This document shows, in pieces, positions 1 to 64,000 of a stretch of DNA of 64,000 bases. The notes beneath the pieces are model-generated. The model was given only the letters and a program-made list of their open reading frames with translations, searched no databases and was not told the origin of the DNA. The first letter of the stretch is position 1. Each line of letters opens with the position of its first letter. The stretch lies in the NCBI RefSeq assembly GCF_018332655.1, contig NZ_BOQL01000029.1, positions 1 to 64,000 of the forward strand, written 5' to 3'. A program made the position numbers and the translations under genes. The DNA is from Actinoplanes auranticolor (GTDB lineage Bacteria; Actinomycetota; Actinomycetes; Mycobacteriales; Micromonosporaceae).

Positions 1-257
1 CATCAAACCCGGGGCTTGACAGGGCGCCCGGATCCCAGGGAGATTGCGTAGTCCGATAGCAAGGCTGCGAACCGAGCCAGGCAGATCACCGATCGCCAAC
101 GCCGGTGTGGGTCCCACGGACGGCGCGATGCTCGCCCTGATCATGGGCGCGGTGTCTCTCGGAGACCGGCACGGCCAACAGCTTCATCACCCTCATGCGT
201 TCCATGGGCAGCGACCAGCACCGTGGCCGCCCTGCCCGGACTCGAAGTCGGGCCGGC
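1..257. other. Left edge, no supported gene
   Basis: No reading frame here has a convincing start, ribosome site or recognisable family signature. The stretch lies downstream of the minus-strand TetR gene that ends at 258. Short hydrophobic-looking runs occur in two plus frames, which could mean a decayed gene, but I cannot name one. Confidence 0.5.
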
Positions 258-923
258 TTACCGGGCGAGCAGTTGCGCCAGGCGCTGTTCCAGGCCGTCG
301 AGGATGAGGTCGAGGCCGACAACAAACTCGTCGGCGTAGTTGTAGTCGGGACGCAGAGCGTGCTCGAACATCTCGGTGAGATGAGGATATGCATCGGCGG
401 GCAGGTGCTCGAGCATCCCGGCCGCCACCGTCTCCAGTTCGCTGGCGGTCGTGAACGGCAGACTCGCCTCCTGGATCACGAAACCATACACATAGCTGTC
501 GATCAATGAGAACGCGGTTGCCGCGCCGGCGATGTCGAAGCCGGCAGTGCGCAGGCAACCGATGACGGCGTCATGGTGGCGCAGCGTCGCCGAGCCGGCG
601 TTGGCACGGGAATCCATCAGCGCCACCGCCCATGTGTGACGACCGAGCACGGCGCGCACCGAGGCGGCCCGGTGGCGCATGGCAGCACGCCAGTCCCCGC
701 CAGGAGTGGGCAACTCGATCTCAGCGAAGATCCGGTCGACGAGCGCGTCGAGGATCTCGTCCTTACTGCGGACGTAGTGATACAGCGACATGGCCTCCAC
801 ACCGAGCCGCTGGGCGACCGCGCGCATCGAGACGGCGGCGGAGCCACGCTCGTCGGCTACCTCGACCGCGGCCCGTAGGACAGCATCGCGGCTGAGCGGC
901 GTCGTTCGGGTTCGAGGTGCCAT
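258..923 (-). CDS. TetR/AcrR-family transcriptional regulator
   Basis: This 221-residue protein is a DNA-binding repressor of the TetR family. Residues about 9-55 form the helix-turn-helix region, with the motif [20 protein letters not shown] typical of the family. The rest is an all-helical ligand and dimerisation domain resembling the TetR_C class. I chose the ATG at 923 because GGAGG lies five bases upstream; an upstream in-frame start at 956 lacks a ribosome site. The gene is divergent from the NAD(P)-binding protein at 1028, and the gap holds two palindromes that are good candidates for its operators. The likely role is repression of itself and of the divergent gene in response to a small molecule. 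The ligand cannot be read from the sequence. Confidence 0.9.
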
Positions 924-957
924 CGCGCCCTCCGTCGTCTTCGAACATCTTGACAAT

Positions 958-991
958 CTTACGTCCGTAAGGTTGCCTTACACCTGTAAGG
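958..991. promoter_or_regulatory. Twin palindromic operators between tetR and the divergent gene
   Basis: Two inverted repeats lie in the divergent gap: CTTACG-TC-CGTAAG (958-971) and CCTTACA-CC-TGTAAGG (976-991). They share a TTAC(N)nGTAA core and their centres are 19 bp apart, about two helical turns. A TTGACA hexamer at 950-955 sits just beside the first one. This is the usual layout of a TetR-type operator controlling both directions. Binding by the adjacent regulator is inferred. Confidence 0.7.
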
Positions 992-1027
992 TTACCTCGG
1001 CTGACCGACGTTCCAGGAGGGACGGGC

Positions 1028-1750
1028 ATGACGGACCGACCGGTGGAGGGCCTCCGCCCGCTGAAAGTGTGCGTCGTTGGCGCGTCCGGCAAGCTGGGCC
1101 GCTACATGGTGAAGCACGCGCTCGCGCGGGGCTACGAGGTTGTCGGGGTGTGCCGGCCACAGAGCGTGGACAAGCTGGCCGACTTCGCCGACAAGATCAC
1201 GGTGGTACCGGGGGCGACGAACAACCCGTCCGTGATCGCGCGGGCCGTCGCCGGGTGCGACGGCGTACTCACGGTGCTGGTGCCATGGGGAGTGCACGGC
1301 TACGCGACGGGCACTGCCCAGGCGGTGCTCGACCACGCCGCGCCCGACGCGCGGCTGGTCTTCTCGTGCGGCTGGCACATCTCGCGCGACGGTACCGATG
1401 TCTACACGCGCAGACTGCGGGTGTTCATCGCGGTCGTCGGCTCGTTGGCCCGATGGCTGCGACTCGTCAACATCGATGACCAGGTGGAGGCATGCCGGTG
1501 TGTCTTCGCCAGCCACCGCCGGTGGACCGTCGTCCGGGGCAGCGACCTGGAGGAAGGCGACAGTCAGGGACTGCCGGTCTGGAGCCGCCACGTCGGCGAC
1601 GCGGTCCTCGCGAGCAACCGCACGCGCCGGGTCGACTTCGCGCTGTTCATGGTTGAGGCCCTCACCGACGACTCGCTCGTGCGTGAGGCACCCGCCATCG
1701 TCGGCTGCCGCACCCCTTCGGCGCTCGCCCACACTGCCATCCATCCCTGA
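1028..1750 (+). CDS. NAD(P)-binding NmrA/SDR-like protein
   Basis: A 240-residue Rossmann-fold protein of the atypical short-chain dehydrogenase or NmrA-like group. The dinucleotide-binding motif VVGASGKLGRYMV (GxxGxxG) sits at about residues 16-28 after a short N-terminal tail. The classical YxxxK catalytic pair is not evident, so it may be an NmrA-like redox sensor, a reductase or an epimerase. The start is well supported by AGGAGG at 1015-1020. It is divergent from the TetR regulator and is probably its target through the two palindromes at 958-991. The substrate is unknown. Confidence 0.8.
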   Translation: MTDRPVEGLRPLKVCVVGASGKLGRYMVKHALARGYEVVGVCRPQSVDKLADFADKITVVPGATNNPSVIARAVAGCDGVLTVLVPWGVHGYATGTAQAVLDHAAPDARLVFSCGWHISRDGTDVYTRRLRVFIAVVGSLARWLRLVNIDDQVEACRCVFASHRRWTVVRGSDLEEGDSQGLPVWSRHVGDAVLASNRTRRVDFALFMVEALTDDSLVREAPAIVGCRTPSALAHTAIHP

Positions 1751-1806
1751 ACGCGGACGCCAGATGCTGCGCGTCCTCGGCGAGCGGTTCGCGCACTGCC
1801 CATTCG

Positions 1807-1880
1807 TGGGGCGGGCGGGACTCGAACCCGCGACCGAGGGATTATGAGTCCCCTGCTCTAACCCACTGAGCTACCGCCCC
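1807..1880 (-). tRNA. tRNA with CAU anticodon, probably tRNA-Ile2
   Basis: A complete 74-nt cloverleaf reads on the minus strand: acceptor GGGGCGG/CCGCCCC, D arm GCTC/GAGC, anticodon stem GGGGA/TCCCT with loop CTCATAA, and T arm GCGGG-TTCGAGT-CCCGC. The anticodon CAT is at 1844-1846. The variable region CGGTC followed by the GCGGG T stem resembles tRNA-Ile2, whose CAU is converted to lysidine-AU by TilS, more than the usual elongator tRNA-Met. Elongator tRNA-Met remains possible. CCA is not encoded. Confidence 0.9.
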
Positions 1881-1951
1881 GTACCGGCGGCGATCCTATC
1901 CCGGCTGCTCAACTCCGAGCTACCGATCTTCGCCGCCGGCACGGTGAGCGG

Positions 1952-2104
1952 TTACTTTTCGTCGTCCTGTGGTTTCGCGTGGCCGGTGTCGTCGACCAGG
2001 TCCGGGGCCATGCTTCCGCCGTGGGCCTCCTGCGGCGGGTGCTCCTGGGACGGGTCGTGCGGGCCCTGGGTGACTTCCGGTTCGGGTTCCTTGTTCGCGT
2101 CCAT
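1952..2104 (-). CDS. Small hydrophilic acidic protein, unrecognised
   Basis: A possible 50-residue protein rich in Glu, Asp, Pro, Gln and His (it begins MDANKEPEPEVTQG and ends KPQDDEK). I recognise no family. It fills the space between the CAU tRNA and the divergent SMP-30-type gene, and its codons have the window's G/C third-position bias. The ribosome site is weak: GGAGG lies about 20 bases upstream. Such short disordered acidic proteins are common in Micromonosporaceae genomes. An alternative is that the reading frame is fortuitous. Confidence 0.4.
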   Translation of the reverse strand: MDANKEPEPEVTQGPHDPSQEHPPQEAHGGSMAPDLVDDTGHAKPQDDEK

Positions 2105-2165
2105 GGCCGGATCTCTACCCGGCTGCCTCCGTTTCAGGCGCGGGGCCTTCGGGGATGTGCCGGGC

Positions 2166-3038
2166 ATGACCGATGTGCGTGCACTCTCCCCCGACCGGTT
2201 CGAGCTCGGCGAGGGCAGCCGTTGGGTCGGTGACCGGGTCGTGCTGGTCGACATTCCGGCGGGCCGCCTTTTCGGTACGCCCACACCCACCGGTTCCGGC
2301 CCCCAGACTCTCACCCTGCTCGCCGAGCTCGACGTGCCGCTGGCCGCTGTCGCCCCCGTACGGGATGCGCCGGGAACCTGGCTCGCCGCGGCCGGGACCG
2401 GCTTCTGGCTGCTGGAGCCCACCGGGGCCCGGCAGCTCGCTGCCGCCGAGCCGGTCACCGGCAGGCAGTGGCGGATGAACGACGCCGCCGCCGATCCCGC
2501 CGGCCGGTTGTGGGCCGGCAGCATGGCCTGCGATCAGTCGCCGAAGGGCGGCGCCCTGTACCGCCTCGACCCGGACGGCAAAGTGCACACCGTCCTCACC
2601 GGGCTGACGATCGCCAACGGGCCCGCGCTGACCGCCGACGGGCGGACGATGTTCCTCTCCGACACTCCCCTCGGGCTGGTGCAGCGGTTCGACGTCGACC
2701 CGGCCACCGGGGAGCTCAGCGGGCGGCGGGAGTTCGTGCGGCTCGGTCCGGACGAGGGCTCCCCCGACGGGCTCACCGTGGACGCCGACGGGTTCCTCTG
2801 GGTGGCGTGTTTCGGCGGCGGGGCCGTGCGGCGCTACCGGCCCGACGGACAGCTGGATCGCGTCGTGCCGGTGCCGGCCCGGCAGCCGACCAGTGTGTGC
2901 CTCGCCGGTTCGCGGCTGGTCGTCACGAGTGGGCGCGGCGGCCTCGAGCAGCCCGGCCCGGACGACGGCGCCGTCCTGGTCACCGACGCCCCCGCGCAGG
3001 GGTTGCCCGCACTGGCGGTCAGCCGGCCGGCGAGCTGA
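2166..3038 (+). CDS. SMP-30/gluconolactonase-family protein
   Basis: A 290-residue six-bladed beta-propeller of the SMP-30/gluconolactonase/LRE family. These are metal-dependent lactonases hydrolysing sugar lactones or related esters. Family landmarks appear in order: FELGEGSRW near residue 12 (metal ligand Glu), RMNDAAADPAGRLWAGSM near 100, IANGPALTADGRTMFLSDT near 150, and SPDGLTVDADGFLWVA near 200, which carries the conserved Asp. The ATG at 2166 is chosen because translation begins just before the first propeller motif; the longer frame upstream has no family similarity. The stop codon lies inside a 10-bp hairpin facing the convergent FAD oxidoreductase. The physiological lactone is unknown. 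Confidence 0.85.
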   Translation: MTDVRALSPDRFELGEGSRWVGDRVVLVDIPAGRLFGTPTPTGSGPQTLTLLAELDVPLAAVAPVRDAPGTWLAAAGTGFWLLEPTGARQLAAAEPVTGRQWRMNDAAADPAGRLWAGSMACDQSPKGGALYRLDPDGKVHTVLTGLTIANGPALTADGRTMFLSDTPLGLVQRFDVDPATGELSGRREFVRLGPDEGSPDGLTVDADGFLWVACFGGGAVRRYRPDGQLDRVVPVPARQPTSVCLAGSRLVVTSGRGGLEQPGPDDGAVLVTDAPAQGLPALAVSRPAS

Positions 3039-3110
3039 CCGCCGGGCCGAAAAAGGACAAGACAGGACAGGACAGCGCCGGCGGTCAGGCGGCCGGCGAG
3101 CTGACCGTCG
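3014..3110. terminator. Pair of near-identical hairpins between convergent genes
   Basis: Two copies of almost the same hairpin lie here. The first has stem GGCGGTCAGC (3014-3023) and GCTGACCGCC (3034-3043) with a 10-nt loop. The second pairs 3079-3088 with 3101-3110 across a 12-nt loop, with one G-T pair. Each copy encloses the stop codon of one of the two convergent genes. The spacer reads as CCTTTTT on the minus strand. A bidirectional terminator is the natural reading. Confidence 0.65.
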
Positions 3111-4356
3111 CGCCGAGCGAGGACAGGACCTCGCCGGCCGTACGCCAGCCGCTGGCCAGGGCACCCTGGATGGACGGGCTGTCGCGGTGGTCCCCGGCCA
3201 CGAACAGGCCGTCGCCCAGCGCCACCGGCTTGCGGAGGCGGGCCTGCGGGACGTTCGCCGCCGGTAGGGCCTGGGGCAGTGTCACCACGCTCAGCAGCTC
3301 CCACTCGTCGGTCGGGACGCCGTACATCCGGGCCAGTTCCACCCGGATCACCGCCTCCGACGCGCCGGACGGCGCCGAGACGCCCACCGACGAGGCGGCG
3401 ATCAGCGATTTGCCCGCGGGGGCGTACTCGGGGGCCGCGTTCGACATGACGACCGTGTTCGCCACGATCTCGCGGCGGTCGCCGTCCAGCAGCAGGGTCG
3501 GTTCGTTGATCGGGGCGTGGTCCGCGCCGAAGTAGTACGTCGTCAGGCCGCGCATGTCCGGCACCGGCAGCCGGGGCAGCAGGGTCGCCGCCGTCGCCGG
3601 GTCGGTCGCCACGATGACCGCGCGGCAGCGCAGCTCGCCACCGTCCGTCACGACCACGCCCGGGCTGACCGACAGGGTCCGGGCGCCGACCAGCAGTTGC
3701 GGATACGGCAGCGGGCCCGCCACCGCCGCCGGCAGGGCGGCCATCCCGCCGGCCGGTACGCCGATCCGGCCCCGGGCGAACGAGCGCAGCACCATCGCCA
3801 GCACGTGGCTGGACGTGTCCAGGGACCGGTCGGCGAAGACCCCGGACAGGAACGGCCGCAGCACCTCCTCGATCATCCGGTGCGACAGGCCCGCGGCGCG
3901 CAGTGCCTCCTGGGTCGTCATCTCCGGGGCGTCGAGCAGCCGTGCCGGCGGGAACGTCGCGTACCGGGTCGCCAGCGCCGCGAACTTGAGGCGGTCGGCC
4001 AGCGAGCCGACCCCGGAGGTCAGCGTCCGCGGCGCCGAGCGGGGCTCGCGCAGCGGGTTCTCCAGGCGGTGCAGCCCCGGGCCGCGGCGCACGAGCACGC
4101 CGGCGGTGAAGTAGCGCATGTCCAGGGCGTCGACGTCGACCAGCGCGGGCACCCGCGGATAGGCCGTGTTGAGCACCTGGAAGCCGCGGTCCAGCCGCCA
4201 GCCGTCCATCACGTCGGTGGCCACCCGGCCGCCGATCCGGTCGGCCGCCTCCACCAGCAGCCAGTTCACCCCGGCGCGGTCCAGGCGCCGGGCAGCGGCG
4301 AGTCCGGCGAGACCGCCGCCGACGACGACGACGTCCACCGATACGGGCTGCGACAC
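3085..4356 (-). CDS. FAD-dependent oxidoreductase, amine oxidase/PPOX-like
   Basis: A protein of about 423 residues with an N-terminal FAD-binding Rossmann motif VVVVGGGLAGLAAARRL and the following ADRIGGRV box typical of the flavin amine oxidase, protoporphyrinogen oxidase and phytoene desaturase group. The C terminus carries the second FAD contact GDGLFVAGDHRDSPSIQGALASG. I chose GTG at 4356 because GAGG lies seven bases upstream; a GTG at 4362 sits too close to it. It is convergent with the SMP-30-type gene and appears monocistronic. The substrate cannot be assigned. Homologues are usually annotated only as NAD(P)/FAD-dependent oxidoreductases. Confidence 0.85.
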   Translation of the reverse strand: MSQPVSVDVVVVGGGLAGLAAARRLDRAGVNWLLVEAADRIGGRVATDVMDGWRLDRGFQVLNTAYPRVPALVDVDALDMRYFTAGVLVRRGPGLHRLENPLREPRSAPRTLTSGVGSLADRLKFAALATRYATFPPARLLDAPEMTTQEALRAAGLSHRMIEEVLRPFLSGVFADRSLDTSSHVLAMVLRSFARGRIGVPAGGMAALPAAVAGPLPYPQLLVGARTLSVSPGVVVTDGGELRCRAVIVATDPATAATLLPRLPVPDMRGLTTYYFGADHAPINEPTLLLDGDRREIVANTVVMSNAAPEYAPAGKSLIAASSVGVSAPSGASEAVIRVELARMYGVPTDEWELLSVVTLPQALPAANVPQARLRKPVALGDGLFVAGDHRDSPSIQGALASGWRTAGEVLSSLGATVSSPAA

Positions 4357-4439
4357 GGGCACACCTCACTGGAGGACAAACAACGCAGACCTCAGCCTAA
4401 CGGCGGTACCGGTCCCCGGCAGGGAGAAAGAAGAAGCGC

Positions 4440-6395
4440 CTATCTGGGTACGGCGCGGAACCAGGCCTCCCGGTCCCCCGGGTCGGGTCCGCGCCGGGGC
4501 AGCACCGGCGGCTCCTCGCCCGTGACCGCCGCGTAGTGGTCGAAGCGCGTGGTCAGCACCGCCTCGCCGCCGGTCAGGTCGGGCAGCGCGGCCACCACCT
4601 GCGGGATCCTGGCAGAGGGCAGGTCACCGCTCACCTCCAGGTACCCACCGGCGGGCGCCGTGTCGCACAAGACCGCGCCCACCCGGCCGAGCAGGGCCAG
4701 CACCGGATCCACCGCCTGCGGCGGCAGGTTGATCTCGAACCGCTCGATCGGCTGGCACACCCGGCTTCCGGCGCGGCGCAGCGCCGCGGTCACCACGACC
4801 GCGGCGAGATTGCGGAAGTCCGCCGCCACGGACGAGATCGACTTGTCGAACTTCTGATGCGGCTTGCTCTGTCGCGGCCAGTACTGCGAGGACGTCATGG
4901 TGACCGTGCAGTCGGTCACCGGCCAGCCCCGCAGGCCCTGCCGCAGGGCCGCCCGCATCCCCTGCTCCGTGGCCGCGACGAACGCCGGTGGCAGCCGGCC
5001 GGGTTCGATCCCGGGACTGAACTCGATGCCGTGTCCGACCGGGGCGGCGTCGACACGCAGTCCGATGCCCGCCAGGTACGGATTGCCCCGCTCCTGGAGC
5101 CGCTCCTCGGCCGTACCGGTGCCGGCGACCCGCTCGATGCACGCCGTCAGGGTGCCGGAGAACCGCACCCGGACGCCGTACCGGTCCTGCAGCAGAGCGG
5201 CGAGCACCTCCTTCTGGACCTCGCCGTGCAGGCGCACCACCGCCTGCTCCTGCTGCTCGTCGAGCCGCAGGTCGACCAGCGGATCCTCGTCGGCGAGCTC
5301 GGCCAGGCCGGCGAACATCGCCAGGCGCTGCGCCGGTTCGACCGGCTCGACGAGGGCCTGCCGGGTCGGCGGCGGGAAACGGTAGGCGTGGCGCCGCGGC
5401 GGATCCCCCACGAGCTGACCCACCCGGGCCGACAGCCCGCGTACCGCCGCGATCTGCCCGGCCGACACCGACGGCCGCACGACCACACCGGCGGGCTCGG
5501 TGACGGCGATCTCGGTCACCGTCTGGGGCCGGGCGCCGGGGAGCAGCACCCGATCCCGTACGCGGAGCTGCCCGGACCACAACCGCAGCCAGACGCGCCG
5601 GCCGTGGCTGTCGCGGTCGACGGCGAAGACCGTACCGGCGGGCGGCCCGTCCCGGTGCTCACCGCGGGGCAGCAGCTCGGCCAGGACCTGGCACAGCTCG
5701 CGTACCCCGGCGCCGGTGATCGCCGAGCCGTACGCCACCGGGGTGAGCTCGGTCCGTCGTACCGCGCGCCGGATCGCCCGCCGGACGTCACGGGCGCGTA
5801 CCCGCCGGTTCATCAGCCACCGGGCCGCCACCGCGTCGTCGACCTCGGCCACCGCCGCCACCACCGGCTCGGTGTCGAGACCGGCCGGGTGCACCCGGGC
5901 GTCGCGCCCGCCCTGCCCGGTGACCGTGGTGAGCACAACCGGGTGCGCCGCGAGCCGGCGCCGGATCTGGGCCAGGACGGTGCCGACGTCGGCGCCGCTG
6001 CGGTCGACCTTGTTCACGAACACCACCGTGGGTACGCCGATGCGGCGCAGCGCCCGCCAGATGGCCACGGTCTGCGGCTGGACGCCCTCCACGGCGGAGA
6101 CCACGAGCACGGCGGCGTCGAGCACGGCCAGCGAACGCTCGACCTCGGCGATGAAATCGGGGTGGCCCGGGGTGTCCAACAGGTTGATCATCAGATCACC
6201 GACGGCGATGGACGTGACGGCCGCCCGGATGGTGATGCCGCGCCGGCGCTCCAGCTCCATCGAGTCGGTGCGGGTGGTACCGGCGTCGACGCTCCCGGGC
6301 CGGGACACGGCCCCGGCCTCGTACAGCAGGCGCTCGGTCAGACTGGTTTTGCCGGCGTCAACATGGGCGACGATCCCGAGGTTCAACAAGGGCAA
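4440..6395 (-). CDS. Tet(M)/OtrA-type ribosomal protection GTPase
   Basis: A 651-residue translational GTPase of the ribosomal protection class, related to EF-G. These bind the ribosome and dislodge tetracycline. GTPase motifs are intact: AHVDAGKTS (G1), RGITI (G2), DTPGH (G3), NKVD (G4) and GSAITG (G5). They are followed by EF-G-like domains II-V, including the region NPYLAGIGLRVDAAP. The N terminus resembles Otr(A) of Streptomyces. The start is TTG at 6395 with GGAG seven bases upstream. The leader of more than 300 bp contains a strong terminator and an overlapping upstream reading frame, suggesting drug-responsive attenuation. Chromosomal copies can be intrinsic and need not confer clinical-level resistance. 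Confidence 0.9.
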   Translation of the reverse strand: MPLLNLGIVAHVDAGKTSLTERLLYEAGAVSRPGSVDAGTTRTDSMELERRRGITIRAAVTSIAVGDLMINLLDTPGHPDFIAEVERSLAVLDAAVLVVSAVEGVQPQTVAIWRALRRIGVPTVVFVNKVDRSGADVGTVLAQIRRRLAAHPVVLTTVTGQGGRDARVHPAGLDTEPVVAAVAEVDDAVAARWLMNRRVRARDVRRAIRRAVRRTELTPVAYGSAITGAGVRELCQVLAELLPRGEHRDGPPAGTVFAVDRDSHGRRVWLRLWSGQLRVRDRVLLPGARPQTVTEIAVTEPAGVVVRPSVSAGQIAAVRGLSARVGQLVGDPPRRHAYRFPPPTRQALVEPVEPAQRLAMFAGLAELADEDPLVDLRLDEQQEQAVVRLHGEVQKEVLAALLQDRYGVRVRFSGTLTACIERVAGTGTAEERLQERGNPYLAGIGLRVDAAPVGHGIEFSPGIEPGRLPPAFVAATEQGMRAALRQGLRGWPVTDCTVTMTSSQYWPRQSKPHQKFDKSISSVAADFRNLAAVVVTAALRRAGSRVCQPIERFEINLPPQAVDPVLALLGRVGAVLCDTAPAGGYLEVSGDLPSARIPQVVAALPDLTGGEAVLTTRFDHYAAVTGEEPPVLPRRGPDPGDREAWFRAVPR

Positions 6396-6661
6396 GGCAG
6401 ATCTCCACGGTAGGACGGTCCAGGGTCCGGAGCGTGGAAGCTGCTCGCATTGTCACTCCTCGTGGAGATGGTCGGGCCGGCGCGGCGGCAGGCAGCCGCG
6501 GCGTCGTCATGCAGATATACCGGGCCGTCGCAGCGGCCGCGACCGGTTTTCCGGTGGCGCCGGGGTCCAGATACGGAAAACGGCCACCGAAGTGGCCGCT
6601 GACGTGCGGGAGAGCCCACCGCAACGTGGGGTTTCAGAGGGCTCGGCCCCTGAGTAGACAT
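6383..6661 (-). CDS. Candidate leader ORF of the ribosomal protection gene
   Basis: A 92-codon frame starts at ATG 6661, runs through the terminator hairpin at 6577-6598 and ends 13 nt inside the ribosomal protection gene in another frame. It begins MSTQGPSPLKPHVAVG and the hairpin region encodes RQRPLRWPF. The composition is not that of a folded protein. The arrangement fits a leader peptide whose translation opens the hairpin or couples to the TTG start. The ribosome site is weak, with a G-run about 12 bases upstream, so this is a hypothesis. Confidence 0.35.
   Translation of the reverse strand: MSTQGPSPLKPHVAVGSPARQRPLRWPFSVSGPRRHRKTGRGRCDGPVYLHDDAAAACRRAGPTISTRSDNASSFHAPDPGPSYRGDLPCPC
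6577..6598 (-). terminator. Attenuator-like terminator in the leader
   Basis: On the minus strand CGGCCAC-TTCG-GTGGCCG is followed directly by TTTT. It is a stable UUCG-capped stem with a short U tract, about 180 nt upstream of the ribosomal protection start. Upstream of it, GAGCCC and GGGCTC can pair around an inner CCCAC/GTGGG stem, giving an alternative structure. Premature termination relieved by ribosome stalling is the inferred mechanism. Confidence 0.6.
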
Positions 6662-6706
6662 GCGAGAAGGCCCCCGCTTGCGCTGTCCGCAAGTAGAGGC
6701 CTTCGC
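6662..6706. other. Stem-loop downstream of tRNA-Asn
   Basis: AAGGCC pairs with GGCCTT, extended by GCG/CGC, and encloses an inner CTTGC/GCAAG stem. It lies immediately 3' of the minus-strand tRNA-Asn. It could be a processing or termination element for the tRNA or the first structure of the downstream leader. There is no clear U tract. Confidence 0.45.
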
Positions 6707-6713
6707 TGACTTG

Positions 6714-6786
6714 CTCCCCCGATTGGACTCGAACCAATAACCTGCCGGTTAACAGCCGGCTGCTCTGCCAATTGAGCTACAGGGGA
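6714..6786 (-). tRNA. tRNA-Asn (GUU)
   Basis: A 73-nt cloverleaf reads on the minus strand with acceptor TCCCCTG/CGGGGGA, D arm GCTC/GAGC, anticodon stem GCCGG/CCGGC with loop CTGTTAA (anticodon GTT), and T arm ATTGG-TTCGAGT-CCAAT. The discriminator base is G and CCA is not encoded. It lies upstream of, and in the same direction as, the ribosomal protection gene. Confidence 0.95.
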
Positions 6787-6993
6787 TCGAACCGTCACCT
6801 CCGCTCCCGCTTCCGCGGTAGTGGTGGCGACCGGAACGACAATACATCACCGCCCGCCCGGGGCGAAAACGGGTGACCCGGCGCGCCGGGGCGCGCGCAA
6901 CAGGGATGAAACACGGACCGGGGGCATGACTGCGGTGCAGGATGGGTAAGCACCTCATCGACGCACGAGCGTCACCGAACGGAAGGAGCCGCC

Positions 6994-7314
6994 ATGCGCG
7001 GAAAGCTCATGTTCATCACGGGTCTCGCGGCGGGCTTCGTCCTGGGCAGCCGTGCCGGCCGGGAGAAGTACGAAGAGATCACCGCCAACGCCAAGAAGGT
7101 GTGGGAGCACCCGACGGTCCAGGAGGCCGCCGGAGTCGCCCAGGCGCAGGCCAACAAGCTCTACACCGAGGGCAAGGACAAGCTGAACGACTCCAAGCTC
7201 GGTGAGAAGCTCAAGTCCGCCAGCACCAGCTCGGGCACGGGCTCCGAGACCAGCACGCTGTCCACCAGCGGGTCCGGGATGACCTCGTCGAACGGCACCG
7301 GCACCACGTACTGA
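6994..7314 (+). CDS. YtxH-domain protein
   Basis: A 106-residue protein with one N-terminal membrane segment, LMFITGLAAGFVLGSRAGREKYEEI, which is the hallmark of YtxH-like proteins. A charged helical stretch and a Ser/Thr/Gly-rich tail follow (about residues 75-106). AAGGAG nine bases upstream fixes the start. The function of YtxH proteins is poorly defined; some are linked to envelope stress. The gene appears monocistronic and ends in the strong hairpin at 7330-7362 shared with the convergent isomerase-like gene. Confidence 0.85.
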   Translation: MRGKLMFITGLAAGFVLGSRAGREKYEEITANAKKVWEHPTVQEAAGVAQAQANKLYTEGKDKLNDSKLGEKLKSASTSSGTGSETSTLSTSGSGMTSSNGTGTTY

Positions 7315-7329
7315 CAAGTACCGCCTCTC

Positions 7330-7362
7330 AAGGCCCGGCCCACGCATCGTGGGCCGGGCCTT
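7330..7362. terminator. Bidirectional rho-independent-type terminator
   Basis: A 15-bp perfect stem, AAGGCCCGGCCCACG and its complement, closes a CAT loop and is followed by T on the plus strand. It is only eight bases from the stop codon of the convergent minus-strand gene, so it can serve both. Confidence 0.85.
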
Positions 7363-7369
7363 TGGCGTG

Positions 7370-8377
7370 TCAGGAGGACGACGAGAAGGCCGCGTCGAAG
7401 GCCGCGCTCGGCGCGTCGAAGGCCAGCCGGCGCACGAACTGCAGCGCCTCCGGGGCGCCGACCAGGCGGTCCATGCCGGCGTCCTCCCACTCCACGGAGA
7501 GCGGGCCGGTGTAGCCGATCGCGTTCAGGGCGCGGAAGCAGTCCTCCCACGGCACGTCGCCGTGCCCGGTGGAGACGAAGTCCCAGCCCCGGCGCAGGTC
7601 GGCCCACGGCAGGTGGGAGGCCATCCGGCCGCGGCGGCCGTCACCGGTACGCACCTTCGCGTCCTTGCAGTCGACGTGGTAGATCTTGTCGGCGAACTCG
7701 AGGATGAAGTTCACCGGATCGAGGTCCTGCCAGACGAAGTGCGACGGGTCCCAGTTGAGCCCGAACGCCGGCCGGTTGCCGATCGCCTCCAGGGTGCGCC
7801 GGGTGGTCCAGTAGTCGTACGCGATCTCGCTGGGGTGCACCTCGTGGGCGAACCGCACCCCCTCGGCGTCGAAGACGTCCAGGATCGGGTTCCACCGGTC
7901 GGCGAAGTCCTGGTAGCCGCGCTCGATCATGGCCGGCGGCACCGGCGGGAACATGGCCACGGTGTGCCAGATCGAGGAGCCGGTGAAGCCCACGACGGTG
8001 TCCACGCCGAGCTTGGCGGCGGCCCGGGCGGTGTCCTTCATCCGCTCGGCGGCGCGCTGCCGTACCCCCTCGGCCGCGCCGTCGCCCCAGATCGCCGCGG
8101 GCAGGATGTCCTGGTGCCGCTCGTCGATCGGGTGGTCGCAGACCGCCTGGCCGACGAGGTGGTTGGAGATCGCGAAGACCTTCAGGTTGTGCTTCGCGAG
8201 CTGCTCGCGCTTGCGGTCGACGTAGTCGTCCTCGGCCAGCGCCCGGTCGACCTCGAAGTGGTCACCCCAGCAGGCGATCTCCAGGCCGTCGTAGCCCCAC
8301 TCGGCAGCCAGCCGGCAGACCTCCTCGAACGGCAGGTCGGCCCACTGGCCGGTGAAGAGCGTGATGGGTCGCGCCAT
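7370..8377 (-). CDS. Sugar phosphate isomerase/epimerase-like TIM barrel
   Basis: A 335-residue protein of the xylose-isomerase-like TIM barrel superfamily (AP_endonuc_2 fold), which isomerises or epimerises sugars and inositol derivatives using a divalent metal. Family features include [18 protein letters not shown] near the N terminus, [14 protein letters not shown] near residue 180, the metal-site stretch [13 protein letters not shown], and [14 protein letters not shown] near 270. I chose ATG 8377, which has GGGAG eight bases upstream; a longer frame upstream is Pro/Gly-rich noise. It is the last gene of the minus-strand carbohydrate cluster, so it probably acts on the imported or oxidised sugar. 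The exact substrate is unknown. Confidence 0.85.
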
Positions 8378-8566
8378 TGTCAAAACTCCCTGTTCGCCGG
8401 TGCACGAAAAGGGTTCCGGTGGCCCGCGCGAGGGTGGCGGGCCGGCGGCATCACCGGTCGGGACGTCGCGACCGGCCCGGGTTTGCGCCTCCCGGTCCGG
8501 CCCGCCCGTCACGGCGGTGCCTGCACCGACTCTAGAGCCGCGGCCGCGGCCGCGAAAGCCCCGCGG
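8378..8566. promoter_or_regulatory. Gap with CGGTGC-CT-GCACCG palindrome
   Basis: This 189-bp gap between two minus-strand genes contains the perfect inverted repeat CGGTGC-CT-GCACCG at 8515-8528, close to the end of the EboE-like gene. A second GGTGCAC element lies near 8400. The motifs share a GTGCA core with elements upstream of the EboE-like gene and at 10001-10017, so they may belong to one regulon. No gene is seen. Confidence 0.4.
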
Positions 8567-9664
8567 TCAGTGTGCCGCGCAGGCCTCGGCGGGCGGCGAC
8601 AGGCCGAGCTCACCCAGGGCACTCTTCAGGTACGCGAGCTGGGCGCCCGTGCCCCCGGCGGGGGACTCGACGGCCAGGTATTCGGTGCCGGGGTGCGCGC
8701 CGGAGAGCAGGTGCCGCAGGGCCGCCTGCCAGACCTCCGTGGTGGCGGTCAGCGGCGGGGCCGGCGGGGTGTGCAGCGGCACGTGGCACCGTACCCGCCA
8801 CGGGCCGGGCGGGAAGTCGGCGAGCGCCTGGGCGAGGTCGGTGACCTTCGCGCCGGCCGGGTTGGTCACCGGGTGCGGGTGGCCGGCTTCCACGTACCCC
8901 CGCAGGGCCTCCGCGGCCGCGACCGGATCGGTGGCCTCGAGCGCGGCGGCGATCTCGACCCGGATGACCGCGATGCCGGCCGCGGCCAGCCGGTCCAGGG
9001 CCGCGACCGGGCTCTCCCAGGTGCAGGCGAGGTCGGCCAGGTCGAGGCAGACGCCGAGGCGGTCGCGGTCGAGCCGGCCGAACGCCTCGACGATCGAGTC
9101 GGTGTCGTCGAGCACGAAGCCGGGCTCGGGATGGAAGCCGACGCGGACCGCCCGGCCGGTGTGCCAGGCCACCTCGGCCAGACCGGCGGAGAGCCGGGAG
9201 AGGATCCGGGCGCTCGCCTTCTGCTTGGCGGCGTCCCAGCCCTCGCGCGGGCCGAGGCCGGTGGTGGTCACCGCGCCGCGGACGGCGTCCTCGGGCAGCA
9301 GATCGGTGAGGATGCGGGCCAGGTCCAGCGTGTATTCCAGCCGGGCCGGATCGCTCCAGTCGGGGACGGCGGGGTCCTCGTCGCCGCCCTCGGCGTAGGG
9401 CGCTCCGCTCAGCGTGACGGCCTCGAGCCCGCGGGCTTCGAGCTCGGCACGCAGCCGGGTGCGGGAGCGCCCGTCGATCGCGAGGGCGGCGGCGAGGGTG
9501 GGCGGGAGCCAGAGGCTCACCCCCAGGGTCTCCACGGCCAGCCGGTCACGGACGGCGGCGTACGCGTCGAGGTGCTCGACGACGGCCGGGAGATCCCGGG
9601 CAGGCCGCTCGTGTGTGCCGTGGCTCAAGTGGACGACCCGGCCCGAGTGGTGGCGCAGACGCAT
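8567..9664 (-). CDS. EboE-like TIM-barrel protein
   Basis: A 365-residue protein resembling the EboE family of sugar-isomerase-like TIM barrels, called metabolite traffic proteins in eustigmatophyte, cyanobacterial and bacterial ebo clusters. Supporting stretches are the N-terminal HLSHGTHERPARDLPAVVEH, LEAVTLSGAPYAEG near residue 85, and VPDWSDPARLEYTLDLARIL near 105; FHPEPGFVLDDTDS and LGVCLDLADLAC look like active-site strands. AGGAGG six bases upstream supports ATG 9664. No other ebo genes are nearby, so it more likely works with the neighbouring sugar genes here. Three GTGCA repeats with 12-bp period lie just upstream. An ordinary isomerase is the alternative. Confidence 0.65.
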   Translation of the reverse strand: MRLRHHSGRVVHLSHGTHERPARDLPAVVEHLDAYAAVRDRLAVETLGVSLWLPPTLAAALAIDGRSRTRLRAELEARGLEAVTLSGAPYAEGGDEDPAVPDWSDPARLEYTLDLARILTDLLPEDAVRGAVTTTGLGPREGWDAAKQKASARILSRLSAGLAEVAWHTGRAVRVGFHPEPGFVLDDTDSIVEAFGRLDRDRLGVCLDLADLACTWESPVAALDRLAAAGIAVIRVEIAAALEATDPVAAAEALRGYVEAGHPHPVTNPAGAKVTDLAQALADFPPGPWRVRCHVPLHTPPAPPLTATTEVWQAALRHLLSGAHPGTEYLAVESPAGGTGAQLAYLKSALGELGLSPPAEACAAH

Positions 9665-9694
9665 CAGAATCCCTCCTGGAGCGGGGCGTCACCG

Positions 9695-9723
9695 GTGCAT
9701 TCGCACGTGCATCGGTTCGTGCA
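9695..9723. promoter_or_regulatory. Three direct GTGCA repeats, 12-bp period
   Basis: GTGCA occurs at 9695, 9707 and 9719, exactly 12 bp apart, 31 bp upstream of the EboE-like start. On the minus strand a weak -10-like CATACT lies just upstream at about 9730-9735, which would place the repeats around the transcription start. A repressor array is plausible. The binding protein is unknown; the ROK regulator of the cluster is a candidate. Confidence 0.4.
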
Positions 9724-9901
9724 GCGTCCAGTATGGATCATCCCGCTGCGATTCTCCGATGCGGCCGTGGCGGACCGACGGGGTGCCATGACGCCTCCAT
9801 CCGTGGGGTTGTCTGCCCTCGGATACGAGCCTCAACCGCCTGCCGGATCAGCGGCGTACCGGCCGTGCGACGTCCTGACCGGCGCAGACATGATCCATAA
9901 A

Positions 9902-9937
9902 GGGCGGTGGTATCGGCTCATGCCGATGCCACCGCCC
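9902..9937 (-). terminator. Strong terminator after the Gfo/Idh gene
   Basis: A 16-bp stem with one G-T pair (9902-9917 with 9922-9937) closes a TCAT loop. On the minus strand it is followed by TTTATGG. It lies 240 bp downstream of the dehydrogenase stop, so it probably ends the ROK-transporter-dehydrogenase transcript and makes the EboE/isomerase pair a separate unit. Confidence 0.7.
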
Positions 9938-10000
9938 ACCATGACCTGCCTGTGTATCCTCCTGACGGCAAGTCGACACACCATCGGAGAGAGCGTTATC

Positions 10001-10017
10001 TGTGCACCAAATGCACA
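10001..10017. promoter_or_regulatory. Inverted repeat TGTGCA-N5-TGCACA
   Basis: A perfect 6-bp inverted repeat with a 5-nt spacer lies between the dehydrogenase stop and the strong hairpin. It shares the GTGCA core with the array at 9695-9723 and the palindrome at 8515-8528. A regulatory site is likely but unproven. Confidence 0.4.
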
Positions 10018-10176
10018 CTTGGACACGCACGGGACGATCTCACGTGCGGATGTTCCACGGCCGCCCGGCACCGCCCGGGAACCCGGTCGGTCGATGCCGG
10101 ACAGCCGCTCCGCCGCCCGCCCGGCGACCCGGGGCGCAACCGGGTCGTCCCTCGCGGCGTACGGCGGAGGCCTGGG

Positions 10177-11361
10177 TCATACAGCGGCCAGCACGGCCTC
10201 CACGTCGACCCACGCGGACGCGGCGGCCGAGCGCTCCACCGCGTCGAGGACGAGCTGCACCTGCAACGCGTCGGCGAACGAGGGTGTCGGGTCCTGTCCG
10301 GCAGCGATCGCCGCGATCAGGTCCCGCATCTCGTGGGTGAAGGTGTGCTCGTAGCCGATCGGGTGACCCGCCGGCCACCACGCCGCCATGTACGGGTGGT
10401 CCGGCTCGGTCACCAGGATCCGGCTGAAGCCCTGCTCCGCACTGGGCAGCGCGGCGTCGTAGAACTGGAGCTCGTTCATCCGCTCGAAGTCGAACACCAG
10501 CGAACCACGCGAGCCGTTCAGCTCCACCCGGAGCCCGTTCTTGCGGCCGGTGGCGAAGCGGGTCGCCTCGTACGTGGCCACCGCTCCCCCGTCCAGCCGG
10601 GCCAGGAACAGCGCCGCGTCATCCACAGTCACCTGACCCCGGCCCGAGCTGCCGTTGCCCTCCGCCGACAATCCGGCCGCCGCGGTGGGCAGCGGCCGCT
10701 CCTTCACGAACGTCTCGGTCAGCGCGCTGACCCCGGTGATGGACTGCCCGGTGACGTACTGGGTCAGGTCGACGATGTGGGCCCCGATGTCGCCCAGCGC
10801 GCCGGAGCCGGCCACGTCCTTGCGCAACCGCCACACCAGCGGGAACTCCGGGTCGACGATCCAGTCCTGCAGGTAGACCGCCCGGACGTGGCGGATGGTG
10901 CCGATCCGGCCGTCGGCCACCAGCTGTCGCATCAGCGCGACCGCCGGCACCCGGCGATAGTTGAACGCGCACATCGCCCGTACCCCCCGGGTCTGGGCCT
11001 GGGCCGCGGCCTCGGCCATCTCCCGGGCCTCGGCCACCGAATTGGCCAGGGGCTTCTCGCACAGCACGTGCTTGCCCGCGGCCAGCGCGGCGAGCGCGAT
11101 CTCCCGGTGGGTGTCGCCCGGCGTGCAGATGTCGACCAGGTCGATGTCGTCACGCTCGACGACCGCACGCCAGTCGGTGGCGTGCCCCTCCCAGCCGAGC
11201 GTGGCCGCCGCGGCCGCGACCTTGTCCTCGTCGCGGCCGCAGACGACCGACATCCGTGCCGACAGCGGCAGGTCGAAGGCGTGGTTCACGGTGCGCCATG
11301 CCTGTGAATGTGCGGCGCCCATGAACGCGTACCCGACCATGCCGACCCGCAGCTGCCCCAT
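10177..11361 (-). CDS. Gfo/Idh/MocA-family oxidoreductase
   Basis: A 394-residue NAD(P)-dependent dehydrogenase of the Gfo/Idh/MocA family, acting on sugars, inositols or their derivatives. The N-terminal Rossmann motif is VGMVGYAFMGAAHSQAW, the signature CEKPLA (Lys in the conserved EKP motif) lies at about residue 106, and the C-terminal alpha/beta domain contains SGALGDIGAHIVDLTQ, carrying the conserved Asp and His of the active site. AGGAGA six bases upstream supports ATG 11361. It lies 34 bp behind the sugar-binding lipoprotein gene in the same operon and probably oxidises the imported sugar. The substrate is unknown. Confidence 0.9.
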   Translation of the reverse strand: MGQLRVGMVGYAFMGAAHSQAWRTVNHAFDLPLSARMSVVCGRDEDKVAAAAATLGWEGHATDWRAVVERDDIDLVDICTPGDTHREIALAALAAGKHVLCEKPLANSVAEAREMAEAAAQAQTRGVRAMCAFNYRRVPAVALMRQLVADGRIGTIRHVRAVYLQDWIVDPEFPLVWRLRKDVAGSGALGDIGAHIVDLTQYVTGQSITGVSALTETFVKERPLPTAAAGLSAEGNGSSGRGQVTVDDAALFLARLDGGAVATYEATRFATGRKNGLRVELNGSRGSLVFDFERMNELQFYDAALPSAEQGFSRILVTEPDHPYMAAWWPAGHPIGYEHTFTHEMRDLIAAIAAGQDPTPSFADALQVQLVLDAVERSAAASAWVDVEAVLAAV

Positions 11362-11395
11362 GTGATCTCCTTCTACGACGAAGTGGACGGACCGC

Positions 11396-12439
11396 TCAGA
11401 AGCCGAGCTTGGCGTACTGGGCGGCGTTCTCCTTGGTGATCGTCTCGGAGGCGAGCGTGATCTCCTTGGGGACCTGCAGCTCCACCAGGTCCGACATGCC
11501 CTTGTTCTGGCCGATCAACCGGGCCAGCGAGATCGCCGACGAGGCCATCGAGGGGCTGTAGGTCACGGTCGCCTTGAGCGGGCCGTTGTCGGCGGTGATC
11601 GCGTCGATGGCCGCCTTGGAGCCGGCCCCGCCGACCATGAAGAAGTCCTTGCGGGCGGCCTGGTTGATCGCCGCGAGCACGCCGATGCCCTGGTCGTCGT
11701 CGTGGTTCCAGATGGCGTCGATCTTGGGCAGGGCCTGCAGCAGGTCGGTCGCGGCCCGCTGGCCACCGTCGGCGGTGAAGTCCGCCGGCCGCCGGTTGGC
11801 GACCTTGAAGCCGAACGACGCCAGCGCCTCGACGAAGCCCTTCGACCGCTCCTGGGTGAGCTCCAGGGAGTCGATGCCGGGGATCTCGCCGATGATCGGG
11901 TTGGTGATCCCCTTGGCCTTGAGCTGCTGGCCGATGTAGGTGCCGGCGGCGATGCCCATGCCGAAGTTGTCGCCCTTGATCTGCAGCCGGTACGCGGCCC
12001 GGTCCGGGAAGGCCCGGTCCAGGTTGACCACCGGGATGCCGGCCTTCATGGCCTCCAGCCCGGAGGCGTTCAGCTCCTTGCCGTCGTGCGGCAGCATCAC
12101 CAGCACGTTCGGCTTCTGCGCGATCAGAGTGGCCAGCGCAGCCCGCTGGGTCGCGGCGTCCGCACCGGCCTCGACGGCGCGCAGCTCCACGTCCTTGTAC
12201 GCCTGGGCCTGCGCCTTGGCGTTGTTGGTGATGGCGGCGATCCAGCCGTGGTCGGCGGCCGGCGCGGAGAAGCCGATGACCACCTTGGTGCCCGGGGCGG
12301 CGTTCGGGTTCGAGTCCTCGTTGCCGGTGTTGACCTGGGTGTTCTCCTGCGGGGTGTTGCTGGTGCAGGCGGTCAGCAGGGCGCCGGCGCCGACCGCGGC
12401 GCCACCGAAGAGGATGCGGCGGCGGGACAGGTTAGACAT
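11396..12439 (-). CDS. Sugar ABC transporter substrate-binding lipoprotein
   Basis: A 347-residue periplasmic-binding-type protein of the ribose/galactose class (Peripla_BP_4 fold). The N terminus combines twin arginines with a lipobox (SRRRILFGG...LLTAC), so it is probably Tat-exported and lipid-anchored at the cysteine near residue 25. A disordered Asn/Thr/Glu-rich linker follows, then VVIGFSAPAADHGWIAAI, typical of the first strand and helix of this fold. GGAG five bases upstream supports ATG 12439. It is co-transcribed with the permease and ATPase genes and delivers the sugar to them. Its ligand is probably a hexose, pentose or inositol. Confidence 0.9.
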   Translation of the reverse strand: MSNLSRRRILFGGAAVGAGALLTACTSNTPQENTQVNTGNEDSNPNAAPGTKVVIGFSAPAADHGWIAAITNNAKAQAQAYKDVELRAVEAGADAATQRAALATLIAQKPNVLVMLPHDGKELNASGLEAMKAGIPVVNLDRAFPDRAAYRLQIKGDNFGMGIAAGTYIGQQLKAKGITNPIIGEIPGIDSLELTQERSKGFVEALASFGFKVANRRPADFTADGGQRAATDLLQALPKIDAIWNHDDDQGIGVLAAINQAARKDFFMVGGAGSKAAIDAITADNGPLKATVTYSPSMASSAISLARLIGQNKGMSDLVELQVPKEITLASETITKENAAQYAKLGF

Positions 12440-12497
12440 GTTTTCTCCAGGGGGAACCGGGCGGCCGTCACCGGTCGCCGTGGAATTGTGGGGTAGG

Positions 12498-13580
12498 TCA
12501 GCTCTTGGTACGACCCAGGAGTTGAGTGAGTGACTTGTAACGGAACTGCTGGACCAGCACGGCCGCGACGATGATGGCGCCCTTGACCATGTTCTGGGCC
12601 TCGGTGGAGAGATTGTTGATCGCAAAGAGGTTGGTGATGGTGGAGAACACCAGCACGCCGAACAGCGCGCCGATGATGGTGCCGCGGCCGCCGCTGAGCA
12701 GCGTGCCACCGATGATCGCCGCAGCGATCGCGTCCAGTTCGTACAGGTTCGCCATGGCGGCCTGAGCACTGGTCGCCTGGGACGTCAGCATGACCGCCGC
12801 GATGCCGCAGCAGAGGCCGGACAGCGCGTACAGCAGCACGGTGTGGAACTTGACGTTGATACCGGCCAGCCGGGCGGCCTCCGGGTTGCCGCCGACGGCC
12901 ACCGTGCGCCGCCCGAACGTGGTGCGGTTCAGCAGCACCCAGCCCGCGGCCACGACCAGCGCCAGGATGTAGACCAGCAGCGGGATGCCGAGGAACCGGG
13001 TGCTGGCGATGTCGTTGATCGTGGTGTTGGCCGACACCTGGGTCTGCTTGCCGGAGATCTGCGCCGCCACACCGCGGGCCGCGACCATCATGGCCAGGGT
13101 CGCGATGAAGGGCACCAGCCGCCCGTACGAGATCAGCACGCCGTTGATCAGCCCGACCGCGACGCCGACCACCAGGGCGGTGAAGATCATGCCCATGGTG
13201 CCGTAGCTCTGCGTGGCCAGGGTCGTCGACCAGACGCCGGCCACCGCGATGATCGCACCGACCGACAGGTCGATGCCGCCGCCGATGATCACGAACGTCA
13301 TGCCGACGGTGACCACGCCGATCGCGGACGCCTGCTGCAGGATGGTGAAGGTGTTGTTCTTCACCCAGGTGGCGTCGCCGTAGAGCTCGGGCCGGGTGGC
13401 GGCCCCGATGATCACCAGGATCACCAGCACGCCGATGAGGCCGAGATTACGGCGCAGCGGCTCCGCGCCGTCACCCTTGAACCAGTTGGCCGGCGACTGC
13501 CGCTGCCCGGCAGGTGCTGGCGGCGGCTCGACCGGCGGGCTCTGCGCCGGCAGGCTCGCCTTGGTCGTCTGATCGGTCAT
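12498..13580 (-). CDS. Sugar ABC transporter permease, RbsC-like
   Basis: A 360-residue integral membrane protein of the BPD_transp_2 (RbsC/XylH) family with about ten hydrophobic segments. The signature VGMTFVIIGGGIDLSVGAIIAVAG is at about residues 92-115, and the conserved cytoplasmic loop GGNPEAARLAGINV near 225 is the coupling region for the ATPase. A Pro/Gln-rich cytoplasmic N terminus of about 40 residues precedes the first membrane helix. The start overlaps the ATPase stop by four bases (ATGA), showing translational coupling. It forms the transport channel of the sugar importer. Confidence 0.92.
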   Translation of the reverse strand: MTDQTTKASLPAQSPPVEPPPAPAGQRQSPANWFKGDGAEPLRRNLGLIGVLVILVIIGAATRPELYGDATWVKNNTFTILQQASAIGVVTVGMTFVIIGGGIDLSVGAIIAVAGVWSTTLATQSYGTMGMIFTALVVGVAVGLINGVLISYGRLVPFIATLAMMVAARGVAAQISGKQTQVSANTTINDIASTRFLGIPLLVYILALVVAAGWVLLNRTTFGRRTVAVGGNPEAARLAGINVKFHTVLLYALSGLCCGIAAVMLTSQATSAQAAMANLYELDAIAAAIIGGTLLSGGRGTIIGALFGVLVFSTITNLFAINNLSTEAQNMVKGAIIVAAVLVQQFRYKSLTQLLGRTKS

Positions 13581-15343
13581 GCCGGCTCCCCTTCCATCAG
13601 AGATCCCGCCATGACGAGATCAAGAACAGTGGCTTCGTCGATCTCGCTCGCGGGCGCCTCGTGGATCAGGTGCCCCTCGCGCATCACCAGCACCCGGTCA
13701 GCCAGACCGAGCACCTCGGGGACCTCGCTGGAGACCAGCAGCACACCCACCCCACGGGCGGCGAGATCCGCAATGACCTGGTAGAGCTCGGCCCGCGCGC
13801 CGACGTCCACGCCGCGGGTCGGCTCGTCGAGCAGCAGCAGCTTGGTGCCGCCGAGCAGCCAGCGGCCGACGACGACCTTCTGCTGGTTGCCGCCGGAGAG
13901 GGTGCGCACGGCCCGGCTCACATCGCGCGGGCGCAGCTCCAGCGCCTCGGCGGTCTCCTCCGCGGCCGCACGTTCCTTGCCGACATCGGTGAAACCGCCG
14001 CGGGCGTAACCACTGAAGGTGGCCAGCGTCATGTTCCGGTAGATCGGCTCGTCCAGCAGCAACGCCTGGCTCTTGCGCTCCTCCGGGGCCATGCCCATGC
14101 CGGCCCGGACCGCGCCACCGATCGAGGTGATCCGCTTGCCGTTGAGGGTGACGGTGCCGCTGTCCGCCGGACGCGCCCCGAAGATGGTCTCCAGCAGCTC
14201 CGAGCGACCGGAGCCGACCAGCCCCGCGATGCCGACGATCTCGCCCGCCTTGACGGTCAGCGACGCGTCGGCGAACTCACCCTCCCGGCTCAGCCCCTCC
14301 ACCTGCAACAGCGGAGTGGTGCCGGTCTTGACCTCGCGCGGCGGGAAGACGTACTCGATGGTGCGCCCGGTCATCCGGCTCACCAGTTCCCGGGTGGGGG
14401 TGCTGCGCGCGGGCAGGTTCGCCGCGGTGGTGCGGCCGTCCTTGAGCACGGTGACCCGGTCGCCGATGTCGCGGATCTCCTCCAGCCGGTGCGAGATGTA
14501 GATGACCGCGATGCCCTGCGCGGTCAGCTCGCGGATGATCCGGAAGAGGTTCTCCACCTCGTCATGGGCGAGCACAGCGCTGGGCTCGTCCATGACGATC
14601 AGCCGGGCGTCGTGCGAGAGCGCACGGGCCATGCTGACGATCTGCTTGCCGGCCGCGGGCAACGACCGGACCAGGCGGCGCGGGGAGATGTGGTCGTGCC
14701 CGAGCCGGGCCAGAATCTGCTTCGTCCGGGCCGCCGTGGAGCGCCGCCGCAGGAAGCCGCCGCGGCTCTCCTCGTGACCCAGGAAGGCGTTCTCAGCGAC
14801 GGAGAGATCGTCGACGAGGTCGAGCTCCTGGTAGATGGTGGCGATGCCGGCCCGCATGGCGGCCTGGGGGCTGGCCGGGGCGAACGGCTCGCCCAGCCAG
14901 CTGATGCTGCCCTCGTCGGCGTGGTGGACGCCGGCCAGCACCTTGATGAGGGTGGACTTGCCGGCGCCGTTCTGACCGAGCAGGCAGTGCACCTCGCCGG
15001 CGCGGACCTCGAGCTGGACGCCGTCGAGGGCGCGGACGCCGGGGAACGTCTTGACGACGCCGTCCAGGCGCAGCACGACCTCGCCGATGCCGTCGCGTTC
15101 GCGTTGTCCGTCGGCGGCGGCCGTGCCGTTGGAGGCCGCGCTTCCGCTTCCGGTCGCCGTGCTTCCGGTCGCCGTGCTTCCGGCGGGCGTGCTTGCACCG
15201 GGCGTGCTTCCGGCCGCCGAGCTTCCGGCGGGCGTGTTCTTGGCCGGGCTTGCCGTAGCCGCGGTCGGGTTTCCGCTGGTCGGGGTGTCCGTGGCCGGGC
15301 GGTCGGTGGGCCGGTCGTCGCGGGCCGGTTCGGGGGCGGTCAT
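13577..15343 (-). CDS. Sugar ABC transporter ATPase, RbsA-like, with long N-terminal tail
   Basis: A 588-residue double ABC ATPase of the RbsA/MglA/XylG class that powers the neighbouring permease. The first cassette has GQNGAGKST (Walker A, about residue 124). The second has the degenerate stretch GLVGSGRSE in place of Walker A, as usual for this family, and a signature LSGGNQQKVVVGRWL followed by LLLLDEPTRGVDVGA. The first 80 or so residues are unusual: a Pro/Thr/Ala/Ser/Gly-rich segment with AGSTATGST-like repeats, absent from typical RbsA (about 500 residues). It may be a true disordered extension, or translation may begin internally. It is coupled to the ROK regulator gene by an ATGA overlap. 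Confidence 0.9.
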   Translation of the reverse strand: MTAPEPARDDRPTDRPATDTPTSGNPTAATASPAKNTPAGSSAAGSTPGASTPAGSTATGSTATGSGSAASNGTAAADGQRERDGIGEVVLRLDGVVKTFPGVRALDGVQLEVRAGEVHCLLGQNGAGKSTLIKVLAGVHHADEGSISWLGEPFAPASPQAAMRAGIATIYQELDLVDDLSVAENAFLGHEESRGGFLRRRSTAARTKQILARLGHDHISPRRLVRSLPAAGKQIVSMARALSHDARLIVMDEPSAVLAHDEVENLFRIIRELTAQGIAVIYISHRLEEIRDIGDRVTVLKDGRTTAANLPARSTPTRELVSRMTGRTIEYVFPPREVKTGTTPLLQVEGLSREGEFADASLTVKAGEIVGIAGLVGSGRSELLETIFGARPADSGTVTLNGKRITSIGGAVRAGMGMAPEERKSQALLLDEPIYRNMTLATFSGYARGGFTDVGKERAAAEETAEALELRPRDVSRAVRTLSGGNQQKVVVGRWLLGGTKLLLLDEPTRGVDVGARAELYQVIADLAARGVGVLLVSSEVPEVLGLADRVLVMREGHLIHEAPASEIDEATVLDLVMAGSLMEGEPA

Positions 15344-16524
15344 GACGCCTGCTCGAAGGCCGTGTCGCTGGCCAGGACGGCCGCGCCGCTCACTCCGGCC
15401 CGGGCACCCAGCTCGCTGAGCACCACCGGAAGATTCCCGGTGGCCAGCGGCAGGGACCGGCGATAGACCACGCTGCGGATCTCGGCCAGCAGGATGTGGC
15501 CGAGCTGCGCGAGCCCGCCCCCGATGACGATCATCGACGGGTTCGCGAAGCTGACCAGCGTGGCCAGCGTCGCGCCGACCCGGCGGCCGCCGTCGCGGAT
15601 CAGCCGGATGCAGGTGACGTCGCCCTCGGCGGCCCCGTCGGCCACGTCCCGGGCGCCGATCTCGCCGTGCTGCGCGAACCGCTCGGCCAGGGCCGGCGAC
15701 TCACCGCTGCGGGCGGCCGCACCGGCGTCGCGAGCCAGGGCGGCGCCGCTGAACAGCGCCTCCAGGCAACCGGCGTTGCCGCAGGAACACATCGGCCCGT
15801 GCGCGTCGACCTGGATGTGACCGATGTCGCCCGCGCAGCCGTCGACTCCCCGGTAGACACCGCCGCCGAGGTGGATGCCGCAGCCGATGCCCGTACCGAT
15901 CTTGACGAAGAGGAAGTCGTCCACGGAGTGGGCGACCCCGCCGTGCCGCTCCCCGATGGCCATGATGTTGACGTCGTTGTCCACGACGGCCGGGCAACCG
16001 TGCTCGCGGGCGAGCAGTTCGCGCACCGGATAGCGGTCCCAGCCGGGCATGATCGGCGGCGAGACCGGAACACCGTCACGGAAACTCACCGGTCCCGGCA
16101 CCCCGATGCCGACGGCATCGAGCCGGTCGAAGGCGCCGTCGATGCGGGCCTTGGCGAGCAGCTCGTTGATCCGATGCAGAATGACCTTGGGCCCGGACCG
16201 GATGTCGGCACTCTCGCGGTACGCCGCGACGGGCTCGAGCCGCCCGTTGGTGACCTCGACATCGATGGAGCTGGCGCCGAGGTCGACGGCGGCGAACCGC
16301 AGCCGCGGCTGCAACTCGACGAGAGTGGACCGCCGGCCACCCCGCGAGGCGGCCATCCCGGCCTCCGCGATGTAGCCCGCGGCGACGAGCCGCTCAACCT
16401 CGGCGAGCAATCGGGGACGGGTCAGATCGAGCCGATCTCCGAGCTCGGCCCGAGAGATCGGACCCTCGTCCCGCAACAAGCGCAACAGGCGCAGATGGGG
16501 GGCGTCGACGACATGCACGGGCAC
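15340..16524 (-). CDS. ROK-family transcriptional regulator
   Basis: A 394-residue repressor of the ROK (repressor, ORF, kinase) family. Residues about 8-60 form a winged helix-turn-helix (ISRAELGDRLDLTRPRLLAEVERL). The sugar-kinase-like domain follows, with AVDLGASSIDVEV, VGIGVPGPV, VVDNDVNIMAIGE and KIGTGIGCGI. The zinc-binding ROK motif is present as GHIQVDAHGPMCSCGNAGCLE. It is the first gene of the sugar transporter operon, so it probably represses the operon until the imported sugar or its phosphate binds. The palindrome at 16623-16646 upstream is a candidate operator. Confidence 0.9.
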   Translation of the reverse strand: MPVHVVDAPHLRLLRLLRDEGPISRAELGDRLDLTRPRLLAEVERLVAAGYIAEAGMAASRGGRRSTLVELQPRLRFAAVDLGASSIDVEVTNGRLEPVAAYRESADIRSGPKVILHRINELLAKARIDGAFDRLDAVGIGVPGPVSFRDGVPVSPPIMPGWDRYPVRELLAREHGCPAVVDNDVNIMAIGERHGGVAHSVDDFLFVKIGTGIGCGIHLGGGVYRGVDGCAGDIGHIQVDAHGPMCSCGNAGCLEALFSGAALARDAGAAARSGESPALAERFAQHGEIGARDVADGAAEGDVTCIRLIRDGGRRVGATLATLVSFANPSMIVIGGGLAQLGHILLAEIRSVVYRRSLPLATGNLPVVLSELGARAGVSGAAVLASDTAFEQAS

Positions 16525-16622
16525 CTCCGGCCGTTCACACCGCCGAAACGGGACGGTGTCACGACCGTCACACTAGGGCCCTTCCGGCGCGCTCGTCCAT
16601 ACCTTCTCGATGATCACCACAA

Positions 16623-16646
16623 ACTTTTGTCGCCTGATTCAAAAGT
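16623..16646. promoter_or_regulatory. Candidate ROK operator upstream of the sugar operon
   Basis: The inverted repeat ACTTTTG-N10-CAAAAGT lies about 100 bp upstream of the ROK regulator gene. It is an AT-rich island in very GC-rich DNA, and ROK repressors typically bind AT-rich inverted repeats. Autoregulation of the operon is inferred. Confidence 0.55.
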
Positions 16647-16819
16647 AATGGCATCCGTCAGACGGAACGATGAGCCTCGCCAGGGCGGGCCGGGAGTGCG
16701 TCCGCCGCTCGTCGCTGCCCCCAGATGGTGCCATTCCTCGCCCCAGATCGGGAGCCACCGACGGGCGGAGTCGCCGCCGACGGTCGGGGGAATCGCTGTC
16801 GGTCGCCGCGCCGACCCCG

Positions 16820-17600
16820 GGTGAAGGCGGGAGCGAGCGGGCCGGATGTTGGGCGAGGATGAGAGGGCGCGCCGGATGCAGAGCTGGGATGAGCGGGCGT
16901 GCGGATGCGGAGCTGGGATCAGCGGGCGCGCCGGCTGGTCGGTGGCGCGGCAGCGTCCCAGGCGCGCGGCAGCGTCCCAGGCGCGCGGCAGCGTCCCGGG
17001 CGCGCGGCCGCAAGGGCGGGCGGCGGACCCGACCTGGATGACGGCGGCGGGGCTGGACGTGCTGGACCCGTGACGCCCGGTTGCGGTGTGCGCGGGGAGG
17101 AGGTGCGGGCGGGCCGGCCGAGAACAGGTCGCGAGCGATCCCGGCGAGCCGACAAGGCCGTGTTGGCGCGGACTGGCCGGCGGCCGGGCGGCCGGGCGGC
17201 CGGGCGGCCAGGCGGCCAGGCGGCCAGGCGGCGGCGGCGGCGGGTGAGTCTGGCCGACGGGCGAGCCAGCAGGCCAAACGAACCCCGCCGGCACGCCCAA
17301 CGAATCCGGGCCGGCTACGCGATCGGGACCCGGCCATGCAATCCGACCGGCCACGCGGGCCGGTCCTGCTGGACTGGGCGTTCACCGGGCCGGACCGGCC
17401 CAGCCACGCGGACCGGACCAGCAGGCGGACCGAACCGGCCACGCCGAGCAAACCAGCTACGCGGACCGGACCAGCCACGCCAAGCGAACCAGCCACGCGA
17501 CCGGACCGGACCAGCCGGCCCGGACCAGACCGGACCGGCCCGGACCAGACCGGCCCGGACCAGACCGACGGGATTGAGCGGGGCAGGAAGCCGGCGGTCG
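16820..17600. repeat. Degenerate tandem-repeat region without genes
   Basis: Several tandem families lie side by side. A roughly 31-bp unit around GAGCTGGGAT is repeated at about 16870-16930. A 19-bp unit, GGCGCGCGGCAGCGTCCCA, occurs about four times at 16942-17010. An 8-bp unit, CGGCCGGG, changing to CGGCCAGG, is repeated six times at 17181-17228. Degenerate GGACCGGACCAG-type repeats fill about 17380-17580. Long frames across the region encode only low-complexity Pro/Arg/Ala or Val/Gly/Ser/Arg repeats, so I see no gene. The whole gene-free gap is 16525-17952. Confidence 0.75.
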
Positions 17601-17901
17601 CGGAGACGGAATGAGGGGTCCCGGGGCAGCAGGCGTGCGGACCGGTCGGCGAGGTGAATGAGCACACGGCGGAGCCGACCTGTAGCGGGAGGGGCTTCGG
17701 TGCGGGTAGCTGGTGGGGCGGGTTTTGGTGGGGCTGGCCGAGCACGGACCTGGCAGGGTCCGGGTGCCTGGTTACGAGCCGCCAGGCGAGTGGGCGCCCG
17801 GGCCCGGTGTCGGCGGGAGCGACGGTCAGCACCATGCAACCAGGCACGACATCCAGATTTTGACCTTGGAAGACTGCCGGACAGCAAAACCCGGACAGGC
17901 C

Positions 17902-17936
17902 GACGGCCGCGTAGCCCGGATCGGGTCGCGGCCGTC
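17902..17936 (-). terminator. Terminator hairpin after the YihY/BrkB gene
   Basis: GACGGCCGCG (17902-17911) pairs perfectly with CGCGGCCGTC (17927-17936), with an inner CCCG/CGGG pairing. It starts 16 bp beyond the stop codon of the minus-strand membrane protein gene. Confidence 0.7.
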
Positions 17937-17952
17937 AGCTCCACAGAGCGGG

Positions 17953-19023
17953 CTAGTTGGTACTCAGCCCTTTTTCGCTGCCCTTCTTGAGCTTGCGGTC
18001 GTCGCGCAGCTGCAGGAACGGTTCGTCGTCGGCCGGGTGGCCGGCGGCGATGGCCCGGCCGCGTTCCAGTTCGGCGTCCATTTCGGCGCCGAGCAGGATG
18101 GCGATGTTCGAGATCCACAACCACACCAGGAAGGCGATGACGCCACCGAGCGTGCCGTAGGTCTTGTTGTAGTCAGCGAAGTTGGCCAGGTACAGGGCGA
18201 AGGCGCCCGAGGCGATCAGCCAGATCACGACCGCGAAGATGCCGCCGGGGCTGACCCAGCGGAAGCCGCCGGTCTTCGCGTTCGGCGACGCCCAGTAGAG
18301 GATCGCGAACATCAGGCTGACCAGGATGATCAGGACCGGCCACTTGGCGATGTTCCAGGTTGTCACGGCGGCCGAGCCGAGGCCGATGGTGTCGCCGACC
18401 GCCTGGGCCAGGTCGCCGGTGAAGACCACGATCACGGCCGAGAGGATCAGCATCAGGCCGACCACCGCGGTGACGCCGAGGCGGATCGGGAGGGTCTTCC
18501 AGATCGGACGGCCCTCGGGGACGTCGTAGATCGCGTTCGAGGCGCGCATGAACGCACCGATGTAACCGGACGCCGACCAGAACGCGGTGGCGAGACCGAC
18601 GATCGCGGCGAAGCCGGCCGTGCCCGGGTCGGAGACCTGGGTGAGGACCTGGTCGAGGAGGTTCTTGATCTGGGTCGGTGCGATCTCACTGACGGTGTCC
18701 TGCACCGTCTGCTGACCGTTGTCGCTGAGCATGCCCAGGATCGACACCAGCACCAGCACGCCGGGGAAGATGGACAGGACGCCGTAGTAGGTCAGCGCAG
18801 CGGCCCAGTCGGTGACGTTGTCCTCGGAGAACTGCTTGAGGGTCCGCTTGAGGGCCGCGAAGACGCCCTTGCCCTTCAGCTTGGCCGGGTTGTCGGGGCC
18901 GGCGTCGGGGCTGGGCGCGGACAGGTCGTTGTCCCTGTCCTCCCCCGTCTTGGTGGTCGCCACGTCGTGGCGGGCTTTGTCGTCAGCCTCGCTCTTCGTG
19001 TCGTTGTCCTTATGAAGCTTCAT
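17953..19023 (-). CDS. YihY/virulence factor BrkB family membrane protein
   Basis: A 356-residue inner-membrane protein of the YihY/BrkB family. A charged N-terminal region of about 55 residues rich in Asp and Lys precedes six predicted membrane helices. The family signature DWAAALTYYGVLSIFPGVLVL lies near residue 72, and FWSASGYIGAFMRASNAIYDV near 150 is also conserved. GGAGG upstream supports ATG 19023. The family's biochemical role is unsettled; the old RNase BN assignment is not supported for it. It appears monocistronic, with its own terminator at 17902-17936. Confidence 0.9.
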   Translation of the reverse strand: MKLHKDNDTKSEADDKARHDVATTKTGEDRDNDLSAPSPDAGPDNPAKLKGKGVFAALKRTLKQFSEDNVTDWAAALTYYGVLSIFPGVLVLVSILGMLSDNGQQTVQDTVSEIAPTQIKNLLDQVLTQVSDPGTAGFAAIVGLATAFWSASGYIGAFMRASNAIYDVPEGRPIWKTLPIRLGVTAVVGLMLILSAVIVVFTGDLAQAVGDTIGLGSAAVTTWNIAKWPVLIILVSLMFAILYWASPNAKTGGFRWVSPGGIFAVVIWLIASGAFALYLANFADYNKTYGTLGGVIAFLVWLWISNIAILLGAEMDAELERGRAIAAGHPADDEPFLQLRDDRKLKKGSEKGLSTN

Positions 19024-19172
19024 GACGGGTCCCTCCGGGCGCTGCGGCCGTGTCCGTTCGGTCGGCTTCCGCCCTCGTGCCCCGGAGACACACCGCGCAC
19101 GAAAGACGACCTCAGCTGGGGTGTTGCCCGGTGTTATGCCCGTCTAATCACCTGATCTCAGCTGCCTTTCAG

Positions 19173-19982
19173 CTACCGGCACAGCAGCTTGCCCATCCGG
19201 CGGCCCGCGACGGCCAGGCCGAGCGCGAAGAGCACCAGCAGATAGAGCACGTCGAGCGCCTGGAGCCAGCCGACCTCGCCGGTGGTGACGGCGCGGATCA
19301 GGTCGACCGAGCGGTACAGCGGGGTCACCTCCACGACCCAGCGCAGGACCGGCGGGTACGCCTGGGCCGGGACGAACGTGCCGGAGAACAGGAACAGCGC
19401 GAACTGGGCCGACGCCACCAGGTCGAACTCCTGCCAGCTGCGCATGAACGTGGACAGCGCCATGCCGACACCACCGAAGGCGAAGCCCACCAGCACCGCC
19501 GCCCCGAACGCGCCCACGGCCAGGCCCGGCGTGGTCAGGCCCATCGCCACCATCACCACCAGGAACGCCGCCGCGTAGATGTTGCCGCGCATCATCGCCC
19601 AGGCCAGCTCGCCCAGGGCGATCTCGATCGGCCGTAGCGGGGTGGCCAGCATCCCGTCGTACAGCTTCATGAATTTCATCTTGCCGAAGAAGTTGAAGGT
19701 GGTCTCCGACAGCGCCCCGCTCATCGCCGACGACGCCAGCATGGCCGGGGCGACGAACGCCGCGTAGCCGATCACCCGGCCGTCGGGCAGCGTCAGATCG
19801 CCGACCAGCGCGCCGACACCGACACCGATCGAGAAGAGGTAGAGGATCGGCTCGAGGAAACCCGAGGCCATCACCAGCCAGTACGACGGCTGCAGGGTCG
19901 TCACGTTCCGCTCGACCACGGACGCCGAACGCCGCCCGGCGCCCTCGAACGAGATCAGCCGGGGCAGGACCAGAGTCAGCAT
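19173..19982 (-). CDS. ABC-2 type transporter permease (second)
   Basis: A 269-residue membrane protein of the ABC-2 family, NodJ-like, with about six hydrophobic segments: an N-terminal cytoplasmic stretch, then PILYLFSIGVGVGALVGDL, later FAPAMLASSAMSGA-like helices, and a C-terminal pair ending LAVAGRRMGKLL. It is the last gene of a minus-strand trio (ATPase, permease, permease). The two permeases differ and presumably form a heterodimeric export channel. The substrate could be a drug, lipid or polysaccharide and cannot be told from the sequence. Confidence 0.9.
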   Translation of the reverse strand: MLTLVLPRLISFEGAGRRSASVVERNVTTLQPSYWLVMASGFLEPILYLFSIGVGVGALVGDLTLPDGRVIGYAAFVAPAMLASSAMSGALSETTFNFFGKMKFMKLYDGMLATPLRPIEIALGELAWAMMRGNIYAAAFLVVMVAMGLTTPGLAVGAFGAAVLVGFAFGGVGMALSTFMRSWQEFDLVASAQFALFLFSGTFVPAQAYPPVLRWVVEVTPLYRSVDLIRAVTTGEVGWLQALDVLYLLVLFALGLAVAGRRMGKLLCR

Positions 19983-19991
19983 GTCAGCCCC

Positions 19992-20744
19992 TCACACCAC
20001 GAGCCGGCGGCGGAAAGCCCGGTGCGCCAGCAGCCAGCCGGCGCCCGCCCACAGGGACAGATAGAGCACGTGACCGACGGGTGACCAGTCCGGCGCGGTG
20101 CCCAGGGTGGCGGCCCGGCTCAGGTCGACGCCGTGCCACAGCGGCAGCGCGTACGCGATCCAGCGCAGCACTCCCGGCAGCGACTCGACCGGGAAGAACA
20201 CCCCGGAGAACAGCGACATCGGGATCACTCCGAGCCGGAACAGCACCGCCAGGTAACTGTCGACCCGGACCGACGCCGCATACGCGAAGGTCGGGGTGGC
20301 CACCGCCAGGCCGACCAGCGCGGCGATGGGCAGGGTGGCCAGGGCCCACCACGAATGCATCGTGCCGAATGCCGTGGCGATGAGCAGGAACGCCGCGCAG
20401 CTGGTCAGCGTGCGGAAGACGACGAACGCCAGATGGCCGTCGAGGATGTCCGCGACGCGCAGCGGGGCGGCCGCCTGGCCGAAGTAGATCCGCTGCCACT
20501 CGAAGCCGCCCAGCACCGGCCAGCTCGAGTCACCGATGGCCACCTGCATCGCCGTGGAGGCGATCAGGCCCGGCACCATCCAGTCCAGATAGGGCACCCC
20601 CTCGACGCCGCCGGTGACGTAAGCCCCGACGCCCACGCCGAAGCCCAGCATGGTCAGCAGCGGCAGCACGAACGAGGACAGCACGCTGGACCGCCAGATC
20701 CGGCGGTAGCTGACGAGGTGGTACTCCAGGACGTAACGGGTCAT
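19992..20744 (-). CDS. ABC-2 type transporter permease (first)
   Basis: A 250-residue ABC-2 permease with six predicted membrane segments. It contains LPLLTMLGFGVGVGAYVTGG near the N terminus and the family's C-terminal pattern SLFSGVFFPVESLPGVLRWIAYALPLWHGVDLSR. Translation starts at ATG 20744, two bases after the ATPase stop, so the genes are tightly coupled. A longer upstream frame lies inside the ATPase gene and is not real. It pairs with the second permease, ten bases downstream. Confidence 0.9.
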   Translation of the reverse strand: MTRYVLEYHLVSYRRIWRSSVLSSFVLPLLTMLGFGVGVGAYVTGGVEGVPYLDWMVPGLIASTAMQVAIGDSSWPVLGGFEWQRIYFGQAAAPLRVADILDGHLAFVVFRTLTSCAAFLLIATAFGTMHSWWALATLPIAALVGLAVATPTFAYAASVRVDSYLAVLFRLGVIPMSLFSGVFFPVESLPGVLRWIAYALPLWHGVDLSRAATLGTAPDWSPVGHVLYLSLWAGAGWLLAHRAFRRRLVV

Positions 20745-20745
20745 C

Positions 20746-21666
<921 letters not shown>

Positions 21667-21698
21667 CCGGCCGACCCTAGTGAGGGGGTCCGACAAGT

Positions 21699-22232
21699 TC
21701 AGACCGACGGGGTGGTCGCGTCCCGGGCCGAACCGACGAGCTGATCGGTGACCTCGATGATCGGCTCGGCGTCCACCGCCGTGCGGGCGTCGTAGCGGAC
21801 CGCCCAGCTCAGGCCGTCCACCCCGCTGACCCGGCGGCCGACCACCCGGACCCCGCCGTTGGGCGGCAGCGGGTGGTGCGACGTGTACGCGACCGACCGC
21901 GTCACCCGGGTGCGCACCTGATCCGGCAGCTCGCCCGGCTCCAGCAGCAGGAAGCCCCGCACCGGCGCGTCCACCTGCACCGTGTAGCCGTCGCGCTCCT
22001 GGGCCACCTCGGCCGGCGTGACCACCAGCTCGCGGCCGGACCACGCCACCTTGTGGATCTCGTGCCAGCCGAGCCGCTCGCCACCGGGCAGCCACAGGCC
22101 GCGGTTGGTCGCGACCAGCACCTGCTCACCACCCGGGTCACCGACGAAGGCCCACGCCAGGACGCGCTCCTCCGCCTCGAGGGCCGGCCGCAGGGCGGCG
22201 GGAAGCTTCGGACGCCGACGAAAGAGACTCAC
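21699..22232 (-). CDS. Conserved hypothetical protein downstream of dnaG
   Basis: A 177-residue soluble protein that I do not recognise as a named family. It begins MSLFRRRPKLPAALRPALEAEERVLAWA and contains a PH-like beta-rich pattern (VLVATNRGLWLPGGERLGWHEIHKVAWSGRELVVTPAE), in which a tryptophan-rich strand set recalls bacterial PH-domain proteins. The GTG start overlaps the dnaG stop as GTGA, so it is translated together with primase. Proteins of this kind next to dnaG are common in actinobacteria. Its function is unknown. Confidence 0.75.
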   Translation of the reverse strand: MSLFRRRPKLPAALRPALEAEERVLAWAFVGDPGGEQVLVATNRGLWLPGGERLGWHEIHKVAWSGRELVVTPAEVAQERDGYTVQVDAPVRGFLLLEPGELPDQVRTRVTRSVAYTSHHPLPPNGGVRVVGRRVSGVDGLSWAVRYDARTAVDAEPIIEVTDQLVGSARDATTPSV

Positions 22233-24076
22233 AATCCACCTGCCGCCTGGTCGCGCAACGCGCGAGCGTGCTGTTCGAGCGAGAAGAGCTCCCCGGCCAG
22301 AGCCAGATACTCGTCCTTGTGCGCGACCGGGTTGATCCGCTGCACCTTGGACTTCAGTTCCTTGATCCGGGTGGTGACCGCACCCACCTGCAAACGGGCC
22401 AGCGTTACCTGGACGTACCGCAGATCGGCCTCGCCGTCGACGTGCAGCGGCACCACCGCCAGCTCGCCGACCAGGGCCTTACCGCCCAGGTCGTCGCAGA
22501 GGTCGCGGACCGCCTCGATCCAGCCGGCCCCGCCGGTGGCCGTCGCGGTGCCACCGGCGGCCGCGATCGCCTTGCGGATGCCCTGGAACACCGGGTCGCC
22601 GTAACACTCCGGGCCGAGCGCGTCGAACATCGGGCCCGCGAGCACCGGATACTGCAGGGCCAGCTTCAGGGCCTCGCGTTCCACCAGGCGCTGCGGGCTG
22701 TCGGCCGGCTTGCGCGGGGTGGGCGCACCGGACTGCTCCGGCGACGAGGCGGCGGCGACGGCCCGCTGCACCGGTTCCAGATCCATCCCGAGGTCACCGG
22801 CGAGCTTGCGGGCGTACTCCGGACGCTTCTCCCGGTCCTTGATCTTGGCCACCAGCGGCGCGGCCCGGCGCATCGCCTCGACCCGCCCCTCGACCGTGTC
22901 GAGGTCGAAGCGCGCCAGCGTCTGCCGCAGCGCGAAGTCGACCAGCGGCTCCCGGCTCGCGATCATGTCGCGGACCGCCAGGTCACCGCGGGCCAGCCGC
23001 AGCTCGCAGGGGTCCATGTTGTCCGGGCTGACCGCGATGAAGGTACGCCCGACGAAACGCTGGTCCTCCTCGAACGCCCGCAGCGCCGCCTTCTGCCCGG
23101 CCGCGTCCCCGTCGAAGGTGTAGATGATCTCCCCGGTGAAGCTGTCGCTGTCCATCAGCAGCCGCCGCAGCACCCCGATGTGGTCGATGCCGAAGGCGGT
23201 GCCGCAGGTCGCCACGGCCGTCGGCTCACCGGCCTCGTGACAGGCCATCACGTCGGTGTAGCCCTCGACGATGACCGCCCGGCCCTGCTTGGCCATCTCG
23301 CGCTTGGCGTGGTCGATGCCGTAGAGCACGTGCGACTTCTTGTAGAGCGGCGACTCCGGGGTGTTCAGGTACTTCGGGCCGTCATCGTCGTCGAACAGCT
23401 TGCGCGCGCCGAAGCCGATCACGTCGCCGGTCAGGTCCCGGATCGGCCACAGCAGCCGGCGGCGGAACCGGTCGATGAGCGAGCCGGAACGGGCCGGCTT
23501 GGCCAGCCCGCCGATGGTCAGCTCCTCGGCGGTGAACCCCTTCTGCCGCAGGTGCTTGGCCAGCAGGTCCCAGCCGTCGGGGGCGAAGCCGCAGCCGTAC
23601 TTCTCGGCGGCGTCGCGGCCGAAACCGCGCTGGGCCAGGAACTCACGGGCCTTGCGCGCACCGGGGGTGCTCAGCTGCCCGGCGTAGAACTCGGCGGCGG
23701 CCGCGTGGGCGGCGATCAGCCGCTGCTTCTGCCCGGGCTGCTGGCGCGGGCCCTCGTTCTTGAAGCCGGACTCGTCGTAGCGCAGCTGGATACCGGCCCG
23801 GCCGGCCAGCCGCTCGACGGACTCGATGAAGGTCAGATGCTCGGCGTCCATCAGGAACTTGATGGCATCGCCACCCGCCCCACAGCCGTGACAGAAATAG
23901 ACATTTCGGGCGGGCGACACGGTGAACGACGGGGTCTTCTCGTCGTGGAACGGGCACAGCCCTTTGAGGTTGCCGCCGCCCGCCGAGCGCAGCGTCACAG
24001 TCTCGTTGATGATGTCCGCTATCGAGGTCCGGTCGCGGACCAGCGCGATGTCCTCGTCCTTGACCCTGCCCGCCAC
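22229..24076 (-). CDS. dnaG: DNA primase
   Basis: A 615-residue replicative primase that lays down RNA primers for Okazaki fragments. The N-terminal CHC2 zinc-binding domain is seen as CPFHDEKTPSFTV...YFCHGCG (about residues 41-67). The TOPRIM catalytic core has VIVEGYTDVMACHEAG near 265 and the metal-binding DGDAAG near 315. The C-terminal helicase-interaction region is present. The start is GTG 24076. It is followed by an overlapping conserved gene and preceded by dgt 19 bp upstream, the common actinobacterial order. Confidence 0.97.
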   Translation of the reverse strand: MAGRVKDEDIALVRDRTSIADIINETVTLRSAGGGNLKGLCPFHDEKTPSFTVSPARNVYFCHGCGAGGDAIKFLMDAEHLTFIESVERLAGRAGIQLRYDESGFKNEGPRQQPGQKQRLIAAHAAAAEFYAGQLSTPGARKAREFLAQRGFGRDAAEKYGCGFAPDGWDLLAKHLRQKGFTAEELTIGGLAKPARSGSLIDRFRRRLLWPIRDLTGDVIGFGARKLFDDDDGPKYLNTPESPLYKKSHVLYGIDHAKREMAKQGRAVIVEGYTDVMACHEAGEPTAVATCGTAFGIDHIGVLRRLLMDSDSFTGEIIYTFDGDAAGQKAALRAFEEDQRFVGRTFIAVSPDNMDPCELRLARGDLAVRDMIASREPLVDFALRQTLARFDLDTVEGRVEAMRRAAPLVAKIKDREKRPEYARKLAGDLGMDLEPVQRAVAAASSPEQSGAPTPRKPADSPQRLVEREALKLALQYPVLAGPMFDALGPECYGDPVFQGIRKAIAAAGGTATATGGAGWIEAVRDLCDDLGGKALVGELAVVPLHVDGEADLRYVQVTLARLQVGAVTTRIKELKSKVQRINPVAHKDEYLALAGELFSLEQHARALRDQAAGGL

Positions 24077-24095
24077 GGCTACATACTGCCTCGCG

Positions 24096-25316
24096 TCACC
24101 GGCCCGCTGCCATCAGGGTCCGGTGCCAGGCGACGGCCGCCGGGTCGGTCAGCGACGCGACCTGGTCGATCACCACGCGCAGCCGGGCCCGGTCGGTCTC
24201 CGCGGCCTTCCACAGCTCGGCGAACATCGGGTCGAGGTGGTCCGGCGCCCGTTCGCCGAGCACGGCGACCAGCTCGACGAGGATCTCGCGCTGGCGTTCG
24301 TACCAGTCCTCGGCGGCCCGGGCGCGCATCACGTAGCGCAACGCCATGCCCTTGAGCAGGGCGCACTGGTTACGGACCGTACGCGGGACGATGAGGTCGA
24401 CGTCGTAACGGCGGACCGGGCGTGAGCCGTGCCGGCTGTTGGTCGCGCCGACCGCCGAGGAGACGAAGCGGCCGGTCAGCACGCTGGTCATCCGTTTGAG
24501 GGCGACCTGCGAGCGGTGGCCGCCGTCGTAGTCGGCGACGGCGGTCACCACCTCGTCGGCGAGCAGCAGCCGCAGCGCCTCGCCGAGCGCCTCGGGGGTC
24601 TCGTCCGAATAGGTGGCGGCCACGTCGGCGCACAGCTCGGCGCGTTCGCCGGCGTCGTGCAGCAGCGGTGCAAGCGACAGGTAGCGGCCGTGCACGCCGT
24701 CCTCGACGTCGTGCACGGAGTAGGCAACGTCGTCCGCCCAGTCCATCACTTGGGCCTCCAGGCAGCGTCGCTCGCCGTCGGGGGCGGACTGCCGGATCCA
24801 GTCGAAGACCGGGCGGTCGTCGTCGTACACCCCGAACTTGCGCCGGCCGGGCCGGCGCGGCCAGGGGTACTTGCAGCTCGCGTCGAGCGAGGCGCGGGTC
24901 AGGTTCAGCCCGGCGCCGTCGACTTTGGCCTCCAGCCGGGTGAGCACCCGCAGGGTCTGCGCGTTGCCCTCGAAGCCGCCGCAGTCCTCGGCGGCCTCGT
25001 GCAGCGCGGCCTCGCCGTTGTGCCCGAAGGGTGGGTGCCCGATGTCGTGGGCCAGCCCGGCCACGTCCACCACGTCGGGGTCGCAGCCCAGCCGGGCGCC
25101 CATCTCCCGGGAGATCTGGGCGACCTCCAGCGAGTGGGTCAGCCGGGTCCGCAGGAAGTCGTCGGAGCCGGCGGTGTGCACCTGGGTCTTGGCCGCGAGC
25201 CGGCGGAAGCCGGCCGAGTGCAGGACGCGGGCCCGGTCGCGCTCGTACTGGGTGCGCCCGTAGCCGCTGTCCTTGGCGGGCTCGCGCACCCAGCGGTGGG
25301 CATCGCCGTCCGTCAT
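24096..25316 (-). CDS. dgt: dGTP triphosphohydrolase-like protein
   Basis: A 406-residue HD-domain enzyme of the deoxyguanosinetriphosphate triphosphohydrolase-like family, which cleaves dNTPs to nucleoside and triphosphate. The metal-binding HD signature is clear: RTRLTHSLEVAQISRE followed by VAGLAHDIGHPPFGHNGE, with a later DWADDVAYSVHDVED carrying the conserved Asp. The arrangement dgt-dnaG on one strand is conserved in actinobacteria and suggests a role in dNTP balance at replication. ATG 25316 begins MTDGDAHRWVREP, the usual family start. Confidence 0.93.
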   Translation of the reverse strand: MTDGDAHRWVREPAKDSGYGRTQYERDRARVLHSAGFRRLAAKTQVHTAGSDDFLRTRLTHSLEVAQISREMGARLGCDPDVVDVAGLAHDIGHPPFGHNGEAALHEAAEDCGGFEGNAQTLRVLTRLEAKVDGAGLNLTRASLDASCKYPWPRRPGRRKFGVYDDDRPVFDWIRQSAPDGERRCLEAQVMDWADDVAYSVHDVEDGVHGRYLSLAPLLHDAGERAELCADVAATYSDETPEALGEALRLLLADEVVTAVADYDGGHRSQVALKRMTSVLTGRFVSSAVGATNSRHGSRPVRRYDVDLIVPRTVRNQCALLKGMALRYVMRARAAEDWYERQREILVELVAVLGERAPDHLDPMFAELWKAAETDRARLRVVIDQVASLTDPAAVAWHRTLMAAGR

Positions 25317-25386
25317 GCTCCCACCCTAAGGCGTCCGTCCCGTCGGGCGATGCGAATGGCGTGGAGTCCGATCCGCTCACCCGGGG

Positions 25387-25672
25387 CAGGCCCGCAGCGC
25401 GGACAGCGCCGCCCAGCAGGTGTCACACTCGGTCACCGACATGATGGCGACATCGTCCCGGCTGGGTCATCACCCGCATCGACGACGGCCAGCGGACCAT
25501 CGCCGCGGCGGTCGAGGAGCAGTCCACGACCACCGAACTGATGGCCCGCAACGTCAGCGAGGTCTCCACCGGGGCGACCGCCGGCGCGGCCAACACCACC
25601 CGGCGCTCGGCCGAGCGGGTCAGCGCGGCCGCCGGGGAGATCCAGGGACTGATCGGTCAGTTCACGTACTAG
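25387..25672 (+). pseudogene. Decayed C-terminal tail of a methyl-accepting chemotaxis protein
   Basis: In one frame (about 25469-25672) the sequence reads VITRIDDGQRTIAAAVEEQS, then TTELMARNVSEVSTGA, ending GEIQGLIGQFTY and a stop. This is the distal end of a chemoreceptor signalling domain. Immediately upstream, in another frame (about 25387-25465), DSAAQQVSHSVTDMMATSSRLG looks like the preceding receptor sequence, so a frameshift or small deletion near 25465 separates them. There is no start, membrane segment or sensor. It is a relic; its last 11 bases overlap the end of the convergent VOC gene. Confidence 0.7.
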
Positions 25673-26024
25673 CGGGCTTGCGCGAGGAGAGCACGCAGAA
25701 CTCGTTGCCCTCCGGGTCGGCCAGCACCACCCAGCTCACGTCGTGCTGGCCGATGTCGACCGGCCGGGCGCCCATGTCCACCAGGCGCTCGACCTCGGCC
25801 TCCTGGTCGTCCGGGCGCAGGTCCAGGTGCAGGCGGTTCTTGCCCTTCTTGGCCTCCGGCACCGGGGTGAACAGCAGGCCGGGCAGGGTCTGCGGGGTAC
25901 GCCGGATCTCCACCTCGTCCGGCTCCTCGTGCACGATCTGGTAACCGAGAGCTTCCGCCCACCAGCGGGCCAGCCGGGCGGGATCCTCCGCGTCGACAAC
26001 GACCTGCTCCCACTGACTGGGCAT
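25662..26024 (-). CDS. VOC-family (glyoxalase-like) protein
   Basis: A 120-residue protein of the vicinal oxygen chelate superfamily, in the single-module form common in actinobacteria (Glyoxalase_6-like). It starts WEQVVVDAEDPARLARWWAEALGY, continues with GLLFTPVPEAKKGKNRLHLDLRPDD, and ends with the family motif VLADPEGNEFCVLSS. AGGAG seven bases upstream supports ATG 26024. Metal ligands are not certain, so the role (lyase, dioxygenase or resistance by sequestration) is undetermined. Confidence 0.85.
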   Translation of the reverse strand: MPSQWEQVVVDAEDPARLARWWAEALGYQIVHEEPDEVEIRRTPQTLPGLLFTPVPEAKKGKNRLHLDLRPDDQEAEVERLVDMGARPVDIGQHDVSWVVLADPEGNEFCVLSSRKPAST

Positions 26025-26187
26025 CGGCACTCCTTCACGTGACGCCATCGAAAGTGGCGATGATGTTACGCGCACGCGACGGGCGGGCCACGATCGGAAC
26101 AACGCACCGTCCGTGCGACCTCCTCCCGGGCGGCGGCCGAGACTCCACGGAAAGGTCGATGCCTGGTCGGCCGGAGGAGAGCTCACC

Positions 26188-26691
26188 GTGAACGCATTGC
26201 GCCGCCTGCTCACCAACCTGGCCGAGTCCGGGCGTACCGGGGCCTTGCACGTCGGCGGTGCCCCGGGTGGGGTGATCTACCTGGTCGCCGGCCGGATCAC
26301 GCACGCCGAGTCGGCGGCCTGCCCGGGCATCGGCGAGCGGCTGGTCACCTCCGGGCGGCTGTCCGCGGGGGCGTGGCAGTCCGCGAACGGGGCGGGCCGG
26401 GAGAGCGGGACCGTCGGCCGGGCCCTCGTCCGCGCCGGCCACCTCGGCCACCACGAGCTGGCGTGCCGGGTCGTCGCCGCCATCACCGCCGCCACCCACG
26501 CGCTGCTGCAGGGCAGCGACGAGGCGCCGATGCGGTTCGTGCCGGGCGAGCGGCACTGGTTCGGCGTGGTGGCCCAGGTCGAGCTCGGCGCGCTCGGCCC
26601 GCAGACCGCCAAGCGTCTCGCTGCCCGGCCCGTGCCGCACCGGCCGCGGGCGGTCCGGCGGACCCGCCCCCGCGTAACAACAACGAGATGA
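26188..26691 (+). CDS. PATAN/DUF4388-like protein, first copy
   Basis: A 167-residue protein whose N-terminal 110 residues match its neighbour at 27308: GRTGALHVGGAPGGVIYLVAGRITHAES, then GIGERLVTSGRL and a helical part ending VGRALVRAGHLGHHEL. The pattern of a Gly-rich beta hairpin followed by G-x-I-x-x-A recalls the PATAN (DUF4388) domain found in signalling proteins. The C terminus is Arg/Pro-rich. The start is GTG 26188 behind GGAGGAGA. It is the first gene of a five-gene operon with three roadblock proteins. The domain name is a fold-level guess without a profile search. Confidence 0.7.
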   Translation: MNALRRLLTNLAESGRTGALHVGGAPGGVIYLVAGRITHAESAACPGIGERLVTSGRLSAGAWQSANGAGRESGTVGRALVRAGHLGHHELACRVVAAITAATHALLQGSDEAPMRFVPGERHWFGVVAQVELGALGPQTAKRLAARPVPHRPRAVRRTRPRVTTTR

Positions 26692-26893
26692 ACGTCGCAC
26701 CGGATGACGCACAACGGGTGCGACCGCGGCCATCGGGGTGGCCGCAGGATGGCCCATTGTGACGGCGCGCACGACAAGATCCGCGCCGGCCGCGACCAGC
26801 ACCACCCCGGCCGACCGTGGCAAAGAAGCCCGGCAGTCCCGCCAGCGGCCGGGCTCGGCGAACGGCGGGAGCATCACTCGGCTGAGGAGAGAT

Positions 26894-27274
26894 GTGCCCG
26901 GGGTTGAGAACTGCCTGCAGGAGGCCATGGCGATACCGGGCGCGATCGGCGCCAGCATCGTCGACTACACCACCGGCTTCCCGGTCGCGACGACCGGAGC
27001 CGCACCCAACGAGGACCACGACGCAGCGGCGGCGGGCACGGCGGACGTCGTGCAGGCCGCCCAGAGCAGATCGCTGTTCGTCTCGGCGGTACCGCACGAC
27101 CTGCTCGAGGACCTGATCATCACGACTGCGGGGGGCTACCACCTGCTGCGGCTCGTCCAGACCGATTTCGACAGCCGGCTGGTGCTCTACGTGTGGCTGG
27201 ACCGGATCCGCGGCAACCTCGCCGTGGCCCGGCGCCGCATGCAGATCCTCGCCGAAGAACTCGTGGCGACCTGA
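26894..27274 (+). CDS. Roadblock/LC7-domain protein, first copy
   Basis: A 126-residue roadblock/LC7-fold protein. In bacteria these usually bind Ras-like GTPases, as MglB binds MglA and CvnB binds CvnD. It reads CLQEAMAIPGAIGASIVDYTTGFPVA...LLEDLIITTAGGYHLLRLV...LVLYVWLDRIRGNLAVARRRM, closely parallel to the copy at 28880. GTG 26894 gives the same N-terminal length as that paralogue and follows GAGGAGA closely. A further 50 codons upstream are open, so a longer form is possible. It lies between the two PATAN-like genes; no GTPase is nearby. Confidence 0.8.
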   Translation: MPGVENCLQEAMAIPGAIGASIVDYTTGFPVATTGAAPNEDHDAAAAGTADVVQAAQSRSLFVSAVPHDLLEDLIITTAGGYHLLRLVQTDFDSRLVLYVWLDRIRGNLAVARRRMQILAEELVAT

Positions 27275-27307
27275 TGTCGCGTACCGACCCGGTGAGAAGG
27301 AGTGACG

Positions 27308-28315
27308 GTGAAGCCCTCGAAGACCGCTGCGCCCGGGCGCCTGCTCACGCAGGCAGCGGGCGAGCGGCAGACCGGCGCACTCGTCGTCGGCGGCCACCCC
27401 GGCGGCACGGTCTACCTCATCGAGGGTCAGGTGACCTACGCCGAGTCGGCCGCCGCACCGGGCGTCGGCGAGCTGCTGACCGCCTCCGGCCGGCTGGCCG
27501 CCCGGACCTGGCAGGCCGCGCTGGACGCCGGCACCTCCCGCGCACAGGTCGGGCGGATCCTGCTCGACCACGGCCACCTCACCCAGGGCGAGCTGGAGCT
27601 GTGCGTGCTCGGCGCGACCTACGACGCGGCGTACTTCGCCCTGTCGCCGGCCTCGGCCCCGGTCGACTTCCTGGACGGCGCCACGCACTGGCTGGGCCCG
27701 ATCGTGCGGGTCGATCCGGCGGCGGTCACCCGCGAGGCCCGCCGCCGCGCGCGGCTACTGGACGAGATCTACCCGCATCCGCAGCTCGACACGGCGGCGG
27801 TCATCCCGGTGCCGCGCCCGCCGGTCGAGCGGGTCACGATCACCGCGGCGCAGTGGGAGCTGCTGGTGCACGCCGACGGCCAGCGCACCCCGGCGGACCT
27901 GGCCCAGCTGCTCGGCCGGGCCGGCTACGCGACGATCCAGGAGCTGCGCCGGCTGGCGGCACTCGGCCTGATCGAGCTGCCCGCGGCCCGCGAGCGGGAC
28001 AGCGACAACCCCGATCTGGTACGGCTACCGCGGGCCAGGGGCACCGCTGTGGACGTACGCCGGCCGGCACTGTCGCCCGGGGACGGTCCGACCGTACCCA
28101 TCGTCACCGGGCCGCGACCGGCCCCCGCCTCGGGTGACCCGCCCGGCCCGGCCGCGGAGACCGACCCGGCCACCATGCACGCACCGCGGCTCGCCCGCCG
28201 CAAACCCGGGGCGAAGCTGCCCAAGGAAGTGGCCGCCGACACCGGCCAGATGCACACCGGCACCGACGAGGTGCTGCTGAAACGGATCCGCACCGCACTG
28301 CGGGCCCTGCGATGA
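27308..28315 (+). CDS. PATAN/DUF4388-like protein with winged-helix-like part, second copy
   Basis: A 335-residue protein. Residues about 10-130 repeat the first copy (RQTGALVVGGHPGGTVYLIEGQVTYAES...GVGELLTASGRL). Residues about 180-230 resemble a small winged helix (ITAAQWELLVHADGQRTPADLAQLLGRAG...ELRRLAALGLIEL). The tail is Pro-rich and ends in a basic helix. GTG 27308 is preferred over GTG 27302 because AAGGAG overlaps the latter. The combination suggests a signalling adaptor, possibly DNA- or protein-binding, working with the roadblock proteins around it. Confidence 0.7.
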   Translation: MKPSKTAAPGRLLTQAAGERQTGALVVGGHPGGTVYLIEGQVTYAESAAAPGVGELLTASGRLAARTWQAALDAGTSRAQVGRILLDHGHLTQGELELCVLGATYDAAYFALSPASAPVDFLDGATHWLGPIVRVDPAAVTREARRRARLLDEIYPHPQLDTAAVIPVPRPPVERVTITAAQWELLVHADGQRTPADLAQLLGRAGYATIQELRRLAALGLIELPAARERDSDNPDLVRLPRARGTAVDVRRPALSPGDGPTVPIVTGPRPAPASGDPPGPAAETDPATMHAPRLARRKPGAKLPKEVAADTGQMHTGTDEVLLKRIRTALRALR

Positions 28316-28366
28316 CCCGGGCCCCTCCCCCGCCGGTGCGGCCCGACCAGGAAGGAGAGACCCAGG

Positions 28367-28852
28367 ATGACGGTGGATCCGGCGGTACTGACGGAACTCG
28401 GCAATCTGCGCTCCCGGGTGCCCGAACTCTCCGGCAGTGTCCTCGCCACCGCCGACGGCATGGTGGTCGCACACGACGCGCACGGCATCGAACCGGACAG
28501 CCTGGCCGCCCTGGCCGCCGCCCACCTGGCGCTCGCCCGGCGCTTCGCGCACGCCGTGAACCACGGAGAGCTGCGCGAGTCGGTGGTGGAGTGCGACGGC
28601 GGCTACATCACCTCGTACACCGCGGGCCCGAACGCCCTGCTGACCCTGGTCACCTCCGGGAACGCCAACCTGGCCATGGTGCACCTGGAGGCCCGCCGGG
28701 CCGTCCGGCGACTGGTGAAGATCCTCGTCCTGCAGGCACCGGCCCCGCCCCGCCCCGAGATCCCGACGCAGATGGGGCCGTCCACACCGCTGGCCCGGCG
28801 CACGCCGATGGCCACCCTGCAGAGCACCTTCCGCGGCCGGCAAGCCGGCTGA
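28367..28852 (+). CDS. Roadblock/LC7-domain protein, second copy
   Basis: A 161-residue protein with a roadblock/LC7 domain in its first 125 residues: LGNLRSRVPELSGSVLATADGMVVAHD, then LARRFAHAVNHGELRESVVECDGGYITSY and ALLTLVTSGNANLAMVHLEARRAV. A Pro-rich C-terminal tail of about 35 residues follows. GGAGAG upstream of ATG 28367 is a fair ribosome site. It differs from the other two roadblock copies, so the operon makes at least two types. Homo- or heterodimers are expected for this fold. Confidence 0.8.
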   Translation: MTVDPAVLTELGNLRSRVPELSGSVLATADGMVVAHDAHGIEPDSLAALAAAHLALARRFAHAVNHGELRESVVECDGGYITSYTAGPNALLTLVTSGNANLAMVHLEARRAVRRLVKILVLQAPAPPRPEIPTQMGPSTPLARRTPMATLQSTFRGRQAG

Positions 28853-28879
28853 CCCACCCCCTTCACGAAAGAGGAACTC

Positions 28880-29251
28880 ATGGCTGACATGGACACCGCA
28901 CTGAAAGAGATCATGGATATCGACGGCGCCGTCGGGGTCGCGCTGGTCGACCACACCAGCGGCATGGCCCTGGGCACTGTCGGAGGCGGCAAGGAACTCG
29001 ACCTGACGGTCGCGGCGGCCGGCAACACCGACGTGGTCCGCGCCAAGCTCCGGGCGATGGAGATGCTCAACATCACCGAGAAGATCGAGGACATCCTCAT
29101 CACGCTGGACAGCCAGTACCACCTGATCCGGCCGCTGACCAGCCGCTCGGGCAAGGGCCTGTTCCTGTACGTGGCCCTGCGCCGGGACCGCTCCAACCTG
29201 GCGATGGCCCGCCACCAGCTCAAGCGCATCGAGAACGACCTCGACGTCTGA
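28880..29251 (+). CDS. Roadblock/LC7-domain protein, third copy
   Basis: A 123-residue single-domain roadblock/LC7 protein: MDTALKEIMDIDGAVGVALVDHTSGMALG...KIEDILITLDSQYHLIRPL...LFLYVALRRDRSNLAMARHQLKRIE. It is the closest relative of the copy at 26894. GAGG lies eight bases before ATG 28880. It is the last gene of the operon, ending 14 bp before a strong terminator. With no GTPase gene in reach, its partner is probably one of the PATAN-like proteins or an unlinked GTPase. Confidence 0.85.
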   Translation: MADMDTALKEIMDIDGAVGVALVDHTSGMALGTVGGGKELDLTVAAAGNTDVVRAKLRAMEMLNITEKIEDILITLDSQYHLIRPLTSRSGKGLFLYVALRRDRSNLAMARHQLKRIENDLDV

Positions 29252-29264
29252 GCCGGTCACGGTC

Positions 29265-29293
29265 ACGGGGAGGGCGCTGAGCGTCCTCCCCGT
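29265..29293. terminator. Bidirectional terminator
   Basis: A 13-bp stem beginning ACGGGGAGG (29265-29277 with 29281-29293, one G-T pair) closes a TGA loop. It separates the roadblock operon from the convergent G5-domain gene and is followed by TT on the plus strand. Confidence 0.8.
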
Positions 29294-29311
29294 TCGTCGT
29301 GCCGGGCGCTG

Positions 29312-29899
29312 TCAGCCGTTGGCGTTGTCATCCGGGCCGGTGTTGGTGCCGATCGCGACGACCTCGGGCACCGGCTCGCGGGTCACCTCGGACTTGAGCA
29401 GCTTGCGCTTGGTCTCGCGGCCGTCGACCAGGGTCACCTCGTAGGTCTTGGTCCGTACCCCGTCGATGCCGGCAGTGCGTGGTTCGCGGGCGCCCTTGGG
29501 CAGCCAGTTGTCCTTGACCGTCCGCTTCGTGAACTTGATCGGCTCGGTCTCGGTGACCTTGCGCTTCTGCACGCCGGGCGACTTGCCGGCCGCCGGAGCC
29601 GGGGCGGGCGCGGAGGTGGCGGCGGCGGCCGGTGCGGAGACGGCCGGCTGCTGGGCCGGGGTGGCCGCCGGCGGCGCCGGGTCGCCGGTGACCGCCAGGA
29701 CCACGCCGGTCACGCCGGCGACCGCGAGCACGACGGCCGCGGCGACGACGCCGGCCTTCTGCGCGGTGGCCAGCCGGGTCCAGGTCGATGTCGGGTTTTT
29801 CACTCGCACAGTCTGGGCGTCCGGTTCCCGCCCCAGATCAGCCATTCGGGCGTTCCCGGTTACCCGCGGGGCCACCGCCCGGCGCGGAGTTCCGGTCAT
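29312..29899 (-). CDS. G5-domain membrane-anchored protein
   Basis: A 195-residue protein with one membrane segment (AGVVAAAVVLAVAGVTGVVLAV, about residues 49-70), an Ala/Pro/Ser linker and a C-terminal G5 domain: VTETEPIKFTKRTVKDNWL, PRTAGIDGVRTKTYEVTLVDG, KLLKSEVTREPVPEVVAIGT. G5 domains are extracellular and bind cell-wall sugars in Rpf proteins and related hydrolases. No catalytic domain is present here. ATG 29899 gives the longest form; an internal ATG at 29845 is an equally plausible start. Neither has a strong ribosome site. Confidence 0.8.
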   Translation of the reverse strand: MTGTPRRAVAPRVTGNARMADLGREPDAQTVRVKNPTSTWTRLATAQKAGVVAAAVVLAVAGVTGVVLAVTGDPAPPAATPAQQPAVSAPAAAATSAPAPAPAAGKSPGVQKRKVTETEPIKFTKRTVKDNWLPKGAREPRTAGIDGVRTKTYEVTLVDGRETKRKLLKSEVTREPVPEVVAIGTNTGPDDNANG

Positions 29900-29931
29900 C
29901 CGGTGTCCGCAATCGCTGCCAGGCTGCGGTG

Positions 29932-30042
29932 ATGAACCGATCCGGATCCCGCATCGACCACCTCAACCTCGCCGTGCCAGATCTGGCCGCCGTCCTCGAC
30001 CCGCACGGCATCAACCTGGAGGCCGTCTGCCACCAGGGCTGA
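29932..30042 (+). pseudogene. Internally deleted VOC/glyoxalase remnant
   Basis: A 36-codon frame reads RIDHLNLAVPDLAA, the typical N terminus of a glyoxalase-like protein, joined directly to LDPHGINLEAVCHQG, the typical C terminus. About 80-100 internal codons are missing. It therefore looks like a deletion remnant rather than a functional gene. It sits in the 146-bp gap between the G5-domain gene and dusB. Confidence 0.65.
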
Positions 30043-30045
30043 GTC

Positions 30046-31200
30046 TCAGCCGCCGCTGTTCTCCATCTCGGCGCCTTCCGGGACGGTGTCGTCGTCGCGG
30101 CTGTCCAGCCAGCCGTACGGCAGCGAGACCTTGCCCGGGGCGTTGATCCGGCCGCGGGGCTGGCCCAGCGACTCCCGGGGGAACGGCTCCTCGTGGTCCA
30201 GCCTCGCGAGCAGGTCGTCCAGCTCCGCCAGCGACCTGACCATGGCCAGCGAACGGCGCAGGTCCCCGCCGACCGGGAAGCCCTTCAGGTACCACGCCAC
30301 GTGCTTGCGGAAGTCCGCGCAGCCGTGCCGCTCGTCCTCCAGGGCCTCGACCAGCAGGTGCGCGTGCCGGGACATGATCGCCGCGACCTCGCCCAGCTTG
30401 GGCAGCTCCTGCGACACCTCACCGTTGAACGCGGCCTGCAGGTCCTTGAACAGCCACGGCCGGCCCAGGCAGCCGCGGCCCACGACCACGCCGTCGACGC
30501 CGGTCTGCTCGACCATCCGGATCGCGTCCGAGGCCTCCCAGATGTCGCCGTTGCCCAGCACCGGCACGTCCAGCGCCTGCTTGAGGGTGGCGATCGCGTC
30601 CCAGTCGGCGGTGCCCGAGTAGCGCTGCTCCGCCGTACGGGCGTGCAGCGCCACCGCCGCCACGCCGGCCTCCTGCGCGATCAGCCCGGCCTCGACGTAG
30701 GTCAGGTGGTCCTCGTCGATGCCCTTGCGCATCTTGATCGTGAGCGGGATGCCCGCCGGCGCGGCCGCGTCGACCGCCTGCTTGACCAGGCGGCCGAAGA
30801 GCTTGCGCCGCCAGGGCAGGGCGCTGCCGCCGCCGCGGCGGGTGACCTTGGGCACCGGGCAGCCGAAGTTGAGGTCGATGTGGTCGGCCAGGCCCTCCTC
30901 GGCGACCATCCGCACGGCCGCGGCGGTCACGTCCGGGTCCACACCGTAGAGCTGCAGGCTGCGGAAATCCTCGTCCGGGCCGAAGGCGATCATCTTCAGC
31001 GTCTTGGGGATCCGCTCGACCAGCGCCCGGGTGGTGATCATCTCGCAGACGTAGACACCGCCGCCCTGCTCGCGGCAGAGCTTACGGAACGCGACGTTGG
31101 TGATGCCGGCCATCGGGGCGAGCACGACGGGCGGCCACACCTGGTGCTTGCCCAGGGTCAGCGGAGCGGCGGAAAGAGCGAGAGTCACGCCGTCGAGCAT
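30046..31200 (-). CDS. dusB: tRNA-dihydrouridine synthase
   Basis: A 384-residue flavoenzyme that reduces uridine to dihydrouridine in the D loop of tRNAs. Dus landmarks are present: PPVVLAPMAGITNVAFRKL (FMN-binding start of the barrel), IDLNFGCPVPKVTRRGGGSAL with the catalytic Cys, LTIKMRKGI, VALHARTAEQRYSGTADW and VLGNGDIW. The length and motifs fit DusB. ATG 31200 starts only five bases from the ATG of an XdhC fragment on the other strand. The C terminus has an acidic tail. Confidence 0.93.
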   Translation of the reverse strand: MLDGVTLALSAAPLTLGKHQVWPPVVLAPMAGITNVAFRKLCREQGGGVYVCEMITTRALVERIPKTLKMIAFGPDEDFRSLQLYGVDPDVTAAAVRMVAEEGLADHIDLNFGCPVPKVTRRGGGSALPWRRKLFGRLVKQAVDAAAPAGIPLTIKMRKGIDEDHLTYVEAGLIAQEAGVAAVALHARTAEQRYSGTADWDAIATLKQALDVPVLGNGDIWEASDAIRMVEQTGVDGVVVGRGCLGRPWLFKDLQAAFNGEVSQELPKLGEVAAIMSRHAHLLVEALEDERHGCADFRKHVAWYLKGFPVGGDLRRSLAMVRSLAELDDLLARLDHEEPFPRESLGQPRGRINAPGKVSLPYGWLDSRDDDTVPEGAEMENSGG

Positions 31201-31205
31201 GGCAC

Positions 31206-31577
31206 ATGAGGATCTGGCAGAGTCAAAACGTGGATGTGGCGCACGGCGACACCTACGTGGCCGACCTGGCCGGGGCCGGCATCGACGAGCACACCGACGT
31301 GGTGCTGACCGACCACCACCGGCCGGAGATCGGCGTGGTGCTCAAGGAGGTGCTGGCCGGCGACGCGCGCTGGGTGGGCATCATGGGCAACCCCAAGCAC
31401 GAGGGGCCGCACATCGCGGCGCTCAGGGAGCTGGGGGTCGGCGACGAGGACATCGCCCGCGTGCACCGGCCGATCGGGCTGAACATCGGCAGCCGTACCC
31501 CGGCCGAGATCGCCGTGGCCACCCTGGCCGGCCTGATCGCCGACCGCAACGACCGGCCGGGCGGTTTCGTCTTCTAG
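31206..31577 (+). pseudogene. Truncated XdhC-like Rossmann-domain fragment
   Basis: This 123-codon frame matches only the last part of XdhC/CoxI-family proteins, which help insert the sulfurated molybdenum cofactor: DVVLTDHHRPEIG, VGIMGNPKHEGPHIAALRELGV (usually GxxGS), then ARVHRPIGLNIGSRTPAEIAVATLAGLIA. The N-terminal XdhC domain and the first Rossmann strand are absent. The frame begins five bases from the divergent dusB start, with no room for a promoter and no ribosome site. It is probably a relic, although the remaining frame is open. No molybdenum hydroxylase genes are nearby. Confidence 0.6.
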
Positions 31578-32278
31578 ATTCCGGTCAGCAGCGCGCGGGC
31601 CACCTCGTCGGGGTGGGTCAGCAATGCCTCGTGGGTACCGGGCACCAGGAGCGGCTCGACCCCGGCCCGGGCGGCCAGCTCTTCCCCCGGCGCGGCGAGC
31701 GCGAGGTCCTTTTCGGCGAGCACGTAGGTGACGGGCAGGCCGGACGCGCCCACCCCGTCGACGCCCAGGGCGTCGAGCATGTAGCCGCCGGGCTGCGGGG
31801 TCAGCTGGTCGTACACGAGCCGTTGCAGCGGCTCCGGCTCGTCCTGCATGAGCATGGCCTGGAACGACGCGAAGTCCACGGCGACGGTGCCGTCCGGCGA
31901 CTTCTCGATGGTCGCGCGGAGGTAGCCGTTGAGCTCGGGGCCCATCGCGTCGGCCTGGGACTGGCCCCGGAGCGGGACGAAGGCGCTGAAGAACGCGATC
32001 GCGGCGAGCCGGCCGGTCAGCCGGGGCACCGCGCCGGTGATCGGGATGCCGGCGAAGCTGTGCCCGACGAGGACCACGTCGCGCAGGTCGCGGCGCTCGA
32101 CCTCGGCCACGACGTGGTCGACCGCGTCCGCGAGGCGCAGGCCGGTGGGATCGTCGCCCATGGCGAGACCCGGCAGCGTGATCGCGTACGCCCGGTGTCC
32201 GGCCGCCCGCACCCGCTGCCCGACCGCGTGCCAGGACCAGGCGCCGTGCCAGGCACCCGGGACGAGAACGACATTCAT
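31574..32278 (-). CDS. Alpha/beta hydrolase
   Basis: A 234-residue esterase-like alpha/beta hydrolase. It begins VLVPGAWHGAWSWH, the oxyanion-hole region, has the nucleophile elbow VVLVGHSFAGIP (Ser near residue 77), and ends with PGTHEALLTHPDEVA carrying the catalytic His. The class includes plant-type methylesterase and pyrethroid hydrolase relatives (EstC-like). GAGGAGA upstream supports ATG 32278. It is divergent from a TetR regulator, and a perfect palindrome lies between them, so induction by its substrate is likely. Its end overlaps the XdhC remnant by four bases. Confidence 0.88.
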   Translation of the reverse strand: MNVVLVPGAWHGAWSWHAVGQRVRAAGHRAYAITLPGLAMGDDPTGLRLADAVDHVVAEVERRDLRDVVLVGHSFAGIPITGAVPRLTGRLAAIAFFSAFVPLRGQSQADAMGPELNGYLRATIEKSPDGTVAVDFASFQAMLMQDEPEPLQRLVYDQLTPQPGGYMLDALGVDGVGASGLPVTYVLAEKDLALAAPGEELAARAGVEPLLVPGTHEALLTHPDEVARALLTGI

Positions 32279-32297
32279 GGAGTCTCCTCTGTTGATC

Positions 32298-32309
32298 AGA
32301 GTGCACTCT
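32298..32309. promoter_or_regulatory. Palindromic operator AGAGTGCACTCT
   Basis: This perfect 12-bp palindrome lies in the 61-bp gap between the alpha/beta hydrolase and the divergent TetR gene, 20 bp from the hydrolase start. The position fits repression of both genes by the TetR protein. Confidence 0.6.
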
Positions 32310-32339
32310 ACTGAACGAACGCACGTCTACGATGTCCCG

Positions 32340-32942
32340 GTGACAACGGGCAGACGGGCGGAGTACGCCCAGGCAACCCAGGACGCGATCCGGGCCGCCG
32401 CCCGTGAGCTATTCCTGACGAACGGATATTTCGCCACCCGGGTGGAGGACATCGCCCGGACCGCGCGGGTCGCACCGGCGACGGTCTACGCGGTCGGCGG
32501 CGGCAAGAACGGGTTGCTCCGCGACCTGATCGAGACGACCACCCAGTCCCCGGCCAACACGGACCTCCTGGCGCATCTCAAGGCGATCGACGACCCCCGG
32601 GCCCTCATCGAGGCCATCGTGGACGTCTCCGCCGGCAAGTTCGCCGACTGGTCACCCCTGCTGCGCCAGGTGTACGCGGTGGCCCCGCAGGAACCGACCG
32701 TCCGGGAAAGCCTCGACCTGGCCCACGCGAGCCTGCGCAACGGCCTCGCCGTGACGGCCCGCCGGCTCGCCGCCCTGGGCGCCCTGCGGCCCGGAGTGAA
32801 CGTCACCGGGGCCACCGACATCCTGTGGTTCCACCTCAGCAACGCGGCCTACTTCTCCCTGACCGACGACCTCTCCTGGCCGCTCCCCCGGGCCAGGCAG
32901 TGGCTCACCGAGCGGCTGACCTCGGCCCTGCTGTCCCCATGA
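32340..32942 (+). CDS. TetR-family transcriptional regulator
   Basis: A 200-residue TetR-family repressor. The helix-turn-helix region reads AIRAAARELFLTNGYFATRVEDIARTARVAPATVYAVGGGKNGLLRDLIE (about residues 17-66). The ligand domain that follows is helical. The start is taken as GTG 32340; an ATG 63 bases upstream would place the palindromic operator inside the coding region. There is no clear ribosome site, so the message may be leaderless. It probably controls the divergent alpha/beta hydrolase through the palindrome at 32298-32309. Confidence 0.88.
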   Translation: MTTGRRAEYAQATQDAIRAAARELFLTNGYFATRVEDIARTARVAPATVYAVGGGKNGLLRDLIETTTQSPANTDLLAHLKAIDDPRALIEAIVDVSAGKFADWSPLLRQVYAVAPQEPTVRESLDLAHASLRNGLAVTARRLAALGALRPGVNVTGATDILWFHLSNAAYFSLTDDLSWPLPRARQWLTERLTSALLSP

Positions 32943-32948
32943 CGCAAG

Positions 32949-32980
32949 CGGCCCCGCCCCGACGTGCGGGAGCGGGGCCG
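32949..32980. terminator. Terminator between tetR and glyS
   Basis: CGGCCCCG (32949-32956) pairs with CGGGGCCG (32973-32980), with an inner CCCCG/CGGG pairing. It sits between the convergent stops of the TetR gene and glyS and can serve both. Confidence 0.75.
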
Positions 32981-32993
32981 GAACGTGCCTCCG

Positions 32994-34373
32994 TCAACAG
33001 CCGGGGAGGCGCTCGATCAGGTAACGCTCGATCTGGTCCAGCGCGACGCGTTCCTGCTTCATCGTGTCGCGGTCGCGGACCGTCACCGCGTCGTCGGTGA
33101 GGGTGTCGAAGTCGACCGTGACGCAGAACGGCGTACCGATCTCGTCCTGGCGGCGGTAGCGACGGCCGATCGCCTGGGAGTCGTCGAACTCGACCATCCA
33201 GCGCTTGCGCAGCAGGTCGGCCAGGCCGCGGGCCTTGGGCGACAGCTCCGGGTTGCGCGACAGCGGCAGCACGGCGACCTTGATCGGCGCGAGCCGCGGG
33301 TCGAAACGCATGACCGTGCGTTTGTCGACGCCGCCCTTGGTGTTCGGCGCCTCGTCCTCGTCGTACGCCTCGAGCAGGAAGGCCAGCACCGCGCGGGTCA
33401 GGCCGGCCGCGGGCTCGATGACGTACGGCACCCAGCGCTCCTGCTTCTCCTGGTCGAAGAAGCTCAGGTCCACCCCGGAGTGCTTGGAGTGGGTGGTCAG
33501 GTCGAAGTCCGTACGGTTGGCGATGCCCTCGAGCTCGGCGAAGTCGGTGCCGCCGAACTGGAAGCGGTACTCGATGTCGACCGTGCGCTTGGAGTAGTGC
33601 GAGAGCTTCTCCTTCGGGTGCTCGAAGAAGCGCAGATTGCTCTCGGACAGGCCGAGGTCGCGGTACCAGTTCCAGCGCTGCTGCAGCCAGTACTCGTGCC
33701 ATTCCTCGTCGGAGCCCGGCGGGACGAAGAACTCCATCTCCATCTGCTCGAACTCGCGGGTCCGGAAGATGAAGTTGCCCGGGGTGATCTCGTTGCGGAA
33801 CGACTTACCGACCTGCGCGATGCCGAACGGTGGCTTCTTGCGGGCGGCGGTCGCCACGTTGTTGTAGTTGACGAAGATGCCCTGGGCGGTCTCCGGGCGC
33901 AGGTAGTGCAGGCCCTCGGCGCTCTCGGTCGGGCCCAGGTACGTCTTCATCAGCCCGTTGAACATCTTCGGCTCGGTGAAGGTGCCCTTGTTGCCGCAGT
34001 TGGGGCAGTTCAGCTCGGCCAGCGACCCGGGCGGCGTGCCGTGCTTGTGCTCGTACGCCTCCTCGAGGTGGTCGGCGCGGAACCGCTTGTGGCACGACTG
34101 GCACTCGGTCAGCGGGTCGACGAACGCTTCCAGGTGGCCGGAGGCGGCCCACACGTCGCGGGCGAGGATGACGGCGGAGTCCAGGCCGACGATGTCGTCC
34201 CGCTGCTGGACCATCGTCTTCCACCACTGCTGGCGGACGTTGTCCTTCAGCGCGACACCGAGCGGACCGTAGTCCCACGCCGAGCGGGTGCCTCCGTAGA
34301 TCTCGCTGGAGGGGAAGACGAATCCCCGGCGCTTGGCCAGGCTGACGACGGCGTCGCTACGATCGGCGGGCAT
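32994..34373 (-). CDS. glyS: Glycyl-tRNA synthetase
   Basis: A 459-residue class II glycyl-tRNA synthetase of the homodimeric (alpha2) type. It begins [27 protein letters not shown], the family signature. A zinc-ribbon-like insertion with CQSCHKRF and CPNCGNKG follows. Motif 2 is [28 protein letters not shown] and motif 3 is [19 protein letters not shown]. The anticodon-binding domain ends the protein ([12 protein letters not shown]...). ATG 34373 follows AGGAGG and gives the standard length; the longer open frame upstream is unrelated. Confidence 0.96.
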
Positions 34374-34432
34374 GTTCCTCCTACGCCGGCTGGTTGTCGG
34401 CGGGGACGTCGGGATCGGACAAAATGAGGAGA

Positions 34433-34930
34433 TTACTCCTCGACGCGGCACACCTCGAAGCCGCCCGTCTGGCGGTTCTGCCCGAGGTAGGCGCGCAGGT
34501 CGGCGCGATCGCCGTCGGCGTAGGTGACGGTGACCGGCGCGGACAGCTGGACCAGTTCGACGGTGCCGACGTCCCAGGAGGTGATCGCCTCCTCGGTGGA
34601 GACCCGGCTGGTGAACTGCGCCTCGGTCTCCTGCTGCTTGGCCTGCGGGCAGAGCTGGTCGTAGGCCTGCGACCATTCGCGGTCGCGCAGGGCTTCCAGG
34701 TAGTCGCCCACGACCACCTCGGCCTGCTCGTTGAGGGCACTGCTCATCACCCGGGTCAGCCCGGCGGCGGCGGCCACCCCGGCGCCGCAGACGAGCACGA
34801 GCACGCCCGCGCCCAGGCCGAGCCCGAGCCCGAGGCGCCGGCCCCGGCCCTCGACGGGCGGGGCGGGGAAGGGCGGGAAGACACCCGGGCCCTGCGGCGG
34901 CGGTGGTGGCTGCTGCCCGAGAAGGGTCAT
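34433..34930 (-). CDS. Membrane-anchored protein with DUF4878/NTF2-like domain
   Basis: A 165-residue protein with a Pro-rich cytoplasmic N terminus ([18 protein letters not shown]), one membrane segment ([24 protein letters not shown], about residues 36-59) and an exported domain starting [30 protein letters not shown]. That pattern is typical of the lumazine-binding/NTF2-like proteins annotated DUF4878. The two cysteines of the exported part (QLCPQ and EVCRVEE) may form a disulfide. The function is unknown. It lies 18 bp downstream of the monooxygenase-like gene. Confidence 0.75.
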
Positions 34931-34947
34931 GGGATCCAGCGTACGGC

Positions 34948-35289
34948 TCAGCGCCAGGGCTCGGTGGCCCGGTCGCTGGCCACGACCACGACCGCGGCAC
35001 CGGGCTCGGCCGCGGCGAGGGTCTCGAAGGCGGACGGCTCGTCCAGCGACTCGGACAGCAGCGGGGTGGCGTGCACCTTCACGTCGAAGCCGCCGAGGGC
35101 ACGCCGGTAGGCTCCCACGGACTCCCATTCGGTGACCAGGGTCCAGTAGGCGGGGTCGTCCAGTGCGCGGGTGAGCCGGCCGGAGAGATAACCGGGCCGT
35201 TCCGCGAGGGCGGCGAGGGCGGCGTGCGCCCGTTCGGTGAACGAGTCCTGCGTGTCGCCCGGGACGATGAAGCGGTTGAGCACCAGCAT
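34948..35289 (-). CDS. Antibiotic biosynthesis monooxygenase-like (ABM) protein
   Basis: A 113-residue ferredoxin-like dimeric alpha/beta-barrel protein of the ABM superfamily. It reads [57 protein letters not shown] when divided at the family's strand and helix boundaries, the last part being the conserved W-x-x-x-x-x-W region. Members include quinol monooxygenases and haem-degrading proteins, but many small ones have no known activity. No cofactor site is evident. It appears to be the first gene of a two-gene unit. Confidence 0.8.
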
Positions 35290-35324
35290 GGGCTGAGCCT
35301 ACGCACCGAAGGAGTACGGCCGAC

Positions 35325-35585
35325 GTGACACCACCTCCGTCCGACAACCTGCTGCGCCGGCTGGCCAAGGTCAACCCGACGACGGCCTTCCTGGTGGCCC
35401 TCGCGGTGCTGCTGGCCGGCCTGTTCCTGCCCGGGATCATCGGTGCCGCGCTGCTGTTCCTGCTGGGCGCGGCCCTGGTGGCGCTGACCTTCACGACCTG
35501 GCCGGTGCAGTCGCCGGCGGTCCGGGCGGTCCGGGTGACCATGCTGGCGCTGCTGTTCGCCGTCGTGGTGGCGAAAGTGATCTGA
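35325..35585 (+). CDS. Small two-to-three-helix membrane protein
   Basis: An 86-residue membrane protein with hydrophobic segments at about residues 20-55 (TAFLVALAVLLAGLFLPG and ALLFLLGAALVALTF) and 67-85 (VTMLALLFAVVVAKVI). A short polar N terminus MTPPPSDNLLRRLAKVNP precedes them. It resembles the small actinobacterial family DUF6703. The start is GTG 35325 with GAAGGAG 11 bases upstream. It is divergent from the ABM gene. The function is unknown. Confidence 0.75.
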   Translation: MTPPPSDNLLRRLAKVNPTTAFLVALAVLLAGLFLPGIIGAALLFLLGAALVALTFTTWPVQSPAVRAVRVTMLALLFAVVVAKVI

Positions 35586-35629
35586 CCCTGTGCCTTCGGT
35601 GATGTAAATCAAAAAGATCATATGCGCTT

Positions 35630-35646
35630 TTGACAATCATTACCAA
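35630..35646 (+). promoter_or_regulatory. Zur-box-like site upstream of znuA
   Basis: TTGACAATCATTACCAA is a pseudo-palindrome of the form TTGnnAATSATTnnCAA, close to the actinobacterial Zur consensus (TGAnAATSATTnTCA). It starts with a TTGACA hexamer and lies about 20 bp before the znuA start, where Zur binding would block initiation. The zur gene at the end of the operon makes autoregulation likely. Confidence 0.8.
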
Positions 35647-35666
35647 TACAGCGCACAGTAGATGGC

Positions 35667-36599
35667 ATGATGCGCCGCCGCCTGCTCGCCCCCACCGTCG
35701 CCGCTCTGCTGGTGGCCACCGGCGCGGGCTGCGCCGACCAGGCGAGCGGCTTCGGCTCCGACGGGCGCCTGGACGTGGTGACCGCCTTCTACCCGCTGCA
35801 GTTCCTCAGTGAACGGGTCGGCGCGGACGCGGTCGCCGTCACCCAGCTGACCAAACCGGGCGCCGAGCCGCACGACGTCGAGCTCAACACCCGCCAGGTC
35901 GCCGAGATCAGCGAGGCCGGGCTCGTCGTCTACCTCAAGGGCTTCCAGCCGGCCGTCGACGAGGCCGTCGCCCAGGAGGCCAAGGACAAGTCCCTCGACG
36001 TGAGCACCGCGGTGCAGCTGCTGCCGGCCGAGGAGCACGAGGAAGAGCACGCGGCCGGTGAGCCCGAGCACACCGAGGGCGCGACGGACCCGCACGTCTG
36101 GCTGGACCCGGTGCGGTTCGCCGCGATCGCCGGCAAGCTCGCGGAGCGCCTGGGCCAGGCCGACCCGCCCCGGGCCGCGGGCTACACCGAGCGGGCCGCC
36201 ACGCTGCAGCGCGAGCTGACCGCGCTGGACGCGGAATACACGAAGACGCTCAAGAGCTGTGCCCGGCGTGAGGTCGTCACCAGCCACACCGCGTTCCACT
36301 ATCTCGCCGACCGCTACGGCCTCACCGAGGTGGGCATCACCGGCATCTCGCCCGAGTCCGAGCCGTCACCGCAGCGCCTGGCCGAGGTGGCCGAGCTGGC
36401 GAAGTCCACCGGCACCACCACGATCTTCTTCGAGACCCTGGTGAGCCCGAAGGTCGCCGAGACTCTCGCCCGGGAGGTCGGCGCGCGGACCGCCGTCCTC
36501 GATCCCCTCGAAGGGCTCACCGAGCCGGATACGGACTACTTCTCCGTCATGCGCAGCAACCTGACCGCCCTGACCACCGCTCTGGGATGCACGTCATGA
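35667..36599 (+). CDS. znuA: Zinc ABC transporter substrate-binding lipoprotein
   Basis: A 310-residue cluster A-I metal-binding protein that captures zinc outside the cell and passes it to ZnuB. The N terminus is a lipoprotein signal (LLAPTVAALLVATGAGC, Cys near residue 22). Metal-site landmarks are the GAEPHDVEL motif, the acidic and His-rich loop EEHEEEHAAGEPEHTEG, TDPHVWLDP, TSHTAFHYLADRYGL and the C-terminal EPDTDYFSVM. The His-rich loop is characteristic of zinc rather than manganese proteins. Two adjacent ATGs (35667, 35670) are possible starts. It is the first gene of the znuACB-arsR-zur operon. Confidence 0.93.
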   Translation: MMRRRLLAPTVAALLVATGAGCADQASGFGSDGRLDVVTAFYPLQFLSERVGADAVAVTQLTKPGAEPHDVELNTRQVAEISEAGLVVYLKGFQPAVDEAVAQEAKDKSLDVSTAVQLLPAEEHEEEHAAGEPEHTEGATDPHVWLDPVRFAAIAGKLAERLGQADPPRAAGYTERAATLQRELTALDAEYTKTLKSCARREVVTSHTAFHYLADRYGLTEVGITGISPESEPSPQRLAEVAELAKSTGTTTIFFETLVSPKVAETLAREVGARTAVLDPLEGLTEPDTDYFSVMRSNLTALTTALGCTS

Positions 36600-37375
36600 G
36601 CGTCGTCACCGTCTCGCACGCCGCCGTCTCCTACGCCGGCCGGGCCGTGCTGCAGGACATCGACCTGGACGTGCAGCCCGGCCAGGTCGTCGCGATCCTG
36701 GGCGCCAACGGCTCGGGCAAGTCCACCCTGATCCGCAGCGTCCTCGGCCTGGTGCCGCTGGAGGCCGGAACGGTCACCCTGTTCGGCACCCCGCAGCGCC
36801 GGTTCCGGCAGTGGGCCCGGATCGGCTACGTCCCGCAGCGGATGGGCGCCGGCAGCGGCGTGCCCGCGACCGTCGGCGAGGTCGTCGCGTCGGGACGGCT
36901 GGCCCGCCGGGGCATCTTCCGCCCGTCCGGGGCCGCCGACCGCGAGGCCGTACGCACGGCGCTGACCGACGTCGGCCTGCTGGACCGGATCGCCGACCCG
37001 GTCAGCACCCTGTCCGGCGGCCAGCAGCAGCGCACCCTGATCGCGCGCGCCCTGGCCGGACGGCCGGATCTGCTGATCCTCGACGAACCCACGGCCGGCG
37101 TCGACGCGGCCAGCCAGGACGCCTTCGCCGAGGCGCTGCGCCGCTTCGCCCAGGCCGGCGGGACCATCATGCTGGTCGCCCACGAGCTCGGGCCGATCGA
37201 GCCGCTCATCGACAAGGCCGTGGTGGTGCACCACGGCCGGATCGCGTACGAGGGTGCGGTGCCCGAGCCCGCCGGCCACCACGCCGAGCCCGGCCACGAC
37301 CACGTCCACCCGCACGCCGAGGCCGAACGGGCCCGGATCTGCGTGGCCCCGACCGACCGGATGCCGGCGAACTGA
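36596..37375 (+). CDS. znuC: Zinc ABC transporter ATPase with His-rich tail
   Basis: A 259-residue ABC ATPase driving zinc uptake. Motifs are GANGSGKST (Walker A), TLSGGQQQRTLIARAL (signature), LLILDEPTAGVD (Walker B) and the switch His in LVAHELG. After the ATPase core a tail at about residues 226-242 is rich in histidine (GHHAEPGHDHVHPHAE), suggesting metal binding or sensing on the cytoplasmic side. ATG 36596 overlaps the znuA stop as ATGA; an ATG nine bases earlier is also in frame. It is followed two bases later by znuB. Confidence 0.93.
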   Translation: MSVVTVSHAAVSYAGRAVLQDIDLDVQPGQVVAILGANGSGKSTLIRSVLGLVPLEAGTVTLFGTPQRRFRQWARIGYVPQRMGAGSGVPATVGEVVASGRLARRGIFRPSGAADREAVRTALTDVGLLDRIADPVSTLSGGQQQRTLIARALAGRPDLLILDEPTAGVDAASQDAFAEALRRFAQAGGTIMLVAHELGPIEPLIDKAVVVHHGRIAYEGAVPEPAGHHAEPGHDHVHPHAEAERARICVAPTDRMPAN

Positions 37376-37377
37376 CA

Positions 37378-38268
37378 ATGGATCTCTTCGCGTACGACTT
37401 CATGGTGCGGGCCCTGCTCGGCGCGCTGATCATCGGCCTGATCGCCCCCGCGCTCGGTATCTACCTGGTGCAGCGGCGGCTGTCGCTCATCGGTGACGGC
37501 ATCGGGCACGTCGCGCTCACCGGCGTCGGCGTCGGCCTGCTGCTGAACCAGTCCCCCGTGCTGACCGCGGTGGTGGTCTCGATCATCGGGGCGATCGGGG
37601 TGGAGCTGGTACGCGAGCGTGGCCGTACCTCCGGTGACCTGGCCCTGGCCCTGCTCTTCTACGGCGGCATCGCGGGCGGGGTGGTGCTGGTCGGGCTCTC
37701 CGACGACAGCAGCAACGCCAACCTCATGCAGTTCCTCTTCGGCTCGCTGACCACCACGTCGCAGCAGGACCTGATCGTCATCGCGGTGCTGGGCGTCGCG
37801 GTGCTGGCCGCGATGCTGGGGCTGCGGCAGGCGCTGTTCGCTGTCTGCAACGACGAGGAGTACGCCCGGGTGTCCGGGCTGCCCGTGCGTACCCTCAATC
37901 TGCTGATGGCCGTGACCACCGCGGTGACCGTCACGATCGCCATGCGCACCGTCGGCCTGCTGCTGGTCAGCGCGCTGATGGTGGTGCCGGTCGCGGCGGC
38001 CCAGCAGGTCACGCGCGGCTTCCGCAGCACCATGGCGGCGGCCATGGTGATCGGCGTCGGCTCGGCCGCCGCCGGGGTCTGGCTGGCCGGCGAGATCGAC
38101 ACCGCGCCGGGCGCCACCATCGTCATCCTGGCCATCGCCGCCTTCGTCGCCGTCACCGTCGGCGCGGGGACCTGGCGGGTGCTGCGCCGCCGGTCGGCGC
38201 CCAGCCGGCAGCATCCCGCGGCCCAGCTGGAACCACCCGAGGTCGTGCTGCGAGCAGGTGCCCGATGA
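37378..38268 (+). CDS. znuB: Zinc ABC transporter permease
   Basis: A 296-residue metal-type ABC-3 permease with about eight membrane segments. Conserved stretches include IAPALGIYLVQRRLSLIGDGIGHVALTG near the N terminus, typical of ZnuB/MntB channels, LALLFYGGIAGGVVLVG, and GLLLVSALMVVPVAAAQQVTRGF in the coupling region. A soluble C-terminal tail of about 30 residues is polar. It starts two bases after znuC, and its end overlaps the ArsR gene by four bases (ATGA), so the operon is tightly coupled. Confidence 0.93.
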   Translation: MDLFAYDFMVRALLGALIIGLIAPALGIYLVQRRLSLIGDGIGHVALTGVGVGLLLNQSPVLTAVVVSIIGAIGVELVRERGRTSGDLALALLFYGGIAGGVVLVGLSDDSSNANLMQFLFGSLTTTSQQDLIVIAVLGVAVLAAMLGLRQALFAVCNDEEYARVSGLPVRTLNLLMAVTTAVTVTIAMRTVGLLLVSALMVVPVAAAQQVTRGFRSTMAAAMVIGVGSAAAGVWLAGEIDTAPGATIVILAIAAFVAVTVGAGTWRVLRRRSAPSRQHPAAQLEPPEVVLRAGAR

Positions 38269-38582
38269 GCAGTAACGTGACACCCGTGCCGACGAGCGGC
38301 TACGAGGCGTACGAGGCGGCCGGCGAGCTGCTGCGGGCGCTCTCCGCGCCGATCCGGGTGGCCATCGTGGCCGAGCTCGGCGCCGGCGAGCGCTGCGTGC
38401 ACGAACTGGTGGAGAAGCTGGGCGCACCGCAACCGCTGGTGTCGCAGCACCTGCGGGTGTTGCGCGGCGCCGGCGTGGTGCGAGGTGCACGGCGGGGCCG
38501 CGAGATCGCATACTCACTCGTGGACGAACACGTCGCCCACATCGTGGCCGACGCCGTCAGCCACGCGAGGGAGGTCTCATGA
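38265..38582 (+). CDS. ArsR/SmtB-family zinc-type sensor
   Basis: A 105-residue winged-helix repressor of the ArsR/SmtB family. The recognition region is CVHELVEKLGAPQPLVSQHLRVLRGAGVV. The C-terminal helix carries DEHVAHIVADAVSHARE, which fits D-x-H-x10-H-x2-E, the alpha-5 zinc site of SmtB and CzrA. No alpha-3 CxC arsenic/cadmium motif is seen. A zinc-dissociated repressor coded between an uptake permease and zur suggests zinc-level control in both directions. Start and stop overlap the flanking genes as ATGA. Confidence 0.88.
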   Translation: MSSNVTPVPTSGYEAYEAAGELLRALSAPIRVAIVAELGAGERCVHELVEKLGAPQPLVSQHLRVLRGAGVVRGARRGREIAYSLVDEHVAHIVADAVSHAREVS

Positions 38583-38986
38583 GCGAGGACAGCACTGTTG
38601 TCCGGAACACGAAGCAGCGCAGTGCGGTCAGCGCCGTTCTCGCGGACGCCGAGGGCTTCAACAGCGCCCAGGAGCTGCACGCCATCCTGCGCGAGCGGGG
38701 TGAGCGGGTCGGCCTGACCACGGTCTACCGCACACTGCAGGGTCTCGCCGACGCCGGTGAGATCGACGTGATGCGCCCGCCCGGCGGCGAGCACCTCTAC
38801 CGCCGGTGCAGCCAGGGCCACCACCACCATCTGGTCTGCCGGTCCTGCGGACGGGCCGTCGAGGTGGAGGGCCCGGCGGTGGAGACGTGGGCGGACAAGG
38901 TCGCCGGCCGGCACGGCTTCGTCGATGTCTCGCACACCATGGAGATCTTCGGCACCTGCCCGGAGTGCGCGGCGAAGCGTTCCTAG
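38579..38986 (+). CDS. zur: Zinc uptake regulator, Fur family
   Basis: A 135-residue Fur-family repressor of the Zur (FurB) type, which shuts off zinc uptake when zinc is plentiful. The DNA-binding part is NSAQELHAILRERGERVGLTTVYRTLQGLADAGEID. The metal sites are the GGEHLYRRCSQGHHHHLVCRSCG block with CxxC, and CPECAAKRS at the C terminus forming the second CxxC of the structural zinc. It is the last gene of the znu operon and probably represses it through the box at 35630-35646. Confidence 0.93.
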   Translation: MSEDSTVVRNTKQRSAVSAVLADAEGFNSAQELHAILRERGERVGLTTVYRTLQGLADAGEIDVMRPPGGEHLYRRCSQGHHHHLVCRSCGRAVEVEGPAVETWADKVAGRHGFVDVSHTMEIFGTCPECAAKRS

Positions 38987-39010
38987 CCCGCGCGTGGGAC
39001 GCTGTCGCGC

Positions 39011-39622
39011 GTGAAGATGTACGCCGACCGGCTGCCCACCGCCGTCCGCCAGCTGCTGACCGATCTCCTGGTCGTGATCTGGGTCTACGCCTGGATCCGG
39101 GCCGGCCTCTGGATCAACGACATGGTCGAGAAACTCGGCGTGCCCGGCCAGAAGCTGCAGGAGGCGGGCACCGGGATCGCCGGCAACCTCGGCGACATCG
39201 GCGGCAAGGTGGGCCGGGTGCCGCTGGTCGGCGACGACCTCACCGCGCCGTTCAACAGCGCCGCCGACGCCGCGAACTCCATCGCCGAGGCCGGCCGCGA
39301 GCAGCAGGAGATCGTCGACAACCTGGCGCTGACCATGGCCCTGCTGATCATCGCCGTCCCGCTGGCGCTGGTGCTCTTCCTGTGGCTGCCCAAGCGGCTG
39401 CGCTGGATGCGCCGCGCCGCGGTGGCCGCCCAGGTGCGCAACGAGCCGGCCGGCCAGGACCTGCTCGCATTGCGCGCCCTGGCCGGCCGGCCGCTCAACG
39501 AGCTGGCCAAGCTGGGCCCGGACATCGCCCAGTCGTGGCGCAACGGCGACGCCGAAGCGGTGCGGGCCCTGGCCGCGCTCGAGCTCAAGGACCTGGGGCT
39601 CAGGGCCGCGAAGTCCCGCTAG
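39011..39622 (+). CDS. Hypothetical two-helix membrane protein
   Basis: A 203-residue protein with a membrane segment near the N terminus (LLTDLLVVIWVYAWIRAGLWI), a Gly/Ala-rich extracytoplasmic stretch (about residues 40-105) and a second segment (LALTMALLIIAVPLALVLFLWLP, split here from the following basic run). A cytoplasmic helical domain with LKDLGLRAAKSR at the end follows. I do not recognise a named family, though similar proteins are frequent in actinobacteria. The start is GTG 39011, 24 bp behind zur, so it may be read through from the zinc operon. Its 3' end overlaps the convergent gene by 23 bp. Confidence 0.7.
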   Translation: MKMYADRLPTAVRQLLTDLLVVIWVYAWIRAGLWINDMVEKLGVPGQKLQEAGTGIAGNLGDIGGKVGRVPLVGDDLTAPFNSAADAANSIAEAGREQQEIVDNLALTMALLIIAVPLALVLFLWLPKRLRWMRRAAVAAQVRNEPAGQDLLALRALAGRPLNELAKLGPDIAQSWRNGDAEAVRALAALELKDLGLRAAKSR

Positions 39623-40163
39623 GCTCGGCGGCCTCCTCGTTCTTCTCGTTCTCGTCCTCGTCCTCGTCCTCGTCCTCGTCATCGTCATCGTCGGCCCAGT
39701 TGCGGCGCGCCCACGGGACGGCCGCCCAGAAGGTCAGGAAGAACAACGCGGCGATGCCGGTCAGCACCAGCGAGATCCAGGTGTCGGTCAGGTAATCGGT
39801 GATCAGCAGCACGCTGCTGACCATCGCAATCAGCATGAAGGCCAGGCCGCCGGTGGCCATCTTGTGCGCCCAGCGGACCAGCTCCGGCTTGCGGCCCTGG
39901 CGGAACAACGCCCGGTGGAACGCCACCGGAGAAATGATCATCGCGGTGGCCGCCGCGGCGGCCAGCAGGGCGACGATGTAGGTGTCCTTCTGGAAGTTCG
40001 TCGTGTTCGGGAAGCCGCTGCTGAACGGCAGAGTCAGCAGGAACGCGAAGAGGATCTGCACGCCCGTCTGAGCTACGCGCAACTCCTGCAGCAGATCGGC
40101 GAAGTTTCGGTCCCACCGCTGCTTCTCGGTTTCGTGCTTGCTCCGTCGCTGTTCGGCGGCCAT
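39600..40163 (-). CDS. DUF6328-like membrane protein with acidic tail
   Basis: A 187-residue protein with four predicted membrane segments (VQILFAFLLTLPFSSGF; YIVALLAAAAATAMIIS; GLAFMLIAMVSSVLLITDYL; LVLTGIAALFFLTFWAAVP). The cytoplasmic N terminus is charged (QRRSKHETEKQRWDRNF). It matches the general layout of the actinobacterial DUF6328 family. The C terminus is an uninterrupted acidic run of Asp and Glu (about residues 160-178) coded by tandem GAC/GAG triplets. AGGAGG upstream supports ATG 40163. The last 23 bases overlap the convergent gene. Confidence 0.8.
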   Translation of the reverse strand: MAAEQRRSKHETEKQRWDRNFADLLQELRVAQTGVQILFAFLLTLPFSSGFPNTTNFQKDTYIVALLAAAAATAMIISPVAFHRALFRQGRKPELVRWAHKMATGGLAFMLIAMVSSVLLITDYLTDTWISLVLTGIAALFFLTFWAAVPWARRNWADDDDDEDEDEDEDENEKNEEAAEPSGTSRP

Positions 40164-40210
40164 CGAACCTCCTTCTCGGTGGACGGAGGGTTGCCCGGAC
40201 GTGAACGGCG

Positions 40211-41026
40211 TCAAACTCCGATGCGGGCCAGCGCCACGTCGGCCAGGGCCCGCGGAGCCTCCTCCGGGACCCAGTGACCGATCCCCCGCAGGGTCACCAT
40301 CCGGTAGTCGGCCTCGACCCAGGTGGCGGTGGCCAGGGCCGCCGGCTTACCGACCACCGGATCACCGTCGCTCCACACGTACGTGGTCGGCACGGTGATC
40401 TTGCCGACCTTCGCGAGCTGTCCGGGGGACAGTGCGCGGTACCAGTTCAGGGCCCCGGTGAGGCGGCCCGGCTCGCGCATGGCCGTGGCGTAGAGACCGG
40501 CCCGCACGCCGATCGGGCGCATCATCTGACGCAGCGCCGTACCGCCGGCCCCGAGCAGCAGCCGCTCCGCCATCCGCGACCGGAACACCCCCATGTAGGC
40601 GAAGCGCAGCTTCTGCGACGGCTGATTGTGCAGGGCTATCCCGAGCCCACGCGGGTGCGGCACCGACACGGCGGTCAGGGTGCTGACCCGGTCCGGGTGC
40701 CGGTCGGCGAGCAGCCAGCCCACCTGCGCACCCCAGTCGTGGCCGATGACGTGCGCCCGGCCGACGCCGAGCTCGTCCAGCACCGCGACCGCGTCGGCGG
40801 TGGGCTGGTCGAGCCGGTAGTCGGCGACCGCGGAAGGGCGCGCGCCGGGCGAGTAGCCGCGCTGGTCGAGGCCGTACGTGCGCAGGCCGGCCGCGTGCAG
40901 CCGGGGCAGGATCAGGTCGAACTCGCGATGGTCCTGCGGAAATCCGTGCAGCAGGAGCACCGGCGCACCGTCGGCCGGGCCGCCCTCGTACACGTCGAAG
41001 GTGAGACCTCTGGCCTTGATCTGCAT
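40211..41026 (-). CDS. Alpha/beta hydrolase, epoxide-hydrolase-like
   Basis: A 271-residue alpha/beta hydrolase of the epoxide hydrolase/haloalkane dehalogenase type. HGFPQDHREFD is the oxyanion-hole HGxP motif, VIGHDWGAQVGW is the nucleophile elbow with an Asp nucleophile (GHDWG, near residue 100), and GIGHWVPEEAPRAL provides the catalytic His. AGGAGG upstream supports ATG 41026. A 16-bp perfect palindrome lies 20 bp upstream of the start, suggesting an operator. It is divergent from the thiamine-precursor transporter operon. The substrate is unknown. Confidence 0.9.
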   Translation of the reverse strand: MQIKARGLTFDVYEGGPADGAPVLLLHGFPQDHREFDLILPRLHAAGLRTYGLDQRGYSPGARPSAVADYRLDQPTADAVAVLDELGVGRAHVIGHDWGAQVGWLLADRHPDRVSTLTAVSVPHPRGLGIALHNQPSQKLRFAYMGVFRSRMAERLLLGAGGTALRQMMRPIGVRAGLYATAMREPGRLTGALNWYRALSPGQLAKVGKITVPTTYVWSDGDPVVGKPAALATATWVEADYRMVTLRGIGHWVPEEAPRALADVALARIGV

Positions 41027-41046
41027 GTGACGCCTCCTACGCTGTC

Positions 41047-41062
41047 CCGTACGGCCGTACGG
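41047..41062. promoter_or_regulatory. Perfect 16-bp palindrome CCGTACGGCCGTACGG
   Basis: The palindrome lies between the alpha/beta hydrolase start and the riboswitch. It is closer to the hydrolase, whose transcription it probably controls. The binding protein is unknown; no regulator gene is adjacent. Confidence 0.55.
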
Positions 41063-41078
41063 TGTTAGCGTCATCGAA

Positions 41079-41110
41079 ACACATGCAGTCCGACACACAT
41101 GCAATCCGAC
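41079..41110. repeat. 16-bp tandem repeat before the riboswitch
   Basis: ACACATGCA(G/A)TCCGAC occurs twice in tandem with one mismatch, ending exactly where the riboswitch begins. It falls in the expected promoter or transcription-start region of the ykoEDC operon. Its role is unknown. Confidence 0.6.
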
Positions 41111-41189
<79 letters not shown>

Positions 41190-41218
41190 TCGGTCTTTCT
41201 CCAGCCGCGCCGTGTCCG

Positions 41219-41270
41219 GGAGACGTCCCCGGCCCCGGCGTCGCGTCTCCTCCCGGTACGAGCTGGGAGG
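41219..41270 (+). promoter_or_regulatory. Expression platform: ribosome-site sequester and competitor
   Basis: CCTCCC (41249-41254) can pair with GGGAGG (41265-41270), the ribosome site of ykoE, while GGAGACG (41219-41225) can instead pair with CGTCTCC (41244-41250). The two helices share bases 41249-41250 and are mutually exclusive. No U tract is present. This fits translational control by the TPP riboswitch. Confidence 0.6.
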
Positions 41271-41278
41271 CACATCAC

Positions 41279-41851
41279 ATGAAACACCGTTGGCGCACCA
41301 TCGACATCGTCATCGCCTCGATCATCGCGGTCGCGTTCGGGGTCATCTTCTGGGCCTGGGGCCTGCTCTGGAACGGCCCGGCGGACGCCATCCCGCTGCC
41401 CGGCCGGGCCATCCTGTACGGCGTCTGGCTGGTGCCGGCCGTCCTGGGCGCCCTGGTCATCCGCAAGCCGGGCGCCGCCTTCTACACGCTGACCCTGGCC
41501 GCCCTGGTGTCCGTCGCGCTCGGCACCAGCTGGGGCTGGACGCTGGTGCTGCAGGGACCGATCGAGGCGGCCGCGGCCGAGCTGGTCTTCGCCGCGTTCG
41601 CGTACCGGGTGTGGAACCTGCCGGTCGCCGCGCTGGCGGCGGCCGCGGCCGGGATCGCCGCGGCGGTCTACGACGCTTTCGTCTGGTACGGCGGGACGTC
41701 GTGGGCGACGCTGCGGCTGCCGTACATCGCGATCACCGCGATCAGCGCCGTCCTGGTGGCCGGCCTGGGCAGCATCCTGCTGGTCCGGGCCCTGGCCCAG
41801 ACGGGCGTGCTGGACCGGTTCGCCTCGGGTCGCGAACGCGCCGCCGTTTAA
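41279..41851 (+). CDS. ykoE: ECF transporter substrate-binding subunit
   Basis: A 190-residue membrane protein of the YkoE family, the S component that binds thiamine or its hydroxymethylpyrimidine precursor in an energy-coupling-factor transporter. It has about five membrane segments, beginning TIDIVIASIIAVAFGVIFWAWGLLW, and contains the conserved stretch GPIEAAAAELVFAAFAY. GGGAGG eight bases upstream supports ATG 41279, and that site is within the riboswitch platform. It is followed three bases later by ykoD. Confidence 0.9.
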   Translation: MKHRWRTIDIVIASIIAVAFGVIFWAWGLLWNGPADAIPLPGRAILYGVWLVPAVLGALVIRKPGAAFYTLTLAALVSVALGTSWGWTLVLQGPIEAAAAELVFAAFAYRVWNLPVAALAAAAAGIAAAVYDAFVWYGGTSWATLRLPYIAITAISAVLVAGLGSILLVRALAQTGVLDRFASGRERAAV

Positions 41852-41853
41852 CC

Positions 41854-43251
41854 ATGGGCGACGTCGTCCTGCGGGGGTTCGGGTGGCGGCACGCCGGGCG
41901 CAAGGCGTGGGCGGTGCGCGGGGTCGACCTGCGCATCGTGCACGGCGAGCGGGTGCTGCTGCTCGGGCCGTCCGGGGCCGGCAAGTCCACCCTGCTGGCG
42001 GCGCTCGCCGGGCTGCTGCCCGAGGACTCCGGCGAGTCCGAGGGCACGGTCGAGATCGACGGTCTCGACCCGCGCAAGGCCCGCGAGCGCGTCGGCATCG
42101 TCTTCCAGGATCCGCAAACCCAGCTGGTCATGTCGCGCAGCGGCGACGACGTGGCGTTCGGGCTGGAGAACCGCGGCGTACCGGCCGGTGAGATCTGGCC
42201 GCGCGTCGACGAGGCGCTGCACCGGGTCGGCTTCGGCTACGGCCGGGACCGGCCGACCGGGGCGTTGTCCGGCGGCGAGCAGCAGCGCCTGGCGCTGGCC
42301 GGCACCCTCGCGCTGCGCCCCGGCCTGTTGCTGCTGGACGAGCCGACCGCGAACCTCGACCCGGCCGGGGCGGCGCTGATCCGCGCCGCGGTCACCCGGG
42401 CGCTGGACGACGACACCACGCTGATCATCGTCGAGCACCGGGTCGCCGACGCGCTCACCCTCGTCGACCGGGTCGTCGTGCTGGAGCCGGGCGGCGGGGT
42501 CCGCGCCGACGGCCCGCCGGGCGCGGTCTTCGCCGCGCACGGCGACCGCCTCGCCGATGAAGGGGTGTGGGTGCCCGGTCACCCGGTCGCCCCGCGCAAG
42601 GCCGTCACCGGTCCGGGCTCCCCTCTGGTACGCGCCACAGCCGTCACCCTGCACGACCGCCTCGCGCCCACCACGCTGGCCGCCCACCAGAGCGAGGTGC
42701 TGGCGGTGACCGGTCCCAACGGGTCGGGCAAGTCCACGCTGGCGTTACTGCTCGGCGGGCTGTTGAAGCCCACGTCCGGCACGATCGACGCCGGGCCGGG
42801 CGGGGCGCCGCACCGGTGGCGGGCCGCCGAGCTGACCACCCGGATCGGCTCGGTGTTCCAGGATCCGGAGCACCAGTTCGTCACCCACCGCGTGGCCGAC
42901 GAGCTGGCGCTGGGCCCGCGCCGGATCGGCCGCCCGGAGGCCGAGGTGCGCCGGGTCGTCGACGACCTGCTGCAGCGGCTGCGGCTGGAGAAGCTGGCCG
43001 GCGCGAACCCCTACACGCTCTCCGGCGGGGAGGCCCGGCGGCTCAGCGTCGCGACCGCCCTGGCCACCGCGCCCCGGCTGCTGGTGCTGGACGAACCCAC
43101 CTTCGGTCAGGACCGGCGCACCTGGATCGAGCTGGCCGACCTGCTGGCCGGGCTGCGCGACGACGGCCACGGCATCGTCGCGGTCACCCACGACGACGAT
43201 TTCGTGGCCGCGCTGGCCGACTCCGTGCACCACCTGGAACGGACCGCATGA
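41854..43251 (+). CDS. ykoD: ECF transporter double ATPase
   Basis: A 465-residue protein with two fused ECF-type ABC ATPase domains. The first has GPSGAGKST, LSGGEQQRLALAGTLAL and LLLLDEPTANLDP; the second has GPNGSGKST, LSGGEARRLSVATALA and LLVLDEPTFGQD. The Q-loop FQDPQTQLVM and FQDPEHQFVTHRVADEL are typical of ECF (CbiO-like) ATPases. It energises YkoC and YkoE for uptake of thiamine or its precursor. Its end overlaps ykoC as ATGA. Confidence 0.92.
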   Translation: MGDVVLRGFGWRHAGRKAWAVRGVDLRIVHGERVLLLGPSGAGKSTLLAALAGLLPEDSGESEGTVEIDGLDPRKARERVGIVFQDPQTQLVMSRSGDDVAFGLENRGVPAGEIWPRVDEALHRVGFGYGRDRPTGALSGGEQQRLALAGTLALRPGLLLLDEPTANLDPAGAALIRAAVTRALDDDTTLIIVEHRVADALTLVDRVVVLEPGGGVRADGPPGAVFAAHGDRLADEGVWVPGHPVAPRKAVTGPGSPLVRATAVTLHDRLAPTTLAAHQSEVLAVTGPNGSGKSTLALLLGGLLKPTSGTIDAGPGGAPHRWRAAELTTRIGSVFQDPEHQFVTHRVADELALGPRRIGRPEAEVRRVVDDLLQRLRLEKLAGANPYTLSGGEARRLSVATALATAPRLLVLDEPTFGQDRRTWIELADLLAGLRDDGHGIVAVTHDDDFVAALADSVHHLERTA

Positions 43252-44051
43252 CGCTCACCCTGCCGACGTTCGAGGCGAGCACCGCGCCCCTCGCCCGGCG
43301 CAACCCGGTCGCCAAGCTCGCCGCCGCCCTGCTGTTCAGCGGTCCGCTGATCGCCACCCTGGACCCGCTGACCCCGACCATCGCCCTGGCCGTCGAGCTG
43401 GCGGTGCTGCCGCTGTTCGGGATGCGCTACGGCACCCTGTTCCGCCGGGCCTGGCCGCTGGTGCTCGCGGCCGGCGGCATCGTGATCACCCTGGTGATGT
43501 TCGCGGCCGAACGCACCGGCGCGACGGTGGCGACGCTGGGCCCGTTCGAGGTGACCACCGGCGTGCTGGTCACCGCGCTGGGCATGGTGCTGCGGGTCTT
43601 CGCGATCGCGCTGCCGGGCATCATCGTGTTCGCCACCACCGACCCCACCGACCTCGCCGACGCCCTGGTGCAGAACGTACGGGCGCCGGCCCGGTTCGCG
43701 ATCGGCGCGCTGGCCGCGTTCCGGCTGGTGCCGCTGCTCGGCGAGGAGTGGCAGATGCTGAGCCTGGCCCGCCGGGCCCGCGGCGTCGACGCCGGGCGCA
43801 ACCCGCTGGCCAAGCTACGGCTGTTCGTCTCGACGGCCTTCGCCCTGCTGGTGGGAGCCCTGCGGCGCGGCGGCCGGCTGGCGGTGGCGATGGACGCGCG
43901 CGGCTTCGACGCGGGCACGCCACGCACGTACGCCCGCCGCCAGACCTTCGGCCGCGCCGACGCCGCCCTCATGATCGGTGCGACGCTGGTCTCCGCCGCC
44001 GCCCTGACCACCACGGTCCTGCTCGGACTGTTCCGGCCGATCGTCGGCTGA
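43248..44051 (+). CDS. ykoC: ECF transporter transmembrane (T) subunit
   Basis: A 267-residue CbiQ-like T component coupling the ATPases to the S component. It has four to five membrane segments and the coupling helix motifs ARRARGVDAG and AMDARGFDAGTPRTYA, matching the conserved A-R-G pattern. The last 26 codons and the stop are repeated 15.09 kb downstream at 59061-59141, with one substitution and one inserted base. This suggests that an element entered at the 3' end of this gene while leaving the reading frame intact. Confidence 0.92.
   Translation: MTLTLPTFEASTAPLARRNPVAKLAAALLFSGPLIATLDPLTPTIALAVELAVLPLFGMRYGTLFRRAWPLVLAAGGIVITLVMFAAERTGATVATLGPFEVTTGVLVTALGMVLRVFAIALPGIIVFATTDPTDLADALVQNVRAPARFAIGALAAFRLVPLLGEEWQMLSLARRARGVDAGRNPLAKLRLFVSTAFALLVGALRRGGRLAVAMDARGFDAGTPRTYARRQTFGRADAALMIGATLVSAAALTTTVLLGLFRPIVG
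43972..44051 (+). repeat. Left direct repeat (ykoC 3' end), putative attL
   Basis: These 80 bp, ending with the ykoC stop codon, recur at 59061-59141 in the same orientation. Differences are T/C at 43979 versus 59068 and an extra G at 59118. The repeat marks the left edge of the inserted block. Calling it an attachment site is inference, because no integrase is visible. Confidence 0.85.
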
Positions 44052-44460
44052 GCCGCTCAGCCGGAACAGCGTTACCCCGTGCGTGTGACCGCCCGCCGGC
44101 CCTTCAGCGGGATTCCCGCTGTCCGCTCGACAGCCGACGCGCCGAGCGGAGCAGCCGCGACAGGCGCGCAGAAGGCCCGTCCACCCCGAAGAGACATCGA
44201 AGTCTGTCCCTACTCGTGATTGTCGCCGCTTGACGCTGCCCCTACCCTGAGCGAGCCGGTCGGTCATCACTCGTCCGCCGGCGGGCCGGGTCGCACGCTC
44301 GGCAGGATGCGCCGGCTTACCCGCACGCGCGCTTGTCGACCTGGTGACCGGCGAAAGAGGCTCCGATGTCAACACCCAGAGTCAGTGCCGCATTGGCACT
44401 CCGTGTTGTCGTCGCTAGACTGGGTCGGTCCGGACGTCGTCACAGGGCCGGGGGTCTGTA
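44052..44460. other. Gene-free left end of the island
   Basis: About 410 bp without a gene. It contains only the promoter-like pair at 44393-44421 near its right end. I see no integrase remnant or inverted terminal repeat. Short minus-strand frames here have no protein-like features. Confidence 0.55.
44393..44421 (+). promoter_or_regulatory. Sigma-70-type promoter for the fxsC-TIR-fxsT operon
   Basis: TTGGCA (44393-44398) and TAGACT (44416-44421) are separated by 17 bp, close to the housekeeping consensus. Transcription would start about 30 bp before the GTG at 44461. Confidence 0.65.
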
Positions 44461-45606
44461 GTGCCGAATTTCTTTCTGAGTTCGGCAGCCGGCGACGACG
44501 ACTCGTACGTCCGGCAGTTCTTCGACGATCTCCGCAGCCGGGTGGCGGCGATGAGTGCCGACCACAGTGCCGAGCTCTCCTTTCTGGGCACGATCGGTAG
44601 CCGAGACGCCGCCGTGCCGCCCGACATGCTGCTGCGTCTCGCCTCCTGCGATGTCTTCGTGGCACTGACCTCGCCTCGGTACTTCCGCAATGCCGCATGC
44701 GGCCGGCAATGGCGGATCTTCTCCGACCGGTTCCGGCCCGACGGAGACCGGTCGGCGATGCTGCCGGTGGCCTGGGCCGTCGACGCGGCGACGCCCGACT
44801 TCGTGGGCACGCCACTGACGGCGGCGCAGGACCCACCCCGCGGCCTACGACAGCTGATCCGCTTACGCGACCTGAGATCGACGTACGAGTCCTTCGTCGA
44901 CGAGCTGGCCCGGCGGATCGTCACCGTGGGCGAGACCGCACCGGCGCCGGCCGCGGAGCCGGTCGGGGACTTTTCCGCGGTGCCCGATCCCTTCGCGGCG
45001 TCCTCATCGGACCCGCGCGTGCACTTCATCGTCGCGGCCGCCCCCCGGCAGGAGATGGACCGGGTCCGCAAGGAGCTCGTGTACTACGGCAGCGAGGCGC
45101 GCGACTGGGCACCGTACCTGCCGGACACCCCGGGTTCGCTCGCCGGCCGGGCCCGGCAGCTGGCCGCGGACCAGTCGTTGCGGGCCGAGGTGACGGCCCT
45201 GGAGGATGTCATCGACCACATCGCCCGCGCCCGCGCCGCGCACGAGATCGTGGTCATCCTGTGCGACTGGTGGATCACCCAGCTCGAGGACTACCAGCGT
45301 CTGCTGGCCGAGATCGATCGGCGTGGCCTCGGGGACACCGCCGTGCTGGTGCCGGCGAGCCGCACCGACCGCGAGACCATGGAGCACCTCCCCGAGCTCC
45401 GCTTCGGACTGCGCACCACGTTCCGGCAGAGCACCCGCCTGCTCCAGGTTCCGTTGCACAGCGACATCGGCACCGCGGACGCCTTCGACGCCGACCTCGC
45501 CGAGGTTCTGGCGGAGGCACGCAACCGGATGTTCCGGGTCGGCGGCCCGGCCCGGTCCGATGCGGACGAGCCGATCGTCGATCGCCCGATGCTCCATGGC
45601 CCCTGA
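44461..45606 (+). CDS. fxsC: TIR-like protein FxsC
   Basis: A 381-residue protein with an N-terminal TIR-like domain (NFFLSSAAGDDDSYVRQFFDDL; CDVFVALTSPRYFRNAACGRQW, residues about 1-140), a short linker, and a C-terminal domain (DPRVHFIVAAAPRQEMDRVRKEL to the end) matching the FxsC C-terminal type described for FxSxx-COOH systems. Where NADase-type TIRs carry a catalytic Glu in CGxEW, this protein has Gln83 (CGRQW), so enzymatic activity is doubtful. The start is GTG 44461 behind GGGGG. It leads a plus-strand operon with a second TIR protein and FxsT. Family names come from recall of the FxSxx system. Confidence 0.8.
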   Translation: MPNFFLSSAAGDDDSYVRQFFDDLRSRVAAMSADHSAELSFLGTIGSRDAAVPPDMLLRLASCDVFVALTSPRYFRNAACGRQWRIFSDRFRPDGDRSAMLPVAWAVDAATPDFVGTPLTAAQDPPRGLRQLIRLRDLRSTYESFVDELARRIVTVGETAPAPAAEPVGDFSAVPDPFAASSSDPRVHFIVAAAPRQEMDRVRKELVYYGSEARDWAPYLPDTPGSLAGRARQLAADQSLRAEVTALEDVIDHIARARAAHEIVVILCDWWITQLEDYQRLLAEIDRRGLGDTAVLVPASRTDRETMEHLPELRFGLRTTFRQSTRLLQVPLHSDIGTADAFDADLAEVLAEARNRMFRVGGPARSDADEPIVDRPMLHGP

Positions 45607-45671
45607 ATGGCGCGGAGAAAGTACACTGAGTGATCGACTCCTCACGATCTTTCGTCCTCAGGAGCTCGCAC

Positions 45672-46382
45672 GTGGGATCGTCAGTCACACCTCCGCTCTT
45701 CTTCATCAGCTACGTGCACGACTCCGGTGAGGACGACCAGCACGTCCACCGGTTCTACCGCGATCTGAACCACGACGTGCTGATGTTCGCCGGGCGCCGC
45801 AGCACCGAGACGGCGGGCTTCTGCGACGTCTCGTTCCAGCTGGGGCAGCGCTGGTCCCCCGAGCTGATCAGGAATCTCAGCACGACCCAGGTGTTCATCC
45901 CGGTGCTGAGTCCCGCGTACTTCCGCAGCGAGGCCTGCGGCAAGGAATGGGCCATCTTCAGCTCGCGCCTGCACCGCGGCGGCCGGCCGGACTCCGCGGA
46001 CTCGTCGATCATCCCGCTGCTGTGGGTGCCGATGACGGTGCCCGAGATCGCCCAGCCGTACCAGTACAAGGATGCCGCCTTCGGCGCGGAGTACGAGCGG
46101 GCCAAGCTGCGCGCGCTGATCCGTGAGGAACGACGCCGCGACGACTACAACGCCTTCGTCCAGCAACTCGCCCAGCGGGTGGTCGACCTCAGCGAGACGG
46201 AGCCGGTCGCCGAGGCACCGGAACGGCCCGGCTTCGACGACGTCCGCTCGGCCTTCACCGTCGTACCGGAACCCCGCCGGCCCGCCGGCACCACCGCGAC
46301 CACGTCCCCCACCCGACGGCAGGCGCGCGACAGCGCCGACCGTCCCATCCTGAACGCCAATCTCACCGAGGACCTCCGATGA
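45672..46382 (+). CDS. TIR-like domain protein, second copy
   Basis: A 236-residue protein whose first 170 residues form a TIR-like domain: PPLFFISYVHDSGEDDQHVHRFYRDL, then STTQVFIPVLSPAYFRSEACGKEW with Glu92 at the position expected for the catalytic residue. The remaining 65 residues are low-complexity and probably disordered. GTG 45672 follows AGGAG eight bases upstream. The stop overlaps the FxsT start as ATGA. It differs from the first TIR protein in keeping the Glu and lacking the FxsC C-terminal domain, so it may be the active member of the pair. Confidence 0.82.
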   Translation: MGSSVTPPLFFISYVHDSGEDDQHVHRFYRDLNHDVLMFAGRRSTETAGFCDVSFQLGQRWSPELIRNLSTTQVFIPVLSPAYFRSEACGKEWAIFSSRLHRGGRPDSADSSIIPLLWVPMTVPEIAQPYQYKDAAFGAEYERAKLRALIREERRRDDYNAFVQQLAQRVVDLSETEPVAEAPERPGFDDVRSAFTVVPEPRRPAGTTATTSPTRRQARDSADRPILNANLTEDLR

Positions 46383-49300
46383 GCAGCAGCGCCGACAACG
46401 GCCCCGCCGGCCGGATCATCACCTTCTACAGCTACAAGGGCGGAACCGGCCGCACGATGGCGCTCGCCAACGTCGCCTGGCTGCTCGCGGCGAACGGCTA
46501 CAAGGTGCTGACCATCGACTGGGACCTGGAGTCGCCCGGGCTGCACCGCTACTTCCATCCGTTCCTCAAGGACAAGAACCTGCGCAACTCCGAGGGCATC
46601 CTCGATCTCATCCGCAAGCACTCCCAGACCGCCCTGCGGCCCGGCGGGCCGGCGGACCAGCTGCCCGAGCGGGCCCAGATCCAGGAGTACGCCGCCTCGC
46701 TGGACTGGGACTTCCCCCAGGGCGGCGTCCTCGACTTCGTACCCGCCGGGCGGCAGGACCTGGGCTACGCGGGAGCGGTCAGCACCTTCGACTGGGACAC
46801 GTTCTGGCACAAGCGCCAGGGTCGCCGGTTCCTGGACGCCCTGCGCGAGGACATGGCCCGCAACTACGACTTCGTGCTCATCGACAGCCGGACCGGCACC
46901 AGTGACACCGGCGGGATCTGCACGGTGCACCTGCCCGACACGGTGGTCAACTGCTTCACGCTCAACACCCAGAGCGTCAGCGGGGCCGTGGCGGTCACCG
47001 ACTCCATCCTCAAGCAGGCTCCCGGGATCACCGTGCTGCCCCTGCCCACCCGCATCGAGGACGGGGAGATGGCGAAGCTGGAGCGCGGACGGGTGTTCTC
47101 GCGGCGCAGCTTCGAGCCCTACCTCGGCTTCCTGGGCGACGGGCCGGCCGACGCCTACTGGAACAGCGTCGAGGTGCCGTACATCCCCTACTACGCCTAC
47201 GAGGAGATCCTCGCTGTCTTCGGCGACGTACCGCACCAGAACGGGCCGCTGCTGCGCCCGTACGTGAATCTCGCGTCCCGGCTCGCCGGCACCGCCTGCC
47301 CGGCGGCGGTCGTCCCGGAGAACGACCGCAACCGGGTGCTACGGGCCTTCGAGCAACCGGTCCCCCGGAAAAAGCGGACGATCATGGTGACCTACGCGCC
47401 CCTCGACCGGATCTGGGCCGAGTGGCTGCGCGACCGCCTGCACCGCGGCGGGCACCAGGTCGTCCTGCACGGCATCCGCGACTCCGTGCCGGACGTCGAC
47501 ACCCTCGACCATCTCGTGGTGATCTTCTCCCGGGACCTGGTGGCCCGCGAGAGCGGCCTGCGGTTGCTGCGGACCGCTCGCGACCGCATCGCCCACGGCG
47601 CGGACAACCTGGTCGCCGTCCTGCGGGTGGACGCGACCGCGATGGAGAGCCGAGTCCCGTCGCAGGTGCTGGTCGATGTGATGGGCGCGGGCGAGGAGCG
47701 CGTGCTCGAGTCGGTGTCGACTGCGCTCTCCCTCGACGCGACGGCCCTGCCGGGCAGCGGAGCGGGACCGGGTGAGGTGCGCTATCCGGCGGAGCTGCCG
47801 CCCCACTTCCAGGTCGCCCTCACCCGCAACCCCAGGTTCTCGGGTCGTGGCGGTGTCATCGAGAACATCCGCGACCGGCTGCTCAGCGGCGAGCCGAGCG
47901 GCGCCCGCCTGGCCCTGATCGGGCTGCCGGGGGTCGGCAAGACCCAGACCGCCCTGGAGTACGTGTACCGCTTCGCCGCCAGTTACGACGGCGTCTGGTG
48001 GATCTCCGCGACCCAGCCGGGCCGGGTCCGGGCCGCCCTGGCCGAGGTCGCGGCGAGGCTGGGGCTGCCCGGCGGCAACGTCGAGGACCAGGTCGCCGCG
48101 GCGCTCGAGGCCTTCCGGCGCGCCGTGCCGGTACGCCGCTGGCTGGTCGTCCTGGACAACGCAGACGCACCGGCGGACCTGGAGGGCCTGATCCCGTCCG
48201 GGCCGGGCCACGTCCTCGTGACCTCCCGCAACCCGCAGTGGACCAATGAACTCGACGCCGTCGACGTCGCGGTCTTCGAACGCGACGAGAGCCTGGAACT
48301 GCTCGGGCGCCGGGTCCGGCATCTCGCGCCGGCCGACGCCGACGAACTCGCGGGCCGCCTCGGCGACCTGCCGCTCGCCCTCGAACAGGCCGGTGGCTGG
48401 CTGAGCAGCACCGCCATGGCCGTCTCCGACTACCTGGAGCTGCTCGACCGGAGCACCGTCGAGGCGATGGGTGAGAGCGCCCCCGCGGCCTACAGCCAGA
48501 CGGTCGCCTCCACCGTCGGGGTCGCCTACGACCGGCTCGCCCAGACCAGCCCGGCCGCCACCCGGCTCATCGAACTTCTCGCATTCATGGCACCCGAGGT
48601 CGTCCCTTACCGGATGATCAGTAATAAACAACTGACCGCCCTGCTGGTCCCCATCGACCAGCGCATGTACGACCCGGCGCGGCACGGGTCGCTGATCCAG
48701 GACATCGGTCGCCTCGGACTCGCCCGGGTGGACGCGGGCACGAACGAAGGGAACCCGGACCCGGGCAGGCGTGGCATCGTGGTCCACCGGCTGACCCAGG
48801 ATATCGTCCGCTCGCGGTTGTCCCCGGCGGAGCAGGCCGACCGCAGGCAGGAGATCCAGAGCGTGCTGGCAGAAGCGGACCGGGGCAACCCGGACAGTGT
48901 CGAGAACCGGGCGGCCTACGAGGCCATCCGTCCCCACCTCGAGCCCAGCGGTGCGCTCACGTCCGACAGCCCGGAAACCCGGCAACTGATCATGGACATG
49001 ACCCGCTACCTCTACATGCGGGGCGATTACGAGGGATGCCGGGAACTCGCCGAGCGGGCTCTCGAGAAGTGGGTCGCCCGCTTCGGTCTCGACGACGTGT
49101 GGGTCCTGCGCCTCAAGCGAACGTTGGCCCTGGTGCTCCGCGAGCAGGGCCATGAGGCCGAGGCGTACGACATGAACGCCGACAGCCTCAAGCGCCTGAG
49201 CCGCACCCTGGGCGATGACGACCCGTACACCCTGGCGACCGCCATGAGCCACGGCGCGGATCTCCGGGCCCGCGGTGAGTACGAGAAGGCCGTGCTTCTG

Positions 49301-50293
49301 GACGAGCGGACTCTCAAGGGGTTCCGAGAGGTCTACGGTGACGATCACACAGAGACGCTGAGCGCCGCGAACAACCTCGCGGTCTCGCTCCGTTTCGTGG
49401 GCAACTTCCAGGAAGCCGCCCGGCGGGACCGCGACACGCTGCGTCGCCGCCGCGAGGTCATAGGTCCGCGTCATCTGTACGCCCTCAACTCGCAGGAGAA
49501 CCTCGGAGCCGATCTGGTCGAGCTCGGCGACCTGGTCCCCGCTCGCAACATGCTCGAGGAGGCCTATGAAGTCACCCGCCGGGATCACGGCGAGGATCAC
49601 TTCCGCTCCTTACGGATCGCCTGCACCTACTCGGTCTCCCTCCGCCGGCTCAACGAGGTGACCAAGGCGGCGGAGGTGATCGATGACGCCGTACGCCGTG
49701 CCGAAGCCGTGCTCGGCCACCGTCACCGGGTGACCCTCAGCTGCCGCCTCGAGCAGGCGGACGTGCGCTGGGCGGAAGGCCGCACCAAGGAGGCGCGCGC
49801 GGTCGCTGAGGAGGTCTACGCCGACTTCCAGCACGCCCGGGGCGAGCATCACCCCGACGCCATCGCCGCCGGCAACGACCTCGCCATCTTCCGGCGGCTC
49901 TCGGGGGACGCGCCGGGCGCGCTGATCCTCGCCGAGCAGACCTTCGAACGCCTGGAGGGCCTGTTCCACCCGGGTCATCCCTACACCGTCGCCGGAATGA
50001 TCACCCTGGCGAACGCCCGGTTCACCGACGGCTCGCAGCGCCTGGCCCAGGAGACCGACACCGCGGTGCTGCAACGGGTGCGGCGGACGTTCACCGACCG
50101 CCATCCGGCGGTGCTCGCCGCCATGGTCAACTGGGCCGTCAGTCACCGGCCGGACGACCCGGACGCCGCCGGCCGTACCCGCGACGAAGCGGTCAAGAAG
50201 CTCGACGAGATCCTCGGCGCGCACCATCCGAGCACGATCGCCGCGGTCGAGTGGCACCGCATCGACCAGGACATCGCGCCGTTCGCCATCTAG
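46379..50293 (+). CDS. fxsT: FxsT-type multidomain STAND ATPase with TPR
   Basis: A 1304-residue protein. Residues about 12-300 are a ParA/MinD-like P-loop domain with the variant Walker A KGGTGRT (Lys20 to Thr26). Residues about 325-445 resemble a TIR-like domain (IMVTYAPLDRIWAEWLRDRL...HLVVIFSRDLVARESGL). Residues about 490-830 are an NB-ARC module with GLPGVGKT at 515-522, VVLDNAD and LPLALEQAGGWL. The C-terminal 430 residues are TPR-like repeats (ALNSQENLGADLVELG and similar). This order matches the tetratricopeptide protein of FxSxx-COOH systems. Such STAND proteins oligomerise on ligand sensing. Its stop overlaps that of the convergent HExxH gene. Confidence 0.85.
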   Translation: MSSSADNGPAGRIITFYSYKGGTGRTMALANVAWLLAANGYKVLTIDWDLESPGLHRYFHPFLKDKNLRNSEGILDLIRKHSQTALRPGGPADQLPERAQIQEYAASLDWDFPQGGVLDFVPAGRQDLGYAGAVSTFDWDTFWHKRQGRRFLDALREDMARNYDFVLIDSRTGTSDTGGICTVHLPDTVVNCFTLNTQSVSGAVAVTDSILKQAPGITVLPLPTRIEDGEMAKLERGRVFSRRSFEPYLGFLGDGPADAYWNSVEVPYIPYYAYEEILAVFGDVPHQNGPLLRPYVNLASRLAGTACPAAVVPENDRNRVLRAFEQPVPRKKRTIMVTYAPLDRIWAEWLRDRLHRGGHQVVLHGIRDSVPDVDTLDHLVVIFSRDLVARESGLRLLRTARDRIAHGADNLVAVLRVDATAMESRVPSQVLVDVMGAGEERVLESVSTALSLDATALPGSGAGPGEVRYPAELPPHFQVALTRNPRFSGRGGVIENIRDRLLSGEPSGARLALIGLPGVGKTQTALEYVYRFAASYDGVWWISATQPGRVRAALAEVAARLGLPGGNVEDQVAAALEAFRRAVPVRRWLVVLDNADAPADLEGLIPSGPGHVLVTSRNPQWTNELDAVDVAVFERDESLELLGRRVRHLAPADADELAGRLGDLPLALEQAGGWLSSTAMAVSDYLELLDRSTVEAMGESAPAAYSQTVASTVGVAYDRLAQTSPAATRLIELLAFMAPEVVPYRMISNKQLTALLVPIDQRMYDPARHGSLIQDIGRLGLARVDAGTNEGNPDPGRRGIVVHRLTQDIVRSRLSPAEQADRRQEIQSVLAEADRGNPDSVENRAAYEAIRPHLEPSGALTSDSPETRQLIMDMTRYLYMRGDYEGCRELAERALEKWVARFGLDDVWVLRLKRTLALVLREQGHEAEAYDMNADSLKRLSRTLGDDDPYTLATAMSHGADLRARGEYEKAVLLDERTLKGFREVYGDDHTETLSAANNLAVSLRFVGNFQEAARRDRDTLRRRREVIGPRHLYALNSQENLGADLVELGDLVPARNMLEEAYEVTRRDHGEDHFRSLRIACTYSVSLRRLNEVTKAAEVIDDAVRRAEAVLGHRHRVTLSCRLEQADVRWAEGRTKEARAVAEEVYADFQHARGEHHPDAIAAGNDLAIFRRLSGDAPGALILAEQTFERLEGLFHPGHPYTVAGMITLANARFTDGSQRLAQETDTAVLQRVRRTFTDRHPAVLAAMVNWAVSHRPDDPDAAGRTRDEAVKKLDEILGAHHPSTIAAVEWHRIDQDIAPFAI

Positions 50294-51954
50294 CCAGATC
50301 CTTCCGACGGTCCCTCCGGGAGCCAACGGGCTAGCTGCCCCGGCGGCGCGGCCTGCCGGCGCTCGGCCAACAGCTCCCACAGCGCCCGGAGGAGATCCGG
50401 GCGTTCGTAAGCGGCTCGGACGCCGGTGGCATGCAGGGCGACGGCCAGCGCGGTCCAGTCCCGGTCCGAGGCCGGAGCGGCGAGCAGGCGTATCGCCTTG
50501 CCGTACTCCTCCCCCGCGACCGCCCACTCGGCGCCGGTGAGGCCGGCCGGCGGGCGCCCGTCCAGCCACGTCTCCGTCAGGGCGCGGGCCAGGGCGAGCG
50601 GCGGCTCGGCCGGCGTGGCCACCATCTCCGGCGGTCCGGCCGGCCGTGGGGCGGCACCTCGCTGCCAGGCGTCGGCGAGATCGGCGACATCGGGGCGACG
50701 GGGCCGGTGACAGGCGAGCCGCCAGGCGACGTGGGTCGCCTCGGCGCTCCGGCGGGCCGCCGCGATCGCGGGTGACTCGTCGCGCCAGGAGTCGACGACC
50801 TCGCCCAGCTCGGCGAAGAACCAGGCGCCCTCCGCGGTCAGCTCGCCGGACCGCCGCAGCTGGGCCAGCGCGTAGCCGACGTGTTCGCGCCACGAGGCGA
50901 AGAGGTACTCGGCCCGGCGACGGGCCTCGCCACGGAGGTGCCGCCGGTGTTCCTCCCAGAAGCCGGCGACCCCGGCGAAGGCGTAGCAGCCCTGCACCAG
51001 AGCGGCGGCCGGGCGCGGATCGGGCCGCCAGGGAGCATGAAAGCGTGCCGGTCCGCCGTCGGCGCACAGGTCCACCAGGTCCAGGACAGCGCTCATCTTG
51101 TCGTGCTGGAACTCGTGCACGAGCAGTTCGGCTGCCGTGGACGCGGCGGGCGGCGGCGAGAGCCCGACGGCGCCGAACGTACCGCGGACCGAGGCGCTGA
51201 CCTGTCTGCCGTCGGCCGGTGTCCGCAGCGGCACGACGGCGTGCAGGGCCAGGCGCATGGCTTCCGCGTGTCGCGGTTGCTCGTACTCCAGCAAGTGCCA
51301 GGCGTCCGCGATCACACGGCCGTACGCGGCTCCCTCAGCCGGCGACAGCGGCGGCAGGGGCGGCTGCGGGAACCGGTCCCGGAGCGGGTCGGTGTCGATG
51401 ATCTCGATCGTGTGGCCGGGCACCACCACCCGGAGCGCGGGACGCCAGCCGGGCGCCGACCCGGTGGAACCGGGACGCAGCCGCAGCGACCCGCCGATCG
51501 ACAGCACCGCGCCGTCGAACCGGACCTCGCAGCGGCCGGGCCCGACCGCCGTCGCCGTACCGAGGCCGGGCAGGACCAGATCCGGGCCGGTGTCGACGAC
51601 GAGGTGACACGGCAGTCCCGCGGACACAGCGGTGGCCACCGCCAGCGCCCCGAGGTAGCCGCCCGCGGTGTCGCCGGCCGGCGACGCGTCTCGCGCCGCC
51701 TCGGCGAACCAGGCGTCGAGGAACGGATGGCGCAGCAGCCGCCGTCCCGCCGCGGGATCGTCGCGGTCGATGCGGGCCACGAGGGCGAGGGCGTCCCGGA
51801 GTCCGGGCCGGCCGGCGGACGACTCCGCGATCGCCAGCAGATACAGCCGACGCCGGGAAAGCTGACTGTCGACGAGCAGCGCCATCGCCTGCGGATCGCC
51901 GTGCCCGCGGGCGAGGTCACGGAGCTGCTCGCGGGTGAGGACGTACTCCTGCAT
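50290..51954 (-). CDS. HExxH-motif peptide-modification protein
   Basis: A 554-residue protein of the HExxH-containing putative peptide-modification family that accompanies FxsB-type radical SAM enzymes. The motif is HEFQH (residues 280-284) in LLVHEFQHDKMSAVLDL. Some members are now considered 2-oxoglutarate-type peptide beta-hydroxylases rather than proteases. In many FxSxx systems this region is fused to FxsB in an inactivated form; here it is a separate gene with the motif intact. ATG 51954 lies one base after the radical SAM stop. Its stop codon shares the tetranucleotide CTAG (50290-50293) with the convergent fxsT stop. No membrane or signal segment is seen. Confidence 0.8.
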   Translation of the reverse strand: MQEYVLTREQLRDLARGHGDPQAMALLVDSQLSRRRLYLLAIAESSAGRPGLRDALALVARIDRDDPAAGRRLLRHPFLDAWFAEAARDASPAGDTAGGYLGALAVATAVSAGLPCHLVVDTGPDLVLPGLGTATAVGPGRCEVRFDGAVLSIGGSLRLRPGSTGSAPGWRPALRVVVPGHTIEIIDTDPLRDRFPQPPLPPLSPAEGAAYGRVIADAWHLLEYEQPRHAEAMRLALHAVVPLRTPADGRQVSASVRGTFGAVGLSPPPAASTAAELLVHEFQHDKMSAVLDLVDLCADGGPARFHAPWRPDPRPAAALVQGCYAFAGVAGFWEEHRRHLRGEARRRAEYLFASWREHVGYALAQLRRSGELTAEGAWFFAELGEVVDSWRDESPAIAAARRSAEATHVAWRLACHRPRRPDVADLADAWQRGAAPRPAGPPEMVATPAEPPLALARALTETWLDGRPPAGLTGAEWAVAGEEYGKAIRLLAAPASDRDWTALAVALHATGVRAAYERPDLLRALWELLAERRQAAPPGQLARWLPEGPSEGSG

Positions 51955-51955
51955 G

Positions 51956-53092
51956 TCAGCCGCGCAGGGCGAGCTTCGCGGCGACCCGGGCCTGCACATG
52001 GGTGATCAGACGGTAGAGGTCCCGGCAGTAGACGGACGGGTAGCCGAAGCCCCCCTCGGGATCGAACCGGTGCGAATACTGGCCGCCGCCGCAGACCGTC
52101 ACCACCGGGCAGGCTCGGCACCCGCGCGCCAGCTTCACAAGAGTGCGCTCGGTCGCGAGCACGGCGGGATGACGCATCGCCTCATCGAGGGAGTGCCGGT
52201 GCACGGACATGCCCAGGGCCCCCAGCCCCGGGGCGGTGGTCTTGAGCGCGTCGGTGACCTCCAGGCTGCCGTCGGTCTCCACGGTGATCGCCGCGGCCGA
52301 GTCGAGACCGACCGCTTCCGTGTCGCTGGGGCCCCCGAGCAGCAGGGAGATGATCGACTCGAACAGCCGGATGCCGGTCTCCCGGACCGGCGCGTCGAAC
52401 CAGCGGTCGAACACCCGGATGAGCCAGTCGGCGTACGGCGTCGTCGCCGGATCGTGCCCGGGCGGCCGGTGCACCCAGTTCGCCAGCGGAAGCAGGAGGT
52501 CGAGGCTCGGCGGTCCGAGAGCGAGCAGGTCCTCGTAGACCTGGAGCGGGTCGTTGCTGAGGTCGACCGTGCACAGCAGCCCCGTCCAGACGTCCCCGGC
52601 CGCGCGCATCCGGTCGATCCCCTGCACCGCCAGGGCGAAGCTGGGCCGGCCGTCCGCGAAGCGGCGGTGCCGATCGTTGGCCTCCCGGCCACCGTCCACG
52701 CTCACCCCGACGCCGACGCGGTGACGCCGGAAGACCTCGACGAAGCGGTCGTCGACGAGGGTGCCGTTGGTCTGCAGGGTGACGTCGACCGAGGTACGCG
52801 GCGCGGCCGCCCGGATCGCGGTGATGACCTCGGCTATCCGGTCCGGCCCCGCGAGCAGCGGCTCGCCCCCGTGCAGGACCACGAAGATCTTCTCGAGCCC
52901 GTGGGCGCGGGCGTGCTCACCGATGCGCGCCGCCAGGGCCGCGGTCGTCCGCCCGCTCATGATCATCGGCCGGTCGCGCCAGCTCTGATCGACGTGGTGG
53001 TAGACGTAGCAGTAGTGACATGACAGGTTGCAGCGGCTGTGCAACTTCACGATGAACTGCCGGAAGGGCTGCTCCGGACTGTCGGCGTCCAT
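51956..53092 (-). CDS. fxsB: Radical SAM/SPASM peptide maturase, FxsB-like
   Basis: A 378-residue radical SAM enzyme. The [4Fe-4S]-SAM motif CNLSCHYC (Cys21, Cys25, Cys28) is followed by FVVLHGGEPLLAG, VTLQTNGTLVDD and GVGVSVDGG. A C-terminal SPASM-like cysteine cluster is present (ARGCRACPVVTVCGGGQYSHRF...VYCRDL). FxsB-type enzymes cross-link an aromatic residue to a nearby side chain, forming cyclophanes in the precursor peptide. ATG 53092 starts five bases after the precursor stop; a longer upstream frame overlaps the precursor and is less likely. It probably acts on the 65-residue peptide encoded just before it. Confidence 0.88.
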   Translation of the reverse strand: MDADSPEQPFRQFIVKLHSRCNLSCHYCYVYHHVDQSWRDRPMIMSGRTTAALAARIGEHARAHGLEKIFVVLHGGEPLLAGPDRIAEVITAIRAAAPRTSVDVTLQTNGTLVDDRFVEVFRRHRVGVGVSVDGGREANDRHRRFADGRPSFALAVQGIDRMRAAGDVWTGLLCTVDLSNDPLQVYEDLLALGPPSLDLLLPLANWVHRPPGHDPATTPYADWLIRVFDRWFDAPVRETGIRLFESIISLLLGGPSDTEAVGLDSAAAITVETDGSLEVTDALKTTAPGLGALGMSVHRHSLDEAMRHPAVLATERTLVKLARGCRACPVVTVCGGGQYSHRFDPEGGFGYPSVYCRDLYRLITHVQARVAAKLALRG

Positions 53093-53097
53093 GCGGA

Positions 53098-53295
53098 TCA
53101 GGAACGGCGCAGCGGCGCGGCGTTGAAGGCGGCAACACTGTCCCGCTTGCCCGACGCCGCGTTCTCCAACACCCGACGCAGGCAATGATCAAGCACCGTG
53201 TCCCCGCCCTCCCGTAGGGCGAGCAGTTCCTCCAGGGACAGATCGGCGGCGCGGACGAGGCCGGTTCGGATCGCGGTCGCGGGCGGTGGCGTCAT
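53098..53295 (-). CDS. fxsA: FxsA-like precursor peptide with variant C terminus
   Basis: A 65-residue peptide directly upstream of the radical SAM gene. The leader part LVRAADLSLEELLALREGGDTVLDHCLRRVLEN, read in pieces, resembles FxsA leaders (leucine-rich helix, then a conserved L-R-R-V-L). The C terminus is VAAFNAAPLRRS. Canonical members end Phe-x-Ser-x-x-COOH; here the aromatic is followed by Asn-Ala-Ala and six more residues, so the expected core differs. ATG 53295 overlaps the acetyltransferase stop as ATGA. If FxsB acts here, Phe57 is the only aromatic residue near the end and the likely cross-link site. Confidence 0.72.
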   Translation of the reverse strand: MTPPPATAIRTGLVRAADLSLEELLALREGGDTVLDHCLRRVLENAASGKRDSVAAFNAAPLRRS

Positions 53296-54140
53296 CGCAT
53301 CTCACTTTCGTGGCCCACGGCGGGGCCGGGTTCCCGGCGCAGGGGACGCCGAGGGGCGAGCCAGTTTTCTGCGAAACGCACCGCTTCGCGAACAGGGAAT
53401 AGGCGACTCGTCGCTGCACCGACCATCGCCCGGCAGAGATAGGCGTCTTTGTCGTACTCTGCCTCGTAGTCGGCTCCCAGGTCGCCGAAATCGTGATCAT
53501 CGAGTCCGGCCGTTTCGTATCTTACCCACTCGCGCCCGTTTTCGGTTCGCACAACGGCAGTCAGCTGCACGACGCGCAACCCCGGCAGACGCGACTCCGC
53601 CAGGTGGAATGCGGTGCATTTCTCGTAGCCGACGCCGAGCAGCAGGACCTTGGCGCCGGCCCGCTCCAGCGCCGCCAGCGGCGATCCGTCCCCCAGCAGG
53701 GAGTCCAGGCGATGCTCCGCCATGAGCGCGGCCGCCTGCCGGCCGACCGCCGCGAACGAGGTCAGCGGATGTCCACTTCGGGCGGAGCCGGGCCACGTGC
53801 GGACCCGCTCGGCCACGGCGCCCATGCCGTCACTGGGTGTCAGCGCCGGCTCGAAGGGCGGCAGATGCTCGCGGATCGTGTCCCACCACTGCGATGGAAC
53901 CGTGCGGTGCGACCACCGGGAGGGATCGCGGTTGTCGGGGGTCTGGGCCGGGACGACGATCGTCCCGTACGGCCCCACCGCCTCGAGCAGAGCCTGGACG
54001 ACCGCGGTCGCACCCCCGCAGACCCAGCCGATGGACCGCATCGAGCTGTGTACGAGGAGCACGTCTCCGGCCCGCACCCCCAGCAGCGTGAATTCCCGGG
54101 TGAGTAATTCACGTGTTCTCATGGGTATGTCGACGTTCAC
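53292..54140 (-). CDS. AAC(3)-family N-acetyltransferase
   Basis: A 282-residue protein of the aminoglycoside 3-N-acetyltransferase/YokD family, which transfers acetyl from acetyl-CoA to amines. Typical stretches are LGVRAGDVLLVHSSMRSIGWVCGGATAVVQALLEAVG when read in parts, GTIVVPAQT, and LLLGVGYEKCTAFHLAE carrying the conserved His. Several starts are open; GTG 54140 is preferred because GGAGG lies ten bases upstream, with ATG 54122 and ATG 54170 as alternatives. It is the first gene of the peptide operon, so it may acetylate the precursor, the mature peptide or an unrelated amine. Classical aminoglycoside resistance is possible but not implied by context. Confidence 0.83.
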   Translation of the reverse strand: MNVDIPMRTRELLTREFTLLGVRAGDVLLVHSSMRSIGWVCGGATAVVQALLEAVGPYGTIVVPAQTPDNRDPSRWSHRTVPSQWWDTIREHLPPFEPALTPSDGMGAVAERVRTWPGSARSGHPLTSFAAVGRQAAALMAEHRLDSLLGDGSPLAALERAGAKVLLLGVGYEKCTAFHLAESRLPGLRVVQLTAVVRTENGREWVRYETAGLDDHDFGDLGADYEAEYDKDAYLCRAMVGAATSRLFPVREAVRFAENWLAPRRPLRREPGPAVGHESEMR

Positions 54141-54238
54141 GATCGGGGGTCCTCCGTTCAGCCGGCTCATCGACTGTCCGCGCAGTTCCTGGCCTTGCCT
54201 TTATCGTCGTTCATCCGGCCACCGCCGAACGCCGTTCT

Positions 54239-54261
54239 GTCAACCCCGTGCACAAGTTGAC
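54239..54261. promoter_or_regulatory. Inverted repeat GTCAAC-N11-GTTGAC in the divergent gap
   Basis: The repeat lies between the acetyltransferase operon and the divergent NB-ARC/TPR gene. The right half starts a TTGACGA element that recurs near 54309, giving two direct TTGACGA copies. On the minus strand the left half reads TTGACA. The region probably holds both promoters and a shared regulatory site. Confidence 0.5.
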
Positions 54262-54353
54262 GACTATTGGCCCCAGGACTTCCAATGGACTTCCGGCGTC
54301 TGGCGAAACTTGACGATTGCTGACGGGGTACGCCGGCGAACGGGGGCTTCATC

Positions 54354-57200
54354 GTGGCGAGGGCACCGCGACCGGGTCCGCCCGCCGACGGCCCGCTGAG
54401 TGATCTCGTCCGTGCCCTGCACGAGTTGCATCGTGACGCCGGAAAGCCGGGAGTCCGCCGGATCAGCACCGCGATCCGCGATCACGAGGACATGCGCGAC
54501 ACGGTCAGTCACGAGACGATCAGCGCGATGCTCCGCGGCAGCGGCCTGCCGAAGTGGGTCAAGGTCGAATGCGTGGTCCGCCAGCTCGCCGAGTGGTCGG
54601 TGACCGGGCTGGACCCCGACCGGGAGGTCCGCCGCTTCCATCAGCTCTGGCTGGCGGCCGACGACGGTCCCGCGGCCGTGCTCCCGGCCCGCGTGCGGAG
54701 CGATTTCGTGGTCGCCGGCGGGCCGGTCCCGGTTCCGGCGGCTCCGCCCGCCACCACCGCGATGCTGACCAACGTCCCCGGCCCGGCCCCGCACTTCACC
54801 GGCCGCCGTGACCTGCTGAACCGGATCCGGGCCACGCTGACCGGCCCGGGTTACGCACCGCTGCCCCTCGTCGGCGTCGGCGGCGTCGGCAAGACCCAGC
54901 TCGCCCTGCAGTACGTCGACCGCTGGGCGGCCGAGTACGACGTGCTCTGGTGGGTGCCGGCCGAGCAGTCCTCACAGGCGATGGCGGCCCTCGCGGCACT
55001 GGGCGACCAGCTGGGCATCACCGCGTCCAACGACATGCGGCAGACCGTCCGCGACGTGCTGACCACCCTCGAGGCGAGCGCGCTGCGCTGGCTGCTGGTC
55101 TACGACAACGCCGATCAACCGACGGACCTGGGCCTGCTTCTTCCCGCGACCGGCGGACATGTGCTCGTCACCTCCCGTAACTCCGCCTGGGAGCACGCCC
55201 TGAACGTCGACGTCTTCTCCCGCGAGGAGAGCATCGCCTTCCTGCGCGAGTGGGGCGTGACCGCGCCCGCCGACGACTGTGACGCCCTCGCCGAGCAGCT
55301 CGGCGACCTCCCGCTGGCGCTCGACCAGGTCTGTGCGATGCAGACCGCGACGGGGATGCCGGTGGCGGAGTACCTGCGGCTGTTCGCCGAGCACTTCGAC
55401 GAGTTGCTCGCGGCCGGTGGCAGGCGCGGCTCCCGGACCACGACGGTCACCACGTTCGTCAACGTCGCCGCCGGACGGCTGCGGGCGGAGTCCGTGGCGG
55501 CGTCCCAGCTGCTCGAGCTCCTGGCGTTCATGGCGCCCCTGCCGGTGCCGGTCTCCCTGCTCCACCTGGGACGGGACGCCCGGGTCACCCCGCCGCTGGG
55601 CCGGGTGCTCTACCGCACCGACGACCTGAGCAAACAGGCGCTGCACCTGGGCCGGTACGGCCTGGCCCAGGTGAGCAGCGACGGGCAGCAGCTCCAGATG
55701 CATCGCCTGGTGCAACGCGTGGTCCGCGACGGCTTGAGCGACGCGGACGCCCGGGTCCGCCGCCTCGACGTGCACCGGCTACTGGCCGCCGCCGACCCGG
55801 GCAAGCCCGACGACTCGCGCACCTGGAGCCAGCACGGCGAGATCGGGCCGCACCTGATCTCGTCCGATGCCCTGCACTCCACCGAGACCGCGGCCCGGGA
55901 GGCGGTACTCCATCAGATCCGCTACCTGGAACGTATCGGTGACTTCGAGGCTTCCGCACGGTTGGGAGGCAGCGCCGTCGAAGCCTGGCGGGCGGATCCG
56001 GCGGACGGCGGGCTCGGGGCGGAGCACGAGCTCACCGTCCGGGCCACCCGCCACCTCGCCAACGCCCTCCGTTCGCTCGGTGCGTACGCCGAGTCCCGCA
56101 ACATGATCATCGAACTGCTGGACCTGCTCCGGAGCAGCCGGACCTACGGTCCGGATCATCCCGACACCCTGGCGACAGCCGGGGTTCTGGCGTTCTACCT
56201 GAGATTCGCGGGGGATTACCGGCGGGCGCTCGACGAGGACCGTCGCCGGGTCGAGGTCCTCCAGCGCCTGCACGGCGCGGACGACACCCGCACCACGGAC
56301 GCGCTGGGCAATCTGACGGTCAACCTGAGACTGCTGGGCGACCCGGCGGCTGCGCTCCGACACGACGAGGAGCTGGTGCGGACCCTCACCCGTATCGCCG
56401 GCCGGGAGAACGAACGCACCCGCGTCGCCGTCCGCAACCAGGTGTGGGACCTGCTCGCCCTCGGCCGGTTCAGCGAGGCGGTCGACGAGCAGCGCCGGAA
56501 CATGCCACGGTTCAACGCCAACGAGATCACGGTGGCTCAGCGGGCCATCGCGGTGGGTCTGCGCAAGCTGGGCCGGCTGGACGAGGCGCTGGCGGAGGCG
56601 ACGGACAACTACCGGACCTGCCAGCGGCGATACGGGCCGGACCATCATCTGACGTTGGCCTCGATCATGACCTATGCGAACACGCTGCGTGCCGTCGGGG
56701 ATGCGGTGGGAGCGCGACGGCTCGCCACCGAGGCGCTCGACCGGTACCGGCGGTTGTTCGGGGAGCAGAACCCGCTGACCCTGGCCGCCTCGACGAATCT
56801 GACCGTGGTGCTGCGGTCACTCGGGCAGTGGCGGGAGGCGCACAACATCGACGAGCTCACCCATGAGCAGACCGTCCGGGTGCTCGGCGCGGACCACCCC
56901 CATGCGCTGGTCACCGCGATCGGGCTCGGCAACGACCTGGCCCACCACCACATCGGCAAGGACGCCGTCGCGCTGGGCACCGCCACCCTGGAGGGCCTGC
57001 GCCGGGTCCGGGGCGACGACCATCCTGAGACCTGGATCTGCGCCACCAACCTCGCTCTCGACACAGGAGCACCGGGGCACCCCCGTCACCGCGAGGCCGT
57101 CGAGCGGCTCGCCGCGCTCGTGGGCGCCGATCATCCCGACGCCCGGGCCGCCGCCGCGGGAGTGCGGCTGGAATGTGACATCGAGCCGCCGCCCACCTAG
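54354..57200 (+). CDS. HTH-NB-ARC-TPR protein, second FxsT-like
   Basis: A 948-residue STAND protein. Residues about 15-85 resemble a helix-turn-helix or related small domain (LVRALHELHRDAGKPGVRRISTAIR; TVSHETISAMLRGSGLP). The NB-ARC module has GVGGVGKT at residues 174-181, LLVYDNAD, VLVTSRN and LPLALDQVCAM. The C-terminal half is TPR repeats with GPDHPDTLATAG and GADHPHALVTAI-type motifs at about 42-residue spacing. It lacks the KGGxGR and TIR-like parts of the first FxsT. The start is GTG 54354 behind GGGGG. It may be a regulator of the divergent peptide operon or a second sensor. Confidence 0.85.
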   Translation: MARAPRPGPPADGPLSDLVRALHELHRDAGKPGVRRISTAIRDHEDMRDTVSHETISAMLRGSGLPKWVKVECVVRQLAEWSVTGLDPDREVRRFHQLWLAADDGPAAVLPARVRSDFVVAGGPVPVPAAPPATTAMLTNVPGPAPHFTGRRDLLNRIRATLTGPGYAPLPLVGVGGVGKTQLALQYVDRWAAEYDVLWWVPAEQSSQAMAALAALGDQLGITASNDMRQTVRDVLTTLEASALRWLLVYDNADQPTDLGLLLPATGGHVLVTSRNSAWEHALNVDVFSREESIAFLREWGVTAPADDCDALAEQLGDLPLALDQVCAMQTATGMPVAEYLRLFAEHFDELLAAGGRRGSRTTTVTTFVNVAAGRLRAESVAASQLLELLAFMAPLPVPVSLLHLGRDARVTPPLGRVLYRTDDLSKQALHLGRYGLAQVSSDGQQLQMHRLVQRVVRDGLSDADARVRRLDVHRLLAAADPGKPDDSRTWSQHGEIGPHLISSDALHSTETAAREAVLHQIRYLERIGDFEASARLGGSAVEAWRADPADGGLGAEHELTVRATRHLANALRSLGAYAESRNMIIELLDLLRSSRTYGPDHPDTLATAGVLAFYLRFAGDYRRALDEDRRRVEVLQRLHGADDTRTTDALGNLTVNLRLLGDPAAALRHDEELVRTLTRIAGRENERTRVAVRNQVWDLLALGRFSEAVDEQRRNMPRFNANEITVAQRAIAVGLRKLGRLDEALAEATDNYRTCQRRYGPDHHLTLASIMTYANTLRAVGDAVGARRLATEALDRYRRLFGEQNPLTLAASTNLTVVLRSLGQWREAHNIDELTHEQTVRVLGADHPHALVTAIGLGNDLAHHHIGKDAVALGTATLEGLRRVRGDDHPETWICATNLALDTGAPGHPRHREAVERLAALVGADHPDARAAAAGVRLECDIEPPPT

Positions 57201-57233
57201 GACCGGCGGTGAAGGCCGGCCCGGCCCACCGCG

Positions 57234-59015
57234 TCACACCAGGTGGGCCGTCCGGCCGCGCTGCGGATCGGAGATCCTGACCACTTGGAATCCCGCGTCG
57301 GCCAGGATGGCCGGCAGCTCCCGCACCGCCGCGCGGCTCTTCTCGCGGCGCTCGTGGGGCAACTCGGCCCAGTCGAGCAGATACGGCGTCAGCTTCGCCC
57401 ACGGCTCACGAGTGGGACCGTACCGCCAGCCGGCCGCGGTGGCCTCGCTCAGCCAGCGCTGCTGTTCGTCCTGAGCGAGCTGCTCCACCTCGTCCGGCGA
57501 CAGAGTGAAGTCGCCCGGCCCGCTGCGAGCGACGATCGTGCAGCCGATGGCGTTCAGCTTCGTACCGATGGATCCGGCCTGTGACCGGTTGAAGCCCCGG
57601 CGTTCCTCGTCGAGGTTCACCCATGGCACCAGTGCGGCCGGGTCGGTGGGCTCGCCCGGGTGTTCCCGGCACTCGATCACGTAGCGCTCGTGGATGAGCC
57701 GGGCGAGCCGTTCCACCAGATCCTCGGCGATGAGTGCCGGGTCGCACGCGCTGCTGTGCTTGGGGAAGAGTTTGATCTTTCCGTGCACCTGGTCGAGGAG
57801 AGGGCGGCCGTACTCGTCGCCGAAGGCATCGGTGAGACCCGCCAGGCGGTCGACCGGCACGAGTACGGTTCCGGCGACGCGGTGCCACAGCTCGTACGCG
57901 GTAAGGGCCACCTGCAGGCCGTACTCCTCGTCCTCGTAGCAGAGGTAGGCGTCGTCGTACGCCAGCTCGGGATGCTCAGCGAGCAGGGTGGGCACATCCG
58001 TCTCGTGCGCCGTGACTGTGCACGCCTGCTCGAGGACCGGGTAGCGGCTGTGCAGCGCGGCGAGAGCGGCCACCGCGCCGGGCCGGACGAAGTCGACCGC
58101 TATCCGCGTCCGGTGGCCGCTGCGCCGCAGCCGCCAGTCCCGGGCCAGCGAGACCAGCAACGCCCGGGCGAACGGCGCGTCCCCGGCCACCAGGAGCCTG
58201 GGGAGATCCGGCCCGATCGGTTCCAGCGGCCGCTGGGCGAGCAGCACCTGCACGGCGAGCTGGTCGAGATTGAAGAAGTCGAGCCGCAGTCCCGGAGCGG
58301 CGTCGACCCCCAGCCGCCGGGCCTGCAACGCCATGGCCCGATCCGGGTCATGGATCTGGGCGTAGACGGTCGCCGGGCCGGAGTCGTCGTCGACCACCCG
58401 GCCCGCGGCGGCGGCGATGGCCACGTTGGTCGCGCTGTCGTCGGTGCAGGCATAGATGACGGTGGCCCGGTCCGCGCCGGCGCCACGGAGCACGTCCGGG
58501 TCCGTGGCATCGCCGGTCACGCCCAGCAGGTTTCCCCGGCGCATCTCCAGTGGTCCGATCGGACGACTGCGGATCACCACGGTCTTGCGCTGTGCCATCG
58601 CGAGGTTCCGGGCCAGCGCGGCGGCGGCGGACGAGTCGCCGCAGACGATGGCGTGGCCGCGGGCGTTGCGGGCGCGCATCCGGCGGAGCTCGGTGGCCAG
58701 CAGCAGCCGGACCGCTTCGGTCAGCGCGAACAGGGTCACCGCCGGTGCCGCGAAGCGGGCGATCTGCAACGTCAGCGGGAAGTCCGTGGCGTCCTGGAGC
58801 GGATCGGCACCGAGGACGAAGAGCTGGAGATCGAAGTAGAGGAGATTGAGGAACGTTCGCCCGGGCAGTTGCTGCTCGACGAAGTAGCGGTCGAGTCCGT
58901 GGTAGCCCAGGATGAGCGCGGCGAGCGCCAGGGCCGCGAAGGTCAGACGTACGACGGCGGCGGCGTGCCGGCTCAGACCAGGAGACGCGGATGCATCGAT
59001 ACTCGCCACAGCCAT
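57234..59015 (-). CDS. TrkA-N and RyR-domain membrane protein
   Basis: A 593-residue protein with two membrane segments (about residues 22-42 and 87-107) like a minimal ion-channel pore region, then TrkA-N-type Rossmann domains (HAIVCGDSSAAAALARNLA with the nucleotide loop, and VTGDATDPDVLRGAGADRATVIYACTDD when read in parts). A C-terminal RyR domain follows, with the family core VPWVNLDEERRGFNRSQAGSIGTKL in pieces and QQRWLSEATAAGWRYGPTREP (about residues 460-570). RyR domains in bacteria are linked to conflict systems and may bind nucleotide-like ligands. It is convergent with the NB-ARC/TPR gene and closes the island. Confidence 0.8.
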   Translation of the reverse strand: MAVASIDASASPGLSRHAAAVVRLTFAALALAALILGYHGLDRYFVEQQLPGRTFLNLLYFDLQLFVLGADPLQDATDFPLTLQIARFAAPAVTLFALTEAVRLLLATELRRMRARNARGHAIVCGDSSAAAALARNLAMAQRKTVVIRSRPIGPLEMRRGNLLGVTGDATDPDVLRGAGADRATVIYACTDDSATNVAIAAAAGRVVDDDSGPATVYAQIHDPDRAMALQARRLGVDAAPGLRLDFFNLDQLAVQVLLAQRPLEPIGPDLPRLLVAGDAPFARALLVSLARDWRLRRSGHRTRIAVDFVRPGAVAALAALHSRYPVLEQACTVTAHETDVPTLLAEHPELAYDDAYLCYEDEEYGLQVALTAYELWHRVAGTVLVPVDRLAGLTDAFGDEYGRPLLDQVHGKIKLFPKHSSACDPALIAEDLVERLARLIHERYVIECREHPGEPTDPAALVPWVNLDEERRGFNRSQAGSIGTKLNAIGCTIVARSGPGDFTLSPDEVEQLAQDEQQRWLSEATAAGWRYGPTREPWAKLTPYLLDWAELPHERREKSRAAVRELPAILADAGFQVVRISDPQRGRTAHLV

Positions 59016-59060
59016 GAATACATTGTGTCATCGATGCGCTACTACCCGTCAGGAACTTCC

Positions 59061-59141
59061 TGATCGGCGCGACGCTGGTCTCCGCCGCCGCCCTGACCAC
59101 CACGGTCCTGCTCGGACGTGTTCCGGCCGATCGTCGGCTGA
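59061..59141 (+). repeat. Right direct repeat (ykoC 3'-end relic), putative attR
   Basis: An 81-bp copy of the ykoC 3' end (43972-44051) in the same orientation. An extra G at 59118 shifts its frame, so it codes for nothing. If the block is an insertion, this is the displaced original end of ykoC. A small hairpin CCGCGC-N8-GCGCGG follows at 59181-59200 and may be the old ykoC terminator. Confidence 0.85.
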
Positions 59142-59317
59142 CGTCCGGTCCGATCGTCCAGCTGCGACAGTTCGTCCCACCCGCGCCTTTTGATGCGCGG
59201 CTGTGCATGAAACCCTTCCGTGTTCGTCCGGCGGTCACCCCGGCGCCATCCGGCGTTGCCGTGCGGGCGCGAGATTGGCCAGGTCATCCCCTTGTCGATC
59301 TTCGGGAGCCATGGGAC

Positions 59318-61036
59318 ATGGGTCACGGCCATCACCACCACGATCACGATCACTCGCACGACGCCGGCGGGGCCGGCGACGTACCCCCGGCTCTTGACCT
59401 GAGCGTCCCGGACAGCGAGCTGTCGCCCTCGGACGTCTCCCGCCGCGGTTTTCTGCGCAGCGCCGGTCTGCTCGGCGCCGGCGCGGCCGCGTCGGTGCTG
59501 GCCACGCCGTCCGCGGCCGCGGCCGCCGGGCTGCCGCACTCGCACGGCCCGGCCGGCGGTGGCACCGCCAAGGGCGGCTTCCGCTGGCTGGCCGGCGATC
59601 ACCACATCCACACCCAGCACAGCTCCGACGGCCTGTACCGGGTCATCGACCAGGCCGGGCACGGGCGCGCGTTCGGCCTCGACTGGGTCGTCATCACCGA
59701 CCACGGCAGCAACGCGCACGCCAAGATCGGCGTGGAGAAGGTCAACCCGGACATCCTGGCCACCCGCAAGGAGCTGCCGGACCTGCTGACCTTCCAGGGC
59801 CTGGAGTGGAACATCCCGGCCGCCGAGCACGCCACCGTCTTCGTGCACCCGGGCCGCCACGAGGTCGCGGTGCTCAAGCAGTTCGAGCAGACCTTCGACG
59901 GTTCGCAGCTGCCCGCCACCAACACCAACGAGCAGAACGAGGCGCAGGCGATCGCCGGCATCAAGTTCCTCGGCGAGCAGGTCCGGCGGCGCAAGGTCGA
60001 GGGCGCGCTGTTCCTGGCCAACCACCCGGCCCGGCGCGGCATCGACTCACCGCACGAGATCCGCAACTGGCGCGACGCCGATCCGACGATCGCGATCGGG
60101 ATGGAGGGCGCACCGGGCCACCAGGCCGCCGGCATCCCCGCCCCGAACGGCCGGGGCGGCGCGCGCGGCTTCTACGACAACAACCCGTCGGCGGCGTCGT
60201 TCCAGGGCTACCCGCTGGAGACCTACCGCACCTGGGGCGGCTTCGACTGGATGACCGCCACCGTCGGCGGCCTGTGGGACAGCCTGCTGTCCGAGGGCCG
60301 GGCCTGGTGGGTCACGGTCAACTCCGACAGCCACGTCAACTACCTGGACCAGTCGGACCGCGGCCCGGGCAGCGACTTCGAGGCCAACGGCCGCTACAAC
60401 GACCCGGTCTACACCGGCAAGGTCAACACCGGCGCGGGTGACTTCTGGCCCGGGTTCTACGGCCGCACCAACGTCGGCTCGACGTCGTTCTCGTACAAGG
60501 CGGTCATGGACGGCCTGCGGGCCGGCCGGGTGTGGGTCGACCACGGCCGCCTGATCAAGAGCCTGGACGCGCGGGTCCGGGTGGCGGGCGATCGCCGGGC
60601 CGCCACGGGTACGCCGCTGGGCGGTGTCCTGCACGTCAGGCGGGGCACGGCGACCGAGCTGACCCTCGAGATCGACCTGCAGGACGTGCCGAACTGGGCG
60701 CAGTTCGTCCCGGTGCTGTCCCGGGTGGACGTCATCGTCGGCTCGGTGACCGGCCCGGTCGCCGAGCGCGACACCTTCACGGCGCCGAACACCAAGGTGG
60801 TGAAGTCGTACGAGGTGTCGCCGGGCGCTCGCAAGCTGTCGGTGACCTACCAGCTCGGCCGCCTGGACAAGCCGTTCTACCTGCGCCTGCGCGGCACGGA
60901 CGGCAAGCGCACCCAGCCGGGCCTGATGGGCGCGGCGGTGGACCCCGCGGGTCCGAAGCTCGACGTGATCGGCGACGCCGACCCGTGGGGCGACCTGTGG
61001 TTCTATACCAACCCGATCTGGGTCCTGCCCCGGTGA
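59318..61036 (+). CDS. Tat-exported PHP-domain protein with His-rich N terminus
   Basis: A 572-residue protein. The first residues are strongly histidine-rich (MGHGHHHHDHDHSHDAG), then a Tat signal follows: SRRGFLRSAGLLGAGAAASVL (about residues 41-61, split at the twin Arg). The mature part is a PHP-type metal-dependent hydrolase: GDHHIHTQHSSDG, WVVITDHGSNAHA, GLEWNIP, LANHPARRG and VNSDSHVNYL carry the metal ligands. PHP proteins are phosphoesterases. ATG 59318 with GGGAG nine bases upstream is chosen. A histidine cluster ahead of a Tat signal is unusual and suggests metal loading before export. It is coupled to the next gene by GTGA. Confidence 0.85.
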   Translation: MGHGHHHHDHDHSHDAGGAGDVPPALDLSVPDSELSPSDVSRRGFLRSAGLLGAGAAASVLATPSAAAAAGLPHSHGPAGGGTAKGGFRWLAGDHHIHTQHSSDGLYRVIDQAGHGRAFGLDWVVITDHGSNAHAKIGVEKVNPDILATRKELPDLLTFQGLEWNIPAAEHATVFVHPGRHEVAVLKQFEQTFDGSQLPATNTNEQNEAQAIAGIKFLGEQVRRRKVEGALFLANHPARRGIDSPHEIRNWRDADPTIAIGMEGAPGHQAAGIPAPNGRGGARGFYDNNPSAASFQGYPLETYRTWGGFDWMTATVGGLWDSLLSEGRAWWVTVNSDSHVNYLDQSDRGPGSDFEANGRYNDPVYTGKVNTGAGDFWPGFYGRTNVGSTSFSYKAVMDGLRAGRVWVDHGRLIKSLDARVRVAGDRRAATGTPLGGVLHVRRGTATELTLEIDLQDVPNWAQFVPVLSRVDVIVGSVTGPVAERDTFTAPNTKVVKSYEVSPGARKLSVTYQLGRLDKPFYLRLRGTDGKRTQPGLMGAAVDPAGPKLDVIGDADPWGDLWFYTNPIWVLPR

Positions 61037-61647
61037 CGACCCACCGGTCCGCGGCCGCCGCCACCACCCCGGCGGCGGCCGCCCCGGCTCTGGCCGATCT
61101 CGCGGGCCTGCCGGTGCACGGGATCTCTCTGGAGCATTCCGACACCGTCGCGGCGGAGCACTGGCTCGCGTCACTCTCGCCGGCGCCGGTGCTGGCGTTC
61201 ACGCATCTCGTCCGCATGCCGCGGCCGCACGTGGCGCTGAGCCTCGTCTTCGCCGGCACCACACCCGACTTCGCCGGCACTGCGCCCACCGACCTCGGCA
61301 ACGCGCCCAGCGGGCTCGGTGCCGCGCCCATGGGGCTGAGCTCCGAGTGTGCGGAGGCCGTTGCCGAGCACCGGGCGCGCAGCTCGGGTCGCGCGGTGCT
61401 CTATCCGGGCGTGGAACTGCTGGTCGGCACGCTGAGCGTTGCCGAGGTGCTGGAGCTGAGCGCGATCGAGAAGGTCGAGATCCTCGGCGGCGGCCCGGCG
61501 GACCCGGCCACCCTGATCGACACCGGCGACTTCGTCCGTCCCCAGTGGCGGTCCGGGGTGCTGACGCTGATCACCACGCCGGCGGCGGGCGGGCGGCTGG
61601 TGCCGTTCGAGACCCGGCACCCGACCCCGTGCTGCGCGGCGCACTGA
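61033..61647 (+). CDS. Hypothetical partner of the PHP protein
   Basis: A 204-residue protein that I do not recognise. Its GTG start overlaps the PHP stop (GTGA), so the two are translated together. A low-complexity insertion at about residues 78-105 repeats a motif of roughly eight residues (DFAGTAPT, DLGNAPSG, LGAAPMG). The end HPTPCCAAH carries adjacent cysteines with flanking histidines, which could bind metal. No signal peptide is obvious, so it probably acts in the cytoplasm, perhaps in maturation or regulation of the exported hydrolase. Confidence 0.7.
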   Translation: MTTHRSAAAATTPAAAAPALADLAGLPVHGISLEHSDTVAAEHWLASLSPAPVLAFTHLVRMPRPHVALSLVFAGTTPDFAGTAPTDLGNAPSGLGAAPMGLSSECAEAVAEHRARSSGRAVLYPGVELLVGTLSVAEVLELSAIEKVEILGGGPADPATLIDTGDFVRPQWRSGVLTLITTPAAGGRLVPFETRHPTPCCAAH

Positions 61648-61648
61648 C

Positions 61649-61828
61649 TCAGAACAACGGGCTGCCCGGCGCTCCCGCGCGCTGCGTCGCCTGCCGCCGG
61701 GCGGGCCACTCCCGGTGGATGAGGAGCCGCAGGTCGGCCACGCTGTCCGGCGCCCAGCGCATCGCGTCCTCGCTCAGCGAGACGTCGCGGACCACGTGGT
61801 CGATCAGGTCCAGCACATCCCGGCGCAT
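61649..61828 (-). CDS. Small 59-residue helical protein
   Basis: A short frame with very strong G/C third positions encodes MRRDVLDLIDHVVRDVSLSE, followed by DAMRWAPDSVADLRLLIHRE and a polar tail ending GSPLF. It looks like a compact helical protein with two tryptophans. GGGAG lies nine bases before ATG 61828. It follows ridA on the same strand, starting 29 bases after the ridA stop, so the two are probably co-transcribed. I do not recognise a family. It ends two bases from the convergent gene. Confidence 0.6.
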   Translation of the reverse strand: MRRDVLDLIDHVVRDVSLSEDAMRWAPDSVADLRLLIHREWPARRQATQRAGAPGSPLF

Positions 61829-61856
61829 GCCGCCGTGCTCCCACCCGGGTGGGCCC

Positions 61857-62264
61857 TCAGGGGAGGATCGCGGTCGCCTCGACCTCGACCAGCACGTCCG
61901 GCTCGGCCAGCGCGGCGACGCCGATCCCGGTCAGCGGCGCCATCGGGGTGACGCCCAGCTTGGCGGCGGCCCGGGCGACGCCTTCCGCGAACAGGGGCAT
62001 CTTGTCGGGGGTCCAGTCGACGAGGTAGACGGTCAGTTTCACCACGTCGTCGAAGGTGCCACCGACCTCGGCCAGGGCGGTGCCGATGTTGAGGTAGCAC
62101 TGCTCGACCTGGGCGGCGAAGTCGCCCTCACCGACGTGGCCGCCGTCGGCATCGCGGGCGATCTGACCGGCGATGAAGACCATCCGCGAACCGGTGGCGA
62201 TCGACACCTGCCGGTAGATGTCGACCTTCGGCAGTCCTTCGGGGTTCACCAGCGTGACGGCCAT
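61857..62264 (-). CDS. RidA-family protein
   Basis: A 135-residue protein of the RidA/YER057c/UK114 family, which hydrolyses reactive enamine and imine intermediates. Typical stretches are VSIATGSRMVFIAGQIARDADG, QVEQCYLNIGTALAEVGGTFDDVVKLTVYLVD in parts, and LTGIGVAALAEPDVLVEVEATAI, the C-terminal signature. The Arg that binds substrate carboxylates in RidA proper is not certain here, so it may belong to an Rid2-7 subgroup. GGAGG upstream supports ATG 62264. It is divergent from a TetR regulator with a clear palindrome between them. Confidence 0.9.
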   Translation of the reverse strand: MAVTLVNPEGLPKVDIYRQVSIATGSRMVFIAGQIARDADGGHVGEGDFAAQVEQCYLNIGTALAEVGGTFDDVVKLTVYLVDWTPDKMPLFAEGVARAAAKLGVTPMAPLTGIGVAALAEPDVLVEVEATAILP

Positions 62265-62309
62265 GCTGCCTCCATGTGTCGGGAGCCCGTGGGCTCGGGA
62301 GCTCAAACT

Positions 62310-62327
62310 ATAGCAGTGCAATGCTAT
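62310..62327. promoter_or_regulatory. TetR operator candidate ATAGCAGTGCAATGCTAT
   Basis: The arms ATAGCA and TGCTAT are exact complements around GTGCAA. The site is between ridA and the divergent TetR gene and overlaps a TATAGT hexamer on the minus strand, so binding could block ridA transcription. An 18-bp site of this shape is typical of TetR-family regulators. Confidence 0.7.
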
Positions 62328-62340
62328 GTATCCTGAGGCC

Positions 62341-62973
62341 ATGGCGAGGACGAAGGACCCGGCGGTCCGCACCCTGCTCCTCGAACGGGCCGGGCACATG
62401 CTGCGGACCCGCGAGCCGATCACCCTGCGCTCCCTGGTCGCCGGGACCGGCGTGTCCACCATGGCCGTGTACACGTGGTTCGGCGGCATGGACGGCATGT
62501 GGAAAGCGTTGCGGCAGGAGGGCTTCACCCGCCTGGCCGGCCGGCTGGCGGCGGTGACGACGTCCGCGGACCCGGTCCGGGACCTGACCGCGCTGGTCGC
62601 CGCGTACCTCGGCAACGCCCTCGACCACCCGGACCTGTACCGGGTCATGTTCGACGCGACCTACGAGCTCGAGGACGCCGAGGCGGCCGACGAGACGCTG
62701 GAATACCTGGTCCAGGCGGCGGGCCGGGGCCGGGCGGCCGGCCGCTTCCGCGCCGGGACCGACCCGCTGGAGCTGGCCATCCAGAGCTGGGTCATCGGCC
62801 ACGGCCTGGTCTCGCTGGTCACCCCGGGCCCGCTGCCCCGGCAGACCCTGGCCCACGGCATCCCCCTGCTGACCGCCCTGTACGTCGAGATGGGCGACGA
62901 ACCCGCGAGATGCCGCCGCTCGGTCCGGCGCGGCTGGGAGGCCGTCGACGTGACCGGGGGGCGTCATGAGTAG
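62341..62973 (+). CDS. TetR-family transcriptional regulator
   Basis: A 210-residue TetR-family protein. The DNA-binding part is LLERAGHMLRTREPITLRSLVAGTGVSTMAVYTWFGGMDGMWKAL (about residues 12-56, read in pieces). The rest resembles the TetR_C_33/WHG-type ligand domain (TALVAAYLGNALDHPDLYRVMFD). ATG 62341 is preferred over an ATG five codons earlier that overlaps the operator. It is divergent from ridA and probably represses it and itself through the palindrome at 62310-62327. Its stop overlaps the start of the following membrane protein gene. Confidence 0.88.
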   Translation: MARTKDPAVRTLLLERAGHMLRTREPITLRSLVAGTGVSTMAVYTWFGGMDGMWKALRQEGFTRLAGRLAAVTTSADPVRDLTALVAAYLGNALDHPDLYRVMFDATYELEDAEAADETLEYLVQAAGRGRAAGRFRAGTDPLELAIQSWVIGHGLVSLVTPGPLPRQTLAHGIPLLTALYVEMGDEPARCRRSVRRGWEAVDVTGGRHE

Positions 62974-63754
62974 CCGGAAGCCCGCCGCGGGCCGGCCCGC
63001 GTACCTGCTCGGGGCCGCGGCCGGGAACCAGCTCGTGAACCTGTCCGGCGCGACCACCCCGTACCGCTGGTTGACGGTTGCCCTGCTGGTCGCCGGCCTG
63101 ACCGCGACGATCAGCCGGGCCCGCCCGCGGCCCGTCGCCGTCCTGGTCCCGCTCGCTCTGGCCCTGATCGCGGCGTCGGCGGCGCTGCGACCGGCGTGGC
63201 AGATCCCGGCCGGCGTCGCCGCCGCCGTGCTGGTCGTCGCCGCGGTGGGCCGGCTGGCGCCCGGCGCGGGTGGCGCCACGCTGCTGGCCGGAGTCACGGG
63301 CGCCGGCCTCGGCACCGCGCTCCTGCGGGCCGGTGTCGCCGCCTGGCCCGGCGGCCCGGCGGTGACCTGCGCGTCGATCATCGGCATCGGCGTGGCCGTC
63401 ATCGTCGCCGGTGTCGCCCTGCTGCGGTCGAACGCCCTGCTGCTGGGCGTGGCCGTCGGCGGTTCCGGCCTCGCCGCCCTCGCGGGCGGGTTCGCGATCG
63501 TGGGCGCCCAGGGCACGGCGGGGACGATGGCGATCCTGGGTGGCGGGCTGGCCCTGGTCACCGCCGTTCTGGCCTTCGTGCGGGACTTCTCCCTGCTCGG
63601 CCTGGCGGCGCTGGGCGACGCGATCGCGGTCACCGGCCTGGCCATGTGGGCGCTCCGGGCCGGGGAGGTGCCGGCCGGCGTGACGGCGTTCGCCGCGGCG
63701 TCGGCGGCCCTCGCCCTCGGCCTGTCCTACCTGGGCGCGAGCTGGGCGGATTGA
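62966..63754 (+). CDS. Multi-pass membrane protein, unrecognised
   Basis: A 262-residue protein made largely of Ala/Val/Leu/Gly-rich hydrophobic segments, about eight in number, from WLTVALLVAGLTATI near residue 35 to FAAASAALALGLSYLG at the end. The short N terminus is basic (SSRKPAAGRPAYL). No family signature is recognised. Its ATG overlaps the TetR stop, so both are translated from one message, and expression of this protein is probably under the same TetR control. Confidence 0.75.
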   Translation: MSSRKPAAGRPAYLLGAAAGNQLVNLSGATTPYRWLTVALLVAGLTATISRARPRPVAVLVPLALALIAASAALRPAWQIPAGVAAAVLVVAAVGRLAPGAGGATLLAGVTGAGLGTALLRAGVAAWPGGPAVTCASIIGIGVAVIVAGVALLRSNALLLGVAVGGSGLAALAGGFAIVGAQGTAGTMAILGGGLALVTAVLAFVRDFSLLGLAALGDAIAVTGLAMWALRAGEVPAGVTAFAAASAALALGLSYLGASWAD

Positions 63755-63812
63755 CGCACCCTCGGCGCCGGACCGGTGACCGGGCCCCGGCAGCGGGCCT
63801 AGGATCGCCGGC

Positions 63813-64000
63813 ATGGCGGCTCGGCGGTATCGGTACAGCGTCGGCAACGAGGAGGACCCCGGTGATCCCTGGGGTCGCAGTGAGCTGCTGATCGAGCCGG
63901 ACGGCGCGGTCTCGTTGCAGCACGTCTTCCCGGGGCCGCTGGCCGCGCGCGCCTGGACCGGCCGGGTCCGGCCCGCCGCGCTGGACGCCCTGCGGGACTC
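63813..64000 (+). CDS. Partial gene cut by the window end, unrecognised
   Basis: The ATG at 63813 opens a frame that continues past the window. The first 62 residues begin MAARRYRYSVGNEEDPGDPWG and include LLIEPDGAVSLQHVF, with typical high-GC codon use. No family is recognised from this part. A weak GGAT-type ribosome site precedes the start, so the start codon is provisional. Confidence 0.6.
   Translation, partial: MAARRYRYSVGNEEDPGDPWGRSELLIEPDGAVSLQHVFPGPLAARAWTGRVRPAALDALRD

Follow-up and report, generated by a model that had tools for sequence, protein, structure and literature searches.

A block of about 15 kb that holds a complete FxSxx-type peptide cassette lies directly behind the ykoC gene of Actinoplanes auranticolor, between two nearly identical copies of the last 80 bp of that gene, and comparison with congeners shows that it is an insertion between ykoC and the native right neighbour of that gene, which encodes a CehA/McbA-like metallohydrolase. 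We tentatively favour, at a probability of about 0.48, a single insertion of a ready-made cassette that duplicated its target. What the data show is the tail repeat, an empty site in relatives, conservation of the cassette at other loci, and a block that lacks a recombinase; how the tail came to be duplicated is inferred. The window analysed is a stretch of 64,000 bp, positions 1–64000 of contig NZ_BOQL01000029.1 (C29), in a 9.88-Mb draft genome of 142 contigs, and the gene name ykoC is that used in an earlier note on this DNA. The earlier note had read the block as an island that integrated at the 3' end of ykoC; the insertion stands, and the role of ykoC as its attachment site is not supported (see below). 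Features of the locus are collected in Table 1.

Table 1. Features of the ykoC locus and the inserted block (window coordinates)
Feature	Position	Strand	Evidence or remark
ykoC, ECF-transporter T component, intact	43248..44051	+	best NCBIfam match TIGR02454 (CbiQ), 65 bits, under cut-off of 111.8
Left repeat copy, last 80 bp of ykoC including TGA	43972..44051	+	
Left spacer	44052..44196	.	67 genus genomes give no further DNA match at E <= 1e-6
fxsC upstream region	44197..44460	+	71% to G044 cassette; from 44309 also 75% to G036
FxsC, TIR-like	44461..45606	+	TIGR04276 113 bits, cut-off 55; NF040588 100 bits, under cut-off of 130
Second FxsC N-terminal/TIR protein	45630..46382	+	NF040588 160 bits, cut-off 130
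KGGVGR-type ATPase + TIR_2 + NB-ARC + TPR	46379..50293	+	NF040586 FxSxx_TPR 875 bits, cut-off 300
HExxH protein	50290..51999	-	TIGR04267 144 bits, cut-off 40; HEFQH at residue 295
FxsB radical SAM/SPASM maturase	51956..53092	-	TIGR04269 450 bits, cut-off 370; CNLSCHYC (CxxxCxxC) intact
FxsA-like precursor, 65 aa	53098..53295	-	C-terminus AAFNAAPLRRS; TIGR04268 26.7 bits, cut-off 28
Antibiotic_NAT / AAC(3)-like protein	53292..54170	-	PF02522 282 bits; NF033082 191 bits, under cut-off of 270
Second FxSxx_TPR STAND protein	54354..57200	+	NF040586 797 bits, cut-off 300
TrkA_N + RyR-domain protein	57234..59015	-	domain annotation
RyR gene upstream region	59016..59043	.	aligns with G036 cassette; right limit of detectable cassette homology
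Right ykoC-tail copy, outside any intact gene	59061..59141	+	81 bp; 1 substitution, 1 inserted G
Native intergenic stretch	59142..59317	.	alignable to G037 clearly from about 59209
CehA/McbA-like metallohydrolase, Tat-like leader	59318..61036	+	NF038032 66 bits, under cut-off of 80; ORF opens at 59207

The ykoC tail repeat and the empty site in congeners

The 80 bp that end with the ykoC TGA recur in the same orientation as an 81-bp copy at the far end of the block, and the two differ by one substitution (T/C) and by one G inserted in the right copy, exactly as the earlier note had described. Direct reading and blastn agree on this (43969–44051 against 59058–59141, 96.4% identity over 84 columns, E = 5e-34), and the match is far beyond chance; the tail has two copies in the whole draft genome, where the next match is 24 bp long (E 8.5e-4). 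Downstream of both TGAs the bases diverge immediately. The inserted G shifts the right copy out of frame and makes it a dead fragment. A block flanked by direct repeats, one of which completes the neighbouring gene, bears a mark of genomic islands. It is very improbable that the block was misjoined at the repeat during assembly: the genome is indeed a draft in many contigs, but the two copies, which lie inside a single contig of 131,589 bp, differ at two places within the strict repeat and are flanked by different sequences, that on the right being native (see below). An 80-bp repeat is also shorter than the usual short read pair, which counts further against such an artefact.

The survey of congeners (Actinoplanes being taken as the genus in the broad sense) covered 65 ykoC loci, each with a downstream stretch of at most 19 kb; two of the loci have a poor ykoC end (L075, which runs through N, and L076, a weak match). 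In 26 of the 65, among them the locus of the closest congener, G037, a CehA/McbA-like gene follows within 250 bp of ykoC on the same strand (L113 is counted here on a partial CehA match of 73 amino acids), and genes of the block are present in none of the 65 stretches, islands much larger than 19 kb falling outside such stretches. The alignment with relatives lacking the island that the earlier note had proposed as a check is thus positive, and an empty site in relatives is a further mark of an island. At the other loci the CehA-like gene lies farther away on the same strand (17), is inverted (11) or is absent from the stretch (8), or the contig ends (3). Among the eight genomes without it in the stretch, G029, G043, G030, G023 and G024 have none at E <= 1e-80, and G041, G013 and G020 carry one on another contig. 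In G018 and G057 the contig ends close to ykoC, in DNA rich in repeats, and that of G100 also breaks; upstream of the CehA-like genes of G018 and G057 the ykoC tail finds only chance-level matches.

The ykoC gene of G037 is 90% identical to that of the window, and its junction with the CehA-like gene is 168 bp long. This intergenic sequence matches the right flank of the block from about 59209 (none of 1000 shuffles is as good) and matches the left flank no better than shuffles do (524 of 1000 reach the score), from which it follows that the right side is native and that the block came in between. By eye, 15 of the 20 bases after the ykoC stop codon are like those of G037, and the left spacer was considered as a native intergenic remnant; this idea was dropped on the shuffle result.

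Compared with ykoC of the window, the G037 gene has 16 differences in the last 80 positions and 77 over the full 804, and at the single site where the two tails of the window are substituted, it has the base of the right copy. Since the tails differ from each other by only one substitution and one indel, the duplication is younger than the split from G037. A tail from another species should differ more, so an origin in the resident ykoC is indicated; judged by this divergence, the second tail was probably copied from the lineage's own ykoC or from a very closely related gene.

The FxSxx cassette and its copies in the genus

Pfam and NCBIfam annotation bears out the gene kinds that had been named from the sequence (TIR, STAND ATPases, radical SAM maturation and RyR), and the block holds genes for peptide signalling and, probably, for immunity. 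The models for the FxsB maturase, for the FxSxx_TPR STAND proteins (twice) and for FxsC (a different model for each of the two genes) all score above their cut-offs (Table 1). An FxsA-like gene directly upstream of fxsB, which was missing from the earlier list, encodes a precursor that is kept in five other cassettes (G036, G001, G050, G008 and G044; see below) at 69–75% identity and with the ending FNAAPLRRS or FNAAPLRR, a conserved variant that is narrowly missed by the curated models. No ORF fragment ending in FxSxx, as an F-x-S-x-x-COOH precursor would, is present in window positions 43900–59300 or in four other cassette regions. Judged by their domains, FxsB would cross-link the FxsA-like peptide, which may then undergo further modification by the HExxH protein. 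The STAND/TIR proteins would sense a trigger and answer it with an NAD-derived signal, to be read by the TrkA_N-RyR membrane protein; a TIR-to-RyR signalling step inside the cassette is a reasonable guess. No catalogued defence system was assigned, the PADLOC matches being only partial (PDC-M28B on the ATPase N-terminus and viperin models on the radical SAM domain).

The cassette is conserved at other places in the five congeners just named and is thus a portable unit found at several places in one genus. Its gene order is that of the window in G036, G001, G050 and G008; G001 and G050 have it at one common locus, pieces of which are present in G008, and G036 and G044 have it elsewhere. The G044 copy (G044:C1, L160/L161) was found by DNA, and the other four came from the 8 genomes examined among 22 others with a RyR-protein match; 13 of the 22 lay outside the cassette search, and the cassette may be commoner in the genus than the copies found. 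A TrkA_N-RyR gene is adjacent in five of the six copies, the exception being that of G044, which has a 53% similar RyR gene elsewhere in its genome, and this gene looks like an optional module of the cassette.

Several smaller observations concern the cassette genes. The sequence upstream of the RyR gene (CATTGTGTCA; window 59016–59043) is common to the right ends of the window, G036 and G008 copies, and may be a promoter or operator. The AAC(3)-like gene is kept within the cassette in all five congeners, and one is also found near FxsB in Streptomyces hyaluromycini (L164, 47%). Two FxSxx regions with another gene order, L132 in G053 and L133 in G037, have two FxsB-like genes each and also hold RyR and AAC(3)-like genes at 42–55% identity.

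Homology to the G036 cassette covers 44309–59043, and that to the G044 cassette begins at 44197. The G036 homology stops short of both ykoC tails, which places them outside the conserved unit, and the empty site in close relatives lets the limits of that unit (about 44197–59043) be read directly. No comparable end repeats were found around the five other copies (836 bp of left flank being covered in G008); weak repeats near them, such as one of 53 bp (77%) in G001 and one of 33 bp (82%) in G036, do not exceed chance level and do not mark the ends, and the G044 cassette has no repeat that is above 85% identity and 4 kb apart.

Recombinases, attachment sites and the origin of the second tail

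The footprint of the block is of the kind that an integrase leaves, and the suspicion of an insertion that it had raised was justified. A CIME-like relic or satellite, placed by a tyrosine or serine recombinase that has been lost or works in trans and flanked by tails that would be attL and attR, is a serious rival reading, though a less probable one. It would account for a same-orientation repeat that ends at the stop codon and lies between an intact gene to the left and native flank to the right, and for the empty sites in relatives; CIMEs are already a described kind of element, defined in excerpts of PMC5704250 as elements that lack integration genes and keep attL and attR; and 20 tyrosine-recombinase (PF00589) and three large-serine-recombinase (PF07508) matches in the same genome, all on other contigs, could act in trans. 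What it lacks is a recombinase in or near the block. Pfam and NCBIfam annotation of the block gives no site-specific recombinase, and its largest gene-free gap, 409 bp, leaves no room for an integrase gene. Profiles made from 14 tyrosine- and two serine-recombinase domains of the same genome found nothing at E <= 0.1 among 11,312 six-frame fragments of at least 60 amino acids from 58 ykoC loci, the five other cassette neighbourhoods and the 64-kb window, seven later-added ykoC loci being outside this search; in a leave-one-out control 14 of the 14 tyrosine domains were recovered, and the serine profile was checked only on its own two members. Neither an IME recombinase nor traces of a CIME parent element came to light at the locus.

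The other expectations of integrase action fare no better. Among 50,697 phage and 72,556 plasmid records, no attP-like tail covering 80% of a 161-bp query was found (weak partial matches occur in 31 phage and 50 plasmid records, of which the best 10 of the 31 and the best 10 of the 50 were viewed), and the exact degenerate pattern of the ykoC tail is absent from the viral contigs searched. A search for ykoC 3'-end repeats in other genomes, which the earlier note had advised, turned up no comparable one in the 65 congener loci, and reuse of the ykoC site by other elements was likewise not found there. The two tails are almost identical, though ykoC varies strongly between species, and their 80 bp exceed the 8–60 bp that excerpts of PMC5704250 give for tyrosine-recombinase IMEs. 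With no recombinase, no recurrence of the tail repeat and no attP-like copy, and with the cassette present elsewhere in five congeners without comparable end repeats, the view that ykoC is the attachment site for this type of island is not upheld, and no finding here makes ykoC a regular docking site for mobile islands. Attachment at the 3' end of a protein-coding gene is in any event of a known kind, IMEs at this position in housekeeping genes for proteins being described in excerpts of PMC5704250. Among the matches listed from the open-access papers searched, none ties ykoC to an integrase or a genomic island. That the ykoC 3' end is all the same a genuine attB, and the cassette an integrase-less satellite moved in trans by a resident recombinase, is unlikely; if it were so, a defence-and-signalling cassette would be hitch-hiking on host mobile-element machinery, and little-studied peptide systems would be linked to site-specific mobility.

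The clearest tail repeats after ykoC in congeners are those of L054 (G030; 21 bp at 95%) and L070 (G035; 28 bp at 86%). Such short duplications lend something to a history in two steps, in which slippage duplicated the ykoC end in tandem before the cassette inserted between the two copies, but they are only 21–28 bp long and at most 60 bp away from the stop codon, and an independent insertion that split an 80-bp duplication exactly at its border would be a coincidence; we regard this history as quite improbable. Short ykoC-end repeats or iterated units after the stop codon are also seen by eye at L120 and L105.

Two kinds of hot spot were considered and dropped. Tail duplications were found at 2 of 56 ykoC ends and at 3 of 357 other ORF ends (Fisher p 0.14; the control ORFs were taken mechanically and some are not genes), so ykoC ends are not significantly more prone to them, a result that also speaks against the single insertion that we favour. 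As to the ykoC–CehA interval as a hot spot for mobile cargo, no integrase was found in the four scanned of the 17 same-strand intervals with extra cargo. The 17-kb interval of G104 (10 proteins scanned) encodes LacI, solute-binding and permease components, a fucosidase, a two-component pair and similar proteins, and those of G038, G017 and G048 (10 proteins in all, one of them CehA-like) encode regulators and kinases, with a Mutator-family transposase in G048.

In the favoured single insertion, the cassette of about 15 kb would have entered once, after the split from G037, directly behind the ykoC stop codon, and the event would have duplicated the last 80 bp of the resident gene, the left copy staying in the working gene; the near identity of the tails indicates that the copy was made from the resident gene. 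The frameshift of the right tail may have been gained since the insertion or carried from the start. The duplication would be due to repair or template switching during capture of foreign DNA and not to an integrase, candidate routes being the end joining of a staggered break and the integration, through one crossover, of a circle with an acquired copy of the tail. The frequent empty sites, the recency of the tail, the cassette homology that stops short of the tails and the failure to find a recombinase all argue for this reading. Against it, the stop codon is precisely where the repeat ends, and ykoC is restored, which is the classic footprint of an integrase and which a random duplication need not produce; no end-joining scar is evident; and the target duplications known from transposons fall far short of 80 bp (excerpts of PMC5704250 give a case of 8 bp). 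The proposed duplication mechanism has no exact precedent among those tested here. The insertion itself would then be gene gain of the ordinary sort, remarkable only for the length of its target duplication, and it documents the recent gain of a complete FxSxx-type cassette.

Comparison with known systems

The block resembles the CIMEs, IMEs and ICEs at the 3' ends of protein genes that are described in excerpts of PMC5704250 in its direct repeats, one of them in an intact gene end, and it has no integration genes. Unlike those elements as described there, it shows neither a trace of a parent element nor accretion, it does not recur at ykoC, the other copies of the cassette lack repeats, and its 80-bp tails are nearly identical.

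Excerpts of PMC7159879 (eLife 2020) describe standalone peptide-processing systems of this kind in actinobacteria and propose that the processed peptide is a toxin or a signal that amplifies a conflict system. The cassette of the window has in common with them a short precursor, FxsB, TIR domains, and an AP-ATPase (NB-ARC) that has TPRs and a MinD/ParA-like N-terminus. It differs from the systems of those excerpts in the FNAAPLRRS end of its precursor, which scores just under the TIGR04268 cut-off, in having two FxSxx_TPR proteins and a separate, intact HExxH protein, and in its conserved AAC(3)-like gene and mostly adjacent TrkA_N-RyR gene.

Phage RyR-domain proteins that degrade or bind cADPR signals are reported in a preprint (PMC13232231, excerpts). 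TrkA is not mentioned in that preprint, which does not treat TrkA_N-RyR proteins such as the one predicted from domain assignments in the cassette. With TIR and RyR domains in one cassette, the system may be like Thoeris-type TIR/cADPR signalling, a likeness that suggests an NAD-derived signal and its reader.
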